From positions 212,997 to 276,996 of the forward strand of contig CAJYNG010000022.1 of NCBI GenBank assembly GCA_913775725.1: DNA of 64,000 nucleotides, written 5' to 3'. This DNA comes from an uncultured Stenotrophomonas sp. Its GTDB lineage: Bacteria > Pseudomonadota > Gammaproteobacteria > Xanthomonadales > Xanthomonadaceae. Position numbers and translations under genes: made by a program. A model generated the notes under the pieces. That model was not told the origin of the DNA. It worked only from the letters and a program-made list of their open reading frames with translations, and searched no databases. The stretch's first letter is position 1. Each line of letters starts with the position of its first letter. Below are positions 1 to 64,000 of this stretch, in pieces.

Positions 1-500
1 TCGGGGTCGGCCATCAGCTTCGGCTCACGGCCCTCCTCGTAAGCCGCATCACCGGGGAAGTCCTGGCCGAAACGCTGGCGGACGATGGGACGTGCCTCCT
101 CCAACGGCAGGCCGATCCTGGCCCCACGGAACGAGACGAACGTCATCGTCGGCAGGATCACCTCCTCCACCGGCAGCCCCTTCCATTGCCCCTGCACGCA
201 GAACGTGGCGATCTCGTTCTCTTCGTCCACCTTGCAGGGTTTCGACGCGTTCGCGGCCAACCAGGGATGGGCCGGGCGCCCGGTTTGCAGATCGATGTAC
301 CAGCCGTCCAGCGCGCAGGTCGGCAAGGCATCGAGCAGCGGGGAGAGGTCTGTTGCGGTGGCCGGGGCGGCCAGCGGTGCGCCCGTTGCGGGTGTCCCGG
401 TTGGTGCATCCGGTGTGCGCTGGCAGGCCGCCAGCGCGAGTAGACCGGCCAGCAGCGCGACGTGGCACGGACGCCGGATTGAATGCTGCGTTCCCTGCAT
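1..500 (-). CDS. Putative lipoprotein, partial (C-terminus off the window)
   Basis: Reading leftwards from the ATG at 498-500 gives an open frame that runs off the window edge with no stop, so the C-terminus is missing. The N-terminus has a basic start, a hydrophobic core (ALLAGLLALAAC) and a lipobox-like LAAC, with Cys about residue 27, then a Thr/Ala/Pro-rich linker. That pattern predicts a lipid-anchored envelope protein. The mature part contains a segment reading CALDGWYIDLQTGRPAH and several Cys residues. I do not recognise a family and assign no function. It is followed upstream, on the same strand, by another hypothetical gene 16 bases away, so they may be co-transcribed. Confidence 0.6.
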   Translation of the reverse strand, partial: MQGTQHSIRRPCHVALLAGLLALAACQRTPDAPTGTPATGAPLAAPATATDLSPLLDALPTCALDGWYIDLQTGRPAHPWLAANASKPCKVDEENEIATFCVQGQWKGLPVEEVILPTMTFVSFRGARIGLPLEEARPIVRQRFGQDFPGDAAYEEGREPKLMADP

Positions 501-516
501 TGCGTGTTTCCTGGTT

Positions 517-1008
517 TCAGAACCCAGTGCAGATGATCGCCGATCCGGGACCGGCTTGGACGTTGGCTGCGGCGCGATCTCCACGCATGGCGTGGAGCCA
601 CCGCGTGTGTCGGCTTCCCGCCCGGTAAACTGCGTAGGCATCGAGGATCTTCTGCAGCCGCGCATGCTGTTTCGTCCCCATGGGGACCCGCTGCACGCGC
701 TTCAGCAGCGTCTTCCACATGTATCCGGATCGGAAGAAATACGGCCGTACTTCGAGAAAGGTCAGCGCGACATCCAGCGTATCTGGATCGTGTTCGGCCA
801 GCCGTTTCAACGCGTTGGCATAGCCTCCCGGGAACGCCAGCCGCTCGTAGTGCTGGTGGAACGCCGCGCAGGCCTGGGCGTGCAGCAGCTTCTGTTCCGG
901 GTCACGCCAGCGCAGCGCGGCACTCTCGTGGATGGCCTGCTGCAGCCGGTTGATCTCGTCAGCATTGGCGCGGATCAGGCGCTCCATCGGGGCACGGGGA
1001 TGGGCCAT
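517..1008 (-). CDS. Hypothetical protein, about 163 aa
   Basis: Soluble, His/Arg/Leu-rich protein of unknown function with no signal peptide or membrane segment. I chose the ATG at 1006-1008 (MAHPRAPMERL) because GGAAGGA lies just upstream of it. An in-frame ATG 12 bases earlier has no such site. The body looks helical (for example LIRANADEINRLQQAIHESAAL). Near the C-terminus the codons for RWLHAMRGD lie over a perfect hairpin at 579-597 of a type also seen between genes in this window. The C-terminal tail may therefore come from a small repeat insertion. No family recognised. Confidence 0.6.
   Translation of the reverse strand: MAHPRAPMERLIRANADEINRLQQAIHESAALRWRDPEQKLLHAQACAAFHQHYERLAFPGGYANALKRLAEHDPDTLDVALTFLEVRPYFFRSGYMWKTLLKRVQRVPMGTKQHARLQKILDAYAVYRAGSRHTRWLHAMRGDRAAANVQAGPGSAIICTGF
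579..597. repeat. Small hairpin repeat inside a coding region
   Basis: The sequence is an 8-bp inverted repeat with a 3-base loop, CTCCACGC-ATG-GCGTGGAG. A near-identical hairpin core lies between genes at 47721-47737. Here it sits in frame in the 3' part of the hypothetical gene at 517-1008. Confidence 0.6.
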
Positions 1009-1031
1009 GGTTCCTTCCATGTGGCTTGTCA

Positions 1032-1072
1032 GGGGTCAGATCCCTTTCCCGCAGGGAAAGGGATCTGACCCC
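1032..1072. repeat. Perfect 19-bp inverted repeat, 3-base loop
   Basis: Arms GGGGTCAGATCCCTTTCCC and its exact complement are separated by GCA. It lies between two same-strand genes, just downstream of the metallophosphoesterase stop. There is no T-tract, so it is a poor intrinsic terminator in either direction. It resembles the short palindromic interspersed elements common in Stenotrophomonas, and could still act as an mRNA 3' end stabiliser. Confidence 0.75.
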
Positions 1073-1080
1073 ACTTCAGG

Positions 1081-2217
1081 TCACGGCGCTCGGCGCAATG
1101 TCACCAGGGTGATCTCCGACGGCACGCCGATGCGCGCCGGGAAACCAGCCCAGAGGCCCGCACCGTTGCTCACGTACAGCGTCATCCCATCCACGTCATA
1201 ACAGCCGGAAACAAAGCCACCGTTGGCCCGCTTCACCAGCTGGTCCATGCCGATGATCTGCCCGCCATGGGTATGCCCGGACAGCTGCAGCTTCACACCG
1301 CGCGCGGCGGCCTCGCGTGCATTGCGCGGGCGATGATCGAGCAAGATCACCGGCGCGGACAGATCGGCACCGGCCAGTGCAGCATCCAGATCCGGCAGCG
1401 GCAGGCCGTAGCGTGCGGCCACCGGATCGGTGACACCGGCAATGGTCAACGCTGCATCGCCGCGCCTCACCTGCGTGTGGCTGTTCTCCAGCACCTGCAT
1501 GTGCAGCGCGCGGAACGCCTGCATCCAGTCCTGGTACTGCGCGTAGTACTCGTGGTTGCCCGTGATGGCGATGACCCCATCCGGCGCATGCAGATCGGCC
1601 AACGGTCGCGCGTCGTCGCGACGGGCCTCGACGCTGCCGTCGATCAGATCACCGGTGATCACGATCAGGTCCGGCTTCAGCGCGTTGCTCTGGTCCACCA
1701 CCCTGCGCACCCAGTCACCGGTCAGCAGGCGGCTGGCGTGGATGTCGGTCAGCTGCAGCACGCGATAGCCGTCGAACGCGGCCGGCAATCCGGCGATGCT
1801 CACCTCGATCTGCCGGGGCTTGGGTACCGCCATGCCCTGGCTGACACCGTAGCCACTGACCAGCAGGGCCAGCATGCCGGCCGCCGGTCGCAGACTCCGC
1901 GTGCGCAATGCGGCTACCGTGCGTGGCCAGCGCAGCAGGCGGGAAGCGAGCAGGCTCACGTCCAGCGCCAGCATCAGCAACGCCAGCAGCAACACCGCCG
2001 TGGAGCCGGTGGCCAGCGTGGCGATGGCCAGTTTCGGAATCTCGGGCGAGGCCATCGTGCCCCAGAACATGGCGACGATGCGCAGCTGCACGGCAACGCC
2101 CACCAGCAGCAGCGACAGCACGATCTTCATCCAGATGGGCATGCGCAGTGGCCAGAACAGGCGCCAGGCCACATAGAGGCCCATCAACAAACCGATCGTA
2201 CTCAGCACTGCAACCAT
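1081..2217 (-). CDS. Membrane-anchored metallophosphoesterase (YaeI/YkuE-like)
   Basis: A calcineurin-type metal-dependent phosphohydrolase, 378 aa. Residues 1-130 hold about four hydrophobic segments. The catalytic domain follows, with the family motifs in order: LTDIHAS (metal ligands D and H), GDLIDG, GNHEYY and SGHTHGGQ. Relatives such as E. coli YaeI and B. subtilis YkuE act on lipid or nucleotide phosphoesters near the membrane; the substrate here cannot be told from sequence. The catalytic part probably faces the periplasm, but this is inferred only from the hydrophobic N-terminus. No good ribosome-binding site precedes the ATG. The gene stands alone between two repeat elements. Confidence 0.88.
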   Translation of the reverse strand: MVAVLSTIGLLMGLYVAWRLFWPLRMPIWMKIVLSLLLVGVAVQLRIVAMFWGTMASPEIPKLAIATLATGSTAVLLLALLMLALDVSLLASRLLRWPRTVAALRTRSLRPAAGMLALLVSGYGVSQGMAVPKPRQIEVSIAGLPAAFDGYRVLQLTDIHASRLLTGDWVRRVVDQSNALKPDLIVITGDLIDGSVEARRDDARPLADLHAPDGVIAITGNHEYYAQYQDWMQAFRALHMQVLENSHTQVRRGDAALTIAGVTDPVAARYGLPLPDLDAALAGADLSAPVILLDHRPRNAREAAARGVKLQLSGHTHGGQIIGMDQLVKRANGGFVSGCYDVDGMTLYVSNGAGLWAGFPARIGVPSEITLVTLRRAP

Positions 2218-2266
2218 CCGGGAAGGAAAACGGGCCCGCCATGGTGACGGCTGCGGGAGGTGTTGT

Positions 2267-2355
2267 GTAGAGCCGAGCCCATGCTCGGCTGCTCAGGAAG
2301 CCGTCGAGCATGGCTCGACGCTACAGAACCCCAATCGCGCAGGGCTCGACGCTAC
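2267..2355. repeat. GTAG-type (SMAG) repeat cluster
   Basis: GTAG followed by the hairpin GAGCCGAGCCCATGCTCGGCT, then the inverse partner ending CTCGACGCTAC at 2321-2324, and a partial third unit (GGCTCGACGCTAC) up to 2355. Units headed by GTAG and paired head-to-head are the known REP class of S. maltophilia. The third unit touches the stop codon of the TerC-family gene. Confidence 0.85.
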
Positions 2356-3890
2356 AGATCGCCGAGGCGTTCAACCCGCAGGCGGGCGATACGACGCTTC
2401 TCCATCGCCAGCACAGTGACGCGTACATCCGCAATTTCCACCGCATCACCGATGTCCGGCAGGCGCCCCAGACGCTCCAGTACCAGCCCGGAGATGGTCA
2501 TGTAGTCGGCACTGCGCGGCAGCGATACACCCGCCAGGCGCTGCAGATCGTCCAGGGTCAGCGCGCCATCGGCCTCCCAGCAATCTTCGCCCTGCGCGAC
2601 CACGCCATAGCGCTCGTCCTGGGTGTCGACCAGGTCACCGGCAATGGCCGCCAGCAGGTCGTTGGCGGTCACCAGGCCTTCCACGCTGCCGTACTCGTCC
2701 ACCGCCACCGCCAGCGGCACGGGGTGCTGGCGGATCAGTTCCAGCGCCTGCAGCGCACTGGCGCTGGACAGCACGTACTGCGGCTCACGCAGGTTGCCTT
2801 CCAGCTGCAGCGGCTTGCCCTGCAGCAGGTCGGCCAGCAGGTCGCGGCTCTGCACCACGCCACGCAGGCTGTCCAGATCACCATCGCCCACCAGCAGGCG
2901 GGTGTGCGGCGACGCCACCAGGCGGGCCACCACATCCTCCTGGCCCCGCGCCAGGTCGATCCACTGCACATCGGCACGCACGGTCATCACGCTCGACACC
3001 GGCCGATCGGCCAGGCCCAACACGCTGCGGATCATCTCGTGTTCGGCCGGCTGCAGGCGCTCTTCGGCGTCCACGTGTTCGTCGGCGTTTTCGTCGTCAT
3101 GGCCGTTGGCCGGGCGCGCGCCGAGCATTCGCAGCACCGCGTCAGCGGTGCGCTGGCGGAACGGCTGGCGACGCTCGTTGCGCTCGCGATTGAAGCGAAC
3201 CCACTGGTTGAACGCCTCGACCAGGATCGAGAAGGCAATGGCCGCGTACAGGTAGCCCTTCGGAATCTTGTAGCCCAGGCCCTCGGCCACCAGGCTGAAA
3301 CCGATCATCAGCAGGAAGCCCAGGCACAGCACCACCACCGTGGGATGCTTGTTGACGAAGCGGGTCAACGGCTTGCTGGCCACCAGCATCAGCGCCATCG
3401 CAATGGTCACTGCGGCGTACATCACGCCGAGGTTGTCGACCATGCCGACCGCGGTGATCACCGAGTCCAGCGAGAACACCGCATCAAGCACCACGATCTG
3501 TGCCACCACCATCGCGAAGCTGGCATAGACCTTCTTGCCATCCTCGTGATGCTCGCGGCCTTCCAGACGCTCGTGCAGCTCCATCGTGCCCTTGAACAGC
3601 AGGAACAGGCCACCGCCCAGCAGGATCAGGTCACGCCCGGAGAAGCTGTGGTCGAACAGCGTCAGCAGCGGCTCGGTCAGTTTCATGATCCAGGCCAGCG
3701 CGGCCAGCAGCACCAGCCGCATCAGCAGGGCCAGTGCCAGGCCGATCACCCGCGCGCGGTCACGCTGATGCGGCGGCAGTTTGTCGGCAAGGATCGCGAT
3801 GAACACCAGGTTGTCGATGCCGAGAACGATCTCCAGCACGACCAGGGTTGCAAGGCCCATCCATATCGAGGGGTCAGCCAACCATTCCAT
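2352..3890 (-). CDS. TerC-family membrane protein with CBS pair and CorC/HlyC domain
   Basis: A 512-aa inner-membrane protein like E. coli YoaE/YegH. Residues 1-240 are a TerC-type membrane domain with about seven hydrophobic segments and the family's acidic intramembrane motifs ([11 protein letters not shown] and [13 protein letters not shown]). A charged linker follows. Next comes a CBS-domain pair (about 290-420), including [24 protein letters not shown]. The C-terminal domain of about 80 residues is the CorC/HlyC transporter-associated type. TerC relatives are linked to metal ion export (Mn in several bacteria), and CBS pairs usually sense adenine nucleotides. The transported ion is not shown by the sequence. 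It is transcribed away from the XRE/DUF2975 pair's promoter but on the same strand. Confidence 0.9.
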
Positions 3891-3933
3891 TTCAGGTCCG
3901 TTTCGTCAGTAGGTAAGGGAAAAGGGAAACCAC

Positions 3934-4158
3934 TCAGTCAGCGTCCTGCACCTGCGCCGGGTCATGCCCGAGCAGGTCGCCAGGCGTGCATTGCAACTCG
4001 CGGCAGATCGCATCCAGCGTGGAAAAGCGGATGGCGCGCGCCTTGCCGGTTTTCAGGATCGACAGGTTGGCCAGGGTGATGTCGATGCGCCCGGCCAGCT
4101 CGGACAGGGTCATGCCCCGTTCCTGCAGCATGCGGTCCAGGGTGATGATGATCGCCAT
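3934..4158 (-). CDS. Small XRE-family regulator (Cro/C1-type HTH)
   Basis: A 74-aa protein that is almost entirely one helix-turn-helix domain: LDRMLQERGMTLSELAGRID is the first part, LANLSILKTGKARAIRF the recognition helix region, and the end is ELQCTPGDLLGH. This short YozG-like form typically sits beside a DUF2975 membrane protein, as here. Its ATG overlaps the stop of the DUF2975 gene by one base (TGATG), so translation is probably coupled. A perfect 12-bp palindrome upstream of the pair is a plausible operator. The signal it responds to is unknown. Confidence 0.88.
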   Translation of the reverse strand: MAIIITLDRMLQERGMTLSELAGRIDITLANLSILKTGKARAIRFSTLDAICRELQCTPGDLLGHDPAQVQDAD

Positions 4159-4706
4159 CAGATGACACCATCGAGGTCATCGCGCATCGCCGCGCCCACG
4201 GCGAACACCCGTGCCAGCACGAACAGCATCAGCACCGCGACCAGGCCGGTGATCGACATGCCGCCGCCCACCTCCATCCAGGTGAAGTCCGGGCCCATCC
4301 AGGCGGCGTAGGCGCCGATCAGGATCGACAGCACCTCCATCGACAGCATCAGCCACGCCATGCGCTGCAGGCGCTGCGCATTGGCATGGGTGAACGGCCG
4401 CTCGCGCGCCGCCGACTTCAGCAGCCGCAGCAGATGGCGCAGGAACACCAGGCACAGCACCAGCAGCGCGACGATGGCACCCAGGCCCAGGCAGAAATGC
4501 AGGAACAGATCGTTGCCATGCGCGGCGGCGGCAGCAGCATCGTGCACGCTGTCGAGCAGCCAGCGGCGGTCGTGGGCGACCAGCGGCACGGCCAGCAGTG
4601 CGGCCAGGATGCCCAGCCAGCACATCGCCCGGACGGCCTGTACGGCGGCCTGGGCCAGGGTGAACAAGCCTCGCGCAGGTCTGGCGCGGGCGGGACGAGC
4701 GGTCAA
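4158..4706 (-). CDS. DUF2975 family membrane protein
   Basis: A 182-aa protein with four hydrophobic segments (AMCWLGILAALLAVPLVA; LGLGAIVALLVLCLVFL; LMLSMEVLSILIGAYAAW; GLVAVLMLFVLARVFAVG), the usual layout of DUF2975. I chose the TTG start at 4704-4706 because GGAGG lies six bases upstream; the frame stays open further upstream but without a start site. DUF2975 proteins have no known activity. They are regularly paired with a small XRE regulator, and may sense the membrane or modulate that regulator. First gene of a two-gene operon. Confidence 0.82.
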   Translation of the reverse strand: MTARPARARPARGLFTLAQAAVQAVRAMCWLGILAALLAVPLVAHDRRWLLDSVHDAAAAAAHGNDLFLHFCLGLGAIVALLVLCLVFLRHLLRLLKSAARERPFTHANAQRLQRMAWLMLSMEVLSILIGAYAAWMGPDFTWMEVGGGMSITGLVAVLMLFVLARVFAVGAAMRDDLDGVI

Positions 4707-4748
4707 GCGGCCTCCGGCGTTGGGGCAGCATCGCCGCCCCAGGGTGGA

Positions 4749-4760
4749 TTTATCGATAAA
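4749..4760. promoter_or_regulatory. Perfect palindrome TTTATCGATAAA, candidate operator
   Basis: A 12-bp exact palindrome followed by CGATATA in an AT-rich island, 43 bases upstream of the DUF2975 start. Its position fits a promoter/operator for the DUF2975-XRE operon, with the XRE protein as the likely binder. The assignment is by position only. Confidence 0.45.
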
Positions 4761-4809
4761 CGATATACCACATGCCGCGTGAAAAGCTGAATCGCGCGCC
4801 TGGCCCCTG

Positions 4810-5391
4810 TCAGGGCCCAGGCGCGCCCTGCTCCAGCATCGCTTCGCCCGGGGCCGCCGAGGCCATCGCCTGCACGCCGGCTTCGGCCGCCTGCCGCGTG
4901 ACCAGGCGGAAGCGCACCTGCAGCTTGCCCTGCCCCGGCGTGGCCCAGCCGTACTGGATGGCCACCTGATCGGCCGACAGTGGCCCACGCCCAGGCAGCG
5001 ATCGCACCTGCAACGGCTTGGGTGCGGCCTGCACCAACCGGGCGAATCCCTTCTGCACGACCGCCGCGTCGGCCTTTTCGGCGTAGACCGTACACGTGCC
5101 ATCGTCAGCCCAGCTCACCGCATAGCGGCCACTGGCCAGAGGCACCATCCAGGCCACGCCCGATTGCCCCTGCAACAGCGTCGCGGCTTCGGCAGGCTGC
5201 AGCGGCGACAGTCCATTGGATTCCATCAGCGACTGCAGCCGTGCGGGGGCACCGATGTGCTGCATGCAGGCGGTGTCGAACAGCTCGCTGAAGGGATCCT
5301 GCGCCGGGGCCTTGGCCTTGGGCGTGCGCACGGGTTGCGCCACCGCCAGGGTGGGCAGCAGGGCCAAAGCCAGCCAGAACGCAGGACGCAT
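4810..5391 (-). CDS. Secreted hypothetical protein, 193 aa
   Basis: The N-terminus MRPAFWLALALLPTLAVAQ is a classical signal peptide with likely cleavage after AVA. The mature protein is about 175 aa with two Cys (ACMQHIGAP and GTCTVYAEK) that could form a disulfide. Its middle (GVAWMVPLASGRYAVSWADDGTCTVYAEKADAAVVQKGFARLV) looks like a small alpha/beta domain. I do not recognise the family with confidence. It is a single gene, divergent from the ArsR regulator across about 130 bases. Confidence 0.7.
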   Translation of the reverse strand: MRPAFWLALALLPTLAVAQPVRTPKAKAPAQDPFSELFDTACMQHIGAPARLQSLMESNGLSPLQPAEAATLLQGQSGVAWMVPLASGRYAVSWADDGTCTVYAEKADAAVVQKGFARLVQAAPKPLQVRSLPGRGPLSADQVAIQYGWATPGQGKLQVRFRLVTRQAAEAGVQAMASAAPGEAMLEQGAPGP

Positions 5392-5462
5392 CGGGATTCC
5401 AAGCTACAGAAAACAGCAGGGAGGATGGCAAAGCCCGGGCGCGACGCGCAATGGGTCATGGC

Positions 5463-5514
5463 TTGACAGCCGTCGCCGGCGGGAGGAGCATTAATTAACA
5501 AATTAGTTAATTAG
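5463..5514 (+). promoter_or_regulatory. Promoter and inverted-repeat operator of the ArsR-family gene
   Basis: A consensus -35 TTGACA lies at 5463-5468. Downstream is the AT-rich inverted repeat TTAATTAAC (5491-5499), AAATTA, GTTAATTAG (5506-5514), matching in 8 of 9 positions. ArsR proteins bind such 9-bp half-sites, and this one would cover the -10 and transcription start, giving autorepression. GGGAGGAG at 5481-5488 is too far from the ATG at 5521 to act as its ribosome-binding site. Confidence 0.6.
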
Positions 5515-5520
5515 CTCGCC

Positions 5521-5832
5521 ATGGACCGTATCTTCGAAGCCCTCGCCTCCACCGCCCGCCGGCAGATCCTGGCCTATCTCAGCGCCGGCGAGCTCAGCGC
5601 GGGCGAACTGGCCGAACGCTTCGACTTCAGCAAGCCGGCGCTGTCCAGCCATCTGCGCATCCTCGAGGAAGCCGGCCTGATCGAACGCGAGAAGCGCGGC
5701 CAGTTCGTGTACTTCCGGCAGGTTCCCGACCGTTTGGCCAACACGTTGTTCTCGTGGGCGGCCGAAGTCTGTCCGGTCGGCGGCCCGCTCAAGCGCGAAG
5801 CACGCGCACGCCGCAAGTCCCCTGCACGCTGA
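5521..5832 (+). CDS. ArsR/SmtB-family winged-helix repressor
   Basis: A 103-aa regulator with the full ArsR fold: MDRIFEALASTARRQILAYL at the start, recognition helix FSKPALSSHLRILEEAGLI, and wing EREKRGQFVYFRQVP. It lacks the CxC metal motif of ArsR/SmtB in helix 3 and has a single Cys near the C-terminus (AEVCPVGG). It is therefore more like the metal-independent autorepressor (SdpR-type) branch. No Shine-Dalgarno sequence sits before the ATG, so it may be translated from a leaderless or nearly leaderless message. It is the first gene of a pair with the cupin/DUF2867 gene 24 bases downstream. Confidence 0.88.
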   Translation: MDRIFEALASTARRQILAYLSAGELSAGELAERFDFSKPALSSHLRILEEAGLIEREKRGQFVYFRQVPDRLANTLFSWAAEVCPVGGPLKREARARRKSPAR

Positions 5833-5856
5833 TCCACTCTGCCAAGGAGCATGACG

Positions 5857-7251
5857 ATGCCTGGTTCGACCCGCGACCGCCGTTCGTTCCCAGGGGTACA
5901 GCTTCCAGCACTGGAGGGTGGCAGTCCGACCGAAGTCACGTTGATCGCGCAGCTCGGCATCGGTGCCGGTGATGCGCTGGTGACCGACGCCAGCCAGCGC
6001 CAGCGCCACCACCCGGCCTTCATCGATGCGCTGGACGAGCCTTCGGCGCGACTGGGCGGCATGCACCTGCAACAAGGGGATGCCTCCTCGCTGTACAGCT
6101 TCACCGTCGGTGCCGGTGGCCACCCGTTCCATCGCCATGCCGGACCGCGCATGTTCACCGCCATTGCCGGCAGCGCCGGTGCCGAGCTGCGCTTCGCCAC
6201 CGCGTCCGACGCGCAGCTGGCAGGAGATCCCGGTGTCTTCGCGCGCACGCTGCGGCGCATCCGCATCCCCCCAGACTGCCTGTTTACCGTACGCTTCGGC
6301 GGCGGCACCTGGCACCAGTTCGCATCGAACCATCGCGCACACCCCGCGCTGTTCGCGTTGTCCTGCCACAGCAATGAACTGGCCGGCGCAATGAGCGAGC
6401 AGGCCCGTGCACAGGTACAGCACAATGCCGCCGATATCCCCAGCCTGACCGAGGTACTGCCCGATGCGCACTGGCCATCGGCCACCACACTCGCGGCAGC
6501 GCCGCTGCTGCAACTGTCGCTGCAGGCAGCGCCGCCCAGCCTGAGTGCTCAGCTGTGCGCGCGTACCCGCGCTCTGTTCGGTCCGCTGCGTCGGATTCCA
6601 CTGCGGCCACTACGCGGGTTTGTCGAACGCGCCACACCGGCCTATCCCGTCCATTCAGAGGCCGTCGCCACTCACGGCCTGCTGCCTGTGGCCCTGCCGC
6701 GCAGCCACTACCAGGACCAGACCACGCTGCGCCTGGACAGCGCGCAGGTCGCGCACCACTCCGCATCGGCGCTGCTGGCCGATGTACTGGAAGGCTTCCT
6801 GCGCAATCCCCCCACCGGCGTGGGCCACCTGATGGCGCTGCGTAACCGCCTCGTGGCGCCGTTGCGGCTGCGTACGTCGCCGCTCGGCTGCCCGGTATCG
6901 TCATTGCTGTCGACCGATCGCAGCCAGTTGTTCGCCGGCCGCTATCCAGTGCTGGATTCGCATGTCGATACAGAAGATGACTGTGCCGAAGTGCTGCTCG
7001 GCGCCGACGATCGCCATCTGCGTTTCCGCAGCAGCGTGCGGGTACAGCGCTGTGCCGATGGCCATATCGAGATCAGCCTCGGCTCACGCGTGCAGACCCT
7101 CAATGCGTTCGGTCGCATCTACATGGCGCTGATCGATGCTGCACACCGGCACTACGTGGCACCCGCGCTGCTGCGGCGTGCTGTCGAGCATGCATTGGCA
7201 CCGGAACTGGCCACCGTTGACGCGTGGATGACGCGCCCGGTGCACCGATGA
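5857..7251 (+). CDS. Cupin plus DUF2867 two-domain protein
   Basis: A 464-aa cytoplasmic protein. I chose the ATG at 5857 because AAGGAG is seven bases upstream; the ATG at 5851 is only one base from it. Residues about 60-180 have cupin features (SLYSFTVGAGGHPFHRHAG and later GGTWHQFASN), which suggest a metal-binding beta-barrel. The C-terminal half, from about LPRSHYQDQTTL to the end, matches DUF2867, with the late motif RVQTLNAFGRIYMALIDAAHRHYV. Neither domain has a firm catalytic role, and the pairing is unusual. The ArsR-type regulator upstream probably controls it. Substrate unknown. Confidence 0.72.
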   Translation: MPGSTRDRRSFPGVQLPALEGGSPTEVTLIAQLGIGAGDALVTDASQRQRHHPAFIDALDEPSARLGGMHLQQGDASSLYSFTVGAGGHPFHRHAGPRMFTAIAGSAGAELRFATASDAQLAGDPGVFARTLRRIRIPPDCLFTVRFGGGTWHQFASNHRAHPALFALSCHSNELAGAMSEQARAQVQHNAADIPSLTEVLPDAHWPSATTLAAAPLLQLSLQAAPPSLSAQLCARTRALFGPLRRIPLRPLRGFVERATPAYPVHSEAVATHGLLPVALPRSHYQDQTTLRLDSAQVAHHSASALLADVLEGFLRNPPTGVGHLMALRNRLVAPLRLRTSPLGCPVSSLLSTDRSQLFAGRYPVLDSHVDTEDDCAEVLLGADDRHLRFRSSVRVQRCADGHIEISLGSRVQTLNAFGRIYMALIDAAHRHYVAPALLRRAVEHALAPELATVDAWMTRPVHR

Positions 7252-7252
7252 T

Positions 7253-7274
7253 GCCGGCCAGCGGCCGGCACTAC
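7253..7274. repeat. Short GTAG-class hairpin between convergent genes
   Basis: GCCGGCC-AGC-GGCCGGC followed by ACTAC. The final CTA provides the stop codon of the GNAT gene on the minus strand. The same core (TGCCGGCCAGCGGCCGGCAC) recurs at 47757-47773. Confidence 0.6.
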
Positions 7275-7774
7275 CTGGTGCTGTAGCGGTAGACCAGATC
7301 ATCGGCATCACTGCGCACCGCCCGCGTGTCGAGAACGCCGCCCAGGCGCCGCGCGACGGCCTGCGATGCCAGGTTGTCCGGCGCGATGTAACTGACCAGC
7401 GTCGGCAGCTTCGCCACCTCGAACGCCCAGTCGCGCAGTGCACCGGCCGCTTCAGTGGCAAAGCCCTGCCCTTCATGGCCGTCGTACAGCAACCAGCCCA
7501 GCTCCTTTTCAGGAAACAACGGGCCATGATTGATCCCCACCTGGCCGATGCAGGCACCGGTATCAGTGCGCTCGATCATCAACGCGCCATGACCGAACAG
7601 ATGCCAGCTGGCCAGGTCGTGGCAGAACTGGCCCCACGCCGCCACCTCACCGAACGGCCCGCCCATGCCGCGCGCACGCGGCGAGGCCAGGAACGCGGCA
7701 TAGATGCCGAAGTCATCCAGCTGCTGTGGACGCAGCCGCAGACGCACGGTGTGCAGGGTTGGAATCTCAAGCAT
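7271..7774 (-). CDS. GNAT-family acetyltransferase (RimJ/RimL-like)
   Basis: A 167-aa enzyme starting MLEIPTLHTVRLRLRPQ. The frame is open further upstream but the start at 7772-7774 gives the usual RimJ/RimL N-terminus. The family features are the first strand (TVRLRLRP), the acceptor region with CIGQVGINHGPLFPEKELGWLLYDGHEGQGFATEAA (acetyl-CoA P-loop region within HEGQGFATEAA) and YIAPDNLASQAVARRLGG near the end. It transfers acetyl from acetyl-CoA to an unknown amine. Single gene, convergent with the cupin gene. Confidence 0.87.
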   Translation of the reverse strand: MLEIPTLHTVRLRLRPQQLDDFGIYAAFLASPRARGMGGPFGEVAAWGQFCHDLASWHLFGHGALMIERTDTGACIGQVGINHGPLFPEKELGWLLYDGHEGQGFATEAAGALRDWAFEVAKLPTLVSYIAPDNLASQAVARRLGGVLDTRAVRSDADDLVYRYSTR

Positions 7775-7788
7775 GACGGCGCACAGGA

Positions 7789-8226
7789 TCAGTACACGGC
7801 CAGATGACTGCAACCACGCCGCTGTGGTTGCCCTTCCATCGTCACCTGCACACTGGCCAGCGTGTCCACGCCTTCGGTGTTGCGGCACGACTCGTGCTTG
7901 ATCTCGACGATGGTCGGCTGCTTGTCCAGCTCACCGTTGAGGACGATCAGCGAACCGGGTGCATCGGCCGGCTGGCCGAGGTAGCGCAGCACGCCCTTGT
8001 GGGTGCGGCCATCGGCACTGAGGCTGGCGTCGTGGTTGCCCTTGCCGGTGGAGGCGATCTCGATGCGCCAGCCGGCACCACCGCCGGCGAAGGCCGGCAC
8101 CGGACTCAGGTCGGCAGCGATGGAAGGATGGCGAGGCGCGTCGGCGCTGGTCCGGGAAGCGGTCGAAGCACAGCCGGCCAACAACCCGGCCAGCAGTGCC
8201 GTGGCAACCACAGGGCGAAAGATCAT
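7789..8226 (-). CDS. Putative lipoprotein, about 145 aa
   Basis: MIFRPVVATALLAGLLAGCAS is a lipoprotein signal with lipobox LLAGC. I prefer the ATG at 8224-8226; an in-frame GTG nine bases upstream is the alternative. The mature part is a small beta-rich domain (GWRIEIASTGKGNHDASLSADGRTHKGVLRYLG) with two late Cys (ESCRNTEG and RRGCSHL). Function unknown. It ends 14 bases before the GNAT start on the same strand, so the two may share a transcript. Confidence 0.65.
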   Translation of the reverse strand: MIFRPVVATALLAGLLAGCASTASRTSADAPRHPSIAADLSPVPAFAGGGAGWRIEIASTGKGNHDASLSADGRTHKGVLRYLGQPADAPGSLIVLNGELDKQPTIVEIKHESCRNTEGVDTLASVQVTMEGQPQRRGCSHLAVY

Positions 8227-8295
8227 GGAGGGCACCTGCAGCGATCGGAAGCCCAGTCTAGGCAGGACCGCGTACGCCGGCGATGAATGCCACGA

Positions 8296-10038
8296 TCAGC
8301 GGGTGCCTCGACCGCCCCCTGCCACCCGTACCCGATCACGCCCCTGCGCCTTGGCCCGGTACATGGCCGCATCTGCGGCACGCAGCAGGGTGCGCCAGCC
8401 CAGCGCGTCGGTGCCGCCCTCGGCCACGCCGAAACTGGCGGTCACCCGCAGCACGGTGCCGCCGGCCAGCGCGATGTCCATCTGCTGCAGGGCCAATCGC
8501 AATGACTCGGCCAGCTGGCGGCCACCGGCCAGATCGCCGTCAGCCAGCAGCACCAGGAACTCCTCGCCGCCATAACGGGCGATGCTGTCGCTGCGGCGCA
8601 GGTGGTGCTGCAGCAACTGCGCCACCTGCACCAGCACTTCATCACCAGCTTCATGGCCATGGCCATCGTTGATCGCCTTGAAGCGATCCACGTCCAGCAG
8701 GATCACCACGGCGCTTGCGTCGCCTCCGGCGTGTCTCTGCTGCACCACCTCCTCCAGTGCGCGCCGGTTCAACAGTCCGGTCAGCTCGTCGGTGCCAGCG
8801 AGCTGGCGCAGCTCGCTGGTCAGTGCCGAGCGCTCGCGCGATTTCTCACGCAGTACTTCGATGGCATCGAACAGGCGCTGCATCTCGGCCAGCGGATGGG
8901 TGACATGCTGCTCCGGGCCGGGTGCATCCGTGGCGAGCTGGATCACCTGCTTCTGTGCCTGCAGCAGTGGCTGCAGGATCTGCAGGTGGGCGATACGCAG
9001 GGCCACGCCCAGCACCACCAGCGTGCCCAGCGCGGTCGCCACCAGCACCGCCAGGCGCATGGCCTCACGGTTGCGGGTGCGCTCGAAGCGGGCGATGGAC
9101 ACGCTCAGGTAGCCATCGCGCAACGCCTCAAGCGACTGCAGGGTGGGCACGTAGCGCGCGGTGAACTCGGCAGCGGTCCACGGCGGTGGTACGCCACGGC
9201 GGCCATCCTCGATCAACTGCTCGATCATCGGCAGCGATTCACCGAAGAACTGCCGACGCGCCATGTCCCAATGCCATGACAATTCCGGGTCACTGCGGAA
9301 CACCGACTCATGGCTTCCCGCCAACCGCCACAGCTCCAGCAGGCGGCCCTCGGTCTGCAGTGCAGCGCGTACCTGTTCCTCGCGCCATGCCCCCGGTACC
9401 GCGACCGGCGCCATCACGTTCGAGGCCAGGCGGCCGCCATGTTCGCGAAGATCGATCAGCACCTGACCCTGCATCGCTGGAATCGCCGCTTCACGGTCGG
9501 CGCTGACCAGCACGTTGATCTGCGCCGAAGTCAGCAGGTGCAGGCGATCAACCACGGCGAACATGCTGCTGATTGCACGCTCCACCTCCTCCACCCGGCG
9601 CGCATCGTGCGGTTGTGCCACCACCCGGTCCACCGCAGTGCGCGCCAACTGCAGGCGACGTTGCGCGTCGGCCAGCAGTGCATGCTCGTCGACCACGCCC
9701 GGATCGGCCTTGAACACGGTGTCCAGCTGCAGCAGGGCGGTGTCGACCCGCTTGCGCGCGGCCCCCAGCTGCGCGGCCAGCCGCGCCTGTTCGGCGGCGT
9801 CGGCCGGGTCAGCCCCCAGCAGGCTGTTGGCCGGGCCGCGCTCGGCCGAAGCCAGGTTTGCGAGATCGAAGGTCTGCCGCAACTGGCGCAGGCTGGCCAG
9901 GTTGTCTTCGGCGCCGGTGTAGCGCAACGTGCCCTGGACCAGTGCGATGGCCATCAACGGCAACGTGCACACCACGAACAGCCCAGCCAGGATCCAGACC
10001 CAGGTCCGCAACCTGATGGGCGATGCCTTGCCGGCCAT
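8296..10038 (-). CDS. Membrane diguanylate cyclase (sensor GGDEF)
   Basis: A 580-aa protein making cyclic-di-GMP from two GTP. The ATG at 10036-10038 has AGGGGAA about six bases upstream; the longer open frame lacks that. Layout: membrane segment (about 10-33, WVWILAGLFVVCTLPLMAIALV), a periplasmic helical sensor region of about 300 residues, a second membrane segment (LAVLVATALGTLVVLGVAL), a short linker, then the GGDEF domain. The active site reads YGGEEF, the usual active variant. The upstream RRSD, five residues before GGEEF, is an inhibitory I-site (RxxD). The signal sensed is unknown. Confidence 0.92.
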   Translation of the reverse strand: MAGKASPIRLRTWVWILAGLFVVCTLPLMAIALVQGTLRYTGAEDNLASLRQLRQTFDLANLASAERGPANSLLGADPADAAEQARLAAQLGAARKRVDTALLQLDTVFKADPGVVDEHALLADAQRRLQLARTAVDRVVAQPHDARRVEEVERAISSMFAVVDRLHLLTSAQINVLVSADREAAIPAMQGQVLIDLREHGGRLASNVMAPVAVPGAWREEQVRAALQTEGRLLELWRLAGSHESVFRSDPELSWHWDMARRQFFGESLPMIEQLIEDGRRGVPPPWTAAEFTARYVPTLQSLEALRDGYLSVSIARFERTRNREAMRLAVLVATALGTLVVLGVALRIAHLQILQPLLQAQKQVIQLATDAPGPEQHVTHPLAEMQRLFDAIEVLREKSRERSALTSELRQLAGTDELTGLLNRRALEEVVQQRHAGGDASAVVILLDVDRFKAINDGHGHEAGDEVLVQVAQLLQHHLRRSDSIARYGGEEFLVLLADGDLAGGRQLAESLRLALQQMDIALAGGTVLRVTASFGVAEGGTDALGWRTLLRAADAAMYRAKAQGRDRVRVAGGGRGTR

Positions 10039-10200
10039 GCAGAATTCCCCTGAAGTGCGGCTCACTGTAGCGAGCGGCTCCGGCGGCGCCAAGCCAGCGC
10101 CGTACGATCCGCAGGGGTGGATATAGCGCAGCGCGCGCGAACGCGCCGACAACGCCGGCGCCCCCCGTCCAGCCGGTCAGATGCGACAGGTCACGCCGGG

Positions 10201-11226
10201 TCAGATCCAGCGCTGGTCGACCAGTTCGCGCTTCACGTAGGCGTAGAACACCGGCGCCGCCACCAGACCGGGCAGGCCGAACGCCGCTTCCATCACCAGC
10301 ATGGCCAGCAGCAGCTCCCAGGCGCGCGCCTGGATTTCACCGCCGACGATACGCGCGTTGAGGAAGTATTCCAGTTTGTGGATCACGATCAGGTACAGCA
10401 GCGCGGCCACTGCCACGTAGAACGAGACCGACAGCGCGACGATGGTGATGATCGTGTTGGAGATGATGTTGCCCACCACTGGCAGCAGGCCGGCGATGAA
10501 GGTGATCAGTACCAGCGTCTTGGACAGTGGCAGGTGCACGCCGAACAGCGGCAGCACGCCCAGCAGGAAGATCGCGGTGAACACGGTGTTGAGCAGGGAT
10601 ATCTTCACCTGCGCGAACACCACCTGGCGGAACGCGGTGGCCAGGCGGCTGGTGCGCCCGATCAGTTCCTGCGCCAGCGGCCCCATCTTCGGCAGCGGAA
10701 GTTCGTCGTACAGCGCGATCATCGCGCCCAGCACCATGCCGATCAGCACGCGTACGCCCACCTGCACCACCGACGTTCCGGCCACGCCCAGCTGGCGCTG
10801 GTGCTCGGCAGCCCAGTCATTCAGCGCCGCGCGCAGCGCCGGCATGTCCTCGGGGATATACGGCTGCAGCAGCGCCGGCACCTGGTGGCGCGATGAATTG
10901 AGGATGTCCATCAGCCGCGCCAGCAGTGCGTCCGGCCCGCCGGTCTCGTTGCGGAAGAACGACGCCACACCGATCCCGGCCAGCACCAGTCCGCTGATGA
11001 TGATCGCCGACAGCACGATCACCGCGATTGCCCGTGCCCGTCCCGGCGGCAGCCTGCCTTCCACGGTCGACGCCAGCACGTGGGTCAGCTGGAACACCAG
11101 CAGCCCCGACAGCAGGGTTACCACCAGGCCCAGCTTCAACGCCAGCCACATGCCCAGCAGCATCATCAGCCAGGCCGCGATCCTCGGAACAGGGGGCTTG
11201 GGCTGGGCAACAAGGGCGTCTTGCAT
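10201..11226 (-). CDS. AI-2E-family (PerM-type) membrane transporter
   Basis: A 341-aa polytopic protein starting MQDALVAQPKPP; the frame is open upstream but this ATG precedes the first membrane helix by a typical short tail. Eight or so hydrophobic segments and the late family region (FIAGLLPVVGNIISNTIITIVALS) identify the UPF0118/AI-2E exporter family. Members include E. coli TqsA and PerM-like proteins of uncertain substrate; some act as Na/H antiporters. There is no regulatory or pathway context here: the neighbours are a GGDEF protein and a PEP-mutase-family enzyme. Confidence 0.85.
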   Translation of the reverse strand: MQDALVAQPKPPVPRIAAWLMMLLGMWLALKLGLVVTLLSGLLVFQLTHVLASTVEGRLPPGRARAIAVIVLSAIIISGLVLAGIGVASFFRNETGGPDALLARLMDILNSSRHQVPALLQPYIPEDMPALRAALNDWAAEHQRQLGVAGTSVVQVGVRVLIGMVLGAMIALYDELPLPKMGPLAQELIGRTSRLATAFRQVVFAQVKISLLNTVFTAIFLLGVLPLFGVHLPLSKTLVLITFIAGLLPVVGNIISNTIITIVALSVSFYVAVAALLYLIVIHKLEYFLNARIVGGEIQARAWELLLAMLVMEAAFGLPGLVAAPVFYAYVKRELVDQRWI

Positions 11227-11352
11227 GGGCGGCACGTCCGGGCGGGGTGGCCCATGGTAGAGGATTGCCGTGGTGATGCCGCGTGCAGGATGAATGGCCG
11301 TTACGCCGCGATTGCAGAGGCGGCCGACCGGCATCGGCCCGGCCCCCTCGGC

Positions 11353-12204
11353 TCAGGCTCGATCCAGGGCGAGGTAACGAGCGGTACGCACGATCGCCTC
11401 GCGTTCGCCGAAGCTGGCCAGATCGCCGGCAATACGCCCACTGTCCCCGCTCGCGGCGATCTCCTGCAGCGTGCGCTGCATGGCCCGGATCGCGGCCCGT
11501 TGCAGGTCCGAGGGGATGATGACCAAGCGGTAGTCGAGTTCGGCCAGCCGTTCCACTGGCACCAGCGGCGTCTTGCCACTGTGGAACATGTTGATCAGCT
11601 TCGGCCCGGGCACCCGCTGCGAGATCGCCTCGATCTGTTCCAGGGTTTCCGGTGCCTCGACGAAGATCATGTCCGCGCCCGCGTCCACATAGGCCTGCGC
11701 CCGTCCGATGGCTGCGTCCAGGCCCTCGCAGGCGATGGCATCGGTACGCGCAATGATCATCAGCTCCGGATCGTGCCGTGCCTGGCAGGCGACCCGGATC
11801 TTCGTGCACATCTCGGCTGCGTCGACCAGTGTCTTGTCGTCCAGGTGCCCGCAGCGTTTGGGGAACGCCTGGTCCTCGATATGCAGCGCGGCGACGCCTG
11901 CCCGCTCGAATGCACGCACCGTACGCTCCACGTTGGCGCTGCCGCCGAAACCGGTGTCGGCGTCGGCGACTACCGGCAGGTCGCAGGCATCCACGATCCG
12001 CTCGATCTGCGCCAGTACTTCGGTGAATCCGAGCAGCCCGATGTCGGGCACGCCGGCCGAACGCGCGATGGCGCCGCCACTGGCATACACCGCCTCGAAC
12101 CCGGTCAGCTCCACCAGGCGGGCCGACAGGCCGTCGAAGACCCCCGGTGCGATCACGCTGCGGCCGTGCCCGAGCAGGTGACGCAGCTGGCGTGTCTTCT
12201 TCAT
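11353..12204 (-). CDS. Isocitrate lyase/PEP mutase-family enzyme
   Basis: A 283-aa TIM-barrel enzyme starting MKKTRQLRHLLGHG, with AGGGAGA just upstream of the ATG at 12202-12204. Family motifs: ASGGAIARS (substrate loop), VVADADTGFGG (metal-binding Asp pair), HIEDQAFPKRCGHL, and a later IIARTDA. The lid motif differs from methylisocitrate lyase: it has PKRCGH, which occurs in methylisocitrate lyase, PEP mutase and carboxyphosphonoenolpyruvate synthase relatives. The exact substrate, a C-C bond cleaved 2-hydroxyacid or oxaloacetate, cannot be chosen. It is transcribed divergently from a LysR gene 108 bases away, which probably regulates it. Confidence 0.83.
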   Translation of the reverse strand: MKKTRQLRHLLGHGRSVIAPGVFDGLSARLVELTGFEAVYASGGAIARSAGVPDIGLLGFTEVLAQIERIVDACDLPVVADADTGFGGSANVERTVRAFERAGVAALHIEDQAFPKRCGHLDDKTLVDAAEMCTKIRVACQARHDPELMIIARTDAIACEGLDAAIGRAQAYVDAGADMIFVEAPETLEQIEAISQRVPGPKLINMFHSGKTPLVPVERLAELDYRLVIIPSDLQRAAIRAMQRTLQEIAASGDSGRIAGDLASFGEREAIVRTARYLALDRA

Positions 12205-12312
12205 GTGGTCTCCCTTGCAGATGGACATTTGGCGTGGGATACCGATGATGTTGTCGCCACCGGCGACCGTCCAATACCGTGTTCGTACAGCATCAGAACG
12301 TCTGAGGTTCCA

Positions 12313-13209
12313 ATGGAACTGCGCCACCTGCGCTACTTCGTCATGACCGCCCAGCTGCAGAGCTTCACCAGGGCCGCCGAAGCCCTGCACATTGCCCAGC
12401 CGCCGCTGGGGCAGCAGATCCGTGCACTGGAGGAAGAGATCGGAACGCCGTTGTTCCATCGCCAGGGACGCGGCATCGTGCTCAGCGATGCCGGGCGGGT
12501 GTTCTGGAAAGCGGCGGAGGACATCCTCGCGCGCGTCGACCAGGCCAAGGAAGAGGCATTGCGCGCCGCGCGCGGCGAGGTCGGCACGTTGACACTGGGG
12601 TTGACCGAATCGGCAACCTACAACGAGGTGGTCACCGCGCTGATGCGCAGCTTCCAGCGGGCGCATCCGGCAGTGCAGGTGCAGCTGGTCGAAGATGGCA
12701 GTGAATCCCTGGTCCGGCGCCTGGATGACGGCGAGCTCGATGCAGTGATCGTGCGCCCGCCGTTTTCCGGTAGCGGTGAACGGGTGACACAGCAACTCAG
12801 TGCCGAGCCGCTGGTGGCGGTGCTGCCGGCCGATCACGCGTTGGCGTGCCGGACGAGCATCGCGCTGGTCGAGCTGCGCGATGAGCGTTTCATCCTGTTC
12901 TCGCGGAAATCGGGCCAGGGCCTGAGTGCAGACGTGGTCGCCGCCTGCCGCAGCCAGGGGTTCACTCCGGCCATCCAGCAGGAAGCGCCGCAGGTGGCTT
13001 CAGCGATCAACCTTGCCGCCGCCGGCCTGGGTATCGCCATTGTCCCGGCGTCCATGCAGAGCATGCACCGGAGCGGCCTGGCCTTTGTTGCACTGGAGCT
13101 GGGCATGCCGACCACCACGCTGCAGTTGGCGGTGCGTTGCGATCCTCGCGCGACGGCCGCCCAGCTGCTGGCCTGCGCCAGAGACGTGGCAACACCTCAT
13201 TCGCCATAG
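12313..13209 (+). CDS. LysR-family transcriptional regulator
   Basis: A 298-aa regulator with the standard layout: winged HTH at 1-60 (MELRHLRYFVMTAQLQSFTRAAEALHIAQPPLGQQIRALE) and a two-lobed periplasmic-binding-type effector domain from about 90 to the end (GTLTLGLTESATYNEVV). Its sequence suggests the BenM/CatR-like subgroup. It is divergent from the PEP-mutase-family gene, the usual position for a LysR and its target. Its 3' end overlaps the convergent GGDEF gene by 13 bases. Confidence 0.9.
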   Translation: MELRHLRYFVMTAQLQSFTRAAEALHIAQPPLGQQIRALEEEIGTPLFHRQGRGIVLSDAGRVFWKAAEDILARVDQAKEEALRAARGEVGTLTLGLTESATYNEVVTALMRSFQRAHPAVQVQLVEDGSESLVRRLDDGELDAVIVRPPFSGSGERVTQQLSAEPLVAVLPADHALACRTSIALVELRDERFILFSRKSGQGLSADVVAACRSQGFTPAIQQEAPQVASAINLAAAGLGIAIVPASMQSMHRSGLAFVALELGMPTTTLQLAVRCDPRATAAQLLACARDVATPHSP

Positions 13210-14249
13210 CTGGCGTTGTTCTTGCCCTGCCGCTTGGCGTGGTAGAGCGCTCGGTCGGCCAGTGCCAGCCAGTCCTCGACACTGCCACCACGCGGCGTGG
13301 CGGCAATGCCGATGCTTACGCTGAACTCCACGCCCGGCGTGATCTGGCGCGCGGCCTCGAGCAGATGCAGGCGCACCCGCTCGGCCACGTGCATCGCATC
13401 GACGGGCGCGCAGTCGTGCAACAGCACCACGAACTCATCGCCTCCCAGCCGCGCCGGGGTATCACCGGGCCGCGCAAACGTGCGCAGTGTTGCAGCGATA
13501 TGCCGCAGTACCTCGTCGCCCGCGCGGTGGCCAAGCGAATCATTGATGCGCTTGAAGTCATCCACATCGAGCATCAACAGGCAGGCAAAGCCGCCCTGGC
13601 CCTGCGCCCGGTCCAGTGCCTGCTGCGCACGCAGGATCAGGAAGCCACGGTTGGCCAGCTCCACCAGCGGATCCATCCGGCTCAGCCGCTGCAGCTGCCG
13701 GTTCTGCGATTTGACCCGGCGTGCCAGCTGCCAGCTGAGGATGCTCAGCCCGATGCCGTAGACGAACAGGAACGGCACACTGAGCACGATCGTGCGCTGC
13801 GAGGAAACGGGTTGGTAAGGGAAGCCGAGCGCCCACCAGGTGATCGCGAATCCCAGCACCAGCGCCAGCGTGGCCCGCATCGCCAAGCGCACGCCACCGG
13901 CGGCAATCTTGTCGGCGACCAGCAGCGCAGCGAACAACGCGCTGGGGACCGCGCTCAGCGCCATGAAGGCGATCCAGCCGCCACCGAAGAAGGAGTCGGC
14001 AACCATGCTGCGGAACTGCGCTTGTGCGGGCTGACGGGCGCGCTGGGTCAGCACCAGCGCAAGCGCCGGCCACACCAATGCATTGAGCAACAGCAACGCC
14101 CAGGCCCACAGGCCGTCCTGACGCTCAAGAATGATCGAGGCGATGGGAATCGCACCCAGCCCATTGCCGACGAAGCGCATCCAGCCGATGCGACGTGCCG
14201 CGCCGATGCCTTCGACTGCGACTTCCGTCGAGTCAGTCAAGAACGGCAT
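13197..14249 (-). CDS. MASE2-GGDEF diguanylate cyclase
   Basis: A 350-aa integral-membrane diguanylate cyclase resembling E. coli DgcC (AdrA). Residues 1-185 hold about five membrane segments of MASE2 type (GWMRFVGNGLGAIPIASIILE; ALVLGFAITWWALGFPY). The GGDEF domain follows with active site LGGDEFVVLL and I-site RPGD five residues before it, so product inhibition is likely. ATG chosen at 14247-14249. The 3' end overlaps the LysR gene convergently by 13 bases. DgcC-type enzymes promote matrix production; whether this one does is not shown. Confidence 0.9.
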   Translation of the reverse strand: MPFLTDSTEVAVEGIGAARRIGWMRFVGNGLGAIPIASIILERQDGLWAWALLLLNALVWPALALVLTQRARQPAQAQFRSMVADSFFGGGWIAFMALSAVPSALFAALLVADKIAAGGVRLAMRATLALVLGFAITWWALGFPYQPVSSQRTIVLSVPFLFVYGIGLSILSWQLARRVKSQNRQLQRLSRMDPLVELANRGFLILRAQQALDRAQGQGGFACLLMLDVDDFKRINDSLGHRAGDEVLRHIAATLRTFARPGDTPARLGGDEFVVLLHDCAPVDAMHVAERVRLHLLEAARQITPGVEFSVSIGIAATPRGGSVEDWLALADRALYHAKRQGKNNASYGE

Positions 14250-14363
14250 AGCCGACCCCCTTGCGCGATCGCACGTTCCACCCAGCCCCTTGCCGGGCTG
14301 CCCATGCCGAGTCTGACAGCTCTGCGTCAATTCGGGATCAAGAACTCGGCAGCGGCCCTGCCC

Positions 14364-15371
14364 TCATCCGGCCCTGGGTGCAGCCGTCGAGCCCCGCAGC
14401 ATCAGGCTGAAATCCAGCGTCTGCTGCAGCGGCACATCCACGTGTTCGATGATGGCAAGCAGCAGGTTGACCGCACGCTCACCAATCTCCCGCATCGGCT
14501 GCCTGATCGTTGTCAGCGGCGGCGTGAGGTAGCGCGAGGAGGCCAGGTCGTCAAAGCCGACGATGGACAGGTCCTCCGGCACGCGGATGCCCAGCTCCCG
14601 GCAGGCTGCCAGGGTACCCAGCGCCATCTGGTCGCTGAAACAGAAGACCGCAGTCGGTACCGGCGCGGCGGCCAACATCGCCATCGCGGCCGCATGGCCC
14701 GACTCCACCGAAAAGTCGCCCGGCACGATGTTCAGCTGGCGCAGGCGTCCACGCGCCTTGCCGGCCGCCCGGACCCCTTCCAGCCGTTGCTGGTGCAGCG
14801 GATTGTCGGGGGGGCCACCGACCACCGCAATGCGTTCGTGTCCCAGCCCATACAGGTGTTCCATCACCGCGCGCGCGGCGGCGGCATTGTCGATGTGGAC
14901 GCTGGGAATGCCCAGCGCGGGATCGAACTCGCAGCCGTTGACCACCGGCGCGGCGGCACCCCGCTGTTCGACGATGTCACGCGCCGTGGGTGGCAGGCGA
15001 TGCCCCAGCACGATCATGCCGTCGGCCTCGTTGCGCCGGAGCATCTGTGCATAGCGCTCCTCGCGATCCGGTTGATGCTGGGTGTCCCCCAGCAGGACCG
15101 CGTAGCCAACGGCCTGCGCTGCGTCCTCCGCACCCTGCAGGATCTGGGCGAAGAACGGATTGGCGATGTCCGGGACGGTGACCAGGATCTTGCCGCTGCG
15201 CTGGGTCTTGAGCGTGCGGGCCACCGTGTTGGGCACATAGCCCAGCGCAGCGGCGGCCTGCTCGATGCGCGCACGGGTGGCCGGCAGGACTTTGTCCGGC
15301 CGCGAAAGCGCCCGCGACACCGTACCTGCGGAGACGCCGACGTGCTTTGCGATGTCGTAGATGGTGGCCAT
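14364..15371 (-). CDS. LacI-family repressor of the 3-keto glycoside cluster
   Basis: A 335-aa LacI/GalR regulator: HTH at 1-25 (MATIYDIAKHVGVSAGTVSRALSRPDKV), hinge helix (GYVPNTVARTL), then a sugar-binding periplasmic-type core ending with SIVGFDDLASSRYLTPPLTTIRQP. It lies divergent from the TIM-barrel/MFS operon. A perfect LacI-type palindrome, TGCAATCGATTGCA, sits 66 bases upstream of its start and again at 24140-24153, upstream of the converging operon. I infer it represses both operons and itself and releases on a sugar ligand, likely a keto-sugar or glycoside. Confidence 0.9.
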   Translation of the reverse strand: MATIYDIAKHVGVSAGTVSRALSRPDKVLPATRARIEQAAAALGYVPNTVARTLKTQRSGKILVTVPDIANPFFAQILQGAEDAAQAVGYAVLLGDTQHQPDREERYAQMLRRNEADGMIVLGHRLPPTARDIVEQRGAAAPVVNGCEFDPALGIPSVHIDNAAAARAVMEHLYGLGHERIAVVGGPPDNPLHQQRLEGVRAAGKARGRLRQLNIVPGDFSVESGHAAAMAMLAAAPVPTAVFCFSDQMALGTLAACRELGIRVPEDLSIVGFDDLASSRYLTPPLTTIRQPMREIGERAVNLLLAIIEHVDVPLQQTLDFSLMLRGSTAAPRAG

Positions 15372-15392
15372 GGCGTTAGTTCTCCTGCCCGC

Positions 15393-15405
15393 TGTGCACT
15401 GCACA
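15393..15405. promoter_or_regulatory. Imperfectly spaced palindrome TGTGCACTGCACA
   Basis: A short inverted repeat (TGTGC-ACT-GCACA) in the divergent region between the LacI gene and its target operon. It could be a second regulator site, for example for a CRP-like protein. It is weak evidence on its own. Confidence 0.25.
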
Positions 15406-15436
15406 ACAGGTCCTGCGTGAGCCCCTGCTAGGATAA

Positions 15437-15450
15437 TGCAATCGATTGCA
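15437..15450. promoter_or_regulatory. LacI operator TGCAATCGATTGCA (copy 1)
   Basis: A perfect 14-bp palindrome with central CG, the typical LacI/GalR operator form. It is 17 bases upstream of the TTG start of the first operon gene and overlaps a GATAAT (15432-15437) that could be a -10. Binding here would block both divergent directions. An identical copy lies at 24140-24153. Confidence 0.85.
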
Positions 15451-15466
15451 TCGAGGGCGAATCACG

Positions 15467-16519
15467 TTGAAGACGCTCAAGGGTCCAGCGCTGTTCCTGG
15501 CGCAGTTCATCGGCGACGCAGCTCCTTTTGATCGGCTGGACACGCTGGCCGGGTGGGCCGCGGGTCTGGGCTATTCTGGCGTACAAGTCCCGACCACGGC
15601 GCCCCACCTGTTCGATCTGGCCGAGGCCGCGCGCAGCCAGGCGTACTGCGACGATATTGCCGGCATGCTGGCCGGTCATGGCGTGCAGATCACCGAGCTG
15701 TCCACCCATCTGCAGGGGCAGCTGGTCGCAGTCCATCCGGCCTACGACAGCCTGTTTGACGGATTCGCACCCGCGGACAAGCGCGGCGATCCCGCCGCCC
15801 GCCAGGCCTGGGCAGTGGAACAGCTACTGTTGGCCGCCAAAGCCAGCCAGCGCCTGGGGCTGACCGCGCATGCCACGTTCTCCGGCGCATTGGCCTGGCC
15901 CTATTTCTATCCCTGGCCGCAGCGCCCACCGGGACTGGTGGAGGAGGCCTTCGCCGAACTCGGCCGCCGCTGGCGCCCCATCCTCGATGCGTTCGATGCC
16001 TGCGGCGTGGACCTGTGCTTCGAGATCCACCCGGGGGAGGACCTGCACGACGGCGCGACCTTCGAGCGCTTCCTCGATGTGGTCGATCACCACCCGCGCG
16101 CGAAGATCCTGTACGACCCCAGCCATCTGCTGCTGCAGCAGATGGACTACCTGGGTTTCATCGACCGCTACCACGCGCGCATCGGCGCCTTCCATGTGAA
16201 GGATGCGGAGTACCACGCCAGTGCCAGCAGCGGCGTTTACGGCGGCTACCAGAACTGGATCGATCGCCCGGGCCGGTTCCGTTCACCCGGTGACGGCCAG
16301 ATCGACTTCAAGGCGATCTTCTCCAAGCTCGCCCAGTACGACTTCCCCGGATGGGCGGTACTGGAATGGGAGTGCTGCCTGAAGCACCCGGAAGACGGCG
16401 CACGCGAGGGTGCCGCCTTCATCCGCGACCACATCATCCGGGTCACCGAGCGCGCCTTCGACGACTTCGCCGACAGCGGCACCGACGCCGCATCACTGCA
16501 CCGCATGCTGGGAATCTGA
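15467..16519 (+). CDS. TIM-barrel sugar isomerase/epimerase family protein
   Basis: A 350-aa cytoplasmic AP-endonuclease-2/xylose-isomerase-like TIM barrel. I chose the TTG at 15467 (LKTLKGPALFLAQFIGD); an in-frame TTG 21 bases upstream lies within the operator. Metal-binding carboxylate and His motifs are visible: CFEIHPGED, LYDPSHLLLQ, AFHVKDAEY and VLEWECC. Relatives include IolE, and YcjR of E. coli, which epimerises 3-keto-glucosides at C4 beside a Gfo/Idh 3-dehydrogenase. With the Gfo/Idh gene downstream, a 3-keto-sugar isomerase or epimerase role is my inference. First gene of the operon. Confidence 0.82.
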   Translation: MKTLKGPALFLAQFIGDAAPFDRLDTLAGWAAGLGYSGVQVPTTAPHLFDLAEAARSQAYCDDIAGMLAGHGVQITELSTHLQGQLVAVHPAYDSLFDGFAPADKRGDPAARQAWAVEQLLLAAKASQRLGLTAHATFSGALAWPYFYPWPQRPPGLVEEAFAELGRRWRPILDAFDACGVDLCFEIHPGEDLHDGATFERFLDVVDHHPRAKILYDPSHLLLQQMDYLGFIDRYHARIGAFHVKDAEYHASASSGVYGGYQNWIDRPGRFRSPGDGQIDFKAIFSKLAQYDFPGWAVLEWECCLKHPEDGAREGAAFIRDHIIRVTERAFDDFADSGTDAASLHRMLGI

Positions 16520-16546
16520 GCTGACACCGCCCCGGGAGGGCAAGCC

Positions 16547-17764
16547 ATGACGCACGCCATGTCGCGCTTGGGCGCGATGATGTTTCTGCAGTTCTTCATC
16601 TGGGGGGCGTGGTTCGTCACCCTCGGTACCTACCTGGTGCAGGGCCCGCTGCAGGCCAGCGCCAGCCAGGTGGCCACGGCCTTCCTCAGCCAGTCCATCG
16701 GCGCCATCGTAGCGCCGTTCCTGGTCGGCCTGATCGCGGATCGCTACTTCGCCGCGCAGCGCATCCTGGCGGTGCTGCACCTGGCCGGTGCGGTGCTCAT
16801 GTGGCTGGCGTCCACGGCCACCAGCTTCAGCATGTTCTCCGCCTGCGTCATGGGCTACATGCTGCTGTTCATGCCGACGCTGGCACTGGCCAACAGCGTA
16901 GCCATGCGGCACATGCAATCGCCCGAGAAGCAGTTCCCACTGGTGCGGGTAGCCGGCAGCATCGGCTGGATCATCGCCGGCGTGCTGATCGGCTGGCTGG
17001 GCTGGGAGCAGGCGCACAGGCTTGAACTCACCTTCCGGATGGCCGCGCTGGCATCACTGCTGCTGGGCCTGTATGCCTTCACCCTGCCGCACACACCGCC
17101 GCTGGCCAAGCAGCGCGACGCCGGGCTCGGGCAGATCCTGGGGCTGGATTCGTTGCGTCTGCTGAAGTCGCGTGCCTATCTGGTGTTCTTCCTGGCTTCC
17201 ATCGCCATCTGCATCCCGCTGTCGTTCTACTACAACTTCACCAACCCCTATCTCAACGATCTGGGCGTGCGCGGCGCGGCCGGCCTGCAGTCGCTGGGCC
17301 AGGTCTCCGAAGTGCTGCTGATGCTGGCCATGCCGTTCCTGTTCGTGCGGCTGGGGGTGAAGACCATGCTGGCGGTCGGCATGGCCGCCTGGGTGGTGCG
17401 CTATGCCCTGTTCGCCTTCGGCGATGCGGGCAGCGGTTTCTCCCTGCTGGTGATCGGCATCGTGCTGCACGGCATCTGTTACGACTTCTTCTTCGTCACC
17501 GGCCAGATCTACACCGATGCACATGCCGGCCCCGACGCACGCAGCAGCGCGCAGGGGTTCATCACCCTGGCCACCTACGGCGTGGGCATGCTGATCGGCA
17601 CCTTCCTGTCGGGCGCGGTGGTGGAGCACTACACCACCGCCGCAGGGCCGGACTGGCAGCAGATCTGGCTGTTCCCGGCCGGCGTCGCGCTGGTGGTGCT
17701 GGTCGCCTTCCTGCTGCTGTTCCGCGACCGCCCGGCGGTCGTGGCCACGCCTTCTACGCCCTGA
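16547..17764 (+). CDS. MFS permease, nucleoside:H+ symporter (NupG-like) family
   Basis: A 405-aa inner-membrane transporter with about twelve hydrophobic segments. The start MTHAMSRLGAMMFLQFFIWGAWFVTLGTYL and the motif GLIADRYFAAQRIL are typical of the NupG/XapB family. In Bacteroidetes and Xanthomonads such permeases often occur with sugar-oxidoreductase clusters rather than nucleoside genes. Here it lies between a TIM-barrel isomerase and a Gfo/Idh dehydrogenase, so a sugar or keto-sugar substrate is more likely than a nucleoside. GGGAGG precedes the ATG. Second gene of the operon. Confidence 0.85.
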   Translation: MTHAMSRLGAMMFLQFFIWGAWFVTLGTYLVQGPLQASASQVATAFLSQSIGAIVAPFLVGLIADRYFAAQRILAVLHLAGAVLMWLASTATSFSMFSACVMGYMLLFMPTLALANSVAMRHMQSPEKQFPLVRVAGSIGWIIAGVLIGWLGWEQAHRLELTFRMAALASLLLGLYAFTLPHTPPLAKQRDAGLGQILGLDSLRLLKSRAYLVFFLASIAICIPLSFYYNFTNPYLNDLGVRGAAGLQSLGQVSEVLLMLAMPFLFVRLGVKTMLAVGMAAWVVRYALFAFGDAGSGFSLLVIGIVLHGICYDFFFVTGQIYTDAHAGPDARSSAQGFITLATYGVGMLIGTFLSGAVVEHYTTAAGPDWQQIWLFPAGVALVVLVAFLLLFRDRPAVVATPSTP

Positions 17765-17776
17765 GGATCCCCGTCG

Positions 17777-18901
17777 ATGCCCAAGCTTGGAATCGCCATC
17801 GTCGGCGCCGGCATGATCGGAGCAGTGCATCGTCGTGCGGCACTGCTGGCGGGCGCCGAGGTACGCGGCGTGGCCGCCTCGTCACCGCAGCGCGCGCATG
17901 AGGCAGCGCAGTCCTGGAATGTCCCGCGTGCCTATCGGGATATCGAGGAGGTGATCGCCGATCCACAGGTACAGGTCGTGCATGTGTGCACGCCCAACCA
18001 TCTGCACCGCGCCATGGCACAGGCCGCGCTGGAAGCTGGCAAGCACGTGATCTGCGAGAAGCCGCTGGCGACGACACTGGACGATGCGCAGGCACTGGCA
18101 GGTTTGGCCGCGTCGACCGGATTGGTTGCCACGGTGCCCTTCGTCTACCGCTACCACCCGGTAGTGCGCGAGGCGCGCGCCCGTATCGCCCACGGTGAAC
18201 TGGGGCCGTTGCACCTCATCCACGGCAGCTACCTGCAGGACTGGTTGTTGGACCCGGCCAGCAACAACTGGCGCGTGGACCCCGCGCTGGGAGGCGCTTC
18301 GCGTGTGTTCGCCGACATCGGCTCGCACTGGTGCGACCTGGTGGAGTGGATCAGCGGCGAACGCTTCACCGAGGTCAGCGCGGCATTCTCCACGGTAATC
18401 GCCGAGCGCGGCGCCGTCAGCGGGCAGAGCTTCAGTACGCCAACGGCCGCCAGCGCGATGCAGGCCGTCACCAGCGAGGACGTGGCCGCGGCGATGTTCA
18501 GGACCGGCGCTGGCACGCTGGCGTCATTGACGGTCAGCCAGGTCTCGGCCGGACGCCACAACCGCCTCTGGTTCGAGATCGATGGCGCCAAGGCCAGCGT
18601 GGCCTTCAATCAGGAGGATGCCGAACGACTCTGGATCGGCCTGCCCGACCAGCGCGAGGAGATCTTCGTGCGCGGGCCAGCCGCCGGCAGCGCCGAACAA
18701 CGCCGTCTTTCCGTGCTGCCGGCCGGGCATGCACAGGGCTACGCCCAGTGCTTCGAAGCGTTTGTCGCCGACACCTATCGCGCCATCGAAGGCGATCAGC
18801 CGCAGGGGTTGCCCACCTTCGAAGACGGCCTGCGCTCGGCGCAGATCGTTGATCGTGTCATTGCATCGGCCAGGTCACGCGCCTGGACCACCATCGGTTG
18901 A
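17777..18901 (+). CDS. Gfo/Idh/MocA-family NAD(P)-dependent oxidoreductase
   Basis: A 374-aa dehydrogenase. The N-terminal Rossmann fold begins IAIVGAGMIGAVHRRAAL (GxGxxG). The family signature CEKPLATT follows, with Lys as a catalytic residue, and the C-terminal alpha/beta domain carries DIGSHWCDLVEW (catalytic Asp and His). E. coli YcjS of this family is a glucoside 3-dehydrogenase. This supports a role in oxidising or reducing C3 of a glycoside or of the liberated 3-keto-hexose. Starts 12 bases after the permease stop; cytoplasmic. Confidence 0.88.
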   Translation: MPKLGIAIVGAGMIGAVHRRAALLAGAEVRGVAASSPQRAHEAAQSWNVPRAYRDIEEVIADPQVQVVHVCTPNHLHRAMAQAALEAGKHVICEKPLATTLDDAQALAGLAASTGLVATVPFVYRYHPVVREARARIAHGELGPLHLIHGSYLQDWLLDPASNNWRVDPALGGASRVFADIGSHWCDLVEWISGERFTEVSAAFSTVIAERGAVSGQSFSTPTAASAMQAVTSEDVAAAMFRTGAGTLASLTVSQVSAGRHNRLWFEIDGAKASVAFNQEDAERLWIGLPDQREEIFVRGPAAGSAEQRRLSVLPAGHAQGYAQCFEAFVADTYRAIEGDQPQGLPTFEDGLRSAQIVDRVIASARSRAWTTIG

Positions 18902-18920
18902 AACCCGGGAGGATCTGTTG

Positions 18921-19784
18921 ATGAAAGCTCTTTTCCGTAGAAGTGCAAGCCTCATCCTGCTGTTCGCTGCCCTGCCCACCTTCGCAGACGAAGCGGCCAG
19001 CACGCAGAAACCGATCGCGGTGCAGATGTACACCCTGCGCAACGCCGGGTCGCTCGAGCAGCAGTTGAAGATCGTCCACGACGCGGGCGTCCACGCGGTG
19101 GAAACAGTCGGTACGCAGAACACCAGCGCCGCCGAACTCAAGCAGCTGCTGGACCGGTACTCGATCAAGGCGATTTCATCGCATGTGCCGCTGGCCGAGC
19201 TGCGCAGCAATCTGGATGGGGTGGTGACCTTCAACCGGTCGATCGGCAACACGACGCTGGTGGTGCCGTACCTGGACAAGAAGGATCGCCCAACCGATGC
19301 CGCGGGCTGGACTGCATTGGGCCAGGAACTGGGCCGGATCGCAAAGCAGGTGCGCGGCAAGGGCATGCGCCTGGCCTATCACAACCACGACTTCGAACTG
19401 GCCGACTTCGATGGCAAGACCGGACTGGAGCTGCTGTTCGCCGCCGCGGGTCCAGACCTGCAGACCGAACTGGACCTGGCCTGGGTCGCGCGTGCGGGCC
19501 TGGACCCTGCGGTGATGCTTGAGAAATTCCGCGGCCACGTATTCGCGGTGCATGCCAAGGACAATGCGCCCAAGGGCCAGGCCCAGGACGAAGACGGATT
19601 CGCCGCCGTGGGCCAGGGCGTGCTGGACTGGAACGCGATCCTGCCTGCTGCAGCAGCCGCCGGCGTCCACTGGTACATCATCGAGCACGACCAGCCACGC
19701 GATCCGGCCAAGGTCATCCAGATCGGCGCGGACTACCTGCGTGAACATCTGGCCGTCAGCCAACCTGCTCGCGCACAGCGCTGA
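18921..19784 (+). CDS. Secreted TIM-barrel sugar isomerase/epimerase-like protein
   Basis: A 287-aa protein starting MKALFRRSASLILLFAALPTFADE, with GGGAGGA upstream. The signal peptide sends it to the periplasm, unlike the first TIM barrel of this operon. The barrel has metal/substrate motifs LAYHNHDFEL, TELDLAWV and FAVHAKDNAP and ends with YIIEHDQP. Periplasmic members of this family sit in glycoside oxidation clusters, where they may epimerise or dehydrate keto-glycosides; the reaction is not established here. Fourth gene of the operon. Confidence 0.82.
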   Translation: MKALFRRSASLILLFAALPTFADEAASTQKPIAVQMYTLRNAGSLEQQLKIVHDAGVHAVETVGTQNTSAAELKQLLDRYSIKAISSHVPLAELRSNLDGVVTFNRSIGNTTLVVPYLDKKDRPTDAAGWTALGQELGRIAKQVRGKGMRLAYHNHDFELADFDGKTGLELLFAAAGPDLQTELDLAWVARAGLDPAVMLEKFRGHVFAVHAKDNAPKGQAQDEDGFAAVGQGVLDWNAILPAAAAAGVHWYIIEHDQPRDPAKVIQIGADYLREHLAVSQPARAQR

Positions 19785-19800
19785 TGCGAAGGAGCCTCGC

Positions 19801-20109
19801 TTGGACACTCGCTTGAAACTGAGCTTCACCCTGGCCGCGGCTCTGTGCGGCACGACGCTGGCCACCACGGCCTGGTGCAAGGACGACCCTGCGGCCGGCG
19901 CGAAGCTCTACACCGCGAACTGCGTGGCCTGCCACGGCGCCGATCGTGCGGGCATGCCGGGCGCGTTCCCGGCACTCACCGACATCGGCAAGCGCATGGC
20001 ACCGGCGCAGATCAAGGAAAAGATCAGCAAGGGCGGTGGACTGATGCCGCCCTTCTCCCAGCTGTCGCAACAGGAAATCGATGACATCGCCAGCTATCTG
20101 GCGAAGTAA
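19801..20109 (+). CDS. Periplasmic c-type cytochrome
   Basis: A 102-aa class I cytochrome c with signal peptide (LKLSFTLAAALCGTTLATTAWC) and one haem-binding CVACH at residues 41-45. Met82 in GGGLMPPF is the likely axial ligand, and the end QEIDDIASYLAK is typical. The start is a TTG at 19801 preceded by AAGGAG. It is the likely electron acceptor of the GMC oxidoreductase encoded by the converging operon, as LacB is for LacA in Caulobacter lactose oxidation. Last gene of the plus-strand operon. Confidence 0.9.
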   Translation: MDTRLKLSFTLAAALCGTTLATTAWCKDDPAAGAKLYTANCVACHGADRAGMPGAFPALTDIGKRMAPAQIKEKISKGGGLMPPFSQLSQQEIDDIASYLAK

Positions 20110-20110
20110 G

Positions 20111-20132
20111 CGGCCGGCGACCACGCCGGCCG
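20111..20132. terminator. Hairpin between the two converging operons
   Basis: CGGCCGGC-GACCAC-GCCGGCCG, an 8-bp perfect stem immediately after the cytochrome stop and seven bases before the stop of the opposite operon's last gene. It has no T-run, so it is a weak intrinsic terminator; it may stabilise both 3' ends. Confidence 0.5.
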
Positions 20133-20139
20133 TGTGCCG

Positions 20140-20898
20140 CTACAGCTCGCGCACCCAGATGTTGCGGTAGCTGACCTTGGAGTCATGCTCCTGCAGATAG
20201 AGCGGCGCGCACGCGTGAGGCGCGTACGACGGCGCACCGATGTACTCCGTCTTCCCCGCCAGCACGGTGTCATCCTGCACGAGCACGCCGTTATGCAGCA
20301 CCGTGATGCGCGCGGGCGACGTCAGCCCGCCACCCGCCGAGAAGCGCGGCGCCTTCCAGAGGATGTCGTAGACCTGCCACTGGCCCGGTGCGCGCGAGGC
20401 GTTCACCCGTGGCATGGCCTGCTTGTAGATCGAACCCGCCTGGCCGTTGGCATACGTGGGGTTGTTGTAACTGTCGAGCACCTGCAGCTCATACAGTTCC
20501 TGCAGGAAGATACCGCTGTTGCCGCGGTTCTGGCCGTCGAAGCCCTTCGTCTCGGTGGGGGTACGCCACTCGACATGCAGCTGGACATCGCAGAAGCGTT
20601 GCCGGGTGCGGATGCCCTTGCTGCCCGGAACGACGGTCATGGCACCATCGGCAACCGTCCAGGGCACGCGTCCGCCCTGCTCTGCCTCCCACGCCGAGAC
20701 ATTCTTGCCATCGAACAGCACGATGGCGTCGGACGGCGCCATGCCCGGACGCGTCGCCACGACGGCAGGCACAGGGGTCCACACCTCGGTCTTCTTCGGG
20801 TCACGCGCAGCGTCGGCACTGTCCTGGGCGAATGCAGTTGCAGCGGCCAGCAGGCCGGCGGTGATCAACGCAGGACGGATCATCAGGGTATCGTCCAT
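20140..20898 (-). CDS. DUF1080 (3-keto-disaccharide hydrolase family) protein
   Basis: A 252-aa exported protein. The signal peptide is MIRPALITAGLLAAATAFAQ after a short leader. I take the ATG at 20896-20898, which overlaps the upstream stop as TGATG. The laminin-G/concanavalin-like domain has APSDAIVLFDGKNVSAWE at its start, GFDGQNRGNSGIFLQ as the conserved core and ends YLQEHDSKVSYRNIWVREL. PF06439 members have been shown to cleave the glycosidic bond of 3-keto-disaccharides by elimination. Here it is encoded with a sugar-oxidising GMC pair, which fits that job. Last gene of the minus-strand operon. Confidence 0.87.
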   Translation of the reverse strand: MDDTLMIRPALITAGLLAAATAFAQDSADAARDPKKTEVWTPVPAVVATRPGMAPSDAIVLFDGKNVSAWEAEQGGRVPWTVADGAMTVVPGSKGIRTRQRFCDVQLHVEWRTPTETKGFDGQNRGNSGIFLQELYELQVLDSYNNPTYANGQAGSIYKQAMPRVNASRAPGQWQVYDILWKAPRFSAGGGLTSPARITVLHNGVLVQDDTVLAGKTEYIGAPSYAPHACAPLYLQEHDSKVSYRNIWVREL

Positions 20899-21473
20899 CA
20901 GCTGGTCCCCCACGCCGGCGTGCCGGGAACATAGGCCAGGTCGCCGTCGTAGCGACCCGGCACGGCGACGTACTGCAGCACCCCGGTCGCGCCGACCTTG
21001 GAGGTGAAGAAGCCGAAGATGGCCAGCTGCTTGATCATGGTGAAGTAATGCGGCATCGCCTCGCCCTCTTCAGGCGTACCGGTCTCGGTCACATCGGCAG
21101 AGCGAGCCTTGGCTTCGGCGTCCAGCGTTCGCAGCAACCCGGTGCGGGCTTCGGGTGTGAGCGATACAAACCGGCCACCGGCGCGTTTGTCGATGTCGGC
21201 CAGACCAGCGCGGAACGTCGCCTGCTGCCGGGCGGTGTAGCAATCGCTGACGAAGGTCGCCATGAACAACCCGGCACCGGCATCCTTCGCGCCAGGTGTC
21301 CGGGTCCGCGGCAGGATGGTCTCGGCGATCTCGTCCAGCGTGCCGACATCGGCTTCGGAGAAATGGATCTTCGTGCCGGCCACCGGTGCCTGCCCGTGCA
21401 CAAGCGCAGGCAATCCGACCATGGCCGCACCGGTGGCGGCGACGATCATCTTCAACAGTTCGCGGCGATCCAT
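20898..21473 (-). CDS. Gluconate 2-dehydrogenase subunit 3-family protein (small subunit)
   Basis: A 191-aa exported small subunit. The N-terminus MDRRELLKMIVAATGAAMVGLPALVHG is a twin-arginine signal, and the body contains ISEADVGTLDEIAETILPRT-like features (FSEADVGTLDEIAETILP) and an MPHYFTMIKQLAIFGFFTSKVG core. In the LacA-LacC type oxidase, this small subunit carries the FAD-bearing GMC subunit through the Tat system. Its start overlaps the GMC stop at 21473, and its stop overlaps the DUF1080 start, so the three are translationally coupled. Periplasmic. Confidence 0.88.
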   Translation of the reverse strand: MDRRELLKMIVAATGAAMVGLPALVHGQAPVAGTKIHFSEADVGTLDEIAETILPRTRTPGAKDAGAGLFMATFVSDCYTARQQATFRAGLADIDKRAGGRFVSLTPEARTGLLRTLDAEAKARSADVTETGTPEEGEAMPHYFTMIKQLAIFGFFTSKVGATGVLQYVAVPGRYDGDLAYVPGTPAWGTS

Positions 21474-23158
21474 CAGAGGTTCCCCGCTTTCAGTTCGCGC
21501 ACCGCATGGTCGGCCGCACGCGCGGTCAGCGCCATGTAGGTCAGCGAGGGATTCACGCAGGCGCTGGAGGTCATGCAGGCACCGTCGGTCACATAGACGT
21601 TGGGTGCATCCCAGACCTGGTTGTGCGCATTCAATACCGAACTCTTCCGATCGCGTCCCATGCGCGCGGTTCCCATCTCATGGATGCCCTTGCCCGGGGC
21701 ATAGTCGCTGTCGTGCATCTTCACGTCCTTGACGCCGGCCGCCTCCAGCATCTCGGCGGCATCGGCGGCCATGTCCTTGCGCATGGCCAGTTCGTTGGCA
21801 CGCATGGACACGTCCATCGCCAGCACCGGCAGCCCCCACTTGTCCCTGCGGTCCCGATCCAGGCGGATCGTATTGTCGTGGTGCGGCAACATTTCACCGA
21901 ACCCGGTCATGCCGATGCGCCAGTCGCCCGGTACGGTCAGCGCCTCCTTCAGGTCGGCACCGATGTTCAGCTCGGCGATCTCGCGCGACCAGCCGGTGCG
22001 GCTGGCACCGCCCTGGTAGCCGAACCCGCGCAGGTAGCCGCGCTTGTCGGCTGCGACGTTGCGGAAACGCGGAATGTAGAAGCCGCAGGGACGGCGGCCG
22101 AAGTAGTACTTGTCTTCGTAGCCCTCGACCCGGCCCGAGGCGCCCGCACCGAAATGATGGTCCATCACGTTGTGCCCGAGCTCGCCCGACGAAGAACCCA
22201 GCCCGCCGTCCCAGACATCGGTGGCCGAGTTCATCAGCAGCCACGTCGAGTTGAACGACGATGCGTTGAGGAAGATGACCTTGGCGGTGTACTGGTAGGT
22301 CTGGCCGGTTTCGGCGTCAATGATCTCCACGCCGCGCGCACGCTTGCGGTCCTTGTCGTAGAGCACTTCCTTGACGATCGAGAACGGCCGCAATGTCAGG
22401 TTGCCGGTCTTCATCGCCGCCGGCAATGTCGCCGCCTGGGTCGAGAAATAGGCACCGAAGGGACAGCCCAGGATGCACTTGTTGCGATACTGGCAGTTGA
22501 CGCGCCCCTGCTCGGGCATGGGCTTGGTGATGTTGGCGGTGCGCGAGTGGATCATGTGGCGCGTTCCGCCGAAGGCCTTCTTGATACGCGCGGCGACATC
22601 CTTCTCGACGATGTTCAACGGGATCGGCGGCAGGAACTCGCCGTCCGGCAGCACGTCCAGTCCTTCGCGCGTGCCGGCGATGCCGGCGAACTTCTCCACG
22701 TAGTCGTACCAGGGCGCAATGTCGGCGTAGCGGATCGGCCAGTCGGTCGCGAGGCCGTCCTTGAGGTTCGCCTCGAAATCCAGATCGGAGAAGCGATAGC
22801 TCTGCCGCCCCCACATCAACGAGCGGCCGCCGACGTGGTAGCCGCGGAACCAGTCGAATCTCTTGGTCTCGATGTAGGGCGAGTCCTGTTCGTTGGCCCA
22901 CATCCCTTCCAGGTTCTCGGCCAGGCCGTAGTCACGCATCAGCACCGGGAAGTCGGCCTTCATCGCCTGCGTTGGCCGGTTGCGGTGCGGGAAATCCCAC
23001 GCCTCCTTCATCGCGTTGACGTAGTCCTTGACGTGCTCGATGTTGCGTCCGCGTTCCAGCATCAGGACCTTCAGGCCCTTCTCGGCCAGCTCCTTCGCTG
23101 CCCAACCGCCGCTGATTCCCGAGCCAACAACAATGGCGTCGTAGTGATTATCTGCCAT
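21473..23158 (-). CDS. GMC-family FAD oxidoreductase, sugar dehydrogenase large subunit
   Basis: A 561-aa flavoenzyme without its own signal peptide. The N-terminal FAD motif is DAIVVGSGISGGWAAKELAEKG, and the catalytic C-terminus has HEMGTARMG and PNVYVTDGACMTSSACVNPSLTYMALTARAADH, as in gluconate and glucoside 3-dehydrogenase large subunits. Cys-rich NCQYRNKCILGCPFGA in the middle is typical of the group and binds an Fe-S cluster in some members. It would oxidise a sugar hydroxyl, most likely C3, and pass electrons to cytochrome c. AGGTGAG upstream of the ATG. Depends on the small subunit for export. Confidence 0.9.
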   Translation of the reverse strand: MADNHYDAIVVGSGISGGWAAKELAEKGLKVLMLERGRNIEHVKDYVNAMKEAWDFPHRNRPTQAMKADFPVLMRDYGLAENLEGMWANEQDSPYIETKRFDWFRGYHVGGRSLMWGRQSYRFSDLDFEANLKDGLATDWPIRYADIAPWYDYVEKFAGIAGTREGLDVLPDGEFLPPIPLNIVEKDVAARIKKAFGGTRHMIHSRTANITKPMPEQGRVNCQYRNKCILGCPFGAYFSTQAATLPAAMKTGNLTLRPFSIVKEVLYDKDRKRARGVEIIDAETGQTYQYTAKVIFLNASSFNSTWLLMNSATDVWDGGLGSSSGELGHNVMDHHFGAGASGRVEGYEDKYYFGRRPCGFYIPRFRNVAADKRGYLRGFGYQGGASRTGWSREIAELNIGADLKEALTVPGDWRIGMTGFGEMLPHHDNTIRLDRDRRDKWGLPVLAMDVSMRANELAMRKDMAADAAEMLEAAGVKDVKMHDSDYAPGKGIHEMGTARMGRDRKSSVLNAHNQVWDAPNVYVTDGACMTSSACVNPSLTYMALTARAADHAVRELKAGNL

Positions 23159-23185
23159 GGGTTTCTCACCTGGGTGGATATCGTT

Positions 23186-24091
<906 letters not shown>

Positions 24092-24139
24092 CCACCTTCC
24101 GGCCTCCCAACCGGTATCAAACGCAACGATTCACAGCAA

Positions 24140-24153
24140 TGCAATCGATTGCA
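24140..24153. promoter_or_regulatory. LacI operator TGCAATCGATTGCA (copy 2)
   Basis: Identical to the 14-bp palindrome at 15437-15450. It lies 48 bases upstream of the minus-strand operon (TIM barrel, GMC, small subunit, DUF1080) and 86 bases below the terminator of ssb. Together the two copies bracket the whole cluster. Confidence 0.85.
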
Positions 24154-24235
24154 CCATAGGGGAGGAAATTGTCTGTTTGCAAGTCGCGGTGCACGAAAAC
24201 TGATGCTGCGAAGCACAACACAGATGACATCGCGC

Positions 24236-24270
24236 AAAAAGAAAGCCCCGCATGAGCGGGGCTTTCTTTT
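24236..24270 (-). terminator. Bidirectional rho-independent terminator after ssb
   Basis: Stem GAAAGCCCCGC / GCGGGGCTTTC with ATGA loop at 24241-24266, flanked by a run of A on the left and CTTTT on the right. On the minus strand it follows ssb and reads as a stem plus T-run. Confidence 0.85.
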
Positions 24271-24291
24271 CTACTGAGGACGAGCGTTCGA

Positions 24292-24873
24292 TCAGAACGG
24301 AATATCGTCGTCAGCGAAGTCGTCCATCGGTGGCGCCTGCTGCGGCTGCGGACGTTGGTTGCCACCCTGGTTGCCGTAACCCCCACCCTGGTTGCCGCCC
24401 TGGTTGCCATAGCCGCCACCCTGGCCACCACGCTGACCACCGCCACCGCCGCCGTACTCCTGGCGCGGCGCCTGCTGGCGCTGCGGACGATCGCCGCCGT
24501 AGTTGCCGCCGCCGCCGCCGCCACCGCCACCGCCTTCACCGCGGCCGCCCAGCATCTGCATTTCATCGGCGATGATATCGGTGGAGTACTTCTCCACGCC
24601 GTCCTGGCCGGTGTACTTGTCGTAGCGCAGGCTGCCTTCGACGTAGACCGAGCTGCCCTTGCGCAGGTACTCGCCGGCGATCTCGCCGAGCTTGCCGAAG
24701 AACACCACGCGGTGCCATTCGGTACGTTCCTGCTGGTTGCCGTCCTTGTCCTTGCGGACGCTGGTGGTGGCCAGGCTGATGCGGGTGATCGCCATGCCGC
24801 CCTGGGTGTACTTCACGTCCGGGTCGTTGCCGAGATTGCCGACCAGGATGACTTTGTTGATGCCGCGCGCCAT
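24292..24873 (-). CDS. ssb: Single-stranded DNA-binding protein
   Basis: A 193-aa SSB that coats single-stranded DNA in replication and repair. The OB fold occupies about 1-110 ([81 protein letters not shown]). The linker is a long Gly/Gln/Asn/Arg-rich low-complexity stretch (about 115-180), with runs of ten Gly. The C-terminus [10 protein letters not shown] is the conserved acidic tip that recruits partner proteins. It is followed by a strong terminator. The upstream 292 bases separate it from a LacI gene on the other strand. Confidence 0.97.
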
Positions 24874-25165
24874 AGGTACCTTCGTCCGTTGTCCAAGGGC
24901 AGACCGCCAGTGATAGCACAGCCCCGGGCGGGGGTGCAGTAGGCGGGGCCGCCCCTGTTGAAATTTGGGGGAATGCGAGAACGATGCATCTTAGCATTGC
25001 CGCCGCCATCCGCCCGGTCAGAAGACCCCGGCCGCGCAGGAAAATTGAACTGATTTCCTTGTCCGGCAATGACTTACCCTCGCTTCGGTGGACATCCGGA
25101 GGGGCATTCGCGTCTACCCATGGCATCATGCCCGGGCACCTTTCCCCTGCCCCCTCCGCGTGCCC
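24874..25165. other. Divergent intergenic region between ssb and a LacI gene
   Basis: 292 bases holding the promoters of ssb (leftwards) and of the LacI gene (rightwards). There is an AT-rich stretch near 25038-25070 (GGAAAATTGAACTGATTTCC). I find no convincing 14-bp LacI operator, no convincing -10/-35 pair and no RNA gene. Confidence 0.5.
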
Positions 25166-26197
25166 ATGACGATCAAAGGCAAAGCCACCTCCCTGGACAT
25201 CGCCCACCTGGCCGGGGTCTCCCAGCCGACCGTGTCGCGAGCCCTGCGTGGCAGCCCGATGGTCAACGCCGAGACCCGCGAGCGCATCCTGCGCATCGCC
25301 CGCGAGCTGAACTACAAGGTCGACAAGAACGCCTCCAGCCTGCGCCTGCGCAATGCCGGCACCCTGGCCCTGCTGTTCTTCGAGGACCCGACCAACGACG
25401 ACTCGCTGATCAACCCGTTCTTCCATTCGATGCTGGGCTCGATCACCCGCGCCTGCGCGCTGCACGGGCAGGACCTGCTGGTCTCGTTCCAGCAACTGTC
25501 CACCGACTGGCAGGCCGATTACGAGGACAGCAACAAGGCCGACGGCATCATCCTGCTCGGCTACGGCGACTATCACGAATCACGCGACCGCCTGCAGCGG
25601 CTGGTCGAACAGGGCACGCACTTCGTGCGCTGGGGCGCCGCCCTGCCCGGCCAGCCAGGCGTGTCGATCGGCAGCGACAACTTCCAGGGCGGGCACGACA
25701 TCACCACCCACCTGCTGCAGCGGGGCTGCCGCCGCATCGCCTTCCTCGGCCATGCCTCCAGCCATTACCCCGAATTCCAGGAGCGCTACCGCGGCCATGT
25801 CGCGGCCCTGCAGGACCACGGCCTGGCCGCCGAACCGGCGCTGCAGCACGATGCGATCACCACCGAGGCCTCCGGCCAGGAGGCCTGCCAGGCGCTGCTG
25901 GCGCGCGGCGAACCGATCGATGCGATCTGCGCCGCCAGCGACCTGATCGCCATCGGTGCGATGCGCGCCCTGCGCGAGGCCGGGCTACGGGTGCCACAGG
26001 ACGTGGCGGTGACCGGCTTCGACGACATCCCGCTGGCGGCCTCGGTGTCTCCGGCGTTGACCACGGTCCAGCAGGACACCAAGCAGGCCGGCCAGCTGCT
26101 GGTGGAGCGCCTGCTGACGCTGATCGGCCGGCAACCGGTGGAGGGCCAGAGCATCCCGGTGAAGCTGGTGGTGCGGGAATCGTCGCTGCGCCGGTAA
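25166..26197 (+). CDS. LacI-family transcriptional regulator
   Basis: A 343-aa LacI/GalR repressor. The HTH is [25 protein letters not shown] with hinge [16 protein letters not shown]. The effector-binding core contains [18 protein letters not shown] and ends [28 protein letters not shown]. The ATG at 25166 was chosen over an upstream in-frame ATG that would add a non-conserved tail. Its targets are not adjacent: the downstream gene is an ABC transporter. One candidate regulon is the maltodextrin locus 7 kb away, which has three identical 14-bp operators, but nothing in the sequence proves this. Confidence 0.9.
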
Positions 26198-26328
26198 GCG
26201 CCACCAGACCTCCCGCCACGCCCCAACGTGCGACGGCGGAATTCTCCCCCCATGACCAACGGCGGATGCGTACGGACGCCGATGCGCGGATAACGCGCAG
26301 ACATCGCCCATGGAAAGGTGTACGTCGC

Positions 26329-27231
26329 ATGCTGAAGATCGATTCGCTGTCCAAGACGTACGCCAACGGCGTGCATGCCCTCAACAACGTCAACCTGGAC
26401 ATCCCGCGCGGCATGTTCGGCCTGCTCGGTCCGAACGGCGCCGGCAAGTCGTCGCTGATGCGCACGCTGTCCACCCTGCAGGAAGCCGACAGCGGCACGG
26501 CCACCCTCACCATTCCAGGCGAGGCGCCGATCGACGTACTGCGCGACAAGGACGCGGTGCGCCGCCGGCTCGGCTACCTGCCGCAGGATTTCGGCGTTTA
26601 CCCGAAAGTCAGCGCGCTGGATCTGCTGGAACATTTCGCGGTGCTCAAGGGCCTGACCCAGCGCGCGCAGCGCCGCGAGGTGGTCGATGGGCTGCTGCAG
26701 CAGGTGAACCTGTGGGACGCCCGCAAACGCAAGCTGGGCACCTACTCCGGCGGCATGCGCCAGCGCTTCGGCATTGCCCAGGCGTTGCTGGGTGACCCGC
26801 GGCTGGTGATCGTCGACGAACCCACCGCCGGCCTCGACCCGGAAGAGCGCAACCGCTTCCTCAACCTGCTGGCGGCCATCGGCGAGAACGTGGCGGTCAT
26901 CCTGTCCACCCATATCGTCGAGGACGTGACCGACCTATGCCCGACGATGGCGATCATGAACAAGGGCCAGGTGCTGCTGACCGGGCGCCCGGCCGATGCC
27001 ATCAACGCGCTGCAGCAGCAGGTCTGGCGCAAGCAGGTCGACCCCTCCGAACTGGCCGATCACGAAGCGCGCTACGTGGTGCTGTCCACGCGCCTGGTCG
27101 GTGGTCGCCCGGTGATTCACGTACACAGCGCCAATGACCCCGGCGACGGCTTCGCCGCCGTAGCCCCCGACCTAGAGGACGTGTACTTCCAGCGCCTGCG
27201 CCTGCAGGCCCGTGCCCGCGCGGCAGCCTGA
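26329..27231 (+). CDS. ABC transporter ATP-binding protein (partner of the permease-peptidase)
   Basis: A 300-aa ABC ATPase. Walker [11 protein letters not shown]-loop region [22 protein letters not shown], signature [16 protein letters not shown], Walker [15 protein letters not shown] and His switch ILSTHIVED are all present. The C-terminal 60 residues are an extra domain often found in this group. It sits 12 bases upstream of the large membrane permease-M1 peptidase gene, so the two form one exporter. The exported substrate is unknown; peptides are one guess from the fused peptidase. Confidence 0.92.
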
Positions 27232-27243
27232 GCGGAGCACGCC

Positions 27244-30200
27244 ATGATTCTCAACTTCTTCCGCTTCGAGCTGCGCGAGCAGCTGCGCTCCCCGCTGCTG
27301 TGGCTGCTGGCCGGTCTGTTCGCCCTGCTTGCCTTCGCCGCCGCGTCCAGCGACGCGGTGCAGATCGGCGGTGGCGCCGGCAACGTGCACAGCAATGCGC
27401 CCACCGTGATCGCACAGATGCTGGGCATCTTCACCCTGCTCGGCATGCTGGTCACCGCACTGTTCGTCAGCAACGCGCTGTTGCGTGACTTCGAACTCGG
27501 CACCGCCGAACTGATCTTCGCCAGCCCGGTGAAACGCCGCGACTACCTGGCCGGACGCATCGCCGCCGCCCTGGCGGCAGGCTTGCTGGTCTACGTGCTG
27601 ATCGCGTTCGGCCTATGGCTGGCACCGTTCATGCCGTGGGTCGATCCCGAACGCATGGGCCCGATCAGCTGGCAGGGCTATGCATGGACGTTCGCAGTCA
27701 TCGTCATTCCCAACCTGTTGTTCACCACCGCGCTGCTGTCGCTGCTGGCCGCGGTGACCCGCTCGATCCTGTGGGTCTACATCGGCCTGGTGGCCTACCT
27801 GGTGCTGTATGGCGCCAGCGCGGCCCTGCTGCGCGACATCGACAACACGTGGATCGCGGTGCTGAGCGAGCCGCTGGGCATGCGCGCACTGGGCCGCACG
27901 ATCCGCTACTGGTCCACCGCCGAACGCAACAACGGCATTCCCGAACTGGCCGGTTACCTGCTGGCCAACCGCGCCCTGTGGTTGGGTGTGGCTGCCGTAC
28001 TGTTCGCCGCCACCTTCGCGCTGTTCCGCACCGAACGCAGCGGCAGCGGCAGTGGCCGTCGGCGCTGGGGCCGCAGGCAGGCGCAACCGGTTGCCGATGC
28101 CGCCGGCATCCGCCCCTCCCGCGCGACGCTGCCGCGCGTGGTACCGGCGTTCACTGCTACCACCGCGTGGCAGCAGTTCCTGCGCCAGGTCCGCTTCGAT
28201 ACACGCGGCGTCCTGCGCAGCGTGCCGTTCATCGTGCTGCTGGTACTGGGCCTGGCCAACTTCCTGCCCAGCGCGCTGTTCCGGCAGACCCTGTACGGCA
28301 CCTCGATCTGGCCCGTCACCTCGCAGATGATCATGGGGCTGCAGGGCGCCTTCAGCTGGCTGCTGGTGATCATCGTGTTGTTCTTCGCCGGTGAGCTGGT
28401 CTGGAAGGAGCGCAGCGCGCGCATCAATGAAGTGACCGATGCCATGCCGGTGCCGAACTGGGTACCGCTGCTGGCCAAGTTCACCGCACTGCTGGCCGTG
28501 ATCGTCTGCTTCCAGGCCGCCGGCGCCTTCGCTGCGATGGGCGTGCAGCTGGCCAAGGGCTACACGCATCTGGAGCCGCTGCTGTACCTGCGCAGCCTGG
28601 CGCTGGATTCGGTGGTGTACGTGCTGATGGGCGGCATGGCGCTGGTGCTGCAGGTGCTGACCAACAACAAATTCGTCGGCTACGCGCTGCTGATCGTGGT
28701 GATGATCGGCCAGGGCGTGCTGGGCATGCTCGACTACACGCAGAACATCTGCAACTTCGGCAGCTGGCCGATCGCTCCCTATTCGGACATGAACGGCTAC
28801 GGCCACTTCCTCAGCGGACAGCTGGCGTTCCAGGGCTATTGGGCGTTGTTCCTGCTCGCGTTGATGTGCCTGGCGTCCGCGTTCTGGGTGCGTGGTGTCA
28901 GCCAGGGCCTGCGCCAGCGCCTGACCCTGGCCGGGCGTCGCCTGCGCGGTCCGACCGGCGCCTTCGCAGCGCTGGCAGCAGTGGCGTTCGTCGGCGTGGG
29001 CGGCTGGCTGTACTGGAGCACCAACATCCGCAACGAGTTCATCTCGCCCGACCAGCAGCTGAACCTGCAGGCCCGCTACGAGCGCGAGCTGTCGAAGTAC
29101 CGCAACCTGCCGCAACCACGCATTGTCGCCGTGGACAACCGCGTGGACCTGTTCCCGGAATCGCAGTCGATGGTGATCGATGCGAATTGGACGGTGCGCA
29201 ACACCCACGCCACACCGATCCAGGACGTGCACGTCTCGATGGGTGATGACAAGCAGCTGGTTGCGGTCGATCTGGGCGGACAGACCCTGTCGATGCACGA
29301 CGCCGCTCTCGGCTACCGCATCTACCGCCTGCAGAAGCCGCTGCAACCGGGTGAAACCCGCAGCGTCCATTTCCGGGTGGTACAGAAGCCCACTGGCATC
29401 ACCGCCGGCCAGGCGCCGAGCAACATCGTGGACAACGGCACGTTCTTCAACAGCCGCGTACTGCCGTCGTTCGGCTACAACGAAGGCGCCGAGATCAGCG
29501 ACCGCAACGAACGCCGCAAGCGCGACCTGGGTGAGCCGCGGCGCATGCCCAAGCTGGAAGACGAAGCCGCACGCGCCAACACCTACATCTCCAACGATGC
29601 CGACTGGCTCGACTTCCGCACCACGGTCTGCACGGCACCGGACCAGGTGGCGCTGGCCCCGGGTTACCTCCAGCATGAGACCACGGTCAACGGCCGGCGC
29701 TGCTTCAGCTATGCCATGGACCGGCCGATGCTGAACTTCTACGCTTATCTGTCGGCACGCTGGGAGGTGCGCAAGGCGAAGTACAAGAACATCCCGGTGG
29801 AGGTCTACTTCGACCCGGCGCACGGCTACAACGTGGACCGTATGATCGAAGCGGTGCAGAAGTCACTGGCGTACTACGAAGCGAACTTCACGCCCTACCA
29901 GCATCGCCAGGTACGCATCATCGAATTCCCCGGCTATGCCCGCTTCGCGCAGTCGTTCGCCAACACCATTCCGTATTCCGAAGCGATCGGCTTCATCGCC
30001 GACCTGCGTGATCCGGACAAGGTGGACTACGTGTTCTATGTGACCGCGCACGAGATCGCGCACCAGTGGTGGGCGCACCAGGTGATCGGTGCCAACGTGC
30101 AGGGCGCGACGGTGCTGTCCGAATCGCTGTCGCAGTATTCGGCACTGATGGTGATGGAGCAGGAGTATGGTCGCCAGCACATGCGCCAGTTCCTCAAGCG

Positions 30201-30834
30201 CGAACTGGACGGCTACCTGTCCGGCCGCGGCGGCGAAGCCATCGAGGAACAGCCGCTGGAACGCGTGGAGAACCAGCAGTACATCCACTACCAGAAGGGT
30301 TCGCTGGTGTTCTACCGGCTGCGCGAGGAGATCGGCGAGCAGGCGCTTAACCGGGCATTGAAACGTTTCCTGCAGGACAAGGGCTACCAGCAACCGCCCT
30401 ACACCACCTCGCGCGAATTGCTGACCTACATCCGCGCCGAGACCCCGGCCGACCGCCAGCAGCTGGTTACCGACCTGTTCGAGAAGATCAGTTTCTACGA
30501 CAACCGGGTGATGGCCGCCAGCGCCCGCAAGCGCGATGACGGCCGCTACGACGTGACCCTGGACCTGCACGCGGCCAAGCAGTATGCCGACGGCAAGGGC
30601 CAGGAAAGCGACGGGAAGATGGATGACTGGATCGAGGTCGGCGTGTTCGCCAATGGTCCGTCGGGCAAGGAGCGCGACCAGAAGGTGCTGTACCTGCAGC
30701 GCCACCACATCACCAGCGCCGATCCGAAGATCACGGTGACCGTGGATGAAAAGCCGGATGAAGCGGGCTTCGACCCGTATAACAAGCTGATCGACCGGGT
30801 AAGCGACGACAACCGGCGCAAGGTGACGATGTGA
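27244..30834 (+). CDS. ABC-2 type permease fused to an M1-family aminopeptidase
   Basis: A 1196-aa fusion. Residues 1-280 and about 310-600 each hold about six hydrophobic segments in ABC-2 permease style, joined by an Arg-rich linker. A final helix (about 590-605) is followed by a large extracytoplasmic part of about 590 residues. That part contains the M1 zinc site HEIAHQWW at 936-943, with H936, E937 and H940. The third ligand Glu is at +20 from H940 (LSES), one residue further than the usual +19. It pairs with the upstream ATPase. The natural substrate and whether the peptidase is active are unknown. Confidence 0.88.
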   Translation: MILNFFRFELREQLRSPLLWLLAGLFALLAFAAASSDAVQIGGGAGNVHSNAPTVIAQMLGIFTLLGMLVTALFVSNALLRDFELGTAELIFASPVKRRDYLAGRIAAALAAGLLVYVLIAFGLWLAPFMPWVDPERMGPISWQGYAWTFAVIVIPNLLFTTALLSLLAAVTRSILWVYIGLVAYLVLYGASAALLRDIDNTWIAVLSEPLGMRALGRTIRYWSTAERNNGIPELAGYLLANRALWLGVAAVLFAATFALFRTERSGSGSGRRRWGRRQAQPVADAAGIRPSRATLPRVVPAFTATTAWQQFLRQVRFDTRGVLRSVPFIVLLVLGLANFLPSALFRQTLYGTSIWPVTSQMIMGLQGAFSWLLVIIVLFFAGELVWKERSARINEVTDAMPVPNWVPLLAKFTALLAVIVCFQAAGAFAAMGVQLAKGYTHLEPLLYLRSLALDSVVYVLMGGMALVLQVLTNNKFVGYALLIVVMIGQGVLGMLDYTQNICNFGSWPIAPYSDMNGYGHFLSGQLAFQGYWALFLLALMCLASAFWVRGVSQGLRQRLTLAGRRLRGPTGAFAALAAVAFVGVGGWLYWSTNIRNEFISPDQQLNLQARYERELSKYRNLPQPRIVAVDNRVDLFPESQSMVIDANWTVRNTHATPIQDVHVSMGDDKQLVAVDLGGQTLSMHDAALGYRIYRLQKPLQPGETRSVHFRVVQKPTGITAGQAPSNIVDNGTFFNSRVLPSFGYNEGAEISDRNERRKRDLGEPRRMPKLEDEAARANTYISNDADWLDFRTTVCTAPDQVALAPGYLQHETTVNGRRCFSYAMDRPMLNFYAYLSARWEVRKAKYKNIPVEVYFDPAHGYNVDRMIEAVQKSLAYYEANFTPYQHRQVRIIEFPGYARFAQSFANTIPYSEAIGFIADLRDPDKVDYVFYVTAHEIAHQWWAHQVIGANVQGATVLSESLSQYSALMVMEQEYGRQHMRQFLKRELDGYLSGRGGEAIEEQPLERVENQQYIHYQKGSLVFYRLREEIGEQALNRALKRFLQDKGYQQPPYTTSRELLTYIRAETPADRQQLVTDLFEKISFYDNRVMAASARKRDDGRYDVTLDLHAAKQYADGKGQESDGKMDDWIEVGVFANGPSGKERDQKVLYLQRHHITSADPKITVTVDEKPDEAGFDPYNKLIDRVSDDNRRKVTM

Positions 30835-30885
30835 GGCAACGGGGCGCCGGCCTGTGCGCCGGCGCTCCACGCAACACGTGTGGGC

Positions 30886-30925
30886 TTGGCTCGGCATTAC
30901 TGTAGTGCCGAGCCATGCTCGGCAC
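30886..30925. repeat. GTAG-type repeat pair
   Basis: Head-to-head units: TTGGCTCGGCATTAC and then GTAGTGCCGAGCCATGCTCGGCAC. It lies just after the permease-peptidase stop. Confidence 0.75.
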
Positions 30926-30949
30926 ATTGTCCACGGCAGCCGCGAAAAT

Positions 30950-31243
30950 TCAGTGCACCGGGGCCTTCGGCCCGAGCAATGCCAGCAGCACATAGACCAC
31001 GATCGAGGCGACGGTGCCGAACGCTGCCGGCAACCCGAACGCCCACGCCGAACGGCCCTGCTGGCGCGCCCACTGGGCCAGATGCCAGGCCGCGCCCAGG
31101 TTGATCAGCCAGGCAATGACGAACACCGGCCACAGCACCATGCCCACCGCGCGTAGCAAGGGCATGGACACCAGCGCGGCAGCGATCGCCGCGACCAGGA
31201 AGATCAGGGCGGAGCGGGAATGGCGCGATGTGGATGCGTTCAT
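30950..31243 (-). CDS. Small membrane protein, 97 aa
   Basis: Three hydrophobic segments (SALIFLVAAIAAALVSMPLLRAVGMVLWPVFVIAWLINL with a break, and FGTVASIVVYVLLALLG). No family is certain. Its start overlaps the stop of the upstream GNAT gene by four bases (ATGA), so they form an operon with coupled translation. Ends in a short basic/hydrophobic tail. Function unknown. Confidence 0.75.
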   Translation of the reverse strand: MNASTSRHSRSALIFLVAAIAAALVSMPLLRAVGMVLWPVFVIAWLINLGAAWHLAQWARQQGRSAWAFGLPAAFGTVASIVVYVLLALLGPKAPVH

Positions 31244-31704
31244 GCGGCCAACCTGCGCACCATCACCAACACGCGATAGCTGCGGTTGTCGGCTTCCTGC
31301 AGCGGCTTCCAGCCCAGCCGAGCGTACAGGCCGCCATCCAGCGCTTCGGTCTGTAGATACAACTCGGAAACACCCATCCGCGCCGCCTGCGCCGCCGCCT
31401 GTTCCACCAGCGCGCCAGCCAGCCCACGCCCGCGATGGCTGTCGGCCACGAACACGCTGCCCAGCCAGTGCTCGTACTGCGGGAAGGCCTGCATCTCGCG
31501 GCGCTTGAGCTGGACTGCGCCGACCACCTGACCGTCATCGAATGCGGCGATCAGGTGCGGGAAACCTTCGGCGTCCTGCGGCGGGTTGAGCCGCTGCAGT
31601 TCCTGTTCCAGCGACAGGCCGGCGTCCTGGCCCCATTCCGCGTGGTACCACTGGGCCAATTGCTGCCGTGCCGGTGCGTCGGCGGGTAATACCCTGAATT
31701 CCAT
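31240..31704 (-). CDS. GNAT-family N-acetyltransferase
   Basis: A 154-aa acetyltransferase (MEFRVLPADAPARQQLAQWYHAEW start at 31702-31704, chosen over an in-frame TTG six bases earlier). The core has GSVFVADSHRGRGLAGALVEQAAAQAARMGVSELYLQTE with the acetyl-CoA P-loop RGRGLAGAL, followed by LYARLGWKPLQEA. Substrate unknown. Overlaps the membrane protein gene downstream by four bases, so it heads a two-gene operon. Confidence 0.88.
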   Translation of the reverse strand: MEFRVLPADAPARQQLAQWYHAEWGQDAGLSLEQELQRLNPPQDAEGFPHLIAAFDDGQVVGAVQLKRREMQAFPQYEHWLGSVFVADSHRGRGLAGALVEQAAAQAARMGVSELYLQTEALDGGLYARLGWKPLQEADNRSYRVLVMVRRLAA

Positions 31705-31768
31705 GACCAAGCCTCGATCCCGATGTCGCCCAAGGGGATCACGGACGGCGTTCGAAGGGAAGCCTTCT

Positions 31769-31837
31769 GTAGCGTCGAGCCGTGCTCGACTGAGCGGGCA
31801 TTGTGCGAAAGGCAGCCGAGCATGGGCTCGGCTCTAC
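31769..31837. repeat. GTAG-type repeat pair
   Basis: GTAGCGTCGAGCCGTGCTCGAC followed 27 bases later by the inverse unit CCGAGCATGGGCTCGGCTCTAC. Confidence 0.85.
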
Positions 31838-31844
31838 AGGACAA

Positions 31845-32231
31845 TCAGCCCTGGGCGAAATCCTTGAGGATTTCGCCGATTCCGCTGGGCGAGATCTCGA
31901 AGCCCAGCGGGGTGCCCGGGTTGATCACCACGCCATAGCCACCCGGCACGCGGCGCAGCACGTCCAGCATCAGCCAGCGGATCTGGTGCGGTGCCTGCTG
32001 GCCGTAGATGCCCACCCGCGACGGATCGGTGAACACGGCCACGTGCAGGGTGCCCTGCTTGTCGAACAGCAGCGGGTCGAAGCCGCTGCCGTCGGGGGTG
32101 ACCAGGCTGCCGGTCAGCAGCACTATCTCGGAAGCGACGAAGGCCTCCATGAAAGCGCGGATCGGCACCGCCCCGTCCATCGCCGCCTTCAGCAGGGTTT
32201 CGATCGGGGTGTGCGGGGCGAGGTCGGTCAT
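31845..32231 (-). CDS. SseB-family protein
   Basis: A 128-aa soluble protein: TPIETLLKAAMDGAVPIRAFMEAFVASEIVLLTGSL is the SseB N-terminal domain pattern, followed by DKQGTLHVAVFTDPSRV. SseB-like proteins are small single-domain proteins of uncertain function, often implicated in stress or sulfur-related roles. It is flanked on both sides by GTAG repeats and has no operon partner. Confidence 0.7.
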   Translation of the reverse strand: MTDLAPHTPIETLLKAAMDGAVPIRAFMEAFVASEIVLLTGSLVTPDGSGFDPLLFDKQGTLHVAVFTDPSRVGIYGQQAPHQIRWLMLDVLRRVPGGYGVVINPGTPLGFEISPSGIGEILKDFAQG

Positions 32232-32262
32232 GGCGATACGGCAGGAGGTCGGGAGGCCTATT

Positions 32263-32337
32263 GTAGAGCCGAGCCCACGCTCGGCTGCCCCTGTCTGCGT
32301 TCCGTAGAAGCGCAGCCGAGCATAGGCTCGGCTCTAC
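32263..32337. repeat. GTAG-type repeat pair
   Basis: GTAGAGCCGAGCCCACGCTCGGCT and, 26 bases on, the inverse unit CCGAGCATAGGCTCGGCTCTAC. It lies between the SseB gene and the 3' end of the amylase gene. Confidence 0.85.
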
Positions 32338-32357
32338 AGCCGCCCAGCCCAGGCCCG

Positions 32358-34070
32358 TCAGCGCCCTAGACGCAAGTCCCGCGCCTTCTGGTCGGTCATC
32401 GCCTTGTCCAGCTCGGCCTGCAGCGCCGGCTGCTGCACGGAGGCATCCAGCACGTACACCTTCACGCCATGCGCGGGCACTTCGGCCTTCAGGGAGGCAT
32501 CCACCTGCAACGAACCGCCGTCCAGCGCATCACGCCAGCGGCCAGCCTGGACGTAACGCGCCACGGTGAGAGTCCTGGCCTGGTCGCCCTTGTTCAGCAG
32601 CACCAGCGCGGTCTGCGCCACCTCACCCTGTTGCAGCACGCGGAAGAACACCGCCTCATCCCCCTGCAGGCGCTCGTTCACCTGCAGGCCGCGCTGCAGC
32701 GCCGGGGTGGCTTCGCGCAGTCGCGCGATGCGCTGCAGCGGCGCGAAGATCGGACTCTTCGGCGCAGCATCCACGCGCGGCTGACCGAAGTAGGCACGGT
32801 TGCCGGCGTGCTCGGCGCGGCCACGCATGAAGCCGGTTTCCGAGCCGTAGTAGACCACCGGAATACCGCGCGCGGTGAACAGCCAGTTATGCGCATCGAT
32901 GAAACCGCTGTCGCTGGCCTGCAGGCGCGGCATGTCGTGGTTGTCGTAGAAGCTCATCAGCTCATACGGGTTGGCGTACGGCCCCCCGCTCAGGTGCAGC
33001 GGCTCGGCCAGGGTCTCGAAGCCCTTGCCGGCGGTGCCGAAGGTCTGCTCCAGTGCGCCGCGCAGCGGGAAGTCGAGCACGCTGACATTGGCGTTGGCCG
33101 GCCAGGTGTGCTCGGCAATGGTCGCCGCGTTGTAGTCGAAGGCTTCGCCGAACATGAACATACCCGGGTGCTTGGCGCGGATGCGCTTCACGAAGGCATG
33201 CCACCACGGGTGCGGCAGCCAGCCGATGGTGTCGATGCGCAACGCGTCCACGCCCTGCGCGGTCCACTGCAGGTAGGCGCCGACCAGGTAGTCCATCACC
33301 GCCGGATTGTCCTGGTTGAAGTCGGACAGCTCAGCCAGATTGCCGTCGAAGATCGAACCGTCCTTGCCGTCGACCGGACCGATGTTGTTGTAGAACGCGT
33401 GCAGCGGATTGTGCTTCGGATCCAGTTTCTGCGGCGGCAGGTTCTGGTGGTCGGCAATCAGCTTTCCGTCCTTGTCGAAGATCTGGCCGAACTGCGGCTG
33501 CCGCGTCGGCATGGTCCAGGCCGGCGAGCCGTGGTTGCCCACGATATCCAGTACGACCTTCAACCCAGCACCGTGCAGGCCCTTGGTCAGCCCGGCGAAG
33601 TCCAGGTCCTTGCTCGGCAGGTGCTCATCGAGTTTGTAGAAGTTGATGCCCCAGTACCCGTGGTAGCCGGTCTTGCCGCGGTCGGTCAGTGTGCTGGTGC
33701 AGCTGATCGGCTTGCTGCCAGTGAAGGCTTCGTCCGGGTTGTCGATGATGGGGGTGATCCACACCGCGCCGAAGCCCAGGTCGCGGATGTACTGCGCGTT
33801 GTCGAGCACGCCGCGGAAGTCGCCTCCGAGATAGCCGATGTTGCCGTCCACCTTGTCCGGGCATGGCACCGGAATATCGAAGGTGCGGTGCGCGCCACCC
33901 TGGTCACGATGGTCGTTGGACGGATCACCGTTGACGAAGCGGTCGGTGACCACGAAGTACACCGCATCACTGGCAAACGGCTCGGAGGTACCCACATAGT
34001 CCGGACGCGGCGCGGCCACCGCCTGACCGGCCAGCACCAGGGAAACAGCAACAGACAGCGCACCACGCAT
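32358..34070 (-). CDS. Secreted GH13 alpha-amylase-family enzyme
   Basis: A 570-aa exported glycoside hydrolase. The signal peptide is MRGALSVAVSLVLAGQAVAA. GGAGGTG is upstream of the ATG, which overlaps the permease stop as TGATG. GH13 motifs: VVLDIVGNHGSP (region I), GVDALRIDTIGW (nucleophile Asp), MFMFGEAFDY (acid/base Glu) and FYDNHDMPRL (stabiliser). An early FVNGDPSNDHRD is the calcium-site region seen in extracellular amylases and cyclodextrin-forming enzymes. It would cut starch or maltodextrin in the periplasm or outside. Last gene of the operon with the MFS and six-hairpin enzyme. Confidence 0.9.
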   Translation of the reverse strand: MRGALSVAVSLVLAGQAVAAPRPDYVGTSEPFASDAVYFVVTDRFVNGDPSNDHRDQGGAHRTFDIPVPCPDKVDGNIGYLGGDFRGVLDNAQYIRDLGFGAVWITPIIDNPDEAFTGSKPISCTSTLTDRGKTGYHGYWGINFYKLDEHLPSKDLDFAGLTKGLHGAGLKVVLDIVGNHGSPAWTMPTRQPQFGQIFDKDGKLIADHQNLPPQKLDPKHNPLHAFYNNIGPVDGKDGSIFDGNLAELSDFNQDNPAVMDYLVGAYLQWTAQGVDALRIDTIGWLPHPWWHAFVKRIRAKHPGMFMFGEAFDYNAATIAEHTWPANANVSVLDFPLRGALEQTFGTAGKGFETLAEPLHLSGGPYANPYELMSFYDNHDMPRLQASDSGFIDAHNWLFTARGIPVVYYGSETGFMRGRAEHAGNRAYFGQPRVDAAPKSPIFAPLQRIARLREATPALQRGLQVNERLQGDEAVFFRVLQQGEVAQTALVLLNKGDQARTLTVARYVQAGRWRDALDGGSLQVDASLKAEVPAHGVKVYVLDASVQQPALQAELDKAMTDQKARDLRLGR

Positions 34071-35557
34071 CACACCACCTCCGGACGGGACGGAACCCAC
34101 AACACGCACAGGCCGGCGATGAACAGGCTGCAGCCGCCCAGCACCAGTACATGCATCGGCTGGCCACCCAGCAGCGTACGCAGGGCGAAGCCGAGCGCGC
34201 TGGCCGCGACCAGCTGCGGGATCACGATGAAGAAATTGAAGATGCCCATGTACACGCCCATCTTCGACGCCGGCACGCTGTCGGACAGCAGTGCATAAGG
34301 CAGCGAAAGAATGGACGCCCAGGCAAAGCCGACGCCGACCATCGACAGCAGCAGCCAGTGCGGGTCGCGGATGAACATCAGCGAGACCAGCCCGGCACCG
34401 CCCAGCCACAGGTTGACCAGGTGGCTCCAGCGCAGGCCGATCGCACGCACCATGAGTGGAATCAGCACCGCCGCCAACGCGGCGAAACCGTTATAGGCGC
34501 CAAACAGCACGCCCACCCAGTTGGCACCCTCGTTGTAGGCCGCCGACTCCGGTTCGGTCGAACCGAAGTGGGCGCCGGCCACTGCTGCGGTGGTGTAGAT
34601 CCACATCGCAAACAGCGCGAACCACGAGAAGAACTGCACCCAGGCCAGCCGCCGCATCGTGACCGGCATCGCGCGCAGGTCGCCGACGATGGCGGCCAGC
34701 ATGTGCGTGGCCGGCAACGTGCGCGCGAGCGCCAGCAGCAGGCCGTAGCCGGCACACAGGCCGGCCAGCACGTACAGCATCCGGTCGCCCTGCCGCCAGG
34801 CGATCAGCAGCGCCAGCAGCACGCCCAGTCCCAGCCATACGGCCACCTGCGCCCAGGGCGCCGGACCGCTGATCGTCGCCGCTGCGTGATGTGCCGGCGG
34901 CTCGGCATCATCGAACCCGGCCAGCTCCGCCGGTGAATATTCGCGGGTGCTGACCACCGTCCAGGTGATCGCCGCCAGCAGCACCACCGCGCCGAAGTAG
35001 AACGCATAGCGCACGGTGTCCGGCACTTCACCTGCGGCGGCCGTATTGGCGACGCCGAAGTGGGCCAGGATGAACGGCAGGAAGCTGGCGACGATGGCGC
35101 CCACGCCGATGAAGAAGCTCTGCATGGCATAGCCGGTCGGGCGCTGGCGCGGTGCCAGCTGATCGCCGACGAACGCGCGGAACGGCTCCATCGATACGTT
35201 GATCGAGGCATCCAGCACCCACAGCGTACCGGCCGCGATCCACAGCGTCGGCGAATTCGGCATCACCAGCAGCGCCAGCGTGGTCAGCACTGCACCGATC
35301 ATGAAGTACGGACGACGGCGACCCCAGCGCGTCCAGGTGCGGTCTGACAGGTAACCGATCACCGGCTGCACCAGCAGACCGGTCAGCGGTGCGGCGATCC
35401 ACAGACCCGGTACCGCTTCGATGTCCGCGCCCAGCGTCTCGAAGATGCGGCTGGCATTGGCGTTCTGCAGGGCGAATCCGAACTGGATGCCGAGGAAGCC
35501 GAAGCACATGTTCCAGATCTGCCAGAACGACAGCTGCGGTTTTGCCGTGCGATTCAT
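34070..35557 (-). CDS. MFS sugar transporter of the maltodextrin locus
   Basis: A 495-aa membrane protein with about twelve hydrophobic segments. The motif YLSDRTWTRWGRRRPYFMIGAVL is typical of the sucrose/maltose-type GPH or SUT-like MFS group of Xanthomonads. It overlaps the six-hairpin gene by four bases (ATGA) and the amylase by one (TGATG), so the three are strictly coupled. Proposed cargo is maltose or short maltodextrins, from its neighbours. Inner membrane. Confidence 0.88.
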   Translation of the reverse strand: MNRTAKPQLSFWQIWNMCFGFLGIQFGFALQNANASRIFETLGADIEAVPGLWIAAPLTGLLVQPVIGYLSDRTWTRWGRRRPYFMIGAVLTTLALLVMPNSPTLWIAAGTLWVLDASINVSMEPFRAFVGDQLAPRQRPTGYAMQSFFIGVGAIVASFLPFILAHFGVANTAAAGEVPDTVRYAFYFGAVVLLAAITWTVVSTREYSPAELAGFDDAEPPAHHAAATISGPAPWAQVAVWLGLGVLLALLIAWRQGDRMLYVLAGLCAGYGLLLALARTLPATHMLAAIVGDLRAMPVTMRRLAWVQFFSWFALFAMWIYTTAAVAGAHFGSTEPESAAYNEGANWVGVLFGAYNGFAALAAVLIPLMVRAIGLRWSHLVNLWLGGAGLVSLMFIRDPHWLLLSMVGVGFAWASILSLPYALLSDSVPASKMGVYMGIFNFFIVIPQLVAASALGFALRTLLGGQPMHVLVLGGCSLFIAGLCVLWVPSRPEVV

Positions 35558-37746
35558 CGTGCGTCCTCTGCCACCGCCACGGGTGCTACCGTCAGCGCCT
35601 GCACCTGGGCCTGGTTGAGCACGCCATCGCGCCCGCCCTTGCCCCCGGTGTAGTGCGCGAAGTGCTGCAGCGCGCTCATGTTGAAGCCTTGTTCGAGCGC
35701 GACCGTGCACGGCCCCTTGGGCACAGCGAACGTTGCCGAGGTCGAGTCCTGCACGGCCACGCTGTGCGGCATCGCAACCGTATGCCGCTGCAACGGCTGG
35801 CCTGGGCACTGCAGCACCAGCTGCTTGACCGCCGCCGTGACGCCAGTGTTGATCGGCCCGTCCGGGTTGCGGTACTGCAGGCGCAGGCGCACCTGCCCGG
35901 CCTTGGCCGAGGTGAACTGCCAGCGTTCCTCGCCCTTCAGCACCTGCTGCGGACCGACGCAGAGCATCGGGCTGTGCAGCGATTCCAACGTGCCTTCGCG
36001 CCGGGTCAGGCTGAGGCAATGCTGCAGGCCATCGTCGCTGATGCGCGCCACGCCGTTGCTGTCGGTGACCGCCTTGCCGTCCTTCCACAGCACCTGATCG
36101 GCTGCCACCGCAACGTTCCAGCCCGCGCCCTTGCGCAGGGCCTGCGGCGCAACCGGCGTGGCCGGCGCACGCGCGTTGGCATCCGCAGTCGTGGCAGCGA
36201 AACCGGTTGCTGCCGCGGCGGCGACCAGCTGCACCGTGGTGGTCGTGCCACGCGTGGTGGTTCTGCCGGCAACCAGCAGGCCATCGCCCACGTTCTGCGG
36301 GCGCTCCAGCACATAGCGCTTGCCGTTGGCTTCCAACGTGATGCGGGGGTGCGTGCCGAACAGTTCCGGCACCAGCACGGCCGGCAGCTTGGGCTGCACG
36401 CGGCCATCGTCCTGCACGCCGAATACGCCTTCGACCACCATCGACAGATAGCCGGCCACCGACCACAGCTGGCGCTCGGAATTGACCACCGGGCCGCTCA
36501 GCGCACCTTCCCCGACATGCACGGCCTGGCTGACCAGCTCGTAGTTCTCCATGTTGGAACCAGCCAGCGCAGCGCCCTGCATCAACGAGCGGATCTCGGC
36601 GGCGATGCGCGGCGCATCATCCAGCTGCCGCGCCGCACGCAGCGAGTAGGCACTGACGAACGGCCAGATCGCACGGTTGTGGTAGATCGGCTGTTGCGCC
36701 TCCTGCGGCCAGACCACCGGACTGCCGGCCGGCCCCATCGGGTAAGCGGCCAGCGCACGGCGCGCACGCTGGGTCGGCAGCACGTCGGCCAGGATACCCA
36801 GCGACAGGCCCAGCAGATCGACCTTGGCGTACGGCACCGGGTGCGCCGCTTCGCCGATGTAGCTCATGTACTGGCCCATGTCCTCGCGCCAGAAGCGCGC
36901 ATCGATCTGCTGCGCCAACGCATCGGCCCACGCCTTGTATTCGACCGCGCGGGCATCGCCCTGCTGGCCGGCCAGGCGTTCGGCCAGGCGCAGTGCCTGG
37001 AAGTGCAGCACGTTGGTGGACAGCGCATAGGAATCGCCGATGAAGCGCACGTCCTCGCGGGTCCAGTCCGGATAGGTCTGCTCGCGCCAGTCCAGGAACG
37101 AGGTCTCGCCGCGATAGAGGCCCATCTGCGCGTCGAACACCATCGCGCGATCCTGCGCCAGCGTGCCCTGCAGTGCCTGCCAGACCTGGTCGGCAAACGC
37201 GCGATCCTCCAGCAGGTGACGTGCCGCCAGGAACCACACCACGCGGTCGCTGCTGATCGGCCAGCTGCCACCGGAACCGGTGTCCTGCGCGACGAACAGG
37301 CCGGGTGTATGGCCGTCGCGCGCCGCCGACAGCTTGAACTGCAGCGACTGCCGCGTGCGCTTCGGGTCCAGACGTGCGAGCACCAGATCGGCGGCGAAGC
37401 TGACGTCCCGGGTCCACACATAGGGCCAGCGCGCACCGGTCTGGAAGCACTCGCACGGCACCGGCCGGCCTTCGTCGAACGCCGGATCGCGGATCGCGTC
37501 CACGCGGTCCTGGTCCATTTCCTGCTGGGCCAGCGCGAACAACGCATCGAACATCATGCTGCCGCTCTGGCTGCGCATCGGCATCGGCGCGATATGCACC
37601 TCACCTTTCGGCGCATGCAGCACGAAGCTGCCCGTGGCAGCGGCTTCGGCGCGCGCATGGCGGCCGTCGAATTGCAGGTCGGCCGCCTGCGCGGTCGATC
37701 CCAGCGCTGCCCCCAGGGCAGCGGTCAGGCAAATGATCTTCAGCAT
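35554..37746 (-). CDS. Exported six-hairpin glycosidase (debranching-like)
   Basis: A 730-aa secreted enzyme with signal peptide MLKIICLTAALGAALGSTAQA. The central (alpha/alpha)6-type domain runs roughly 55-480: RWPYVWTRDVSFAADL, VVWFLAARHLLE, AIWPFVSAYSLRAARQ and VVNSERQLWSVAGYLSMV. A C-terminal beta domain (about 580-730) has FSTSAK-like features. It is closest by eye to GH63/amylo-alpha-1,6-glucosidase-like enzymes; no CAZy family is certain. No clean ribosome-binding site is next to the ATG chosen, but GGGAGGGAGG lies about 35 bases upstream. First gene of the operon with the MFS and amylase. Confidence 0.78.
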   Translation of the reverse strand: MLKIICLTAALGAALGSTAQAADLQFDGRHARAEAAATGSFVLHAPKGEVHIAPMPMRSQSGSMMFDALFALAQQEMDQDRVDAIRDPAFDEGRPVPCECFQTGARWPYVWTRDVSFAADLVLARLDPKRTRQSLQFKLSAARDGHTPGLFVAQDTGSGGSWPISSDRVVWFLAARHLLEDRAFADQVWQALQGTLAQDRAMVFDAQMGLYRGETSFLDWREQTYPDWTREDVRFIGDSYALSTNVLHFQALRLAERLAGQQGDARAVEYKAWADALAQQIDARFWREDMGQYMSYIGEAAHPVPYAKVDLLGLSLGILADVLPTQRARRALAAYPMGPAGSPVVWPQEAQQPIYHNRAIWPFVSAYSLRAARQLDDAPRIAAEIRSLMQGAALAGSNMENYELVSQAVHVGEGALSGPVVNSERQLWSVAGYLSMVVEGVFGVQDDGRVQPKLPAVLVPELFGTHPRITLEANGKRYVLERPQNVGDGLLVAGRTTTRGTTTTVQLVAAAAATGFAATTADANARAPATPVAPQALRKGAGWNVAVAADQVLWKDGKAVTDSNGVARISDDGLQHCLSLTRREGTLESLHSPMLCVGPQQVLKGEERWQFTSAKAGQVRLRLQYRNPDGPINTGVTAAVKQLVLQCPGQPLQRHTVAMPHSVAVQDSTSATFAVPKGPCTVALEQGFNMSALQHFAHYTGGKGGRDGVLNQAQVQALTVAPVAVAEDAR

Positions 37747-37896
37747 CGAAGCGGCGGACCGGCTTGCGCCCGTCGGCCTCCCTCCCTCTCTGCACGCGTT
37801 GTAGGTCCGCACCGTCGTTGCCGGCGGGCGGGCGCGGCCCCTCCCTCAAGGTGCCTTGGCCCCATGGTAGACGCGGGGCTGTCGGCTGCGTCCAGC

Positions 37897-37910
37897 TGCA
37901 TACGTATTCA
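37897..37910. promoter_or_regulatory. Candidate LacI-type operator TGCATACGTATTCA (copy A)
   Basis: Near-palindrome with core ATACGTAT; only the third and twelfth bases break symmetry. It lies in the divergent region between the six-hairpin operon and the GH97 gene, so one regulator could control both. The same 14-mer occurs at 44977-44990, and its complement at 40178-40191. Confidence 0.82.
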
Positions 37911-37989
37911 TGGCGCCACGCGGTAGCGCGCCTGCTGTGCTGGCTTATGGTCCGGGTCTGCCAACGGCGCCTTGGGAGGGGAACTGCCG

Positions 37990-40038
37990 ATGCCACACAC
38001 GGTTGTACGCGCGCTGTTCGCGCACATGTTCGGCCTGGCCCTGTTGGGAGTGGCCACGCTGGCACAGGCCGCGCCACAGGTCGCCAGCGTCGAATCACCG
38101 GGCAAGGTACTCAAGGTCAGCCTGGTGCTGGATGGCGGCACCGCGCGCTACCGCGTCGAGCGCTTCGGCGAGCCCGTGGTGGAGGATTCAAAGCTCGGCT
38201 TCGCCCTGCGCGACGGCCGCCTGGACCGCGATTTCGCCCTGCTTGGCCAGCGGCGGCGCAGCGTCGATGAGCGCTGGGAGCAGCCGTGGGGCGAGCGCCG
38301 GGTCACTCGCAACCAGTTCAACGAGCTGACCGTGCAGCTGGCCGAAACCACCGGCAGCAAGCGGCGGCTGGATGTGGTGTTCCGCGTCTACGATGATGGG
38401 CTCGGCTTCCGTTATGTGTTCCCCCAGCAGCCGAACCTGCGCGAAGCCATCATCGATGACGAGCTGACCGAGTTCGCCATCGCGCAGGATTCCACCGCCT
38501 GGTGGATTCCCGCCGGCGAACCGATCCACTACGAATACCTCTACCAGCGCACGCCGCTACGCGAAGTACCGCTGGTGCACACGCCGATGACTCTGCGCAG
38601 CCGCGATGGCCTGCACGTGGCGATCCACGAGGCCGCGCTGGTGGACTACGCTGGCATGTGGCTGCGCCGCACCGAGGGCCAACGCCTGCGCGCGCAGCTG
38701 TCACCCTCGGCCGAAGGCTGGAAGGTGCGCCATGCCCTGCCCTTCGTCACGCCCTGGCGTACGCTGCAGATTGCCGACCGCGCCGGTGGCCTGGTCGAAT
38801 CGGACCTGATCCTCAACCTCAACGAACCCAATGCGCTGGGCGATGTGAGCTGGGTGAAGCCAGCCAAGTACCTGGGCGTGTGGTGGTCGATGCACCTGGA
38901 CAACGAGAGCTGGGCCTCCGGGCCGGAGCATGCGGCCACCACCGCCAAGACGAAGAAGGTGATCGACTTCGCCGCTGCGCACGGCTTCCGAGGCGTGCTG
39001 GTGGAAGGCTGGAATCCGGGCTGGGACGGCATGTGGGTGGGCAATGGCTACGACTTCGATTTCACCCGTGCCACGCCCGATTTCGACATCGAAGCACTGT
39101 CCGCGTATGGCCTGAAAAAGGGTGTCCACCTGATCGGCCACCATGAAACCGGCTGCGCCATCGAGCACTACGAGGACCAGCTGGGCGCCGCGCTGGACCT
39201 GTACGCACGGCTGGGTGTGGACCAGTTCAAGACCGGCTACGTCTGCGATGACGGCCAGGTCGACCGCCGCAATCCCGCCGGTGGCCCGCTGTGGCGTGAG
39301 TGGCATGACGGGCAGTTCATGGCCCGCCACCATCTGAAGGTGGTGCAGGAAGCGGCGCGCCGCCATCTGGCGGTGAACCCGCATGAGCCGATCAAGGACA
39401 CCGGCCTGCGCCGCACCTATCCCAACTGGATCTCGCGCGAAGGCGCGCGTGGCATGGAGTACAACGCCTGGGGCCAGCCGCCGAACCCGCCGGAGCATGA
39501 GGTCAATCTGGTGTTCACCCGCATGCTGGCCGGGCCGATGGATTACACCCCCGGCATCCTCAGCCTGAAGGGCCGCCACGGCCAGGCCATTCCCAGCACG
39601 CTGGCGCGCCAGCTGGCGCTGTATGTGGTGCTGTACAGCCCGATCCAGATGGCCGCCGACCTGCCCGAGCACTACCTGCAGCATCGCGAGGCGTTCCGCT
39701 TCATCGAAGACGTGGCGGTGGACTGGGAGCAGAGCCGCGTGCTCGATGGCGAAGTGGGCGACTACGTGACGATCGTGCGCCGCGACCGCAACAGCCGTGA
39801 CTGGTTCCTCGGCAGCATCACCGATGAGCACGGCCGCGTGCTGCCGGTGTCGCTGGGCTTCCTGGAGCCGGGCGTGCGCTATCGCGCCGAGATCTACCGC
39901 GATGGTGAAGGCGCTGATTTCCGCAGCAACCCGTTCGCGTTCGCGCGCGAAACCCGCGAGGTGACCAGCGCCGATGCACTGACGCTGGTACTGGCGCCGG
40001 GCGGTGGGCAGGCCATTCGCTTCACGCCTATCCGTTGA
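37990..40038 (+). CDS. GH97 alpha-glucosidase (SusB-like)
   Basis: A 682-aa exported enzyme with signal peptide LFAHMFGLALLGVATLAQA. GGGAGGGGAA precedes the ATG. It has an N-terminal beta-supersandwich, a catalytic TIM barrel, and a C-terminal domain. GH97 landmarks are LVEGWNPGW, HHETG at 384-388 with Glu386, and MEYNAWG at 489-495 with Glu490, consistent with the inverting Glu-type branch like SusB. It removes terminal glucose from alpha-glucans in the periplasm. It is divergent from the six-hairpin operon and shares operator copy A. Confidence 0.92.
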   Translation: MPHTVVRALFAHMFGLALLGVATLAQAAPQVASVESPGKVLKVSLVLDGGTARYRVERFGEPVVEDSKLGFALRDGRLDRDFALLGQRRRSVDERWEQPWGERRVTRNQFNELTVQLAETTGSKRRLDVVFRVYDDGLGFRYVFPQQPNLREAIIDDELTEFAIAQDSTAWWIPAGEPIHYEYLYQRTPLREVPLVHTPMTLRSRDGLHVAIHEAALVDYAGMWLRRTEGQRLRAQLSPSAEGWKVRHALPFVTPWRTLQIADRAGGLVESDLILNLNEPNALGDVSWVKPAKYLGVWWSMHLDNESWASGPEHAATTAKTKKVIDFAAAHGFRGVLVEGWNPGWDGMWVGNGYDFDFTRATPDFDIEALSAYGLKKGVHLIGHHETGCAIEHYEDQLGAALDLYARLGVDQFKTGYVCDDGQVDRRNPAGGPLWREWHDGQFMARHHLKVVQEAARRHLAVNPHEPIKDTGLRRTYPNWISREGARGMEYNAWGQPPNPPEHEVNLVFTRMLAGPMDYTPGILSLKGRHGQAIPSTLARQLALYVVLYSPIQMAADLPEHYLQHREAFRFIEDVAVDWEQSRVLDGEVGDYVTIVRRDRNSRDWFLGSITDEHGRVLPVSLGFLEPGVRYRAEIYRDGEGADFRSNPFAFARETREVTSADALTLVLAPGGGQAIRFTPIR

Positions 40039-40062
40039 ACGTCTTCCTGCCTGCGCGCCGCT

Positions 40063-40134
40063 GTAGCGCCCGAGCCCACGCTCGGGCGGCGGTGCGCAGC
40101 ACCGGAACGCAGCCGAGCATGGGCTCGGCTCTAC
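40063..40134. repeat. GTAG-type repeat pair
   Basis: GTAGCGCCCGAGCCCACGCTCGGG and, 24 bases on, the inverse unit CCGAGCATGGGCTCGGCTCTAC, just after the GH97 stop. Confidence 0.85.
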
Positions 40135-40177
40135 AGAACGATGCACCTGAAAGCGATTACACCCCTGCAAACGCCAT

Positions 40178-40191
40178 TGAATACGTATGCA
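40178..40191. promoter_or_regulatory. Candidate LacI-type operator TGAATACGTATGCA (copy B)
   Basis: Exact reverse complement of copies A and C, 124 bases upstream of the TonB receptor start. It explains how the receptor would be induced with the hydrolases. Confidence 0.82.
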
Positions 40192-40315
40192 GGGTGATTC
40201 CCGCGAAGAACGCGCTGCCTACCATAGCGGCGACGACAGCGGCCACCGCGTCGCACGTCCACGGTCACTCCGGGACGTTCACGAATCGATCTGCAACATT
40301 GCCTGGGAGGGGAAA

Positions 40316-43084
40316 ATGTTGAACCACAAGCGCAGCGCGCTGAGCATCGCGCTGGCCGTTGTCCTGGCGCCGACGCTGGCGTCGGCACAGTCCACGCAGA
40401 GCACCACCACGCCGGCCGCCACCGCCGCCACCAACCTGGATACGGTGCAGGTCACCGGCATCCGCCGCGGCATCGAGAACGCGATCGCGATCAAGCAGGA
40501 CGCCACCTCGGTGGTCGAGGCGATTTCCGCCGAAGACATCGGCAAGCTGCCCGACGTCAGCATCGCCGAATCCATCTCGCGCCTGCCCGGCCTGGCCGCC
40601 CAGCGCGTTGCAGGCCGTGCGCAGGTGATCAGCGTGCGCGGCCTGTCACCCGACTTCGCCACCACCCTGCTCAATGGCCGTGAAGTGGTCAGCACCGGCG
40701 ACAACCGCGGTGTCGAGTTCGACCAGTACCCGTCCGAGCTGGTCAACGGCGTGACCGTCTACAAGACCCCCGACGCGGCGCTGGTCGGCCAGGGCCTGTC
40801 GGGCACCATCGACATGCAGACCGCACGCCCGCTCAACTTCGGCGAGCGCGTGATCGCGGTCAGCGGCCGCTACCAGAAGAGCTCTCTGGGCCGCGCCGCC
40901 AACATCGATCCGTATGGCAACCGCTTCAGCGCCAGCTACATCGACCAGTTCTTCGACAACACCCTGGGCATCGCCATCGGTTACGCGCACAGCGACATGC
41001 CGATCCAGGAGAACCAGGTCGGCCTGTACGAGCCCTGGACCACCGAGCACACCGACAAGGGCGAGCGTCGCGGAATCGCGCCAGGCACCTACTTCACCGA
41101 TGGCATCAAGGCGCTGCGCCGTACCGGCAACAACAAGCGCGACGGCGTGATGGCAACGATCCAGTTCCGCCCGAACAACAGCTGGACCAGTACCTTCGAT
41201 GCGTTCCACACCGAAGCCGAGCAGATCGACACTGCCAACCAGTTCGAACTGAGCCTCAGTGGCAATGGCGAAGACGGCAACAATCCCAACGCGATCCTGC
41301 CGGTGTTCAACAACGTCGGCCGCAATGCCGATGGCAGCTTCACCGGTGGCACGATCAGCAATGCGTACCCGCTGGTGCGCGGCATGTACAACAAGCGCAA
41401 GGACAAGATCGACGCATTCGGCTGGAACAACGAGTTCAACGTCGGCGGCGTGAAGCTCGTCGCCGACCTGAACTACTCCAAGGCGACGCGCCGTGAGATC
41501 AACCTGGAAAACAACCTGCAGCTGGTGCCGCGCCCGCAGTTCGACACGATCGGCCTGGTCGTGAACAACAACAGCTTCTCGCAGATCACGCCGGGGCGTG
41601 ACTATTCCAATCCGGACAGCCTGTTCCTTACCAACACGATCTATGGTTCCGGCTACGGCAAGGTGCCGGAGGTCGAAGACCGCTTGAAGGGCGCCAAGCT
41701 GGCCGCGACGCTGCCGGTTCCCGAGGCCATGTCCAGCTGGTTCTCGGATGTGGACGTGGGCGTGAACTATGCCGACCGCCGCAAGCAGAAGGCCCAGGCC
41801 GAAGGCAATATCCTGCTCGGCGCCCAAGGCGAATCCACCATCGCCCCGGACCTGCAGTACCGCCCGGTCAACCTCGGCTTCGCCGGCATCGGCTACATTC
41901 CGTCGTGGAACGTGCCGGCAGCGGTGGGTCGCTACATGACCTTCAACCCGGTCGACAACCTGGACTACCTGATTCCCAAGTCGTGGACGGTCGAGGAGAA
42001 GATCACCACCGCGTGGGCACGCCTGAACATCAACACCGACATCGGCGTGGTCGGCGTGCGCGGCAACATCGGCGTGCAGATGCAGCACACCGACCAGAGC
42101 TCGGATTCGCGCTACTGGGACAGCTCGCAGCCGGCGGGCAGCAACATCCAGCCCTTCTCTGCCGGCAAGACCTACAAGGATTGGTTGCCGAGCTTGAACC
42201 TGGTGTTCATGTTCCCGCACCAGCAGACGCTGCGTTTCGCCGCCGCCAAGCAGGTGGCGCGCCCGCGCGTGGACCAGATGCGTGCCGGCCTGGAATTCGG
42301 TGTGGATACCAACAACGGCCGCCCCGGTGGCAGCGGCGGCAATCCGCTGCTGGATCCGTGGCGCGCGACCGCGCTGGACCTGTCCTATGAGAAGTACTTC
42401 GGCGAGAAGGCCTACGTGGCTGCGGCGATCTTCTACAAGGACCTGAAGAGCTACGTCTACACGCAGTCGGTGGACAACTACGACTTCAGCGGCCTGCTGG
42501 GCAACTACGTGCCGCCGCCGGGCATGACCGCACCGGTGCTGACCACCGGCACCTTCTCCACGCCGCAGAACGGCAAGGGCGGCACGTTGAAGGGGCTGGA
42601 GCTGACCGGATCGTTCCCGCTGGACATGCTGACCGACAGCCTGCGTGGCTTCGGCGTGCAGGCCAGTGCAACCTTCAACAAGAGCGACATCACCATCCTG
42701 GATCCGGAAAGCGCCTCCAGCGTGGGCAGTGACCCGATCAGCCTTCCCGGCCTGTCCAAGCGTGTCTACAACTTCACCGCCTACTACGAGCGCAGTGGCT
42801 TTGAAGCACGCGTGAGCCAGCGCCGCCGCTCGGACTTCATCGGTGAGATCGGCAACTTCAACGGCAACCGCACGCTGCGTTACGTGGTGGGCGAGAACGT
42901 GACCGATGCGCAGATCAGCTACACCTTCAGCGACAGCAGCAGCCTGCGTGGGCTGACCCTGCTGCTGCAGGGCAGCAACCTGACCAACGAGCCGTACCGC
43001 ACCTACGCCGGCAGCAAGGATCGCCCGCTGGAGTACATCGAGTGGGGCCGCACCTACATGCTGGGCGTGAACTACAAGTTCTGA
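40316..43084 (+). CDS. TonB-dependent receptor of the maltodextrin locus
   Basis: A 922-aa outer-membrane receptor. Signal peptide SALSIALAVVLAPTLASA, then a TonB-box/plug region (NLDTVQVTGIRRGIENAI; DISAESISRLPGLAA-like VSIAESISRLPGLAAQRVAG; QVISVRGLSPDFATTLLNGREVV). A long 22-strand-type barrel ends ...YMLGVNYKF with a terminal aromatic. GGGAGGGG precedes the ATG. Similar receptors (MalA-type) take up maltodextrins in Caulobacter and Xanthomonas; that substrate is inferred from the neighbours and the shared operator. Confidence 0.9.
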   Translation: MLNHKRSALSIALAVVLAPTLASAQSTQSTTTPAATAATNLDTVQVTGIRRGIENAIAIKQDATSVVEAISAEDIGKLPDVSIAESISRLPGLAAQRVAGRAQVISVRGLSPDFATTLLNGREVVSTGDNRGVEFDQYPSELVNGVTVYKTPDAALVGQGLSGTIDMQTARPLNFGERVIAVSGRYQKSSLGRAANIDPYGNRFSASYIDQFFDNTLGIAIGYAHSDMPIQENQVGLYEPWTTEHTDKGERRGIAPGTYFTDGIKALRRTGNNKRDGVMATIQFRPNNSWTSTFDAFHTEAEQIDTANQFELSLSGNGEDGNNPNAILPVFNNVGRNADGSFTGGTISNAYPLVRGMYNKRKDKIDAFGWNNEFNVGGVKLVADLNYSKATRREINLENNLQLVPRPQFDTIGLVVNNNSFSQITPGRDYSNPDSLFLTNTIYGSGYGKVPEVEDRLKGAKLAATLPVPEAMSSWFSDVDVGVNYADRRKQKAQAEGNILLGAQGESTIAPDLQYRPVNLGFAGIGYIPSWNVPAAVGRYMTFNPVDNLDYLIPKSWTVEEKITTAWARLNINTDIGVVGVRGNIGVQMQHTDQSSDSRYWDSSQPAGSNIQPFSAGKTYKDWLPSLNLVFMFPHQQTLRFAAAKQVARPRVDQMRAGLEFGVDTNNGRPGGSGGNPLLDPWRATALDLSYEKYFGEKAYVAAAIFYKDLKSYVYTQSVDNYDFSGLLGNYVPPPGMTAPVLTTGTFSTPQNGKGGTLKGLELTGSFPLDMLTDSLRGFGVQASATFNKSDITILDPESASSVGSDPISLPGLSKRVYNFTAYYERSGFEARVSQRRRSDFIGEIGNFNGNRTLRYVVGENVTDAQISYTFSDSSSLRGLTLLLQGSNLTNEPYRTYAGSKDRPLEYIEWGRTYMLGVNYKF

Positions 43085-43139
43085 TCACGACCGGGTAGTG
43101 CCGGCCGCTGGCCTGCAACCCATGGGGAGCAGGACCGGA

Positions 43140-43170
43140 AACCCGCTGCGCAGGCAGCGGGTTTTCTTTT
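43140..43170 (+). terminator. Rho-independent terminator of the TonB receptor gene
   Basis: Stem AACCCGCTGC / GCAGCGGGTT, loop GCAG, then TTCTTTT. Confidence 0.85.
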
Positions 43171-43207
43171 GCGCGGATGCCGGCCGTTGGTCGGCCAGGC
43201 CCACCCA

Positions 43208-43240
43208 CAAAAAAGGGACGGGGCGCTTCGGCCCCGTCCC
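43208..43240 (-). terminator. Rho-independent terminator of the GH13 alpha-glucosidase gene
   Basis: On the minus strand: stem GGGACGGGGC / GCCCCGTCCC (43215-43240) with a 6-base loop, followed by a T-run (A-run at 43208-43214 on the plus strand). Confidence 0.85.
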
Positions 43241-43267
43241 CGCAAGTACCGCCACCGGAGAAAACGG

Positions 43268-44881
43268 TCAGCTGCGTCGGGCGCAATACACCGCGCGCGG
43301 CGGCAGCTGGAGTTCATTGCCCTGCACCGTGCCCGCATCCGGGCCCGGTACCTCCACCTGCTGCCAGTTGCCCGGCGGCAGCGGATGGCTCACCGCCTCG
43401 GCCGACAGGTTGAAGGCCAGCAGGAGGGTTTCATCTGCAAGCATACGCTCGAACAGCAGCACTGGCTCGGCGCTTTCGATGAATCGGATGCTGCCATGCA
43501 GGAGCGCCGGCTGGCTATGCCGCCAGGCCAGGAACCCCCGGAACGCGGCCAGGACCGAGTCCGGGTCCCGCTCCTGCACCGCCACGGCCGCAGCGCGGTG
43601 CTCGGCCGGGATCGGCAGCCACGGCTGGCCCGTGGTGAAACCGGCCAGCGGCGCATCGGTCCATGGCAACGGGGTGCGACAGCCATCACGGCCCTTGAAG
43701 TTCGGCCAGAAGGTGATGCCATAGGGGTCCTGCAGCGCCTCGAACGGCACCTCGGCCTCGGCCAGGCCCAGCTCCTCGCCCTGGTACAGGCAGACCGAGC
43801 CGCGCAGTGAGCACAGCATCGCCACCAGCATCCGCGCCAGGCGCGGGTCAGCCGGGTGGCCGCCCCAACGGCTGACCGCCCGCTCCACGTCGTGATTCGA
43901 AACCGCCCAGCACGGCCAGCCTTCGGTCATCGCCGCTTCCAGCCGCGAGACCGTGTCGCGGATATAGGCCGCGCTGTAGTCGTCCACCAGCAACTCGAAG
44001 CTGTAGCCCATGTGCAGGCGGCCATCGCGGGTGTACTCGGCCGTGGTGGCCAGCGAGTCCTCCGAGGAGATCTCGCCCAGGCTGACCGCCCCCGGATACG
44101 CGTCCAGCAGCGCGCGCAGGCGCTCCAAGAACGGCAGGTTCTCCGGCTGGGTGTTGTTGTAGTAGTGGTACTGGTAGGCGTACGGATTGTCCGGGCTGAA
44201 GCCACGGCCGAAGCGCTTCTCCGCCGGCTTGGCCGGGTTGTCGCGCAGCTGCGCATCGTGGAAGCAGAAGTTGATCGCATCCAGGCGGAAGCCATCCACG
44301 CCGCGGTCCAGCCAGAACCGCACGTTGTCCAGGGTCGCCTGCTGCACGTCCGGGTGATGGAAGTTCAGGTCCGGCTGGTCGACCAGGAAGTTGTGCAGGT
44401 AGTACTGCTCACGGCGCGGCTCCCACTGCCAGGCGCCGCCACCGAACAGCGACAGCCAGTTGTTGGGCGGGGTGCCGTCCTCGCGCGGGTCGGCCCACAC
44501 GTACCAGTCGGCCTTCGGATTGCTGCGGTCCTGGCGGCTCTCGCGGAACCACGTGTGCTCGATCGAGGTATGGCTCAGCACCTGGTCGATCATCACCTTC
44601 AGGCCCAGGCCATGGGCCTTGGCCAGCAGGCGATCGAAGTCATCCAGGTTGCCGAACAGCGGGTCGACATCGCGGTAGTCGGCAATGTCATAGCCGAAGT
44701 CGGCCATCGGCGACTTGAAGAACGGTGAGATCCAGATCGCGTCCACGCCCAGCGCGGCGATGTGGTCCAGGCGCTGGATGATGCCCGGCAGGTCGCCCAC
44801 GCCATCGCCGCTGGCATCGAGGTAGCTGCGCGGGTAGATCTGGTAGATGACGGCTCCGCGCCACCATGGATAGTGCGACAT
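43268..44881 (-). CDS. Cytoplasmic GH13 alpha-glucosidase (oligo-1,6/XgtA-type)
   Basis: A 537-aa enzyme without signal peptide, starting MSHYPWWRGAVIYQIYPRSYLDASGDGVGDL with GGAGGGG upstream. GH13 regions: VMIDQVLSHTS, GVDGFRLDAINF (nucleophile Asp), SLGEISSED (acid/base Glu) and VSNHDVERAV. It resembles the Xanthomonas campestris XgtA alpha-glucosyl-transferring glucosidase of similar length. It would hydrolyse maltose and short oligosaccharides to glucose in the cytoplasm. Operator copy C lies 95 bases upstream. Single gene with its own terminator. Confidence 0.9.
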   Translation of the reverse strand: MSHYPWWRGAVIYQIYPRSYLDASGDGVGDLPGIIQRLDHIAALGVDAIWISPFFKSPMADFGYDIADYRDVDPLFGNLDDFDRLLAKAHGLGLKVMIDQVLSHTSIEHTWFRESRQDRSNPKADWYVWADPREDGTPPNNWLSLFGGGAWQWEPRREQYYLHNFLVDQPDLNFHHPDVQQATLDNVRFWLDRGVDGFRLDAINFCFHDAQLRDNPAKPAEKRFGRGFSPDNPYAYQYHYYNNTQPENLPFLERLRALLDAYPGAVSLGEISSEDSLATTAEYTRDGRLHMGYSFELLVDDYSAAYIRDTVSRLEAAMTEGWPCWAVSNHDVERAVSRWGGHPADPRLARMLVAMLCSLRGSVCLYQGEELGLAEAEVPFEALQDPYGITFWPNFKGRDGCRTPLPWTDAPLAGFTTGQPWLPIPAEHRAAAVAVQERDPDSVLAAFRGFLAWRHSQPALLHGSIRFIESAEPVLLFERMLADETLLLAFNLSAEAVSHPLPPGNWQQVEVPGPDAGTVQGNELQLPPRAVYCARRS

Positions 44882-44976
44882 CGACAGCCCCCCTCCGGGC
44901 ATGCGGGACCCGCCGGGAGCGGGCCGAAATCCTGATGCCGCAAGCTTAGCGGTGGCCTCACGGGCATGGCGCAACC

Positions 44977-44990
44977 TGCATACGTATTCA
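44977..44990. promoter_or_regulatory. Candidate LacI-type operator TGCATACGTATTCA (copy C)
   Basis: Identical to copy A, 95 bases upstream of the alpha-glucosidase start on the minus strand. It is far (105 bases) from ispB, which should not be affected. Confidence 0.82.
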
Positions 44991-45062
44991 CGCAGGCGGC
45001 AGCGTTGGCCGGGCCGCGGACGTCGGCCCGCCCGGTTTGCGCCCGAATTCACGGCCAGCGCC

Positions 45063-45068
45063 TATAAT
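45063..45068 (+). promoter_or_regulatory. -10 box TATAAT of ispB
   Basis: Exact TATAAT 27 bases upstream of the ispB ATG. The -35 is weak; no hexamer with standard spacing is convincing. Confidence 0.5.
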
Positions 45069-45095
45069 CAGTGGTGAGCCTGAAAGCCTGATCGC

Positions 45096-46094
45096 ATGAC
45101 CATCACCGAAGACACCCGTCCCGCCCTGGGCCTGCCCCAGATCCAGTCGCTTGCTGCGGCCGACATGGCCGCCGTCGACGCCCTGATCCGGCGCCGCCTG
45201 TCCTCGGACGTCGTGCTGATCAACCAGATCGCCGACCACATCATTTCCGCCGGCGGAAAGCGCCTGCGCCCGATGCTGGTGATGCTGGCCGGCCATGCGG
45301 TCGGCCAGGCCGGCCCGGATCACCACCAGCTGGCGGCGATCATCGAGTTCATCCACACCTCCACCCTGCTGCACGACGACGTGGTGGACGAATCCAGCCT
45401 GCGCCGTGGCCGCAGCACGGCCAATGCCCTGTGGGGCAACGCGCCCAGCGTGCTGGTCGGCGACTTCCTGTACTCGCGCAGCTTCCAGCTGATGGTCGAG
45501 CTGGAGCGCATGTCGGTGATGCAGATCCTGGCCGATGCCACCAACCGCATCGCCGAGGGTGAAGTGCTGCAGCTGCTGCACGTGCACAACCCGGACACCG
45601 ATGAAGCCGCCTACCTGCGCGTGATCGAGCGCAAGACCGCGGTGCTGTTCGCCGCCGGTACCCGCCTGGGCGCACTGGCCAGCGGCGTGGATGAAGCGAC
45701 CCAGCAGGCCCTGTTCGACTACGGCATGCACCTGGGCTACGCGTTCCAGATCGCCGACGACGTGCTGGACTACTCGGCCAATGCCGAGGAACTGGGCAAG
45801 AACCTGGGTGACGACCTGGCCGAAGGCAAGGCGACGCTGCCGCTGATCCACGCGATGGCGCACTCCGACGACGCCACCCGTGAGCGCCTGCGCACCATCG
45901 TGCAGGACGGCGACGCCTCGGCGATGCCAGAAGTGCTGGCTGCGATCCGCGCTACCGGCGGCCTGGAGTACAGCCGCGCGCGCGCCGAGGAATATGCCGA
46001 AGCTGCCGAGCGCGCGCTCGATGGCCTGGGCGACAACGATGCGGTCGCCGCCCTGCGCGGCCTGGCCCGCTACGCGGTGCAGCGCTCGCATTGA
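45096..46094 (+). CDS. ispB: Octaprenyl diphosphate synthase
   Basis: A 332-aa trans-prenyltransferase that makes the octaprenyl side chain of ubiquinone by adding isopentenyl units to a farnesyl primer. It has both Asp-rich motifs: LLHDDVVDESSLRRGR (first DDxxD) and AFQIADDVLDYSANAEELGKNLGDDLAEGK (second), plus the early GGKRLRPMLV. Length and motif placement fit IspB rather than IspA. The chain length is inferred from the family. Cytoplasmic, single gene. Confidence 0.92.
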   Translation: MTITEDTRPALGLPQIQSLAAADMAAVDALIRRRLSSDVVLINQIADHIISAGGKRLRPMLVMLAGHAVGQAGPDHHQLAAIIEFIHTSTLLHDDVVDESSLRRGRSTANALWGNAPSVLVGDFLYSRSFQLMVELERMSVMQILADATNRIAEGEVLQLLHVHNPDTDEAAYLRVIERKTAVLFAAGTRLGALASGVDEATQQALFDYGMHLGYAFQIADDVLDYSANAEELGKNLGDDLAEGKATLPLIHAMAHSDDATRERLRTIVQDGDASAMPEVLAAIRATGGLEYSRARAEEYAEAAERALDGLGDNDAVAALRGLARYAVQRSH

Positions 46095-46105
46095 TCGGTG
46101 AAGGC

Positions 46106-46199
46106 GTGCCGACCAAGGTCGGCACCTACCGCGGCTGTGGGTGGATGCCGACCGTTGGTCGGCACTGGAACATGGGTGGGTGCCGATCTTGGTCGGCAC
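46106..46199. repeat. Three short inverted repeats after ispB
   Basis: Three hairpins with the same core: GTGCCGACCAAGGTCGGCAC at 46106-46125, TGCCGACCGTTGGTCGGCA at 46146-46164 and TGCCGATCTTGGTCGGCA at 46181-46198. They sit in the tail-to-tail region between ispB and the dienelactone hydrolase. REP-like; no T-run. Confidence 0.75.
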
Positions 46200-46207
46200 G
46201 CCTTTGC

Positions 46208-46993
46208 TTACCGGAACCGCTCCTCGAAGAACTCATCCAGCGCCTTCCACGCGCGCTTGGCCGCCCGTTCGTTGTACTGGCAGCCCGGCGGGCTGTTGGC
46301 ATCGCGCTCGGCGAAGCAGTGCACCGCCCCGCTGTAGTTGGTGAACTCCCAGTCGACCTTGGCGGCGTTCATTTCGGTCTGGAAACCGGCGATGTCCTCG
46401 GCGGTCACGCTCTTGTCGTCGGCGCCGTTGAGCACCAGCACCGACGGGTGGCCGCCACCGGCCTGTGCCGGCAGCGGCGAGCTCAGCCCGCCGTGCAGGC
46501 TGACCACCCCGGCCAGCGGCGCACCGGCACGGGCCAGTTCCAGCACGGTGGTAACGCCGAAGCAGAAGCCCACCGCACCGATCCGGCCAGCATCCAGCGG
46601 CACCTTGCCGGCCTGCGCCTTGAGCACGTTCACCGCCTCCAGCGCGCGTGCGCGCAGCAGCGGCCGGTCATTGCGCAGCTTGGTCGCCACCGGCCCGGCC
46701 TCGGCATCGGTCTTCGGTCGCACGCCCTTGCCGTACACGTCGGCCACCAGCACCACGTAATCATCGCCGGCCAGCTGCTTGGCCTTCTCGATGGCCGATT
46801 CGTTCACACCCTTCCAGTTCGGCACCATCACCAGGCCCGGGCGCTTGTCGTTGTCGCCGTCGTCATAGACCAGCACGCCACTGAAAGTCGTGCCCTGGTG
46901 TTTCCACTCCACCGGCTGCGTCTTCATCGCCGCCCACGCCGGCATCGTCGCCAGCCCCAGCATCATCGCCACACCGCATCGCCAACGATTCAT
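46208..46993 (-). CDS. Exported dienelactone hydrolase-family protein
   Basis: A 261-aa alpha/beta hydrolase with signal peptide (CGVAMMLGLATMPAWA). The family nucleophile motif GFCFGV (Cys in the G-x-C-x-G elbow), VVSLHGGLS, the Asp region VLNGADDKSV and His near NYSGAVHCFA are present. Such proteins hydrolyse esters or lactones; the substrate is unknown, and dienelactone itself is unlikely outside aromatic degradation clusters. The start at 46991-46993 has GGAGCAGG upstream. Confidence 0.85.
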   Translation of the reverse strand: MNRWRCGVAMMLGLATMPAWAAMKTQPVEWKHQGTTFSGVLVYDDGDNDKRPGLVMVPNWKGVNESAIEKAKQLAGDDYVVLVADVYGKGVRPKTDAEAGPVATKLRNDRPLLRARALEAVNVLKAQAGKVPLDAGRIGAVGFCFGVTTVLELARAGAPLAGVVSLHGGLSSPLPAQAGGGHPSVLVLNGADDKSVTAEDIAGFQTEMNAAKVDWEFTNYSGAVHCFAERDANSPPGCQYNERAAKRAWKALDEFFEERFR

Positions 46994-47009
46994 GCGCCTG
47001 CTCCGCAAG

Positions 47010-47122
47010 AAAAAGGGGACGGAGGGGATTAAGCCGTATTCGCCCCTCCCGCGTCGCATTCTGCATTGGCGACGTGACGCAGGTGTGGTTGGATACGACT
47101 TAATCCCCTCCGTCCCCTTTTT
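47010..47122. repeat. Long inverted repeat element with 30-bp arms
   Basis: Left arm 47010-47039 and right arm 47093-47122 match over 30 bases with one mismatch, both containing GGGGACGGAGGGGATTAAG. The 53-base middle is not coding. It resembles a MITE or RAYT-related element of Xanthomonadaceae. Its right end is only three bases before the ATG of the next gene, leaving it no Shine-Dalgarno site. Confidence 0.7.
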
Positions 47123-47125
47123 TGC

Positions 47126-47719
47126 ATGAACCTTGTTGACCGCTTCCTGTCTGGACTGATTCCGCGCTTGCCTGCCGACGATGCCCCGCAGTGGGCCTAC
47201 GTGCAGGGCGCCAGCGCCGAAGACCTGCTGCGCCTGCGCGCGCAGTGGCCACAGGTGCCGGACAGCCTGGTGGCGCTGTTGTCGCGCGTGGATGGCACGC
47301 ACTTCCGCGAGTACCCCGGTGGCGAGGTCTGCGTGCTGATGCTGGGCTCGGACGTCGAGGACGGCGGCTACCCGTACTACCTGCGCTCGGTGGCGCAGAT
47401 CTTCGAGGACCAGCAGCAGTGGGACGACAGCATCCGTTCCATCTACGAGGAATGGCTGGATGACGAACCTGAGATCCTCGGCGACGGCATCGACGCCGAC
47501 CTGCCGATGAACCGCCGCCTGTGCTTCTCGCACTGCATGAACAATGGCGGCACCTCGATGCTGTACCTGGATTTCGATCCGGCGCCGGGTGGCACCGTTG
47601 GCCAGGTAGTGCGCTATTTGCACGATCCGGACAGCTACGCGGTGATCGCACCGAGCTTCGATGCGTATCTGCAGCAATTGATCGACGGCAACTACGCGTT
47701 CATCGACGAGGAACAGTAA
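47126..47719 (+). CDS. SMI1/KNR4-family protein
   Basis: A 197-aa acidic protein. LRLRAQWPQVPDSLVALLSRVDGTHF is the core of the SMI1/KNR4 (SUKH) fold, and DSYAVIAPSFDAYLQQLI follows near the end. SUKH proteins are often immunity proteins to contact-dependent toxins but also occur as isolated genes. No toxin gene is adjacent, so an immunity role is unsupported here. There is no ribosome-binding site because an inverted repeat abuts the start, so the real start may be internal or the message leaderless. Confidence 0.75.
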   Translation: MNLVDRFLSGLIPRLPADDAPQWAYVQGASAEDLLRLRAQWPQVPDSLVALLSRVDGTHFREYPGGEVCVLMLGSDVEDGGYPYYLRSVAQIFEDQQQWDDSIRSIYEEWLDDEPEILGDGIDADLPMNRRLCFSHCMNNGGTSMLYLDFDPAPGGTVGQVVRYLHDPDSYAVIAPSFDAYLQQLIDGNYAFIDEEQ

Positions 47720-47720
47720 A

Positions 47721-47776
47721 TCCACGCCATGCGTGGATGAATGTCTCCGTAGGTTGCCGGCCAGCGGCCGGCACTA
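47721..47776. repeat. Two small hairpins, REP-like
   Basis: TCCACGC-CAT-GCGTGGA at 47721-47737 and the GTAG unit GTAGGTTGCCGGCCAGCGG continuing to ACTAC at 47776. The first is the same family as the hairpin inside the gene at 517-1008. Confidence 0.65.
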
Positions 47777-47779
47777 CCC

Positions 47780-49189
47780 TCAGGCGATGCCCAACCCCGG
47801 AATCGCGCTGATGCTGTCCGGATCAAACCCGGCCAGTTCGGCGAAGTGGCGGCCACGCGCCACGTAATCGCGGTAAGCACCAAAGCTCGGCGCCCCCGGC
47901 GACAGCAGCACCACCCCGCCCTGCGCGCCCAGCGCGGCACGTGCCAGCGCCATCGCCTCCGGCAGATCACCGGCAGCATGCAGGCCGAAGCGGCCGGCGT
48001 CGGCCAACGGCTGCAGCATCGCGTGGATGCGCGGGCCGTTGCTGCCCATGGTCACGATCTCCACCGGCGGCACATCGTGCGTCATGTGCTGCATGAAGTC
48101 GGTCCAGTCCAGACCACGGTCATGCCCGCCCACCAGCAGCGCGATGCGCTGCCCGGCGAAACACTCCAGCGCGGCCAGGCTGGCATGCGGCGTGGTGCTG
48201 ATCGAATCGTTGACGTAGGTCAGGCCATCGACCACGCCGATGCGCTGCAGGCGGTTCGGCAACGGACGGAAATCCTGCACCGCCGGTGCCAGCGCCACCG
48301 CGTCCAGTCCCAGTGCTTCCAGTGCAGCCAGCACCGCGCACAGGTTGCTGCGGTTGTGGCGCCCCGGCAGCGGCGTGTTACGGGTATCGAACACGGCCCA
48401 CTCACCGCGATGCACGATGTCTTCGCGCATGTGCCAGCCCTGCGGCTGGTTGAACCAGACCACCTCGCTGTCAGGTAACGACAGCGCGGCCAGATGCGGA
48501 TCGGCGGCGTTGAGCACGGCGATGCGCGGCGCAGCACCGGTCACCAGCCGCAGTTTGTCGTCGATGTAGCGCTGCTCGCTACCGTGCCAGTCCAGGTGTT
48601 CCGGGAACAGGTTCAGCACCACCGCCACCTGCGGGCGGGCGCCACTGCGTGCCACCTCACCGGTCTGGTAGCTGGACAGTTCCACCGCCCAGTACTCGGG
48701 CGCGGGCTGCGGATCCAGCACTTCCAGCAGCGGCAGGCCGATATTGCCGACCAGGCCGGTACGGTGGCCGGAAGCGCGCAGCAGGTGCGCGACCAGCGCG
48801 GTGGTGGTGCTCTTGCCCTTGGTGCCGGTCACGCACACGGTGTCGTGCACGATGCCATCGTCGGCCGCGTGTTCGGCGAACCACAGCGCTGTGCCACCGA
48901 TAAAGGTGGTGCCCTGCCCTGCGGCAGCCAGCGCGATCGGCTGATAAGGACTGATGCCGGGCGATTTGATCACCACGTCGAACGCGGCCAGCGCTTCAGC
49001 AGAAGGCTCGCCACGCACGTCCAGCGCGCCCTGCGTTTCCGCGCGTGCGGCCTCCGCTTCGGCCGCCGGGCAGAACAGGCTCAGCGGCAGCGTGGGCAGG
49101 CGCTCACGCAGCACCGCAAACGCGGCGCGGCCCTCACGGCCCCAGCCCCACAGCGCAACGCGCTTTCCTTCAAGCTTCGAAATCTTCAC
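47780..49189 (-). CDS. murD2: UDP-MurNAc-L-Ala--L-Glu ligase MurD2
   Basis: A 469-aa Mur ligase of the MurD type starting with GTG at 49187-49189 ([10 protein letters not shown]). The N-terminal Rossmann start is [13 protein letters not shown], and the ATP site is [10 protein letters not shown] at 121-130. The substrate-binding and C-terminal regions follow ([45 protein letters not shown]). In Xanthomonads MurD2 attaches L-Glu, not D-Glu, to UDP-MurNAc-L-Ala, and MurL epimerises the product. The two genes are adjacent and overlap by 20 bases here, which supports the MurD2 rather than standard MurD call. Cytoplasmic. Confidence 0.88.
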
Positions 49190-50522
49190 GCACCCGTTCC
49201 CACAGCGCAGCCGGAACGCGGTGCTCGCCCTGCAGCTGCAGCAGCGGCGCCAGTTCCAGTTCGGCGGCATCCAGCTGCGGCTGGATCTCGTTGCAGAAGC
49301 GCTTCACCAGCACGTCTTCCTTCCACTCCGGGCGCTGCGCCAGGGTCGCCATCGCTGCACGCGATTCGCGGCCTTCGCCCACGCACTCGAATGGCTTGTG
49401 GTCCTGGAATTCCAGCAGCGCGTCGAAGCCACCGGCCTGTTCGGCATCGTCCAGCAGATTGCGGCCGAAGATGCGCACCAGGCGCGTCTTCGGCATGAAC
49501 GGGGCCAGCGCCAGGAACACGAAGTGGCACTTCGGGCAGACGCCGCACCAACGGTTCACCGGGCGCTCGCCCAGGATGTGGAAATTGCGGTTGCAGCTGG
49601 AGAAATGCGCGTCGTAGAAATCGGTCTTGGCGAACTGGCGGGCCACCGCCAGCTCGGACATCGGGCGCAGCAGCGAGTAGTAGTGCAGGTCCGCCGCCAC
49701 GTGCGCCTGCACGTGGCTGCCGAACGCCTGCTCGAACGCCCAGCCCTTGGACCACTGGTGGTTCACTTCGCCGGTGCCCGGAATCTGGCTACCGTAACTG
49801 GCCGAACGCTCATTGGAGAACACCACCTGGTCCACGCCCTGCAGCAGCGCGGCCAGCACCATGATCGCCGAGTTCACCGCGGTGACCGGGATATGGCCGT
49901 TCCAGGCGCCCTGGCGGTTGAGCTCGAACAGTTCCGGCGCCAGCGCACGTCCCAGGTTCAACGTCGGCAGTCCGGTACGCTCGGCACAGGCGCGGATCAG
50001 CTGCGAACCACCAATCCAGGTCACCGTTTCGTCCACGCCGGCACGGCGCAGCGCTTCGATGCTGACCAGCGAATCCTTGCCGCCGCCGATCGCTACCAGC
50101 GCGTGTCGCTGCAGGCCCAGCACCGGCGCCTGCACCGCTTCGCCCTGCACCGGCAGGCGGAAGCGCCCGCGCAGGTTCAGACCGTTGCGGTAGGCAAATT
50201 CGCCCAGGCCGTTGAGGTAGACCGTCTCCACCAGCGCCGCGGTATCGGCATCGACGGCGTAGCTGTCGATGCTGACCGTCTCCGGCACGCCCGCCTTGTA
50301 GTAGCTGACACCGGCGATCAGGTGCAGCAGCTGCAGCGCGCGCTGCACGGCGGCAGTACGCGCCTCGTCCAGCACGAACGGGGCGCCCGGCACGGTGATG
50401 GTTTCCACCATCTCCGGGCCGTCATCAAAGGCATAGACCAGCTTGGCCACGCCGGTCTCCGCGGCGAATTCGCAGCGGACGAAGCGGAAGCGGGAAACCT
50501 GGTGTTTGTCGAAAGCAGTCAT
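49170..50522 (-). CDS. murL: UDP-MurNAc-L-Ala-L-Glu epimerase MurL
   Basis: A 450-aa cytoplasmic protein, [19 protein letters not shown] at the start. The middle has [21 protein letters not shown], an ATP-pyrophosphatase-like P-loop (GGGKDS), and the C-terminal half has a four-Cys zinc-like cluster region ([23 protein letters not shown]). MurL converts the L-Glu of UDP-MurNAc-L-Ala-L-Glu to D-Glu in an ATP-dependent way, replacing MurI plus MurD. Adjacent to murD2 in an overlapping operon. Identified from family resemblance and context rather than a search. Confidence 0.86.
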
Positions 50523-50598
50523 GGTGTATCCGGTCAGGCACGGGCCCGCGCGAGGGCGCGGGGCGTGTCGGTGGGCGGGTGCAGGGCGCGCGCGGCGA

Positions 50599-53193
50599 TC
50601 ATTCGATCACGTCTTCGCGCGGCAGCATCCGCTGGTTGTAGGTGTTGGCCATCGAATAGCCGTAGGCGCCGCCATCGGCGATCAGCATCACGTCGTCCGG
50701 CGCGGTCGACACCGGCAGCTTGCGGCGCTTGCCGAGCACGTCGCTGGATTCGCAGATCGGACCGACCACATCGAACGCCGCCTCGGCATACCCACCCTGG
50801 CGGCTGAGGTTCTCGATGTCGTGCCAGGCGTCGTACAGGGCCGGACGCATCAGTGCGTTCATGCCGGCATCCAGGCCGACGCGGCGCACGCCCTCCTTTT
50901 CCACCACCTGGGTGACATGGGTCAGCAGCACACCGGACTCGGCCACCAGGTAGCGGCCCGGCTCGATCGCCAGCCGGAACGCCGGGTGCAGCGCCTTGAC
51001 CTCGGCCAGGCCCTCGGCCCAGGCGTCCAGGTCGAACGGCTCATCCTCGGCGGAATACGGAATCGGCAGGCCGCCACCGATGTCGATGGTGTGCACGCTG
51101 CCGATGCGGCGGGCGAAACCGGCCAGTTCATCGCACATCAGGCGCCAGTGCTGCGCGGTCTCCACACCGCTGCCGAGGTGCGCATGCAGGCCGACCACGC
51201 GGCTGCCCAGATCGGTGGCCGCGCGTACGAACTCATCGACGCGGGCGATCGGCAGGCCGAACTTGGAGTCCTTGCCGCCGGTACGGACCTTGGCATGGTG
51301 GCCTTCGCCACGGCCGAGATCGACGCGCAGCCACAGCTCACGGTTGCGGAACAGGTCCGGCCAGCGCTGCAGTGCTTCGACGTTGTCGACGGTAACGGTC
51401 ACGCCCAGCGCGAATGCTGCCTCGTACTCGCTGCGCGGGCAGAAGCTGGGGGTGAACAGCACGCGCTTGGGCGACAGTTCCGGCAGGTGCTGGAACACGT
51501 GCTTCAGCTCGCCATGCGACACGCACTCCAGGCCGAAGCCTTCGGCTTCCAGCAGCTGCAGGATGGCCGGGTGGCTGTTGGCCTTGATCGCGTAGTAGCG
51601 CTGGTCGATCGGCTTGATCGCGGCCAGCGCGCGGGCGCGGGCGCGCACGGTCGGCAGGTGGTAGACGTAGCGCGGCGTACCGGCATCAGCCAGCTGCAAC
51701 AGGTGCGAACGCTGGCCCCGCCACCACGGCGTGCCACGTGGACGCACGGTGCCGGCGATCTCGCGCCAGCGCGGACCGAACACTTCGGTCTCTTCCACCG
51801 GCATCGCACCGCTGTCGATCAGCTCGGCATGCAGGATCGGCAGCAGGCCATCAGCATCGGCTTCGTCGATGACGAAGGTCAGGTTCAGGTCGTTGGACGA
51901 CTGCGAGATCATGTGCACGCGCTCGCGGCCGAAGGTGGCCCACACGTCCGACAGCTTGTGCAGCAGCGAACGCATGCCACGGCCAACCAGGGTGATCGCC
52001 GCGCACGGGACGATCACCTTCACCTTGCAGATCTGCGACAGGTCGGCCGACAGCGCGGCCAGCACATCGGTGTTGACCAGGTTCTCGGACGGGTCCAGCG
52101 ACACGGTGACGTTGGTCTCGGCCGAACCGATCAGGTCCACCGACAGGCCGTGCTTCTTGAACAGGTTGAACACATCGGCCAGGAAGCCGACCTGCTGCCA
52201 CATGCCGATGCCTTCCATCGACACCAGCACGATGCCGTTGCGGCGGCTGATCGCCTTTACGCCCGGCACCGGCGCAGCGCTGCCATCGATGCTGGTGCCC
52301 GGCAGTTCCGGGCGCTCGGTATCGAGGATGGCCATCGGCACGCCGGCATCGCGGCACGGCTTGATCGAGCGCGGGTGCAGCACCTTGGCGCCGGTGGTGG
52401 CGATTTCCTGCGCCTCGTAATAGTCCAGGCGTGTCAGCAGGCGCGCGTCCGGCACGTCCTTCGGGTTGGCGCTGAACATGCCCGGCACATCGGTCCAGAT
52501 TTCCACGCGGCTGGCGCCGAGCAGCGCACCGAAGTACGCCGCCGAGGTATCCGAGCCACCGCGGCCGAGGATGGCGGTGCCACCATCGGCATGCCGCGAG
52601 ATGAAGCCCTGGGTGATCAGCAGGCGGGTCGGCTGCGCGCGGAAGCGCTGCATCCACTCGGCATCGGCACGCCACTGGCAGTTCACCGACAGGCGCTGCG
52701 ACCAGTCGCTCTGGTTCGGCTGGGGCGGCATCGCATCCAGCCACTGGCGGGCATCCATCCAGCCCATGTCCAGGCCCGAGGCGTGCAGGTAGGCCGCGCC
52801 CAGGGTGGAGGACAACAGCTCGCCCTGGCCCAGCACTTCGGCCTGCCATTCCAGCGGACGGGTGGCCGCACGCGCGTCGTCGAGCAGGCCCTGCAGCGCC
52901 GCCAGGCGTTCGGCCAGCACCTCTCGGCCCAGGCCGAGCTCAACCAGGAAGGCCTCGTGGCGCTCGACCAGCGCCGCCATGCGATCGCGGCTGTCCGGCG
53001 CGCCATCGGCAATCGCAGTCAGTTCGTTGGTGACCCCGGACAGCGCCGACACCACCACCAGCACGCGCGAGCCGGTCTCTTCCGCACGTTTTTTCGCCAG
53101 CTTCCCGATCGTGTCCCAGCGATGACGACGCGACACCGAGGTGCCGCCGAACTTCAGTACGATCCAACGATCGACAAGGGGGGAAGCTGACAT
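50599..53193 (-). CDS. Bifunctional aspartate kinase / diaminopimelate decarboxylase
   Basis: An 864-aa fusion catalysing the first and last steps of lysine biosynthesis. Residues about 1-450 are the aspartokinase: IVLKFGGTSVSRRHRW, GRGGSDTSAAYFGALLGA and TTGAKVLHPRSIKPC, then tandem ACT-type regulatory regions (GIVLVSMEGIG; CAAITLVGRG). About 480-864 are the PLP-dependent decarboxylase, with RYYAIKANSHP (PLP Lys), LGSGVETAQHW, DIGGGLPIPY and GPICESSDVLG. The kinase yields aspartyl phosphate; the decarboxylase makes lysine from meso-DAP. This fusion is characteristic of Xanthomonadaceae. Upstream of murL by 76 bases, same strand. Confidence 0.94.
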   Translation of the reverse strand: MSASPLVDRWIVLKFGGTSVSRRHRWDTIGKLAKKRAEETGSRVLVVVSALSGVTNELTAIADGAPDSRDRMAALVERHEAFLVELGLGREVLAERLAALQGLLDDARAATRPLEWQAEVLGQGELLSSTLGAAYLHASGLDMGWMDARQWLDAMPPQPNQSDWSQRLSVNCQWRADAEWMQRFRAQPTRLLITQGFISRHADGGTAILGRGGSDTSAAYFGALLGASRVEIWTDVPGMFSANPKDVPDARLLTRLDYYEAQEIATTGAKVLHPRSIKPCRDAGVPMAILDTERPELPGTSIDGSAAPVPGVKAISRRNGIVLVSMEGIGMWQQVGFLADVFNLFKKHGLSVDLIGSAETNVTVSLDPSENLVNTDVLAALSADLSQICKVKVIVPCAAITLVGRGMRSLLHKLSDVWATFGRERVHMISQSSNDLNLTFVIDEADADGLLPILHAELIDSGAMPVEETEVFGPRWREIAGTVRPRGTPWWRGQRSHLLQLADAGTPRYVYHLPTVRARARALAAIKPIDQRYYAIKANSHPAILQLLEAEGFGLECVSHGELKHVFQHLPELSPKRVLFTPSFCPRSEYEAAFALGVTVTVDNVEALQRWPDLFRNRELWLRVDLGRGEGHHAKVRTGGKDSKFGLPIARVDEFVRAATDLGSRVVGLHAHLGSGVETAQHWRLMCDELAGFARRIGSVHTIDIGGGLPIPYSAEDEPFDLDAWAEGLAEVKALHPAFRLAIEPGRYLVAESGVLLTHVTQVVEKEGVRRVGLDAGMNALMRPALYDAWHDIENLSRQGGYAEAAFDVVGPICESSDVLGKRRKLPVSTAPDDVMLIADGGAYGYSMANTYNQRMLPREDVIE

Positions 53194-53268
53194 GGATTGG
53201 CTATGTAGAATGTGGGGAAGCCGCCCTCGGGGGCGGAACCTTTGATTCTAAGCGCAATATCCCCGTAG

Positions 53269-54144
53269 ATGGCCGTCCTCCGTTACCTGCAGCTCGATGT
53301 CTTCGCCCCCCGCCCCGGCACCGGCAACCCACTGGGCGTCATCCTGGACGCCGACGGGCTCTCCAGCGGCCAGATGCAGGCCCTGGCCGCCTGGCTGAAC
53401 CTGTCCGAGACGGTGTTCTTCCTGCGCCCCAACGCGCCGGGTGCCGACTACCACATCCGCATCTTCACCCCGACCCGCGAGCTGGCATTTGCCGGCCACC
53501 CCAGCGTCGGCGCCGCCTGGGCGGCGGTGACCTGCGGCCTGGCGCAACCGCGCGACGGCGCCCTGCTGCAACAATGCGCGGCGGGGTTGCTGCCGGTACG
53601 GGTGAGCGGTCCGGTCGAGGCACTGCAGATCCAGCTGGCCAGCCCGCCGGCGCGGCAACTGGACACCGGCGCGGACGCCGCGCCGAAGGAGCTGCTGGCG
53701 CTGGCTGCCAGCGGGCACGCGCCCGAACTGTGGGACAACGGTGCGCGCTGGTGGCTGCTGCCGCTGCGCGACGCCGCCGCCGTACGCGGGCTGGCACCGG
53801 ACATGGCGGCCCTGCGCGACTGGAGCCTGGCCACCGATGCTACCGGTCTGGCCGTGTTCGCCGACGAGGCCAGCGACGACCACACCCGCGTGGTGCGCGC
53901 CTTCTGCCCGGCTGATGCGGCCGCCGTGCCCGAGGATCCGGTGACCGGCAGCGCCAATGCGTTGATCGGCGCCTGGCTGCGGCAGCGCGATGCCCTGCCG
54001 GGCCGCGAGGGCCGCTACGTGGCCAGCCAGGGCCGCGAAGTCGGTCGCGACGGCCGCGTACAGGTCGAGGTTGACGCGCAGGGCACGGTGTGGATCGGCG
54101 GCCAGGTGCAGCCGGTCATCGACGGCCAGATCCGCTGGATGTAG
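53269..54144 (+). CDS. PhzF-family isomerase (first copy)
   Basis: A 291-aa PhzF/YddE-type protein. Family pattern: LQLDVFAPRPGTGNPLGVILDA at the start, LNLSETVFF with the catalytic Glu, FAGHPSVGAAWA, and late EDPVTGSANALIGAWL. PhzF proteins isomerise small acidic compounds; most genomic members have unknown substrates. Its stop codon TAG is part of a GTAG repeat. The paralogue 113 bases downstream shares the same layout, so this is a tandem duplication. Confidence 0.9.
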   Translation: MAVLRYLQLDVFAPRPGTGNPLGVILDADGLSSGQMQALAAWLNLSETVFFLRPNAPGADYHIRIFTPTRELAFAGHPSVGAAWAAVTCGLAQPRDGALLQQCAAGLLPVRVSGPVEALQIQLASPPARQLDTGADAAPKELLALAASGHAPELWDNGARWWLLPLRDAAAVRGLAPDMAALRDWSLATDATGLAVFADEASDDHTRVVRAFCPADAAAVPEDPVTGSANALIGAWLRQRDALPGREGRYVASQGREVGRDGRVQVEVDAQGTVWIGGQVQPVIDGQIRWM

Positions 54145-54210
54145 CGCCGAGCCCACGCTCGGCTGCTTCTTCTCACACCCCAACACAGCCGAGCATGGGC
54201 TCGACGCTAC
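54141..54210. repeat. GTAG-type repeat pair overlapping a stop codon
   Basis: GTAGCGCCGAGCCCACGCTCGGC and the inverse unit CCGAGCATGGGCTCGACGCTAC. The TAG of GTAG (54142-54144) is the stop of the first PhzF gene. Confidence 0.85.
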
Positions 54211-54257
54211 ATCGGCGCGTTAAGCTGCGCGCCACCTGATCCTGGAGTTTCTTCCCG

Positions 54258-55136
54258 ATGACCACCCGCCGTTTCCTGCAGCTGGATGTGTTCTCCCCGC
54301 GCGCCGGCGCCGGCAATCCGCTGGCCGTGGTACTCGATGCCGAGGGCCTGGACGACGCCAGCATGCAGGCCATCGCGCGCTGGACGCGCCTGCCCGAGAC
54401 CACCTTCGTGTTCCCGCCGCAGGTTGCCGGTGCCAGCTACCGGCTGCGCATGTTCAGCCCGCAGAAGGAAGTCCCGTTCGCCGGCCATCCCAGCGTCGGC
54501 ACCGCGCATGCGGTGCTGCAGGCGGGCCTGGCCGCAGCGGTCGACGGTGTGCTGGTGCAGGACGGCATTGCCGGTGCCCTGCCGCTGCGCGTCAGCGGTG
54601 AGGGTGCGCGGCAGCGCATCGCCATCCGTACTCCGCGCGCGCAGCTGGCCGAGACTGCCGAGGCGACTGATCCTCGCCTGCAGGCCGCACTGAAGGGCTG
54701 GCCGTTGGGCACGCTGCCACCGGCACGCATGCAGGGCGGGCGCAGCTGGTGGGTGGTGCAGGTAGCCGATGAGGCCGCATTGCGCGCGCTGCTGCCGGAC
54801 TGGGATGCGGTGGCCGCACTGGCCGAGTCCACCGACAGCATGGGCGTGTTCGCCTATGCCTTCAGCGATGGCAGCGAGGGCTTCGACCTGACCGTACGTG
54901 CCTTCGTCGGCAATGGACGCCGCTTCGAAGACGCCGCCTCAGGCGCCGCCAACGCCGTGCTCGCCGCATGGCTGGACCTGCGCGATGCGCTGCCCCGTGG
55001 TCGTGCACCGTTCGAAGTCAGCCAGGGCCGCGAAGTCGGCCACGACGCGCGCCTGACGCTGCTGGTCGACGAGGACGGCGAGGTCTGGTCGGGCGGCCAG
55101 GTGCAGACCGTCATCACCGGCACCATCGATTGGTAA
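54258..55136 (+). CDS. PhzF-family isomerase (second copy)
   Basis: A 292-aa paralogue of the gene just upstream: RFLQLDVFSPRAGAGNPLAVVLDAEGL, LPETTFVF with the catalytic Glu, FAGHPSVGTAHA, and AASGAANAVLAAWL. The last motif reads EDAASGAAN where the first copy has EDPVTGSAN. Both keep the glutamate and the GHPSxG motif, so both look active. Substrate unknown. Confidence 0.9.
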   Translation: MTTRRFLQLDVFSPRAGAGNPLAVVLDAEGLDDASMQAIARWTRLPETTFVFPPQVAGASYRLRMFSPQKEVPFAGHPSVGTAHAVLQAGLAAAVDGVLVQDGIAGALPLRVSGEGARQRIAIRTPRAQLAETAEATDPRLQAALKGWPLGTLPPARMQGGRSWWVVQVADEAALRALLPDWDAVAALAESTDSMGVFAYAFSDGSEGFDLTVRAFVGNGRRFEDAASGAANAVLAAWLDLRDALPRGRAPFEVSQGREVGHDARLTLLVDEDGEVWSGGQVQTVITGTIDW

Positions 55137-55144
55137 AGGGATGC

Positions 55145-55223
55145 TGTAGAGCCGAGCCCATGCTCGGTTGCTCTCCGGCCAGATCATGGCAGCCAGGGGA
55201 GCTGAGCATGGGCTCGGCTCTAC
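55145..55223. repeat. GTAG-type repeat pair
   Basis: GTAGAGCCGAGCCCATGCTCGG and the inverse unit TGAGCATGGGCTCGGCTCTAC, between the second PhzF gene and the osmC 3' end. Confidence 0.85.
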
Positions 55224-55235
55224 AGATGCGCCGGC

Positions 55236-55667
55236 TCAGCCCAGCTCGGCTTCCAGGCTGATCGGCACGGCGCTCAGCGCCTTGGACACCGGGCAGTTCT
55301 GCTTGGCGTCATCGGCAATCGCACGGAACTGCGTCGCGTCGATGCCCGGCACCACCGCCCTTACCTTCAGCCGGATCTGCGACAGCTGCGGGCCGCCTTC
55401 CAGCGACAGATCAACCTTGGCTTCGGTATCCAGCGAGGTCGGGGTAAAGCCGGCTTCGCCGAGCTTGGCCGACAGCGCCATGGTGAAACAACCCGCGTGC
55501 GCGGCAGCGATCAGCTCTTCCGGATTGGTGCCCTTTTCGTCGCCGAAACGGCTGTTGAAGCCGTAGCGGGTCTTGTCCAGCAGCCCACTCTGCGGCGTGC
55601 TCAACTGCCCCTTGCCCGACTTCAGATCGCCTTCCCAGTGCGCGGTGGCGTGTCGCGAGATTCCCAT
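55236..55667 (-). CDS. osmC: OsmC-type organic hydroperoxide reductase
   Basis: A 143-aa thiol peroxidase close to E. coli OsmC along its whole length (MGISRHATAHWEGDLKSGKG; AAHAGCFTMALSAKLGEAGFTPTSLDTEA; CPVSKAL). The catalytic cysteines are Cys60 (HAGCFTMAL) and Cys125 (NCPVSK). It reduces organic hydroperoxides, with regeneration by a dithiol such as lipoyl proteins. Divergent from the HU gene across 373 bases. Regulation is not visible in the sequence. Confidence 0.93.
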   Translation of the reverse strand: MGISRHATAHWEGDLKSGKGQLSTPQSGLLDKTRYGFNSRFGDEKGTNPEELIAAAHAGCFTMALSAKLGEAGFTPTSLDTEAKVDLSLEGGPQLSQIRLKVRAVVPGIDATQFRAIADDAKQNCPVSKALSAVPISLEAELG

Positions 55668-56040
55668 TGTGCTGCTCCTGCATGGCGGTGATGAACGGTC
55701 ACCCTCGCACGGGAGGCGTTAGCCCTGCGTCGCTCCGCCGCAGGCCACAGGTCACCTTCCGAACCCGACGCGTGGACACTTCCTCGCCAACCGGAAACGC
55801 ATTTTCCTCTTGTTTTCAGTGGTTTCGCGCATTCCGCCGATGGGCCGGCGCGGGCCATCGCGTGCGCCGCCACACCCCCTTTCCCCACTGCCGGCCATGT
55901 ACTGAATCGGCCTGGATATGAAAAAACATGCACTTTCCGCGCTTCGGGCTATTGGCGGCGCCCGAGAGTTGCCCTACATTGCGCTTGCCGACGGGGTTCG
56001 GCGCCGACCAAACAACCAACCGTTCACGGAACAGGAAACC
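55668..56040. other. 373-base divergent region between osmC and the HU gene
   Basis: No reading frame here is convincing. An in-frame ATG at 55918 would extend the HU protein by 41 residues, but that stretch is not HU-like and the AGGAAA before 56041 supports the later start. It must contain the osmC and HU promoters. I see no repeat, operator or RNA gene in it, though a long 5' leader for the HU gene cannot be excluded. Confidence 0.45.
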
Positions 56041-56439
56041 ATGGCAAAGACCGCTAAGAAGGCTGCCCCGAAGAAGGCAGTGAAGAAAGTCGCGACGAAG
56101 GCAGCCGCCAAGCCGGCCGCTCCGAAGCCGATCAAGGAAGTGCTGACCAAGTCCGGCCTGGTTGCACACATCGCTGAAGCCTCCGGCGTCATCGCCAAGG
56201 ACGTCCGCGCTGTGCTCGCCTCGCTGGAAGGCGCCGTCGCCTCCTCGGTGCACAAGAAGGGCGCTGGTTCGTTCACCCTGCCGGGCCTGCTGAAGATCAC
56301 CACCGTCAATGTGCCGGCCAAGCCGAAGCGCAAGGGCATCAACCCGTTCACCAAGGAAGAGCAGTGGTTCGCTGCCAAGCCGGCTACCACCAAGCTGAAG
56401 GTGCGTCCGCTGAAGAAGCTGAAGGACGCCGCGCTGTAA
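56041..56439 (+). CDS. HU-family DNA-binding protein with histone H1-like N-terminal tail
   Basis: A 132-aa nucleoid protein. Residues 1-32 are a Lys/Ala/Pro tail (MAKTAKKAAPKKAVKKVATK and on to AAPKPIKE), like histone H1 tails. The HU/IHF core follows (LTKSGLVAHIAEASGVIAKDVRAVLASLEGAVASSV; GSFTLPGLLKITTVNVPAKPKRKGINPFTKEE; KPATTKLKVRPLKKLKDAAL). AGGAAA sits before the ATG and a strong terminator follows. It binds and bends DNA; the tail would neutralise charge and may be a target for modification. Single gene. Confidence 0.93.
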   Translation: MAKTAKKAAPKKAVKKVATKAAAKPAAPKPIKEVLTKSGLVAHIAEASGVIAKDVRAVLASLEGAVASSVHKKGAGSFTLPGLLKITTVNVPAKPKRKGINPFTKEEQWFAAKPATTKLKVRPLKKLKDAAL

Positions 56440-56464
56440 GCGCGCGCCCCAACGCGGATTCCGA

Positions 56465-56494
56465 CGGGACGGCTCTGGCCGTCCCGTTTTTTTT
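56465..56494 (+). terminator. Rho-independent terminator of the HU gene
   Basis: Stem CGGGACGGC / GCCGTCCCG, loop TCTG, then eight T. Confidence 0.92.
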
Positions 56495-56573
56495 GTCCCA
56501 ATCACAGCCCGCAACACAGCGTTGCCGCATCCCCGGGAATGCCCGTACAGGCCCGTCACCATTGGCTGGGCGT

Positions 56574-56599
56574 GGTACGTTCCGGCCCCGGAACGTACC
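56574..56599. promoter_or_regulatory. 26-base palindromic site before the DUF3861-like gene
   Basis: GGTACGTTCC-GGCCCC-GGAACGTACC, exact 10-bp arms, 95 bases upstream of the next start. It could be an operator or a free-standing hairpin; no regulator gene is adjacent. Confidence 0.4.
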
Positions 56600-56693
56600 G
56601 GGTGGAACACTGCGTGCAGCCCCGGCCATCGCCGCCGGGCACCGCCTTGCCTAAGGTGGGCACATCCTCCACAGCTACGGCGAGCACACCCTC

Positions 56694-57002
56694 ATGGCCA
56701 GCCCCTCCACCCGCTACCGGATCTCGGTGACCCCCATCGAAAAGGACGGGTTGCAGTGCACCGGGCGCTGCACCATCGAACTGGAACATCGCGCCAGCCG
56801 TGACCTGATGCGCCTGCTGGAAGCGGCGCCGCGCACCGCTGGCATCAGCGGCGACGAGCGCGCGACCCTGGTGATCGCCACCCAGCTGCTGCGCGACATC
56901 GTGCAGCGCCACGCCGAAACCGAAGGCCATGCCCTGGCCGCCATCGCCGCGCAGGTACTGCCGGCACTGGATGCCTTGGAGCAGCTGCCCTCCTCCCGCT
57001 GA
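56694..57002 (+). CDS. DUF3861-like small protein
   Basis: A 102-aa soluble protein. RYRISVTPIEKDGLQCTGRCTIELEHRASRDLMRLLEAA followed by VIATQLLRDIVQRHAET looks like the DUF3861 pattern (a two-strand start and helical end). No catalytic motif. Function unknown; first of three small genes on this strand, each with its own spacing of tens of bases. Confidence 0.6.
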   Translation: MASPSTRYRISVTPIEKDGLQCTGRCTIELEHRASRDLMRLLEAAPRTAGISGDERATLVIATQLLRDIVQRHAETEGHALAAIAAQVLPALDALEQLPSSR

Positions 57003-57057
57003 TCGCGGCACAGCCGATACACTGCCTCCTTCCGTTCGCCTCGGGGAGGAGGCAGAC

Positions 57058-57606
57058 ATGCGCAGGTTCCTGATACTGATCGCACCGCTGGTGCTGCTGG
57101 CCTGTTCCCGGCCGCCATCGCCATCCGATCCAGCGGATGCCGCACCGTCGGCCACGGCCGAGGCGGCTGCCCGTACGAAGCCACAGACCGCTGCAGAAGG
57201 CGATGCACCGGCCGTGCAGGCCATCGACGTCGATCCCCTGTTTGCCGCCGTCGCGGCCGAGGCCGAGCTGCCGGCGGGAATGCTCAATGGCTATGTCATG
57301 GCCCTGCTCAATCGCGATCGCAAGGCCATCGACGCCGCATGGACCTTCCCGCCCAGCGATGCACGACGCGCCGACGATGCCGCATTGCGCCAGCTCACGG
57401 ACGTGCGCAGCCTGCGCCTGACCAGCGAACTGCCGGTCGCGCGCGACGGTCACCAGCCGCCGCAGCTGCTGGAGGTTCCGGTGCAGATCCGCGCGGTGAC
57501 CGCTGAGGGCACCTTCCGCTTCGGCGGCTGGTACCGCGTGCAGCCCAGCAGTGATGGCCGCGCCTGGCAGATCCAGTCGGCGCAACTGCGGCCATCGCTG
57601 GACTGA
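57058..57606 (+). CDS. Putative lipoprotein, 182 aa
   Basis: Signal peptide MRRFLILIAPLVLLAC with lipobox LLAC, Cys16. A low-complexity Pro/Ala/Thr linker follows, then a domain about 60-182 (DPLFAAVAAEAELPAGMLNGYVMALLNRDRKAIDAAWTFPP; FRFGGWYRVQPSSDGRAWQIQSAQLRPSLD). GGGGAGGAGG precedes the ATG. No family recognised; probably an outer-membrane or periplasmic anchor protein. The signal type is the strongest evidence. Confidence 0.7.
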   Translation: MRRFLILIAPLVLLACSRPPSPSDPADAAPSATAEAAARTKPQTAAEGDAPAVQAIDVDPLFAAVAAEAELPAGMLNGYVMALLNRDRKAIDAAWTFPPSDARRADDAALRQLTDVRSLRLTSELPVARDGHQPPQLLEVPVQIRAVTAEGTFRFGGWYRVQPSSDGRAWQIQSAQLRPSLD

Positions 57607-57688
57607 ACCGTTGCAGCGGCATGCACGCGCGATTCAGCCGGCAAGGCTACTCTTTGGTCCATCCATTCCGCATTCACCGGTCACCGCC

Positions 57689-58285
57689 ATGCGCCTGCGT
57701 TCCCTGATGACCCGCCTCGCCGCCTCCACCGTGCTGATTGCTGCTGCGATCGGCGCCCAGGCCGCCCCTTCCATTTCCGGCCGCGAACTGTCGGTCGGTG
57801 CCAGCGACGTGCAGCAGTACCTCGATGGCAGCTTCCCGCGCACCCAGGACGCCCTGGGTGGCCTGATCGCCCTGACCATGAGCCATCCGCAGCTGAGCCT
57901 TCCGGCCGGCGAACGGTTGAACCTGGGCATGGACGTCGCACTGGCCACCGCTGGTGGCAACCCGTCCAAGCTGGGAACGGTGAAGCTCAGCAGTGGCCTG
58001 CGCTATGACGCGCAGACCCAGGGCTTCCACCTGCAACAGCCGAGCGTGGATGACTTTACCCCGGCCAACCAGGGCGGTCGCCTCGATTCGCGCACCCGCG
58101 GCCTGCTCAATGCCTGGCTGAGCGACTACGCCCAGCGCGAACCGATCTACAAGCTGGACCCGGCCGTGGCCGGGGTGCTCGGCGCTCTGCAGGTGCAGTC
58201 GGCGCAGGTGAAGAACGGCAAGCTGGTGGTCACCTTCAACCAGAACCTGGGCAACCTGGTGCCGGCAGGCGTGCTGGGTAAATAA
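57689..58285 (+). CDS. DUF1439 (YceB-like) exported protein
   Basis: A 198-aa exported protein with signal peptide LMTRLAASTVLIAAAIGAQAAPS. The mature domain (ELSVGASDVQQYLDGSFPRTQDALGGLIALTMSHPQLSLPAGERLNLGMDVALATAGG; GVLGALQVQSAQVKNGKLVVTFNQNLG) has the DUF1439 pattern of repeated beta strands seen in E. coli YceB, a lipid-binding-like fold. This copy has no lipobox, so it is soluble in the periplasm. Function unknown. Confidence 0.75.
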   Translation: MRLRSLMTRLAASTVLIAAAIGAQAAPSISGRELSVGASDVQQYLDGSFPRTQDALGGLIALTMSHPQLSLPAGERLNLGMDVALATAGGNPSKLGTVKLSSGLRYDAQTQGFHLQQPSVDDFTPANQGGRLDSRTRGLLNAWLSDYAQREPIYKLDPAVAGVLGALQVQSAQVKNGKLVVTFNQNLGNLVPAGVLGK

Positions 58286-58316
58286 GGCTGCGCCGGGCCA
58301 TGCCCGGCGGCTTCCC

Positions 58317-58395
58317 GTAGAGTCGAGCCATGCTCGACTCCGCACAATGGCCAGTAATGACCGGCTGACAGCAGTCGAGCATGGCTCGACTCTAC
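58317..58395. repeat. GTAG-type repeat pair
   Basis: GTAGAGTCGAGCCATGCTCGACT and the inverse unit AGTCGAGCATGGCTCGACTCTAC. Just before it, at 58291-58309, is an unpaired hairpin CGCCGGGC-CAT-GCCCGGCG. Confidence 0.88.
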
Positions 58396-58403
58396 AGACC
58401 GGG

Positions 58404-58871
58404 TCAGCGCTTGGGCTGCAGCATGGTGCCAGTGCACTTGGGCGAGCCGCAGCGGCACTCCCAGATCTTCTTCAGCTTGGCGGTATGACGCTCGGCCAGG
58501 GTGATGCCGTAGTTGTAGGTCAGTTCCTCACCGGCCTTGATGTCACGCAGTGCCTCGATGAACACCTTGTCGCCACGGCTGTCGCCGTCCTCGTCTTCCT
58601 CGATCACTGCCTCGCAGTTCGGGTCGCAGCTGTGGTTGATCCAGCGCGCGTCATTGCCCTTGTAGTTGGCATCGATCACCCAGTCGTCGTTGAGGGTGAA
58701 CAGGAAGGTATGGCCACTTTCGACGTCGCCGCTGTCATCGGCATCAACGTCGCCGTGGCTGCGCAGCAGGCCCTTGTACTGGATCACGCGCTCGCCCTGC
58801 TTGATCGGGGCTACGGAAAACACACCGTTGCCGTGGATGGCGGACTTGCGGGCTTGGATCTTCTTGGGCAT
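58404..58871 (-). CDS. SET-domain protein lysine methyltransferase-like
   Basis: A 155-aa compact SET protein, start ATG 58869-58871 (MPKKIQARKSAIHGNGVFSV). It has the cofactor and catalytic motifs: NHSCDPNC at 79-86, ELTYNYG at 116-122 and a post-SET zinc-like cluster CRCGSPKC at 139-146. In eukaryotes such enzymes methylate lysines of histones and other proteins. Bacterial members occur in many genomes; the target is unknown. The HU protein with a lysine tail encoded 2.4 kb upstream is an attractive but untested substrate. Cytoplasmic. Confidence 0.88.
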   Translation of the reverse strand: MPKKIQARKSAIHGNGVFSVAPIKQGERVIQYKGLLRSHGDVDADDSGDVESGHTFLFTLNDDWVIDANYKGNDARWINHSCDPNCEAVIEEDEDGDSRGDKVFIEALRDIKAGEELTYNYGITLAERHTAKLKKIWECRCGSPKCTGTMLQPKR

Positions 58872-59019
58872 CGGCAAGGGAAGTCTGCAGCGAAAGGAAC
58901 GTTGATTCTCGCCCATTCCGGGTGATTGCGAAAATCACCCCGTTGGCGCAGCATTGCGCCCTGGCAACGGCCCCGGTGTGTTCTCCCGGCCCGGCCCGAG
59001 CGTCGGCTGAATGCCCGGG

Positions 59020-59048
59020 TTGGATGGCGGCGAATAAAAGCGTACAAT
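59020..59048 (+). promoter_or_regulatory. Promoter of the SUF operon regulator
   Basis: TTGGAT at 59020-59025, 17 bases, then TACAAT at 59043-59048, 32 bases before the ATG of the Rrf2 gene. It is a good sigma-70 fit for the start of the suf operon. Confidence 0.7.
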
Positions 59049-59080
59049 TTCAGTCCGCTTTAAGAACCACTCGCATCCCC

Positions 59081-59536
59081 ATGTTGCGCGTCACCAAACT
59101 CACCGATTACGCCACCGTCGTACTGACCGTGCTCGCCGCCCGTCCGGGCGAGGTGCTCAGTGCCACCGAGCTGGCCGAATTCACCGGTCTGGAGCCGCCC
59201 ACCGTCAGCAAGGTACTCAAGCCGCTGGCGCAGGCCGGCCTGGTTGAAGGCCTGCGCGGCGTGCGTGGCGGCTACCGCCTGACCCGCCCGGCCATCGAGA
59301 TCTCGCTGTTCGAAGTGGTCGAAGCGATGGAAGGGCCGCTGGCCCTGACCGAATGCAGCCACGACCACCACCAGTGTGGCATGGCGCCCAAGTGCGGCGC
59401 GCGCAGCAGCTGGCGGCTGATCAACGACGTGGTTTCCGAGGCCCTGCGCGATGTCACCCTCGCCCAGATCCTGCCCCCTCTCCCCCTTGCCGATGACGAA
59501 CAGCGCCGCACCATCGCTGTCGACGTCGTCTCCTGA
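59081..59536 (+). CDS. Rrf2-family SUF operon regulator
   Basis: A 151-aa iron-sulfur sensing repressor like IscR/SufR. HTH MLRVTKLTDYATVVLTVLAARPGEVLSATELAEFTGLEPPTVSKVL, wing GVRGGYRLTRP, and conserved Cys at 92, 99 and 105 (ECSHDHHQC and PKCG) that can bind a cluster. In SUF operons such regulators repress the operon when clusters are plentiful. It lies 18 bases upstream of sufB and looks like ordinary Stenotrophomonas sequence. Probably autoregulated through the promoter at 59020. Confidence 0.92.
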   Translation: MLRVTKLTDYATVVLTVLAARPGEVLSATELAEFTGLEPPTVSKVLKPLAQAGLVEGLRGVRGGYRLTRPAIEISLFEVVEAMEGPLALTECSHDHHQCGMAPKCGARSSWRLINDVVSEALRDVTLAQILPPLPLADDEQRRTIAVDVVS

Positions 59537-59554
59537 TCCGTAGGCAGCCCCCCC

Positions 59555-61030
59555 ATGGCCACCGAAACCATCGAAAACGTCGCCCACGACGACACCCCCA
59601 ACCGCGAGATCCACGAGCAGCTCGGCCGCAAGTATTCGGCCGGCTTCATCACCGAGATCGAATCGGACTCCCTGCCGCCTGGCCTGGACGAGGACACCAT
59701 CCGTGCCCTGTCGGCCAAGAAGGAAGAGCCGGAGTGGATGACGCAGTGGCGCCTGGACGCCTACCGTCACTTCCTGACCATGCCGATGCCGGACTGGGCC
59801 AAGCTGGAGATCGCGCCGATCGACCTGCAGGCGCTCAGCTACTACTCCGCGCCGAAAGGCCCGAAGTACGCCTCGCTGGATGACGTGCCGAAGGAGCTGC
59901 TCGACACCTACGACAAGCTGGGCGTGCCGCTGCATGAGCGCGCCAAGCTGGCCGGCGTGGCGGTGGACGCGGTGTTCGACTCGGTGTCCGTCGGTACCAC
60001 CTTCCGCAAGGAACTGGCCGAGAAGGGCATCATCTTCTGCTCGATGTCCGAGGCCATCAAGGAACACCCGGAGCTGGTCCGCCAGTACCTGGGTACCGTG
60101 GTGCCGGTGGGCGACAACTATTTCGCCGCGCTCAACTCGGCGGTGTTTTCCGATGGCAGCTTCGTGTTCATTCCCAAGGGCGTGCGCTGCCCGATGGAAC
60201 TGAGCACCTATTTCCGCATCAATGCCGGCCACACCGGCCAGTTCGAGCGCACCCTGATCGTGTGCGAGGACAAGGCCTACGTGTCCTACCTGGAAGGCTG
60301 CACCGCGCCGATGCGCGACGAGAACCAGCTGCACGCCGCAGTGGTCGAGCTGGTCGCCCTGGAAGACGCGGAGATCAAGTACTCCACCGTGCAGAACTGG
60401 TACCCGGGCGACGAGAACGGCGTCGGCGGCATCTACAACTTCGTCACCAAGCGTGCGCTGTGCCAGGGTAAGAACAGCAAGGTGTCGTGGACGCAGGTCG
60501 AAACCGGGTCGGCGGTGACGTGGAAATATCCGTCCTGCGTGCTGGCGGGCGACGGCTCGGTCGGCGAGTTCTACTCGGTCGCGGTGACGAACAATCGTCA
60601 GCAGGCCGATACCGGCACCAAGATGATCCATCTCGGCAAGAACACGCGGTCCACCATCGTGTCCAAGGGGATTTCGGCCGGACACTCGGACAACACCTAT
60701 CGCGGGTTGGTTCGCGTGGCGGCGACCGCCGAGAATGTCCGTAACTTCACCCAGTGCGACAGCCTGCTGCTGGGCGACCAGTGCGGCGCACATACCGTAC
60801 CCTATATCGAGGTGAAGAACCCCAGCGCGCAGATCGAGCATGAGGCGACGACCAGCAAGATCAGCGAGGACCAGCTCTTCTACGCGATGAGCCGTGGGTT
60901 GGACCAGGAAGCCGCGGTGGCGCTGATCGTCAACGGTTTCGCGCGGGAAGTCTTGCAGCAGCTCCCGATGGAGTTTGCGGTTGAAGCGCAGAAGCTGCTG
61001 GGGATTTCGCTCGAAGGGAGCGTGGGGTGA
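59555..61030 (+). CDS. sufB: SufB, Fe-S cluster scaffold subunit (chimeric gene)
   Basis: A 491-aa SufB, scaffold of the SufBC2D complex that builds Fe-S clusters. The frame is intact from end to end and the family pattern holds, including the C-terminal [23 protein letters not shown] region in two pieces. Base use changes at about 60480-60510 (residue 309-320): upstream Tyr is 3 TAT to 11 TAC and Gly has no GGG in 20 codons; downstream Gly has 7 GGG in 16 codons and TTG and ACG appear. So the 5' part looks like Stenotrophomonas and the 3' part like a sphingomonad. Overlaps the next ORF by four bases. Confidence 0.9.
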
Positions 61031-61356
61031 TTTTGTTCGCAGCGCTTTTGTCATTGGCGGGATCGGTGGGGCAGCAAATGCCTGCGCCGCCCGCCAACGA
61101 GATTAGCGTGGTGGGCAACAAGCTGCGTAAATTGCAACTAGACCTCAATGTCGATGCAGGTCGGATGACGGCTTGCCGTGCCAAGGTTTCGAGTGGCGAC
61201 CGCTTCATCGACGACGTTGCCTGTGAATCGGCCCGTGTTTGTATAGGCAAGCGCTCCTCTGCCCGGATCGGGCTTATGAATTGCATCAATGATGGTGTCG
61301 TCGCGGCGGTGGCCCGCGAGCGCGCCAAGGAAGAAAGCCGCAATGCTGAAAATTGA
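61027..61356 (+). CDS. Small putative secreted protein between sufB and sufC
   Basis: A 109-aa ORF starting with GTG at 61027 that overlaps the sufB stop (GTGA). The N-terminus [17 protein letters not shown] is a short signal peptide-like stretch. The mature part has three Cys ([20 protein letters not shown]). Its end overlaps the sufC start by 14 bases. Such an extra small ORF in the suf operon is, as far as I recall, usual in sphingomonads and not in Stenotrophomonas. Function unknown. Confidence 0.6.
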
Positions 61357-62095
61357 AAACCTCCACGCCGAAATCGACGGCAAGCCGATCCTCAAGGGCC
61401 TGACGCTCGAGGTGAATGCGGGTCAGGTCCATGCGATCATGGGGCCTAACGGCGCGGGCAAGTCGACGCTGGGCTATGTGCTGGGCGGGCGTCCCGGTTA
61501 CGAAGTGACCGAGGGTTCGGTGACGTTCGACGGCGTCGACCTGCTCGAGCTGGAGCCGAACGAGCGCGCCGCCGCCGGGCTGTTCCTGGGCTTCCAGTAT
61601 CCGGTCGAAATCCCCGGCGTGTCCAACGTCCAGTTCCTGCGCGAGAGCCTGAACGCCCAGCGCGGCCAGCGTGACGAAAAGCCGCTGTCGGGGGGCGAAT
61701 TCCTGAAGCTCGCCCGTGCGCAGGCCGATGGGCTGGGGCTGAACCAGGACATGCTCAAGCGTCCGGTCAATGTCGGCTTCTCGGGCGGTGAGAAGAAGCG
61801 CAACGAGATGGTCCAGATGGGCATCCTGAATCCCAAGTTCGCGATCCTCGATGAAACCGATTCCGGCCTCGACATCGACGCGCTGCGCATCGTCGGCGAC
61901 GGCATCAACCGCATTATGCGCGCGCCCGACAAGGCGGTGCTGCTGATCACCCATTATCAGCGGCTGCTCGACTATGTGCAGCCCGACCGGGTGCATGTGC
62001 TGGCCGATGGCCGCATCGTGCGTTCGGGCGGCCCCGAACTCGCGCTCGAACTGGAGCGTGAGGGCTATGCGGGCGTCGAGGGAGCCGCCGCGTGA
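61343..62095 (+). CDS. sufC: SufC, ATPase of the SUF complex
   Basis: A 250-aa ABC-type ATPase that energises SufBD. Walker A is GPNGAGKST, signature FSGGEKKRNE, Walker B FAILDETDSGLDIDAL and a late His in LLITHYQRLL. The start at 61343 gives [17 protein letters not shown]. Tyr codons are 5 TAT to 1 TAC, opposite to the upstream window. Belongs to the foreign-looking segment. Overlaps sufD by four bases (GTGA). Confidence 0.95.
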   Translation: MLKIENLHAEIDGKPILKGLTLEVNAGQVHAIMGPNGAGKSTLGYVLGGRPGYEVTEGSVTFDGVDLLELEPNERAAAGLFLGFQYPVEIPGVSNVQFLRESLNAQRGQRDEKPLSGGEFLKLARAQADGLGLNQDMLKRPVNVGFSGGEKKRNEMVQMGILNPKFAILDETDSGLDIDALRIVGDGINRIMRAPDKAVLLITHYQRLLDYVQPDRVHVLADGRIVRSGGPELALELEREGYAGVEGAAA

Positions 62096-63171
62096 CGACC
62101 ACGCTGGAACTCCCTTCGACCCGCGAGGAGGCGTGGCGCTGGGCCGATATCGACGCGCTGCGCCGCGCGGCGGAGAGCGAGCGGGCAGTGCCGGTCGCGG
62201 GGGCGGATCGCTTCCTCGACTTGGGCGGCGCGCGGCTGATCTTCGTCGACGGTGTGCTGGATGAAAGCGCCAGCGATCTCGGCCCGGTGCAACTGACCCA
62301 GATTGACGCCAGCGACCATCCGCTCGGGCGTCAGGCATTGGGTCGCGGCTGGTCGCTGCGGCTGGAGCGCGATGCGGTCGCCGAGCCCGTGCAGATCGTC
62401 CATGTCGCCAGCGGTGCGGCCAATCACCTGCCCGCCGAGATCGTGCTGGCCGAGGATGCGGCCGCGCAGGTCTATGAGACCTATGTCGGGCGCGGCTGGA
62501 CCAATAGGCTGACGCGGGTGAAGCTGGCGGCGTCGGCGCGGTTGATGCGGGCGGTGCGGCTGCTGCAGGACGACGGCTTTGTTTCGCTGCGCGAGGAAGC
62601 CGAGCTGGGCGAGGGCGCGAGCCTGACCGCGACCTTCCTGGCGGCGGGGACGATGGGTGTGCGGATCGACGGCGGCATTACTCAGACCGGTGACGGGGCC
62701 TATGCTGAGTTCGGCGGCGCGCTGCTGACCAAAGGTGAATTGAAGCAGGAATGTGCGGTGGCCCTCCGCCATGCCGCACTCAACGGTCAGAGCCATCAGC
62801 TGTGGCGTGCGGTCGCCGCCGATCGCAGCCAGGCAAGCCTCGCCGCACGGGTCGAAGTGGCGCGCGATGCGCAGAAGACCGATGGCGAGCAGAGCTTGCG
62901 CGGCCTGCTGCTCCAGCGGACGGCCACGGTGAACCTGAAGCCCGAGCTGGAAATCTTCGCCGACGACGTGAAGTGCGCGCATGGTGCGACCGTGGGCGAG
63001 CTTGATGCCAAGGCGCTGTTCTACATGCAGAGCCGGGGAATCCCAAAGCCGCGCGCGCAGGCTATGCTGACCCGCGCCTTCGTGGCGGATGCGATCGACC
63101 GGATCGGCAACGAGGTGGTGCGCGAAGCCTTTGCGGCGGACGCGGACGCCTGGCTGGAGGCGGCGCTTTGA
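62092..63171 (+). CDS. sufD: SufD, scaffold subunit of the SUF complex
   Basis: A 359-aa SufD (GTG start at 62092, MTTTLELPSTREEAWRWADIDALRR). It has the C-terminal SufBD core: LKPELEIFADDVKCAHGATVGELDAKALFYMQSRGIPKPRAQAMLTRAFVADAI, in pieces, with the conserved CAHGAT. It pairs with SufB and SufC for cluster assembly. Codon use is of the foreign type (3 TAT to 1 TAC). Its stop overlaps the sufS start. Cytoplasmic. Confidence 0.93.
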   Translation: MTTTLELPSTREEAWRWADIDALRRAAESERAVPVAGADRFLDLGGARLIFVDGVLDESASDLGPVQLTQIDASDHPLGRQALGRGWSLRLERDAVAEPVQIVHVASGAANHLPAEIVLAEDAAAQVYETYVGRGWTNRLTRVKLAASARLMRAVRLLQDDGFVSLREEAELGEGASLTATFLAAGTMGVRIDGGITQTGDGAYAEFGGALLTKGELKQECAVALRHAALNGQSHQLWRAVAADRSQASLAARVEVARDAQKTDGEQSLRGLLLQRTATVNLKPELEIFADDVKCAHGATVGELDAKALFYMQSRGIPKPRAQAMLTRAFVADAIDRIGNEVVREAFAADADAWLEAAL

Positions 63172-64000
63172 CGAGCGCCGCGCCTCTCGATCGGGTGGCA
63201 GATTTTCCGGCGATCCCGGACGGCTGGGCCTATCTGGATACCGCCGCGACCGCGCAGAAGCCGCAAGGAGTGATCGACGCGATCACCCGCGCCTATGACA
63301 CCAGCTATGCCACCGTGCATCGCGGCGTCTATCAGCGTTCGGCCGACATGACCGTGGCGTATGAGAAGGCGCGCGAGGCGACGGCGCGGTTCATCGGCGC
63401 TGGGTCGGCGAACGAGATCGTCTTCACGCGCGGCGCGACCGAGGGGATCAACTTGGTCGCGCAGTGCTGGGCCGCGACCAACCTGAAGGCGGGCGATCGC
63501 ATCTTGCTGTCGATGCTGGAGCATCACTCCAACATCGTGCCGTGGCAGATGGTGGCGGAACGGCTGGGCGTCGCGATCGACGTCTTGCCGCTGACGGTCG
63601 ATCACCGCATCGACCTGGATGCGATGGAACGGATGCTGACGCCCGCGCATAAGCTGGTGTCGCTGGGCCATGTGTCGAATGTGCTGGGCTCGGTGCTCGA
63701 CGGGCGGCGGGCGGCCGATCTGGCGCATGGCTTGGGTGCGAAGATTTTGCTCGACGGGTGCCAGGCGGTGCCGCGCATCATGGTCGATGTGAAGGCGCTT
63801 GATTGCGACTTCTATGTCTTCTCCGGCCACAAGCTTTATGGCCCGACCGGCATCGGCGTGTTGTGGGCGCGGCCCGAATTGCTGGAGGCCATGCCGCCCT
63901 ATCAGGGTGGCGGCTCGATGATCGACCGGGTGAGCTTCGAGAAGACCACCTATGCCCCGCCGCCCGGCCGGTTCGAGGCGGGGACGCCGCATATCGTCGG
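63168..64000 (+). CDS. sufS: SufS cysteine desulfurase, partial (C-terminus off the window)
   Basis: The first 277 residues of a class-V aminotransferase-type PLP enzyme that takes sulfur from cysteine for cluster assembly. A TTG start at 63168 overlaps the sufD stop. Visible motifs: YLDTAATAQKPQGVIDA, TVHRGVYQRSADMT, HHSNIVPWQ, GCQAVPRIMVD region and SGHKLYGPTG with the PLP Lys. The frame is open to the edge. All nine Tyr codons are TAT, opposite to the rest of the window. The catalytic Cys loop would lie beyond the edge. Confidence 0.9.
   Translation, partial: MTSAAPLDRVADFPAIPDGWAYLDTAATAQKPQGVIDAITRAYDTSYATVHRGVYQRSADMTVAYEKAREATARFIGAGSANEIVFTRGATEGINLVAQCWAATNLKAGDRILLSMLEHHSNIVPWQMVAERLGVAIDVLPLTVDHRIDLDAMERMLTPAHKLVSLGHVSNVLGSVLDGRRAADLAHGLGAKILLDGCQAVPRIMVDVKALDCDFYVFSGHKLYGPTGIGVLWARPELLEAMPPYQGGGSMIDRVSFEKTTYAPPPGRFEAGTPHIV

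Follow-up and report, generated by a model that had tools for sequence, protein, structure and literature searches.

A sufB gene passing from Stenotrophomonas-like to Sphingomonas DNA at a contig end, and its reciprocal counterpart: very probably a chimera of assembly

Contigs that join two species are a known artefact of contaminated or metagenomic assemblies. The sufB locus described here resembles them in that the join lies in a conserved gene at a short identical run, the foreign part extends to the contig end and several contigs are affected; it differs in that both products of the sufB crossover are found in one assembly. A literature search for a contaminated or Sphingomonas-chimeric Stenotrophomonas genome gave no match, and a more general one on chimeric contigs and contamination brought up work on the improvement of metagenome bins and on genomes or transcriptomes of eukaryotes. 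In G031, G005 and other members of the host genus, the suf operon has its sufB in one piece, whereas here it is split over two contigs, C22 and C5, each capped by Sphingomonas DNA. The operon most similar to the foreign pieces is that of Sphingomonas parapaucimobilis YK209 (NZ_CP155753.1), in which the order is SUF regulator, sufB, a DUF559 gene, sufC, sufD and cysteine desulfurase. The foreign pieces of C22 and C5 match this operon side by side.

The window, that is, the whole stretch of 64,000 nucleotides that was analysed, corresponds to C22 212997-276996, and C22 ends at 276996. The assembly comprises 28 contigs and 4,559,886 bases. Foreign DNA makes up the last 3,544 bases of C22. The preliminary description had followed a foreign trend to the end of the window; the trend is real, and its extent is better given as reaching the end of the contig itself. 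The features are listed in Table 1. The regulator upstream of sufB, in which the best same-genus match is 99% in each of the 150-bp slices at 59100, 59250 and 59400, is presumably Rrf2-like, a name suggested by its position.

Table 1. Features at the suf end of the window (window coordinates)
Feature	Position	Strand	Basis or remark
Presumed Rrf2-like SUF regulator reading frame, native Stenotrophomonas-like DNA	59081..59536	+	ORF; start at the methionine of MLRVTKLTDYA
Hybrid sufB, host head and Sphingomonas tail	59555..61030	+	491-aa open frame
Host (Stenotrophomonas-like) part of sufB	59555..60412	+	Diagnostic columns; identity to same-genus sufB
Crossover: 44-bp stretch identical in C22 and C5	60413..60456	+	C5 counterpart 25871-25914, minus strand
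Foreign Sphingomonas DNA: sufB tail, small ORF, sufC, sufD and start of sufS	60457..64000	+	Runs to the end of C22
Small ORF between sufB and sufC, foreign	61027..61356	+	109 aa, GTG start
sufC, Sphingomonas	61343..62095	+	ORF, sequence matches
sufD, Sphingomonas	62092..63171	+	ORF, sequence matches
sufS (cysteine desulfurase), Sphingomonas	63168..64000	+	ORF; cut by contig end

A change of codon use within sufB had first drawn attention to the locus, and the counts then given proved exact. Positions 59555-60484 contain 20 Gly codons, none of them GGG, with a TAT : TAC ratio of 3 : 11 and no TTG; in 60485-61027, GGG accounts for 7 of 16 Gly codons and there are three TTG and five ACG codons. 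In sufC, sufD and the partial sufS together, TAT : TAC is 17 : 2. Fisher's exact test gives P values of 0.0014 (GGG) and 0.00016 (TAT/TAC), which are uncorrected and refer to contrasts chosen by eye after looking; the weight is therefore carried by the alignment. A 5-mer score trained on host-genus versus Sphingomonas-group loci is above zero in 6 of the 127 window steps, precisely those with starts from 60501 to 63001.

Comparison of 21 same-genus sufB sequences (19 genomes, two entered twice) with 13 from the Sphingomonas group yielded 270 separating columns; L181 and L182 were left out, their match being too short, and L007 was aligned and placed in neither group. All 180 diagnostic columns before 60413 are of host type in the window. 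Of the 89 after 60456, 78 are of Sphingomonas type, seven of host type and four of neither; these seven and four are unsurprising for a donor that departs from the consensus. Only one separating column, 60454, falls inside 60413-60456; C22 and C5 both show the host letter there, and six Sphingomonas-group sequences vary (C in L179, L184, L018 and L021; T in L180; G in L183). The first visible difference at the switch is at 60457. The alignment thus places the crossover within or at the end of 60413-60456, equivalent to SufB residues 287-301. A codon change inside an intact sufB frame, as originally proposed, is borne out; its proposed position, 60480-60510, is not, since the switch lies approximately 25-100 bp further left.

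Matches of 150-bp slices agree on the two sides. From 58500 up to 60449 the best match is a same-genus locus, at 97-99%, and from 60450 it is a Sphingomonas locus in every slice that has a match; those at 61050 and 61200 have none. The host part of sufB (59640-60412) is 92.5-97.4% identical to the 21 same-genus sequences and 70.2-77.6% to the 13 of the Sphingomonas group, while the corresponding values for the tail are 70.8-73.2% and 81.8-92.1%. The best taxa therefore differ on the two sides of the sufB switch.

The second suf locus of the assembly is on the minus strand of C5 (26,999 bp), near a contig end. Read on that strand, the first 1,085 bp are Sphingomonas-like and the sequence thereafter is host-like. 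To the left of the run shared with C22, 169 of 180 diagnostic columns are of Sphingomonas type, six of host type and five of neither; to the right, all 89 are of host type, the mirror image of the window. Along the sufB tail, sufC, sufD and sufS of C5, the 150-bp slices have their best same-genus matches at 92-100%. The displaced native sufB tail, sufC, sufD and sufS are thus present in the assembly, joined to a Sphingomonas sufB head, and the resulting hybrid SufB has 487 aa. On neither contig is the foreign DNA flanked by native DNA on both sides, as it reaches the contig end on both. Since both sufB crossover products occur in one assembly, an artefact can be argued without reads.

Exactly 44 identical bases are common to C22 and C5 at the switch. 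Another run of 44 bp common to the two contigs lies at 60293-60336, and it is also at 60293 that the longest exact sufB run among 273 pairs of same-genus and Sphingomonas-group reference sequences, again 44 bp, is found. Conserved sufB can therefore give identical runs of this length without any exchange. Within 60405-60465, the longest exact run among the same 273 pairs is 38 bp, and one of 44 bp occurs there only between C22 and C5.

In the host genus, all 21 sequences (19 genomes) contain one contiguous sufB, with a head like that of C22 and a tail like that of C5. Identity to the C5 tail is 91.2-98.2% and to the C5 head 72.7-75.2%, complementing the values for C22 given above. In G031 and G005 (loci L121 and L122), the genes downstream of sufB follow C5 too. 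A search for the Sphingomonas tail in 91 same-genus genomes, including the one analysed here (G000), revealed nothing above 77% identity among the matches listed in any of the 90 others; the best-scoring match in these was 75%, in sufC, and G078, one of the 90 and 85% complete, gave no more than a trace match to the tail. The best named relative of the host is Stenotrophomonas maltophilia 13146 (L007), which shares 92.1% identity with the host part of sufB. Part of the sufB head is also matched, at 91.5%, by a named record of Xanthomonas sacchari, which in addition matches 39% of 36000-60412 at 83.7%. The host would be described as Stenotrophomonas-like and no finer, a placement that rests on S. 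maltophilia 13146, with X. sacchari also matching.

Both foreign sufB pieces point to one source. In a plasmid collection of 72,556 records, the best match to window 60457-63998 is NZ_CP155753.1 (92.5% over 91% of the query; 111944-115657), and the best match to the 1,085-bp foreign head of C5 is the same record (92.3%; 110816-111898). The 45 bp between the two matches on NZ_CP155753.1 are accounted for by the 44-bp shared run and one unaligned end base. L021 (S. abaci) comes from genome G116; of the 295 genomes in the genus of G116, 235 could be scored and 60 could not, and the best was G230, which matches all 3,542 bases of the tail at 90%. Long parts of the tail are matched at 91-93% in G231, G209, G233, G210, G232 and G345. 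The genes dnaE, bamA, dxr and pyrH are found on other YK209 records of the plasmid collection; these records may be chromosome, and the 'plasmid' label may mean little.

Foreign DNA is not confined to the suf loci. Both ends of all 28 contigs were taken, and a 5-mer scan was made of 54 loci totalling 1,044,017 bases (all but the right end of C22). The scan picked up the foreign ends of C5, C9 and C14 and missed a Burkholderiales end on C27, which was found by BLAST with the loci of relatives; further chimeric ends may therefore exist in the assembly. Raised scores were also seen in low-GC stretches of L130, L133 and L148 (C4, C8 and C23, respectively) and, more weakly, in L132, L134, L142 and L158. 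A search for 16S rRNA found none in the assembly and detected it in 9 of 14 control genomes.

At the right end of C14, host DNA extends up to dnaE and is followed by Sphingomonas DNA to the contig end (L165 18327-20000). In 829 columns distinguishing two host-genus from four Sphingomonas-group dnaE sequences, the letters change over between L165 18326 and 18390 (C14 79726-79790), apart from a few exceptions on either side. This end is 90.9% identical to S. parapaucimobilis NZ_CP155749.1. The native dnaE tail, which would be carried by a reciprocal partner, was not found in the contig ends, nor in G000 (40 of 759 candidates scored). The right end of C14 and the left end of C22 are neighbours in the native order of G031, the match of L212 to C14 stopping at 5674 and that to C22 starting at 8905.

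Two further ends switch within gltA. On the right of C9 (L160, approximately 4650-20000), a host gltA head is followed by about 15.3 kb of alphaproteobacterial DNA with the order lpxB-lpxI-lpxA-lpxD-ompH-bamA-rseP-dxr-cdsA-uppS-frr-pyrH-tsf, the names being assigned from translations and partly borne out by annotations. Over 6.3 kb this DNA is collinear with G471 at 74%; G471 came out best among 190 genomes sampled from the class of G116, 149 of which had some match. On the right of C27 (L177, approximately 16400-20000), the sequence reads, from the end, Burkholderiales sdhA-sdhB-sdhE and gltA head (names partly assigned by the authors), followed by the tail of host gltA and the DNA downstream of it; Burkholderia stagnalis gave the best match to the foreign part, at 81.8%. 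An identical run of 35 bp is common to C9 and C27 at the gltA switch. Because different bacteria contributed the foreign parts, the two contigs do not represent reciprocal products of a single exchange, and reciprocity was found for sufB alone among the chimeric ends. At least three foreign sources thus contribute to the assembly, and the switches to them fall inside the conserved genes sufB, dnaE and gltA. A short repeat of approximately 100-300 bp, also present at about 2047-2300 in L160, was seen in dozens of copies in each of G000, G031 and G005, the copies being approximately 72-93% alike.

The sufB switch is almost certainly an artefact that arose when DNA of a contaminated or mixed sample was cross-assembled at conserved stretches, and not a product of recombination in a living cell. 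This reading is favoured by the reciprocal chimera on C5, with an exact 44-bp run at the switch, by the single Sphingomonas record that matches both foreign pieces side by side, and by the three further chimeric ends in dnaE and gltA, one from Sphingomonas and two from other donors. The same three lines of evidence uphold the first of the two readings offered in the preliminary description, a contaminated or metagenomic misassembly. The sequenced material would have contained a Stenotrophomonas-like organism together with DNA of at least three other bacteria, introduced by contamination or present in a mixed sample; one contaminating source would be a Sphingomonas close to S. parapaucimobilis. 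An identical stretch of 44 bases would be present in sufB of both organisms, and the two paths may have been crossed there by the assembler or when contigs were joined at a later step. C22 would then have received the host sufB head and the Sphingomonas tail, and C5 the Sphingomonas head and the host tail, sufC, sufD and sufS, leaving the host's own operon ordinary and simply divided between the two contigs. The join would thus have been made in assembly, by passage between organisms at short identity (44 bp in sufB and 35 bp in gltA). The Sphingomonas pieces stop after 3.5 kb on C22 and 1.1 kb on C5, at contig ends and inside genes, which fits a low-depth contaminant. Against misassembly, the reported contamination is only 2.72%, two wrong joins at one place require an assembler to cross paths rather than break them, reference pairs reach no more than 38 bp of identity at the switch, reciprocity is limited to sufB, and an exchange in a living cell would leave intact frames too.

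Such an exchange could take two forms. A circular Sphingomonas replicon carrying suf might have integrated into the host chromosome by a single (Campbell-type) crossover at the 44 bp, leaving the whole replicon between the junctions. Both observed junctions are what this topology would produce, the pieces on C22 and C5 are ordered accordingly, and the nearest relative has its suf operon on a record labelled as a circular plasmid. The interior of the replicon was sought in the assembly with 15.7 kb of NZ_CP155753.1, which took in the suf match of this one record with 4.9 kb of its upstream and 6 kb of its downstream flank, and the strong matches were solely to the suf part (query 4873-9716); outside it, with 40 of 455 candidates scored, matches were short or weak, at 68-69% identity across 144-286 bp or 77-89% across 35-76 bp. 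The possibly chromosomal nature of the other YK209 records in the plasmid collection also weakens the argument from the label, and integration cannot account for the chimeras in dnaE and gltA, whose foreign parts come from Sphingomonas, another alphaproteobacterium and a member of the Burkholderiales. Furthermore, the two sufB genes are approximately 72-74% alike, and 44 bp of identity is little for homologous recombination. Integration is on these grounds highly unlikely as the origin of the junctions, and that a Sphingomonas replicon resides in host sufB at the 44 bp, with two hybrid SufB proteins in one cell, is exceedingly improbable.

Alternatively, the tail of the suf operon could have been replaced by Sphingomonas DNA through horizontal transfer, the second reading of the preliminary description. 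In its favour, the reading frame is intact across the switch and identity to one donor group is high. However, the native tail, sufC, sufD and sufS persist on C5, where they are joined to the reciprocal Sphingomonas head; the foreign DNA stops at the contig end on both contigs; and the tail is matched above 77% in none of the 90 other same-genus genomes among the matches listed. Transfer is consequently extremely unlikely, and the C5 chimera and the other chimeric ends justify the rank below misassembly that recombination had been given. An origin without any foreign DNA, in which the codon shift would be ordinary between-gene variation in one genome, was also considered; nothing was found in its favour, and it is next to impossible and was rejected as already refuted by the identities of the tail to same-genus and Sphingomonas-group sufB and by the 5-mer score, which rises above zero only in the six steps over the foreign part.

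With assembly chimerism as the explanation, there is no biological novelty at this locus, and both the hybrid iron-sulfur gene and what looks like gene transfer are artefacts. The significance is one of data quality. Two intact and plausible hybrid SufB proteins (491 aa from C22 and 487 aa from C5) would mimic transfer between a gammaproteobacterium and an alphaproteobacterium, and the completeness and contamination values of the assembly (99.82 and 2.72) do not point to a chimera. The analysis flags the hybrid sufB, the foreign sufC, sufD and sufS at the end of the window, and the right ends of C5, C9, C14 and C27; anyone using C5, C9, C14, C22 and C27 should first split them at the junctions.

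Within the foreign tail, the small ORF between sufB and sufC that had been described is present, and the start of sufC overlaps it by 14 bp. Where YK209 has a DUF559 gene, the window has this 109-aa ORF, which has no significant match in the NZ_CP155753.1 stretch. Among 17 Sphingomonas-group loci, it is matched at 72% in L180 (G230) and weakly in L029 (39%) and L185 (29%), the remaining loci giving no match at E below 0.3. The gap between sufB and sufC is a variable spot in the suf operon of the Sphingomonas group.
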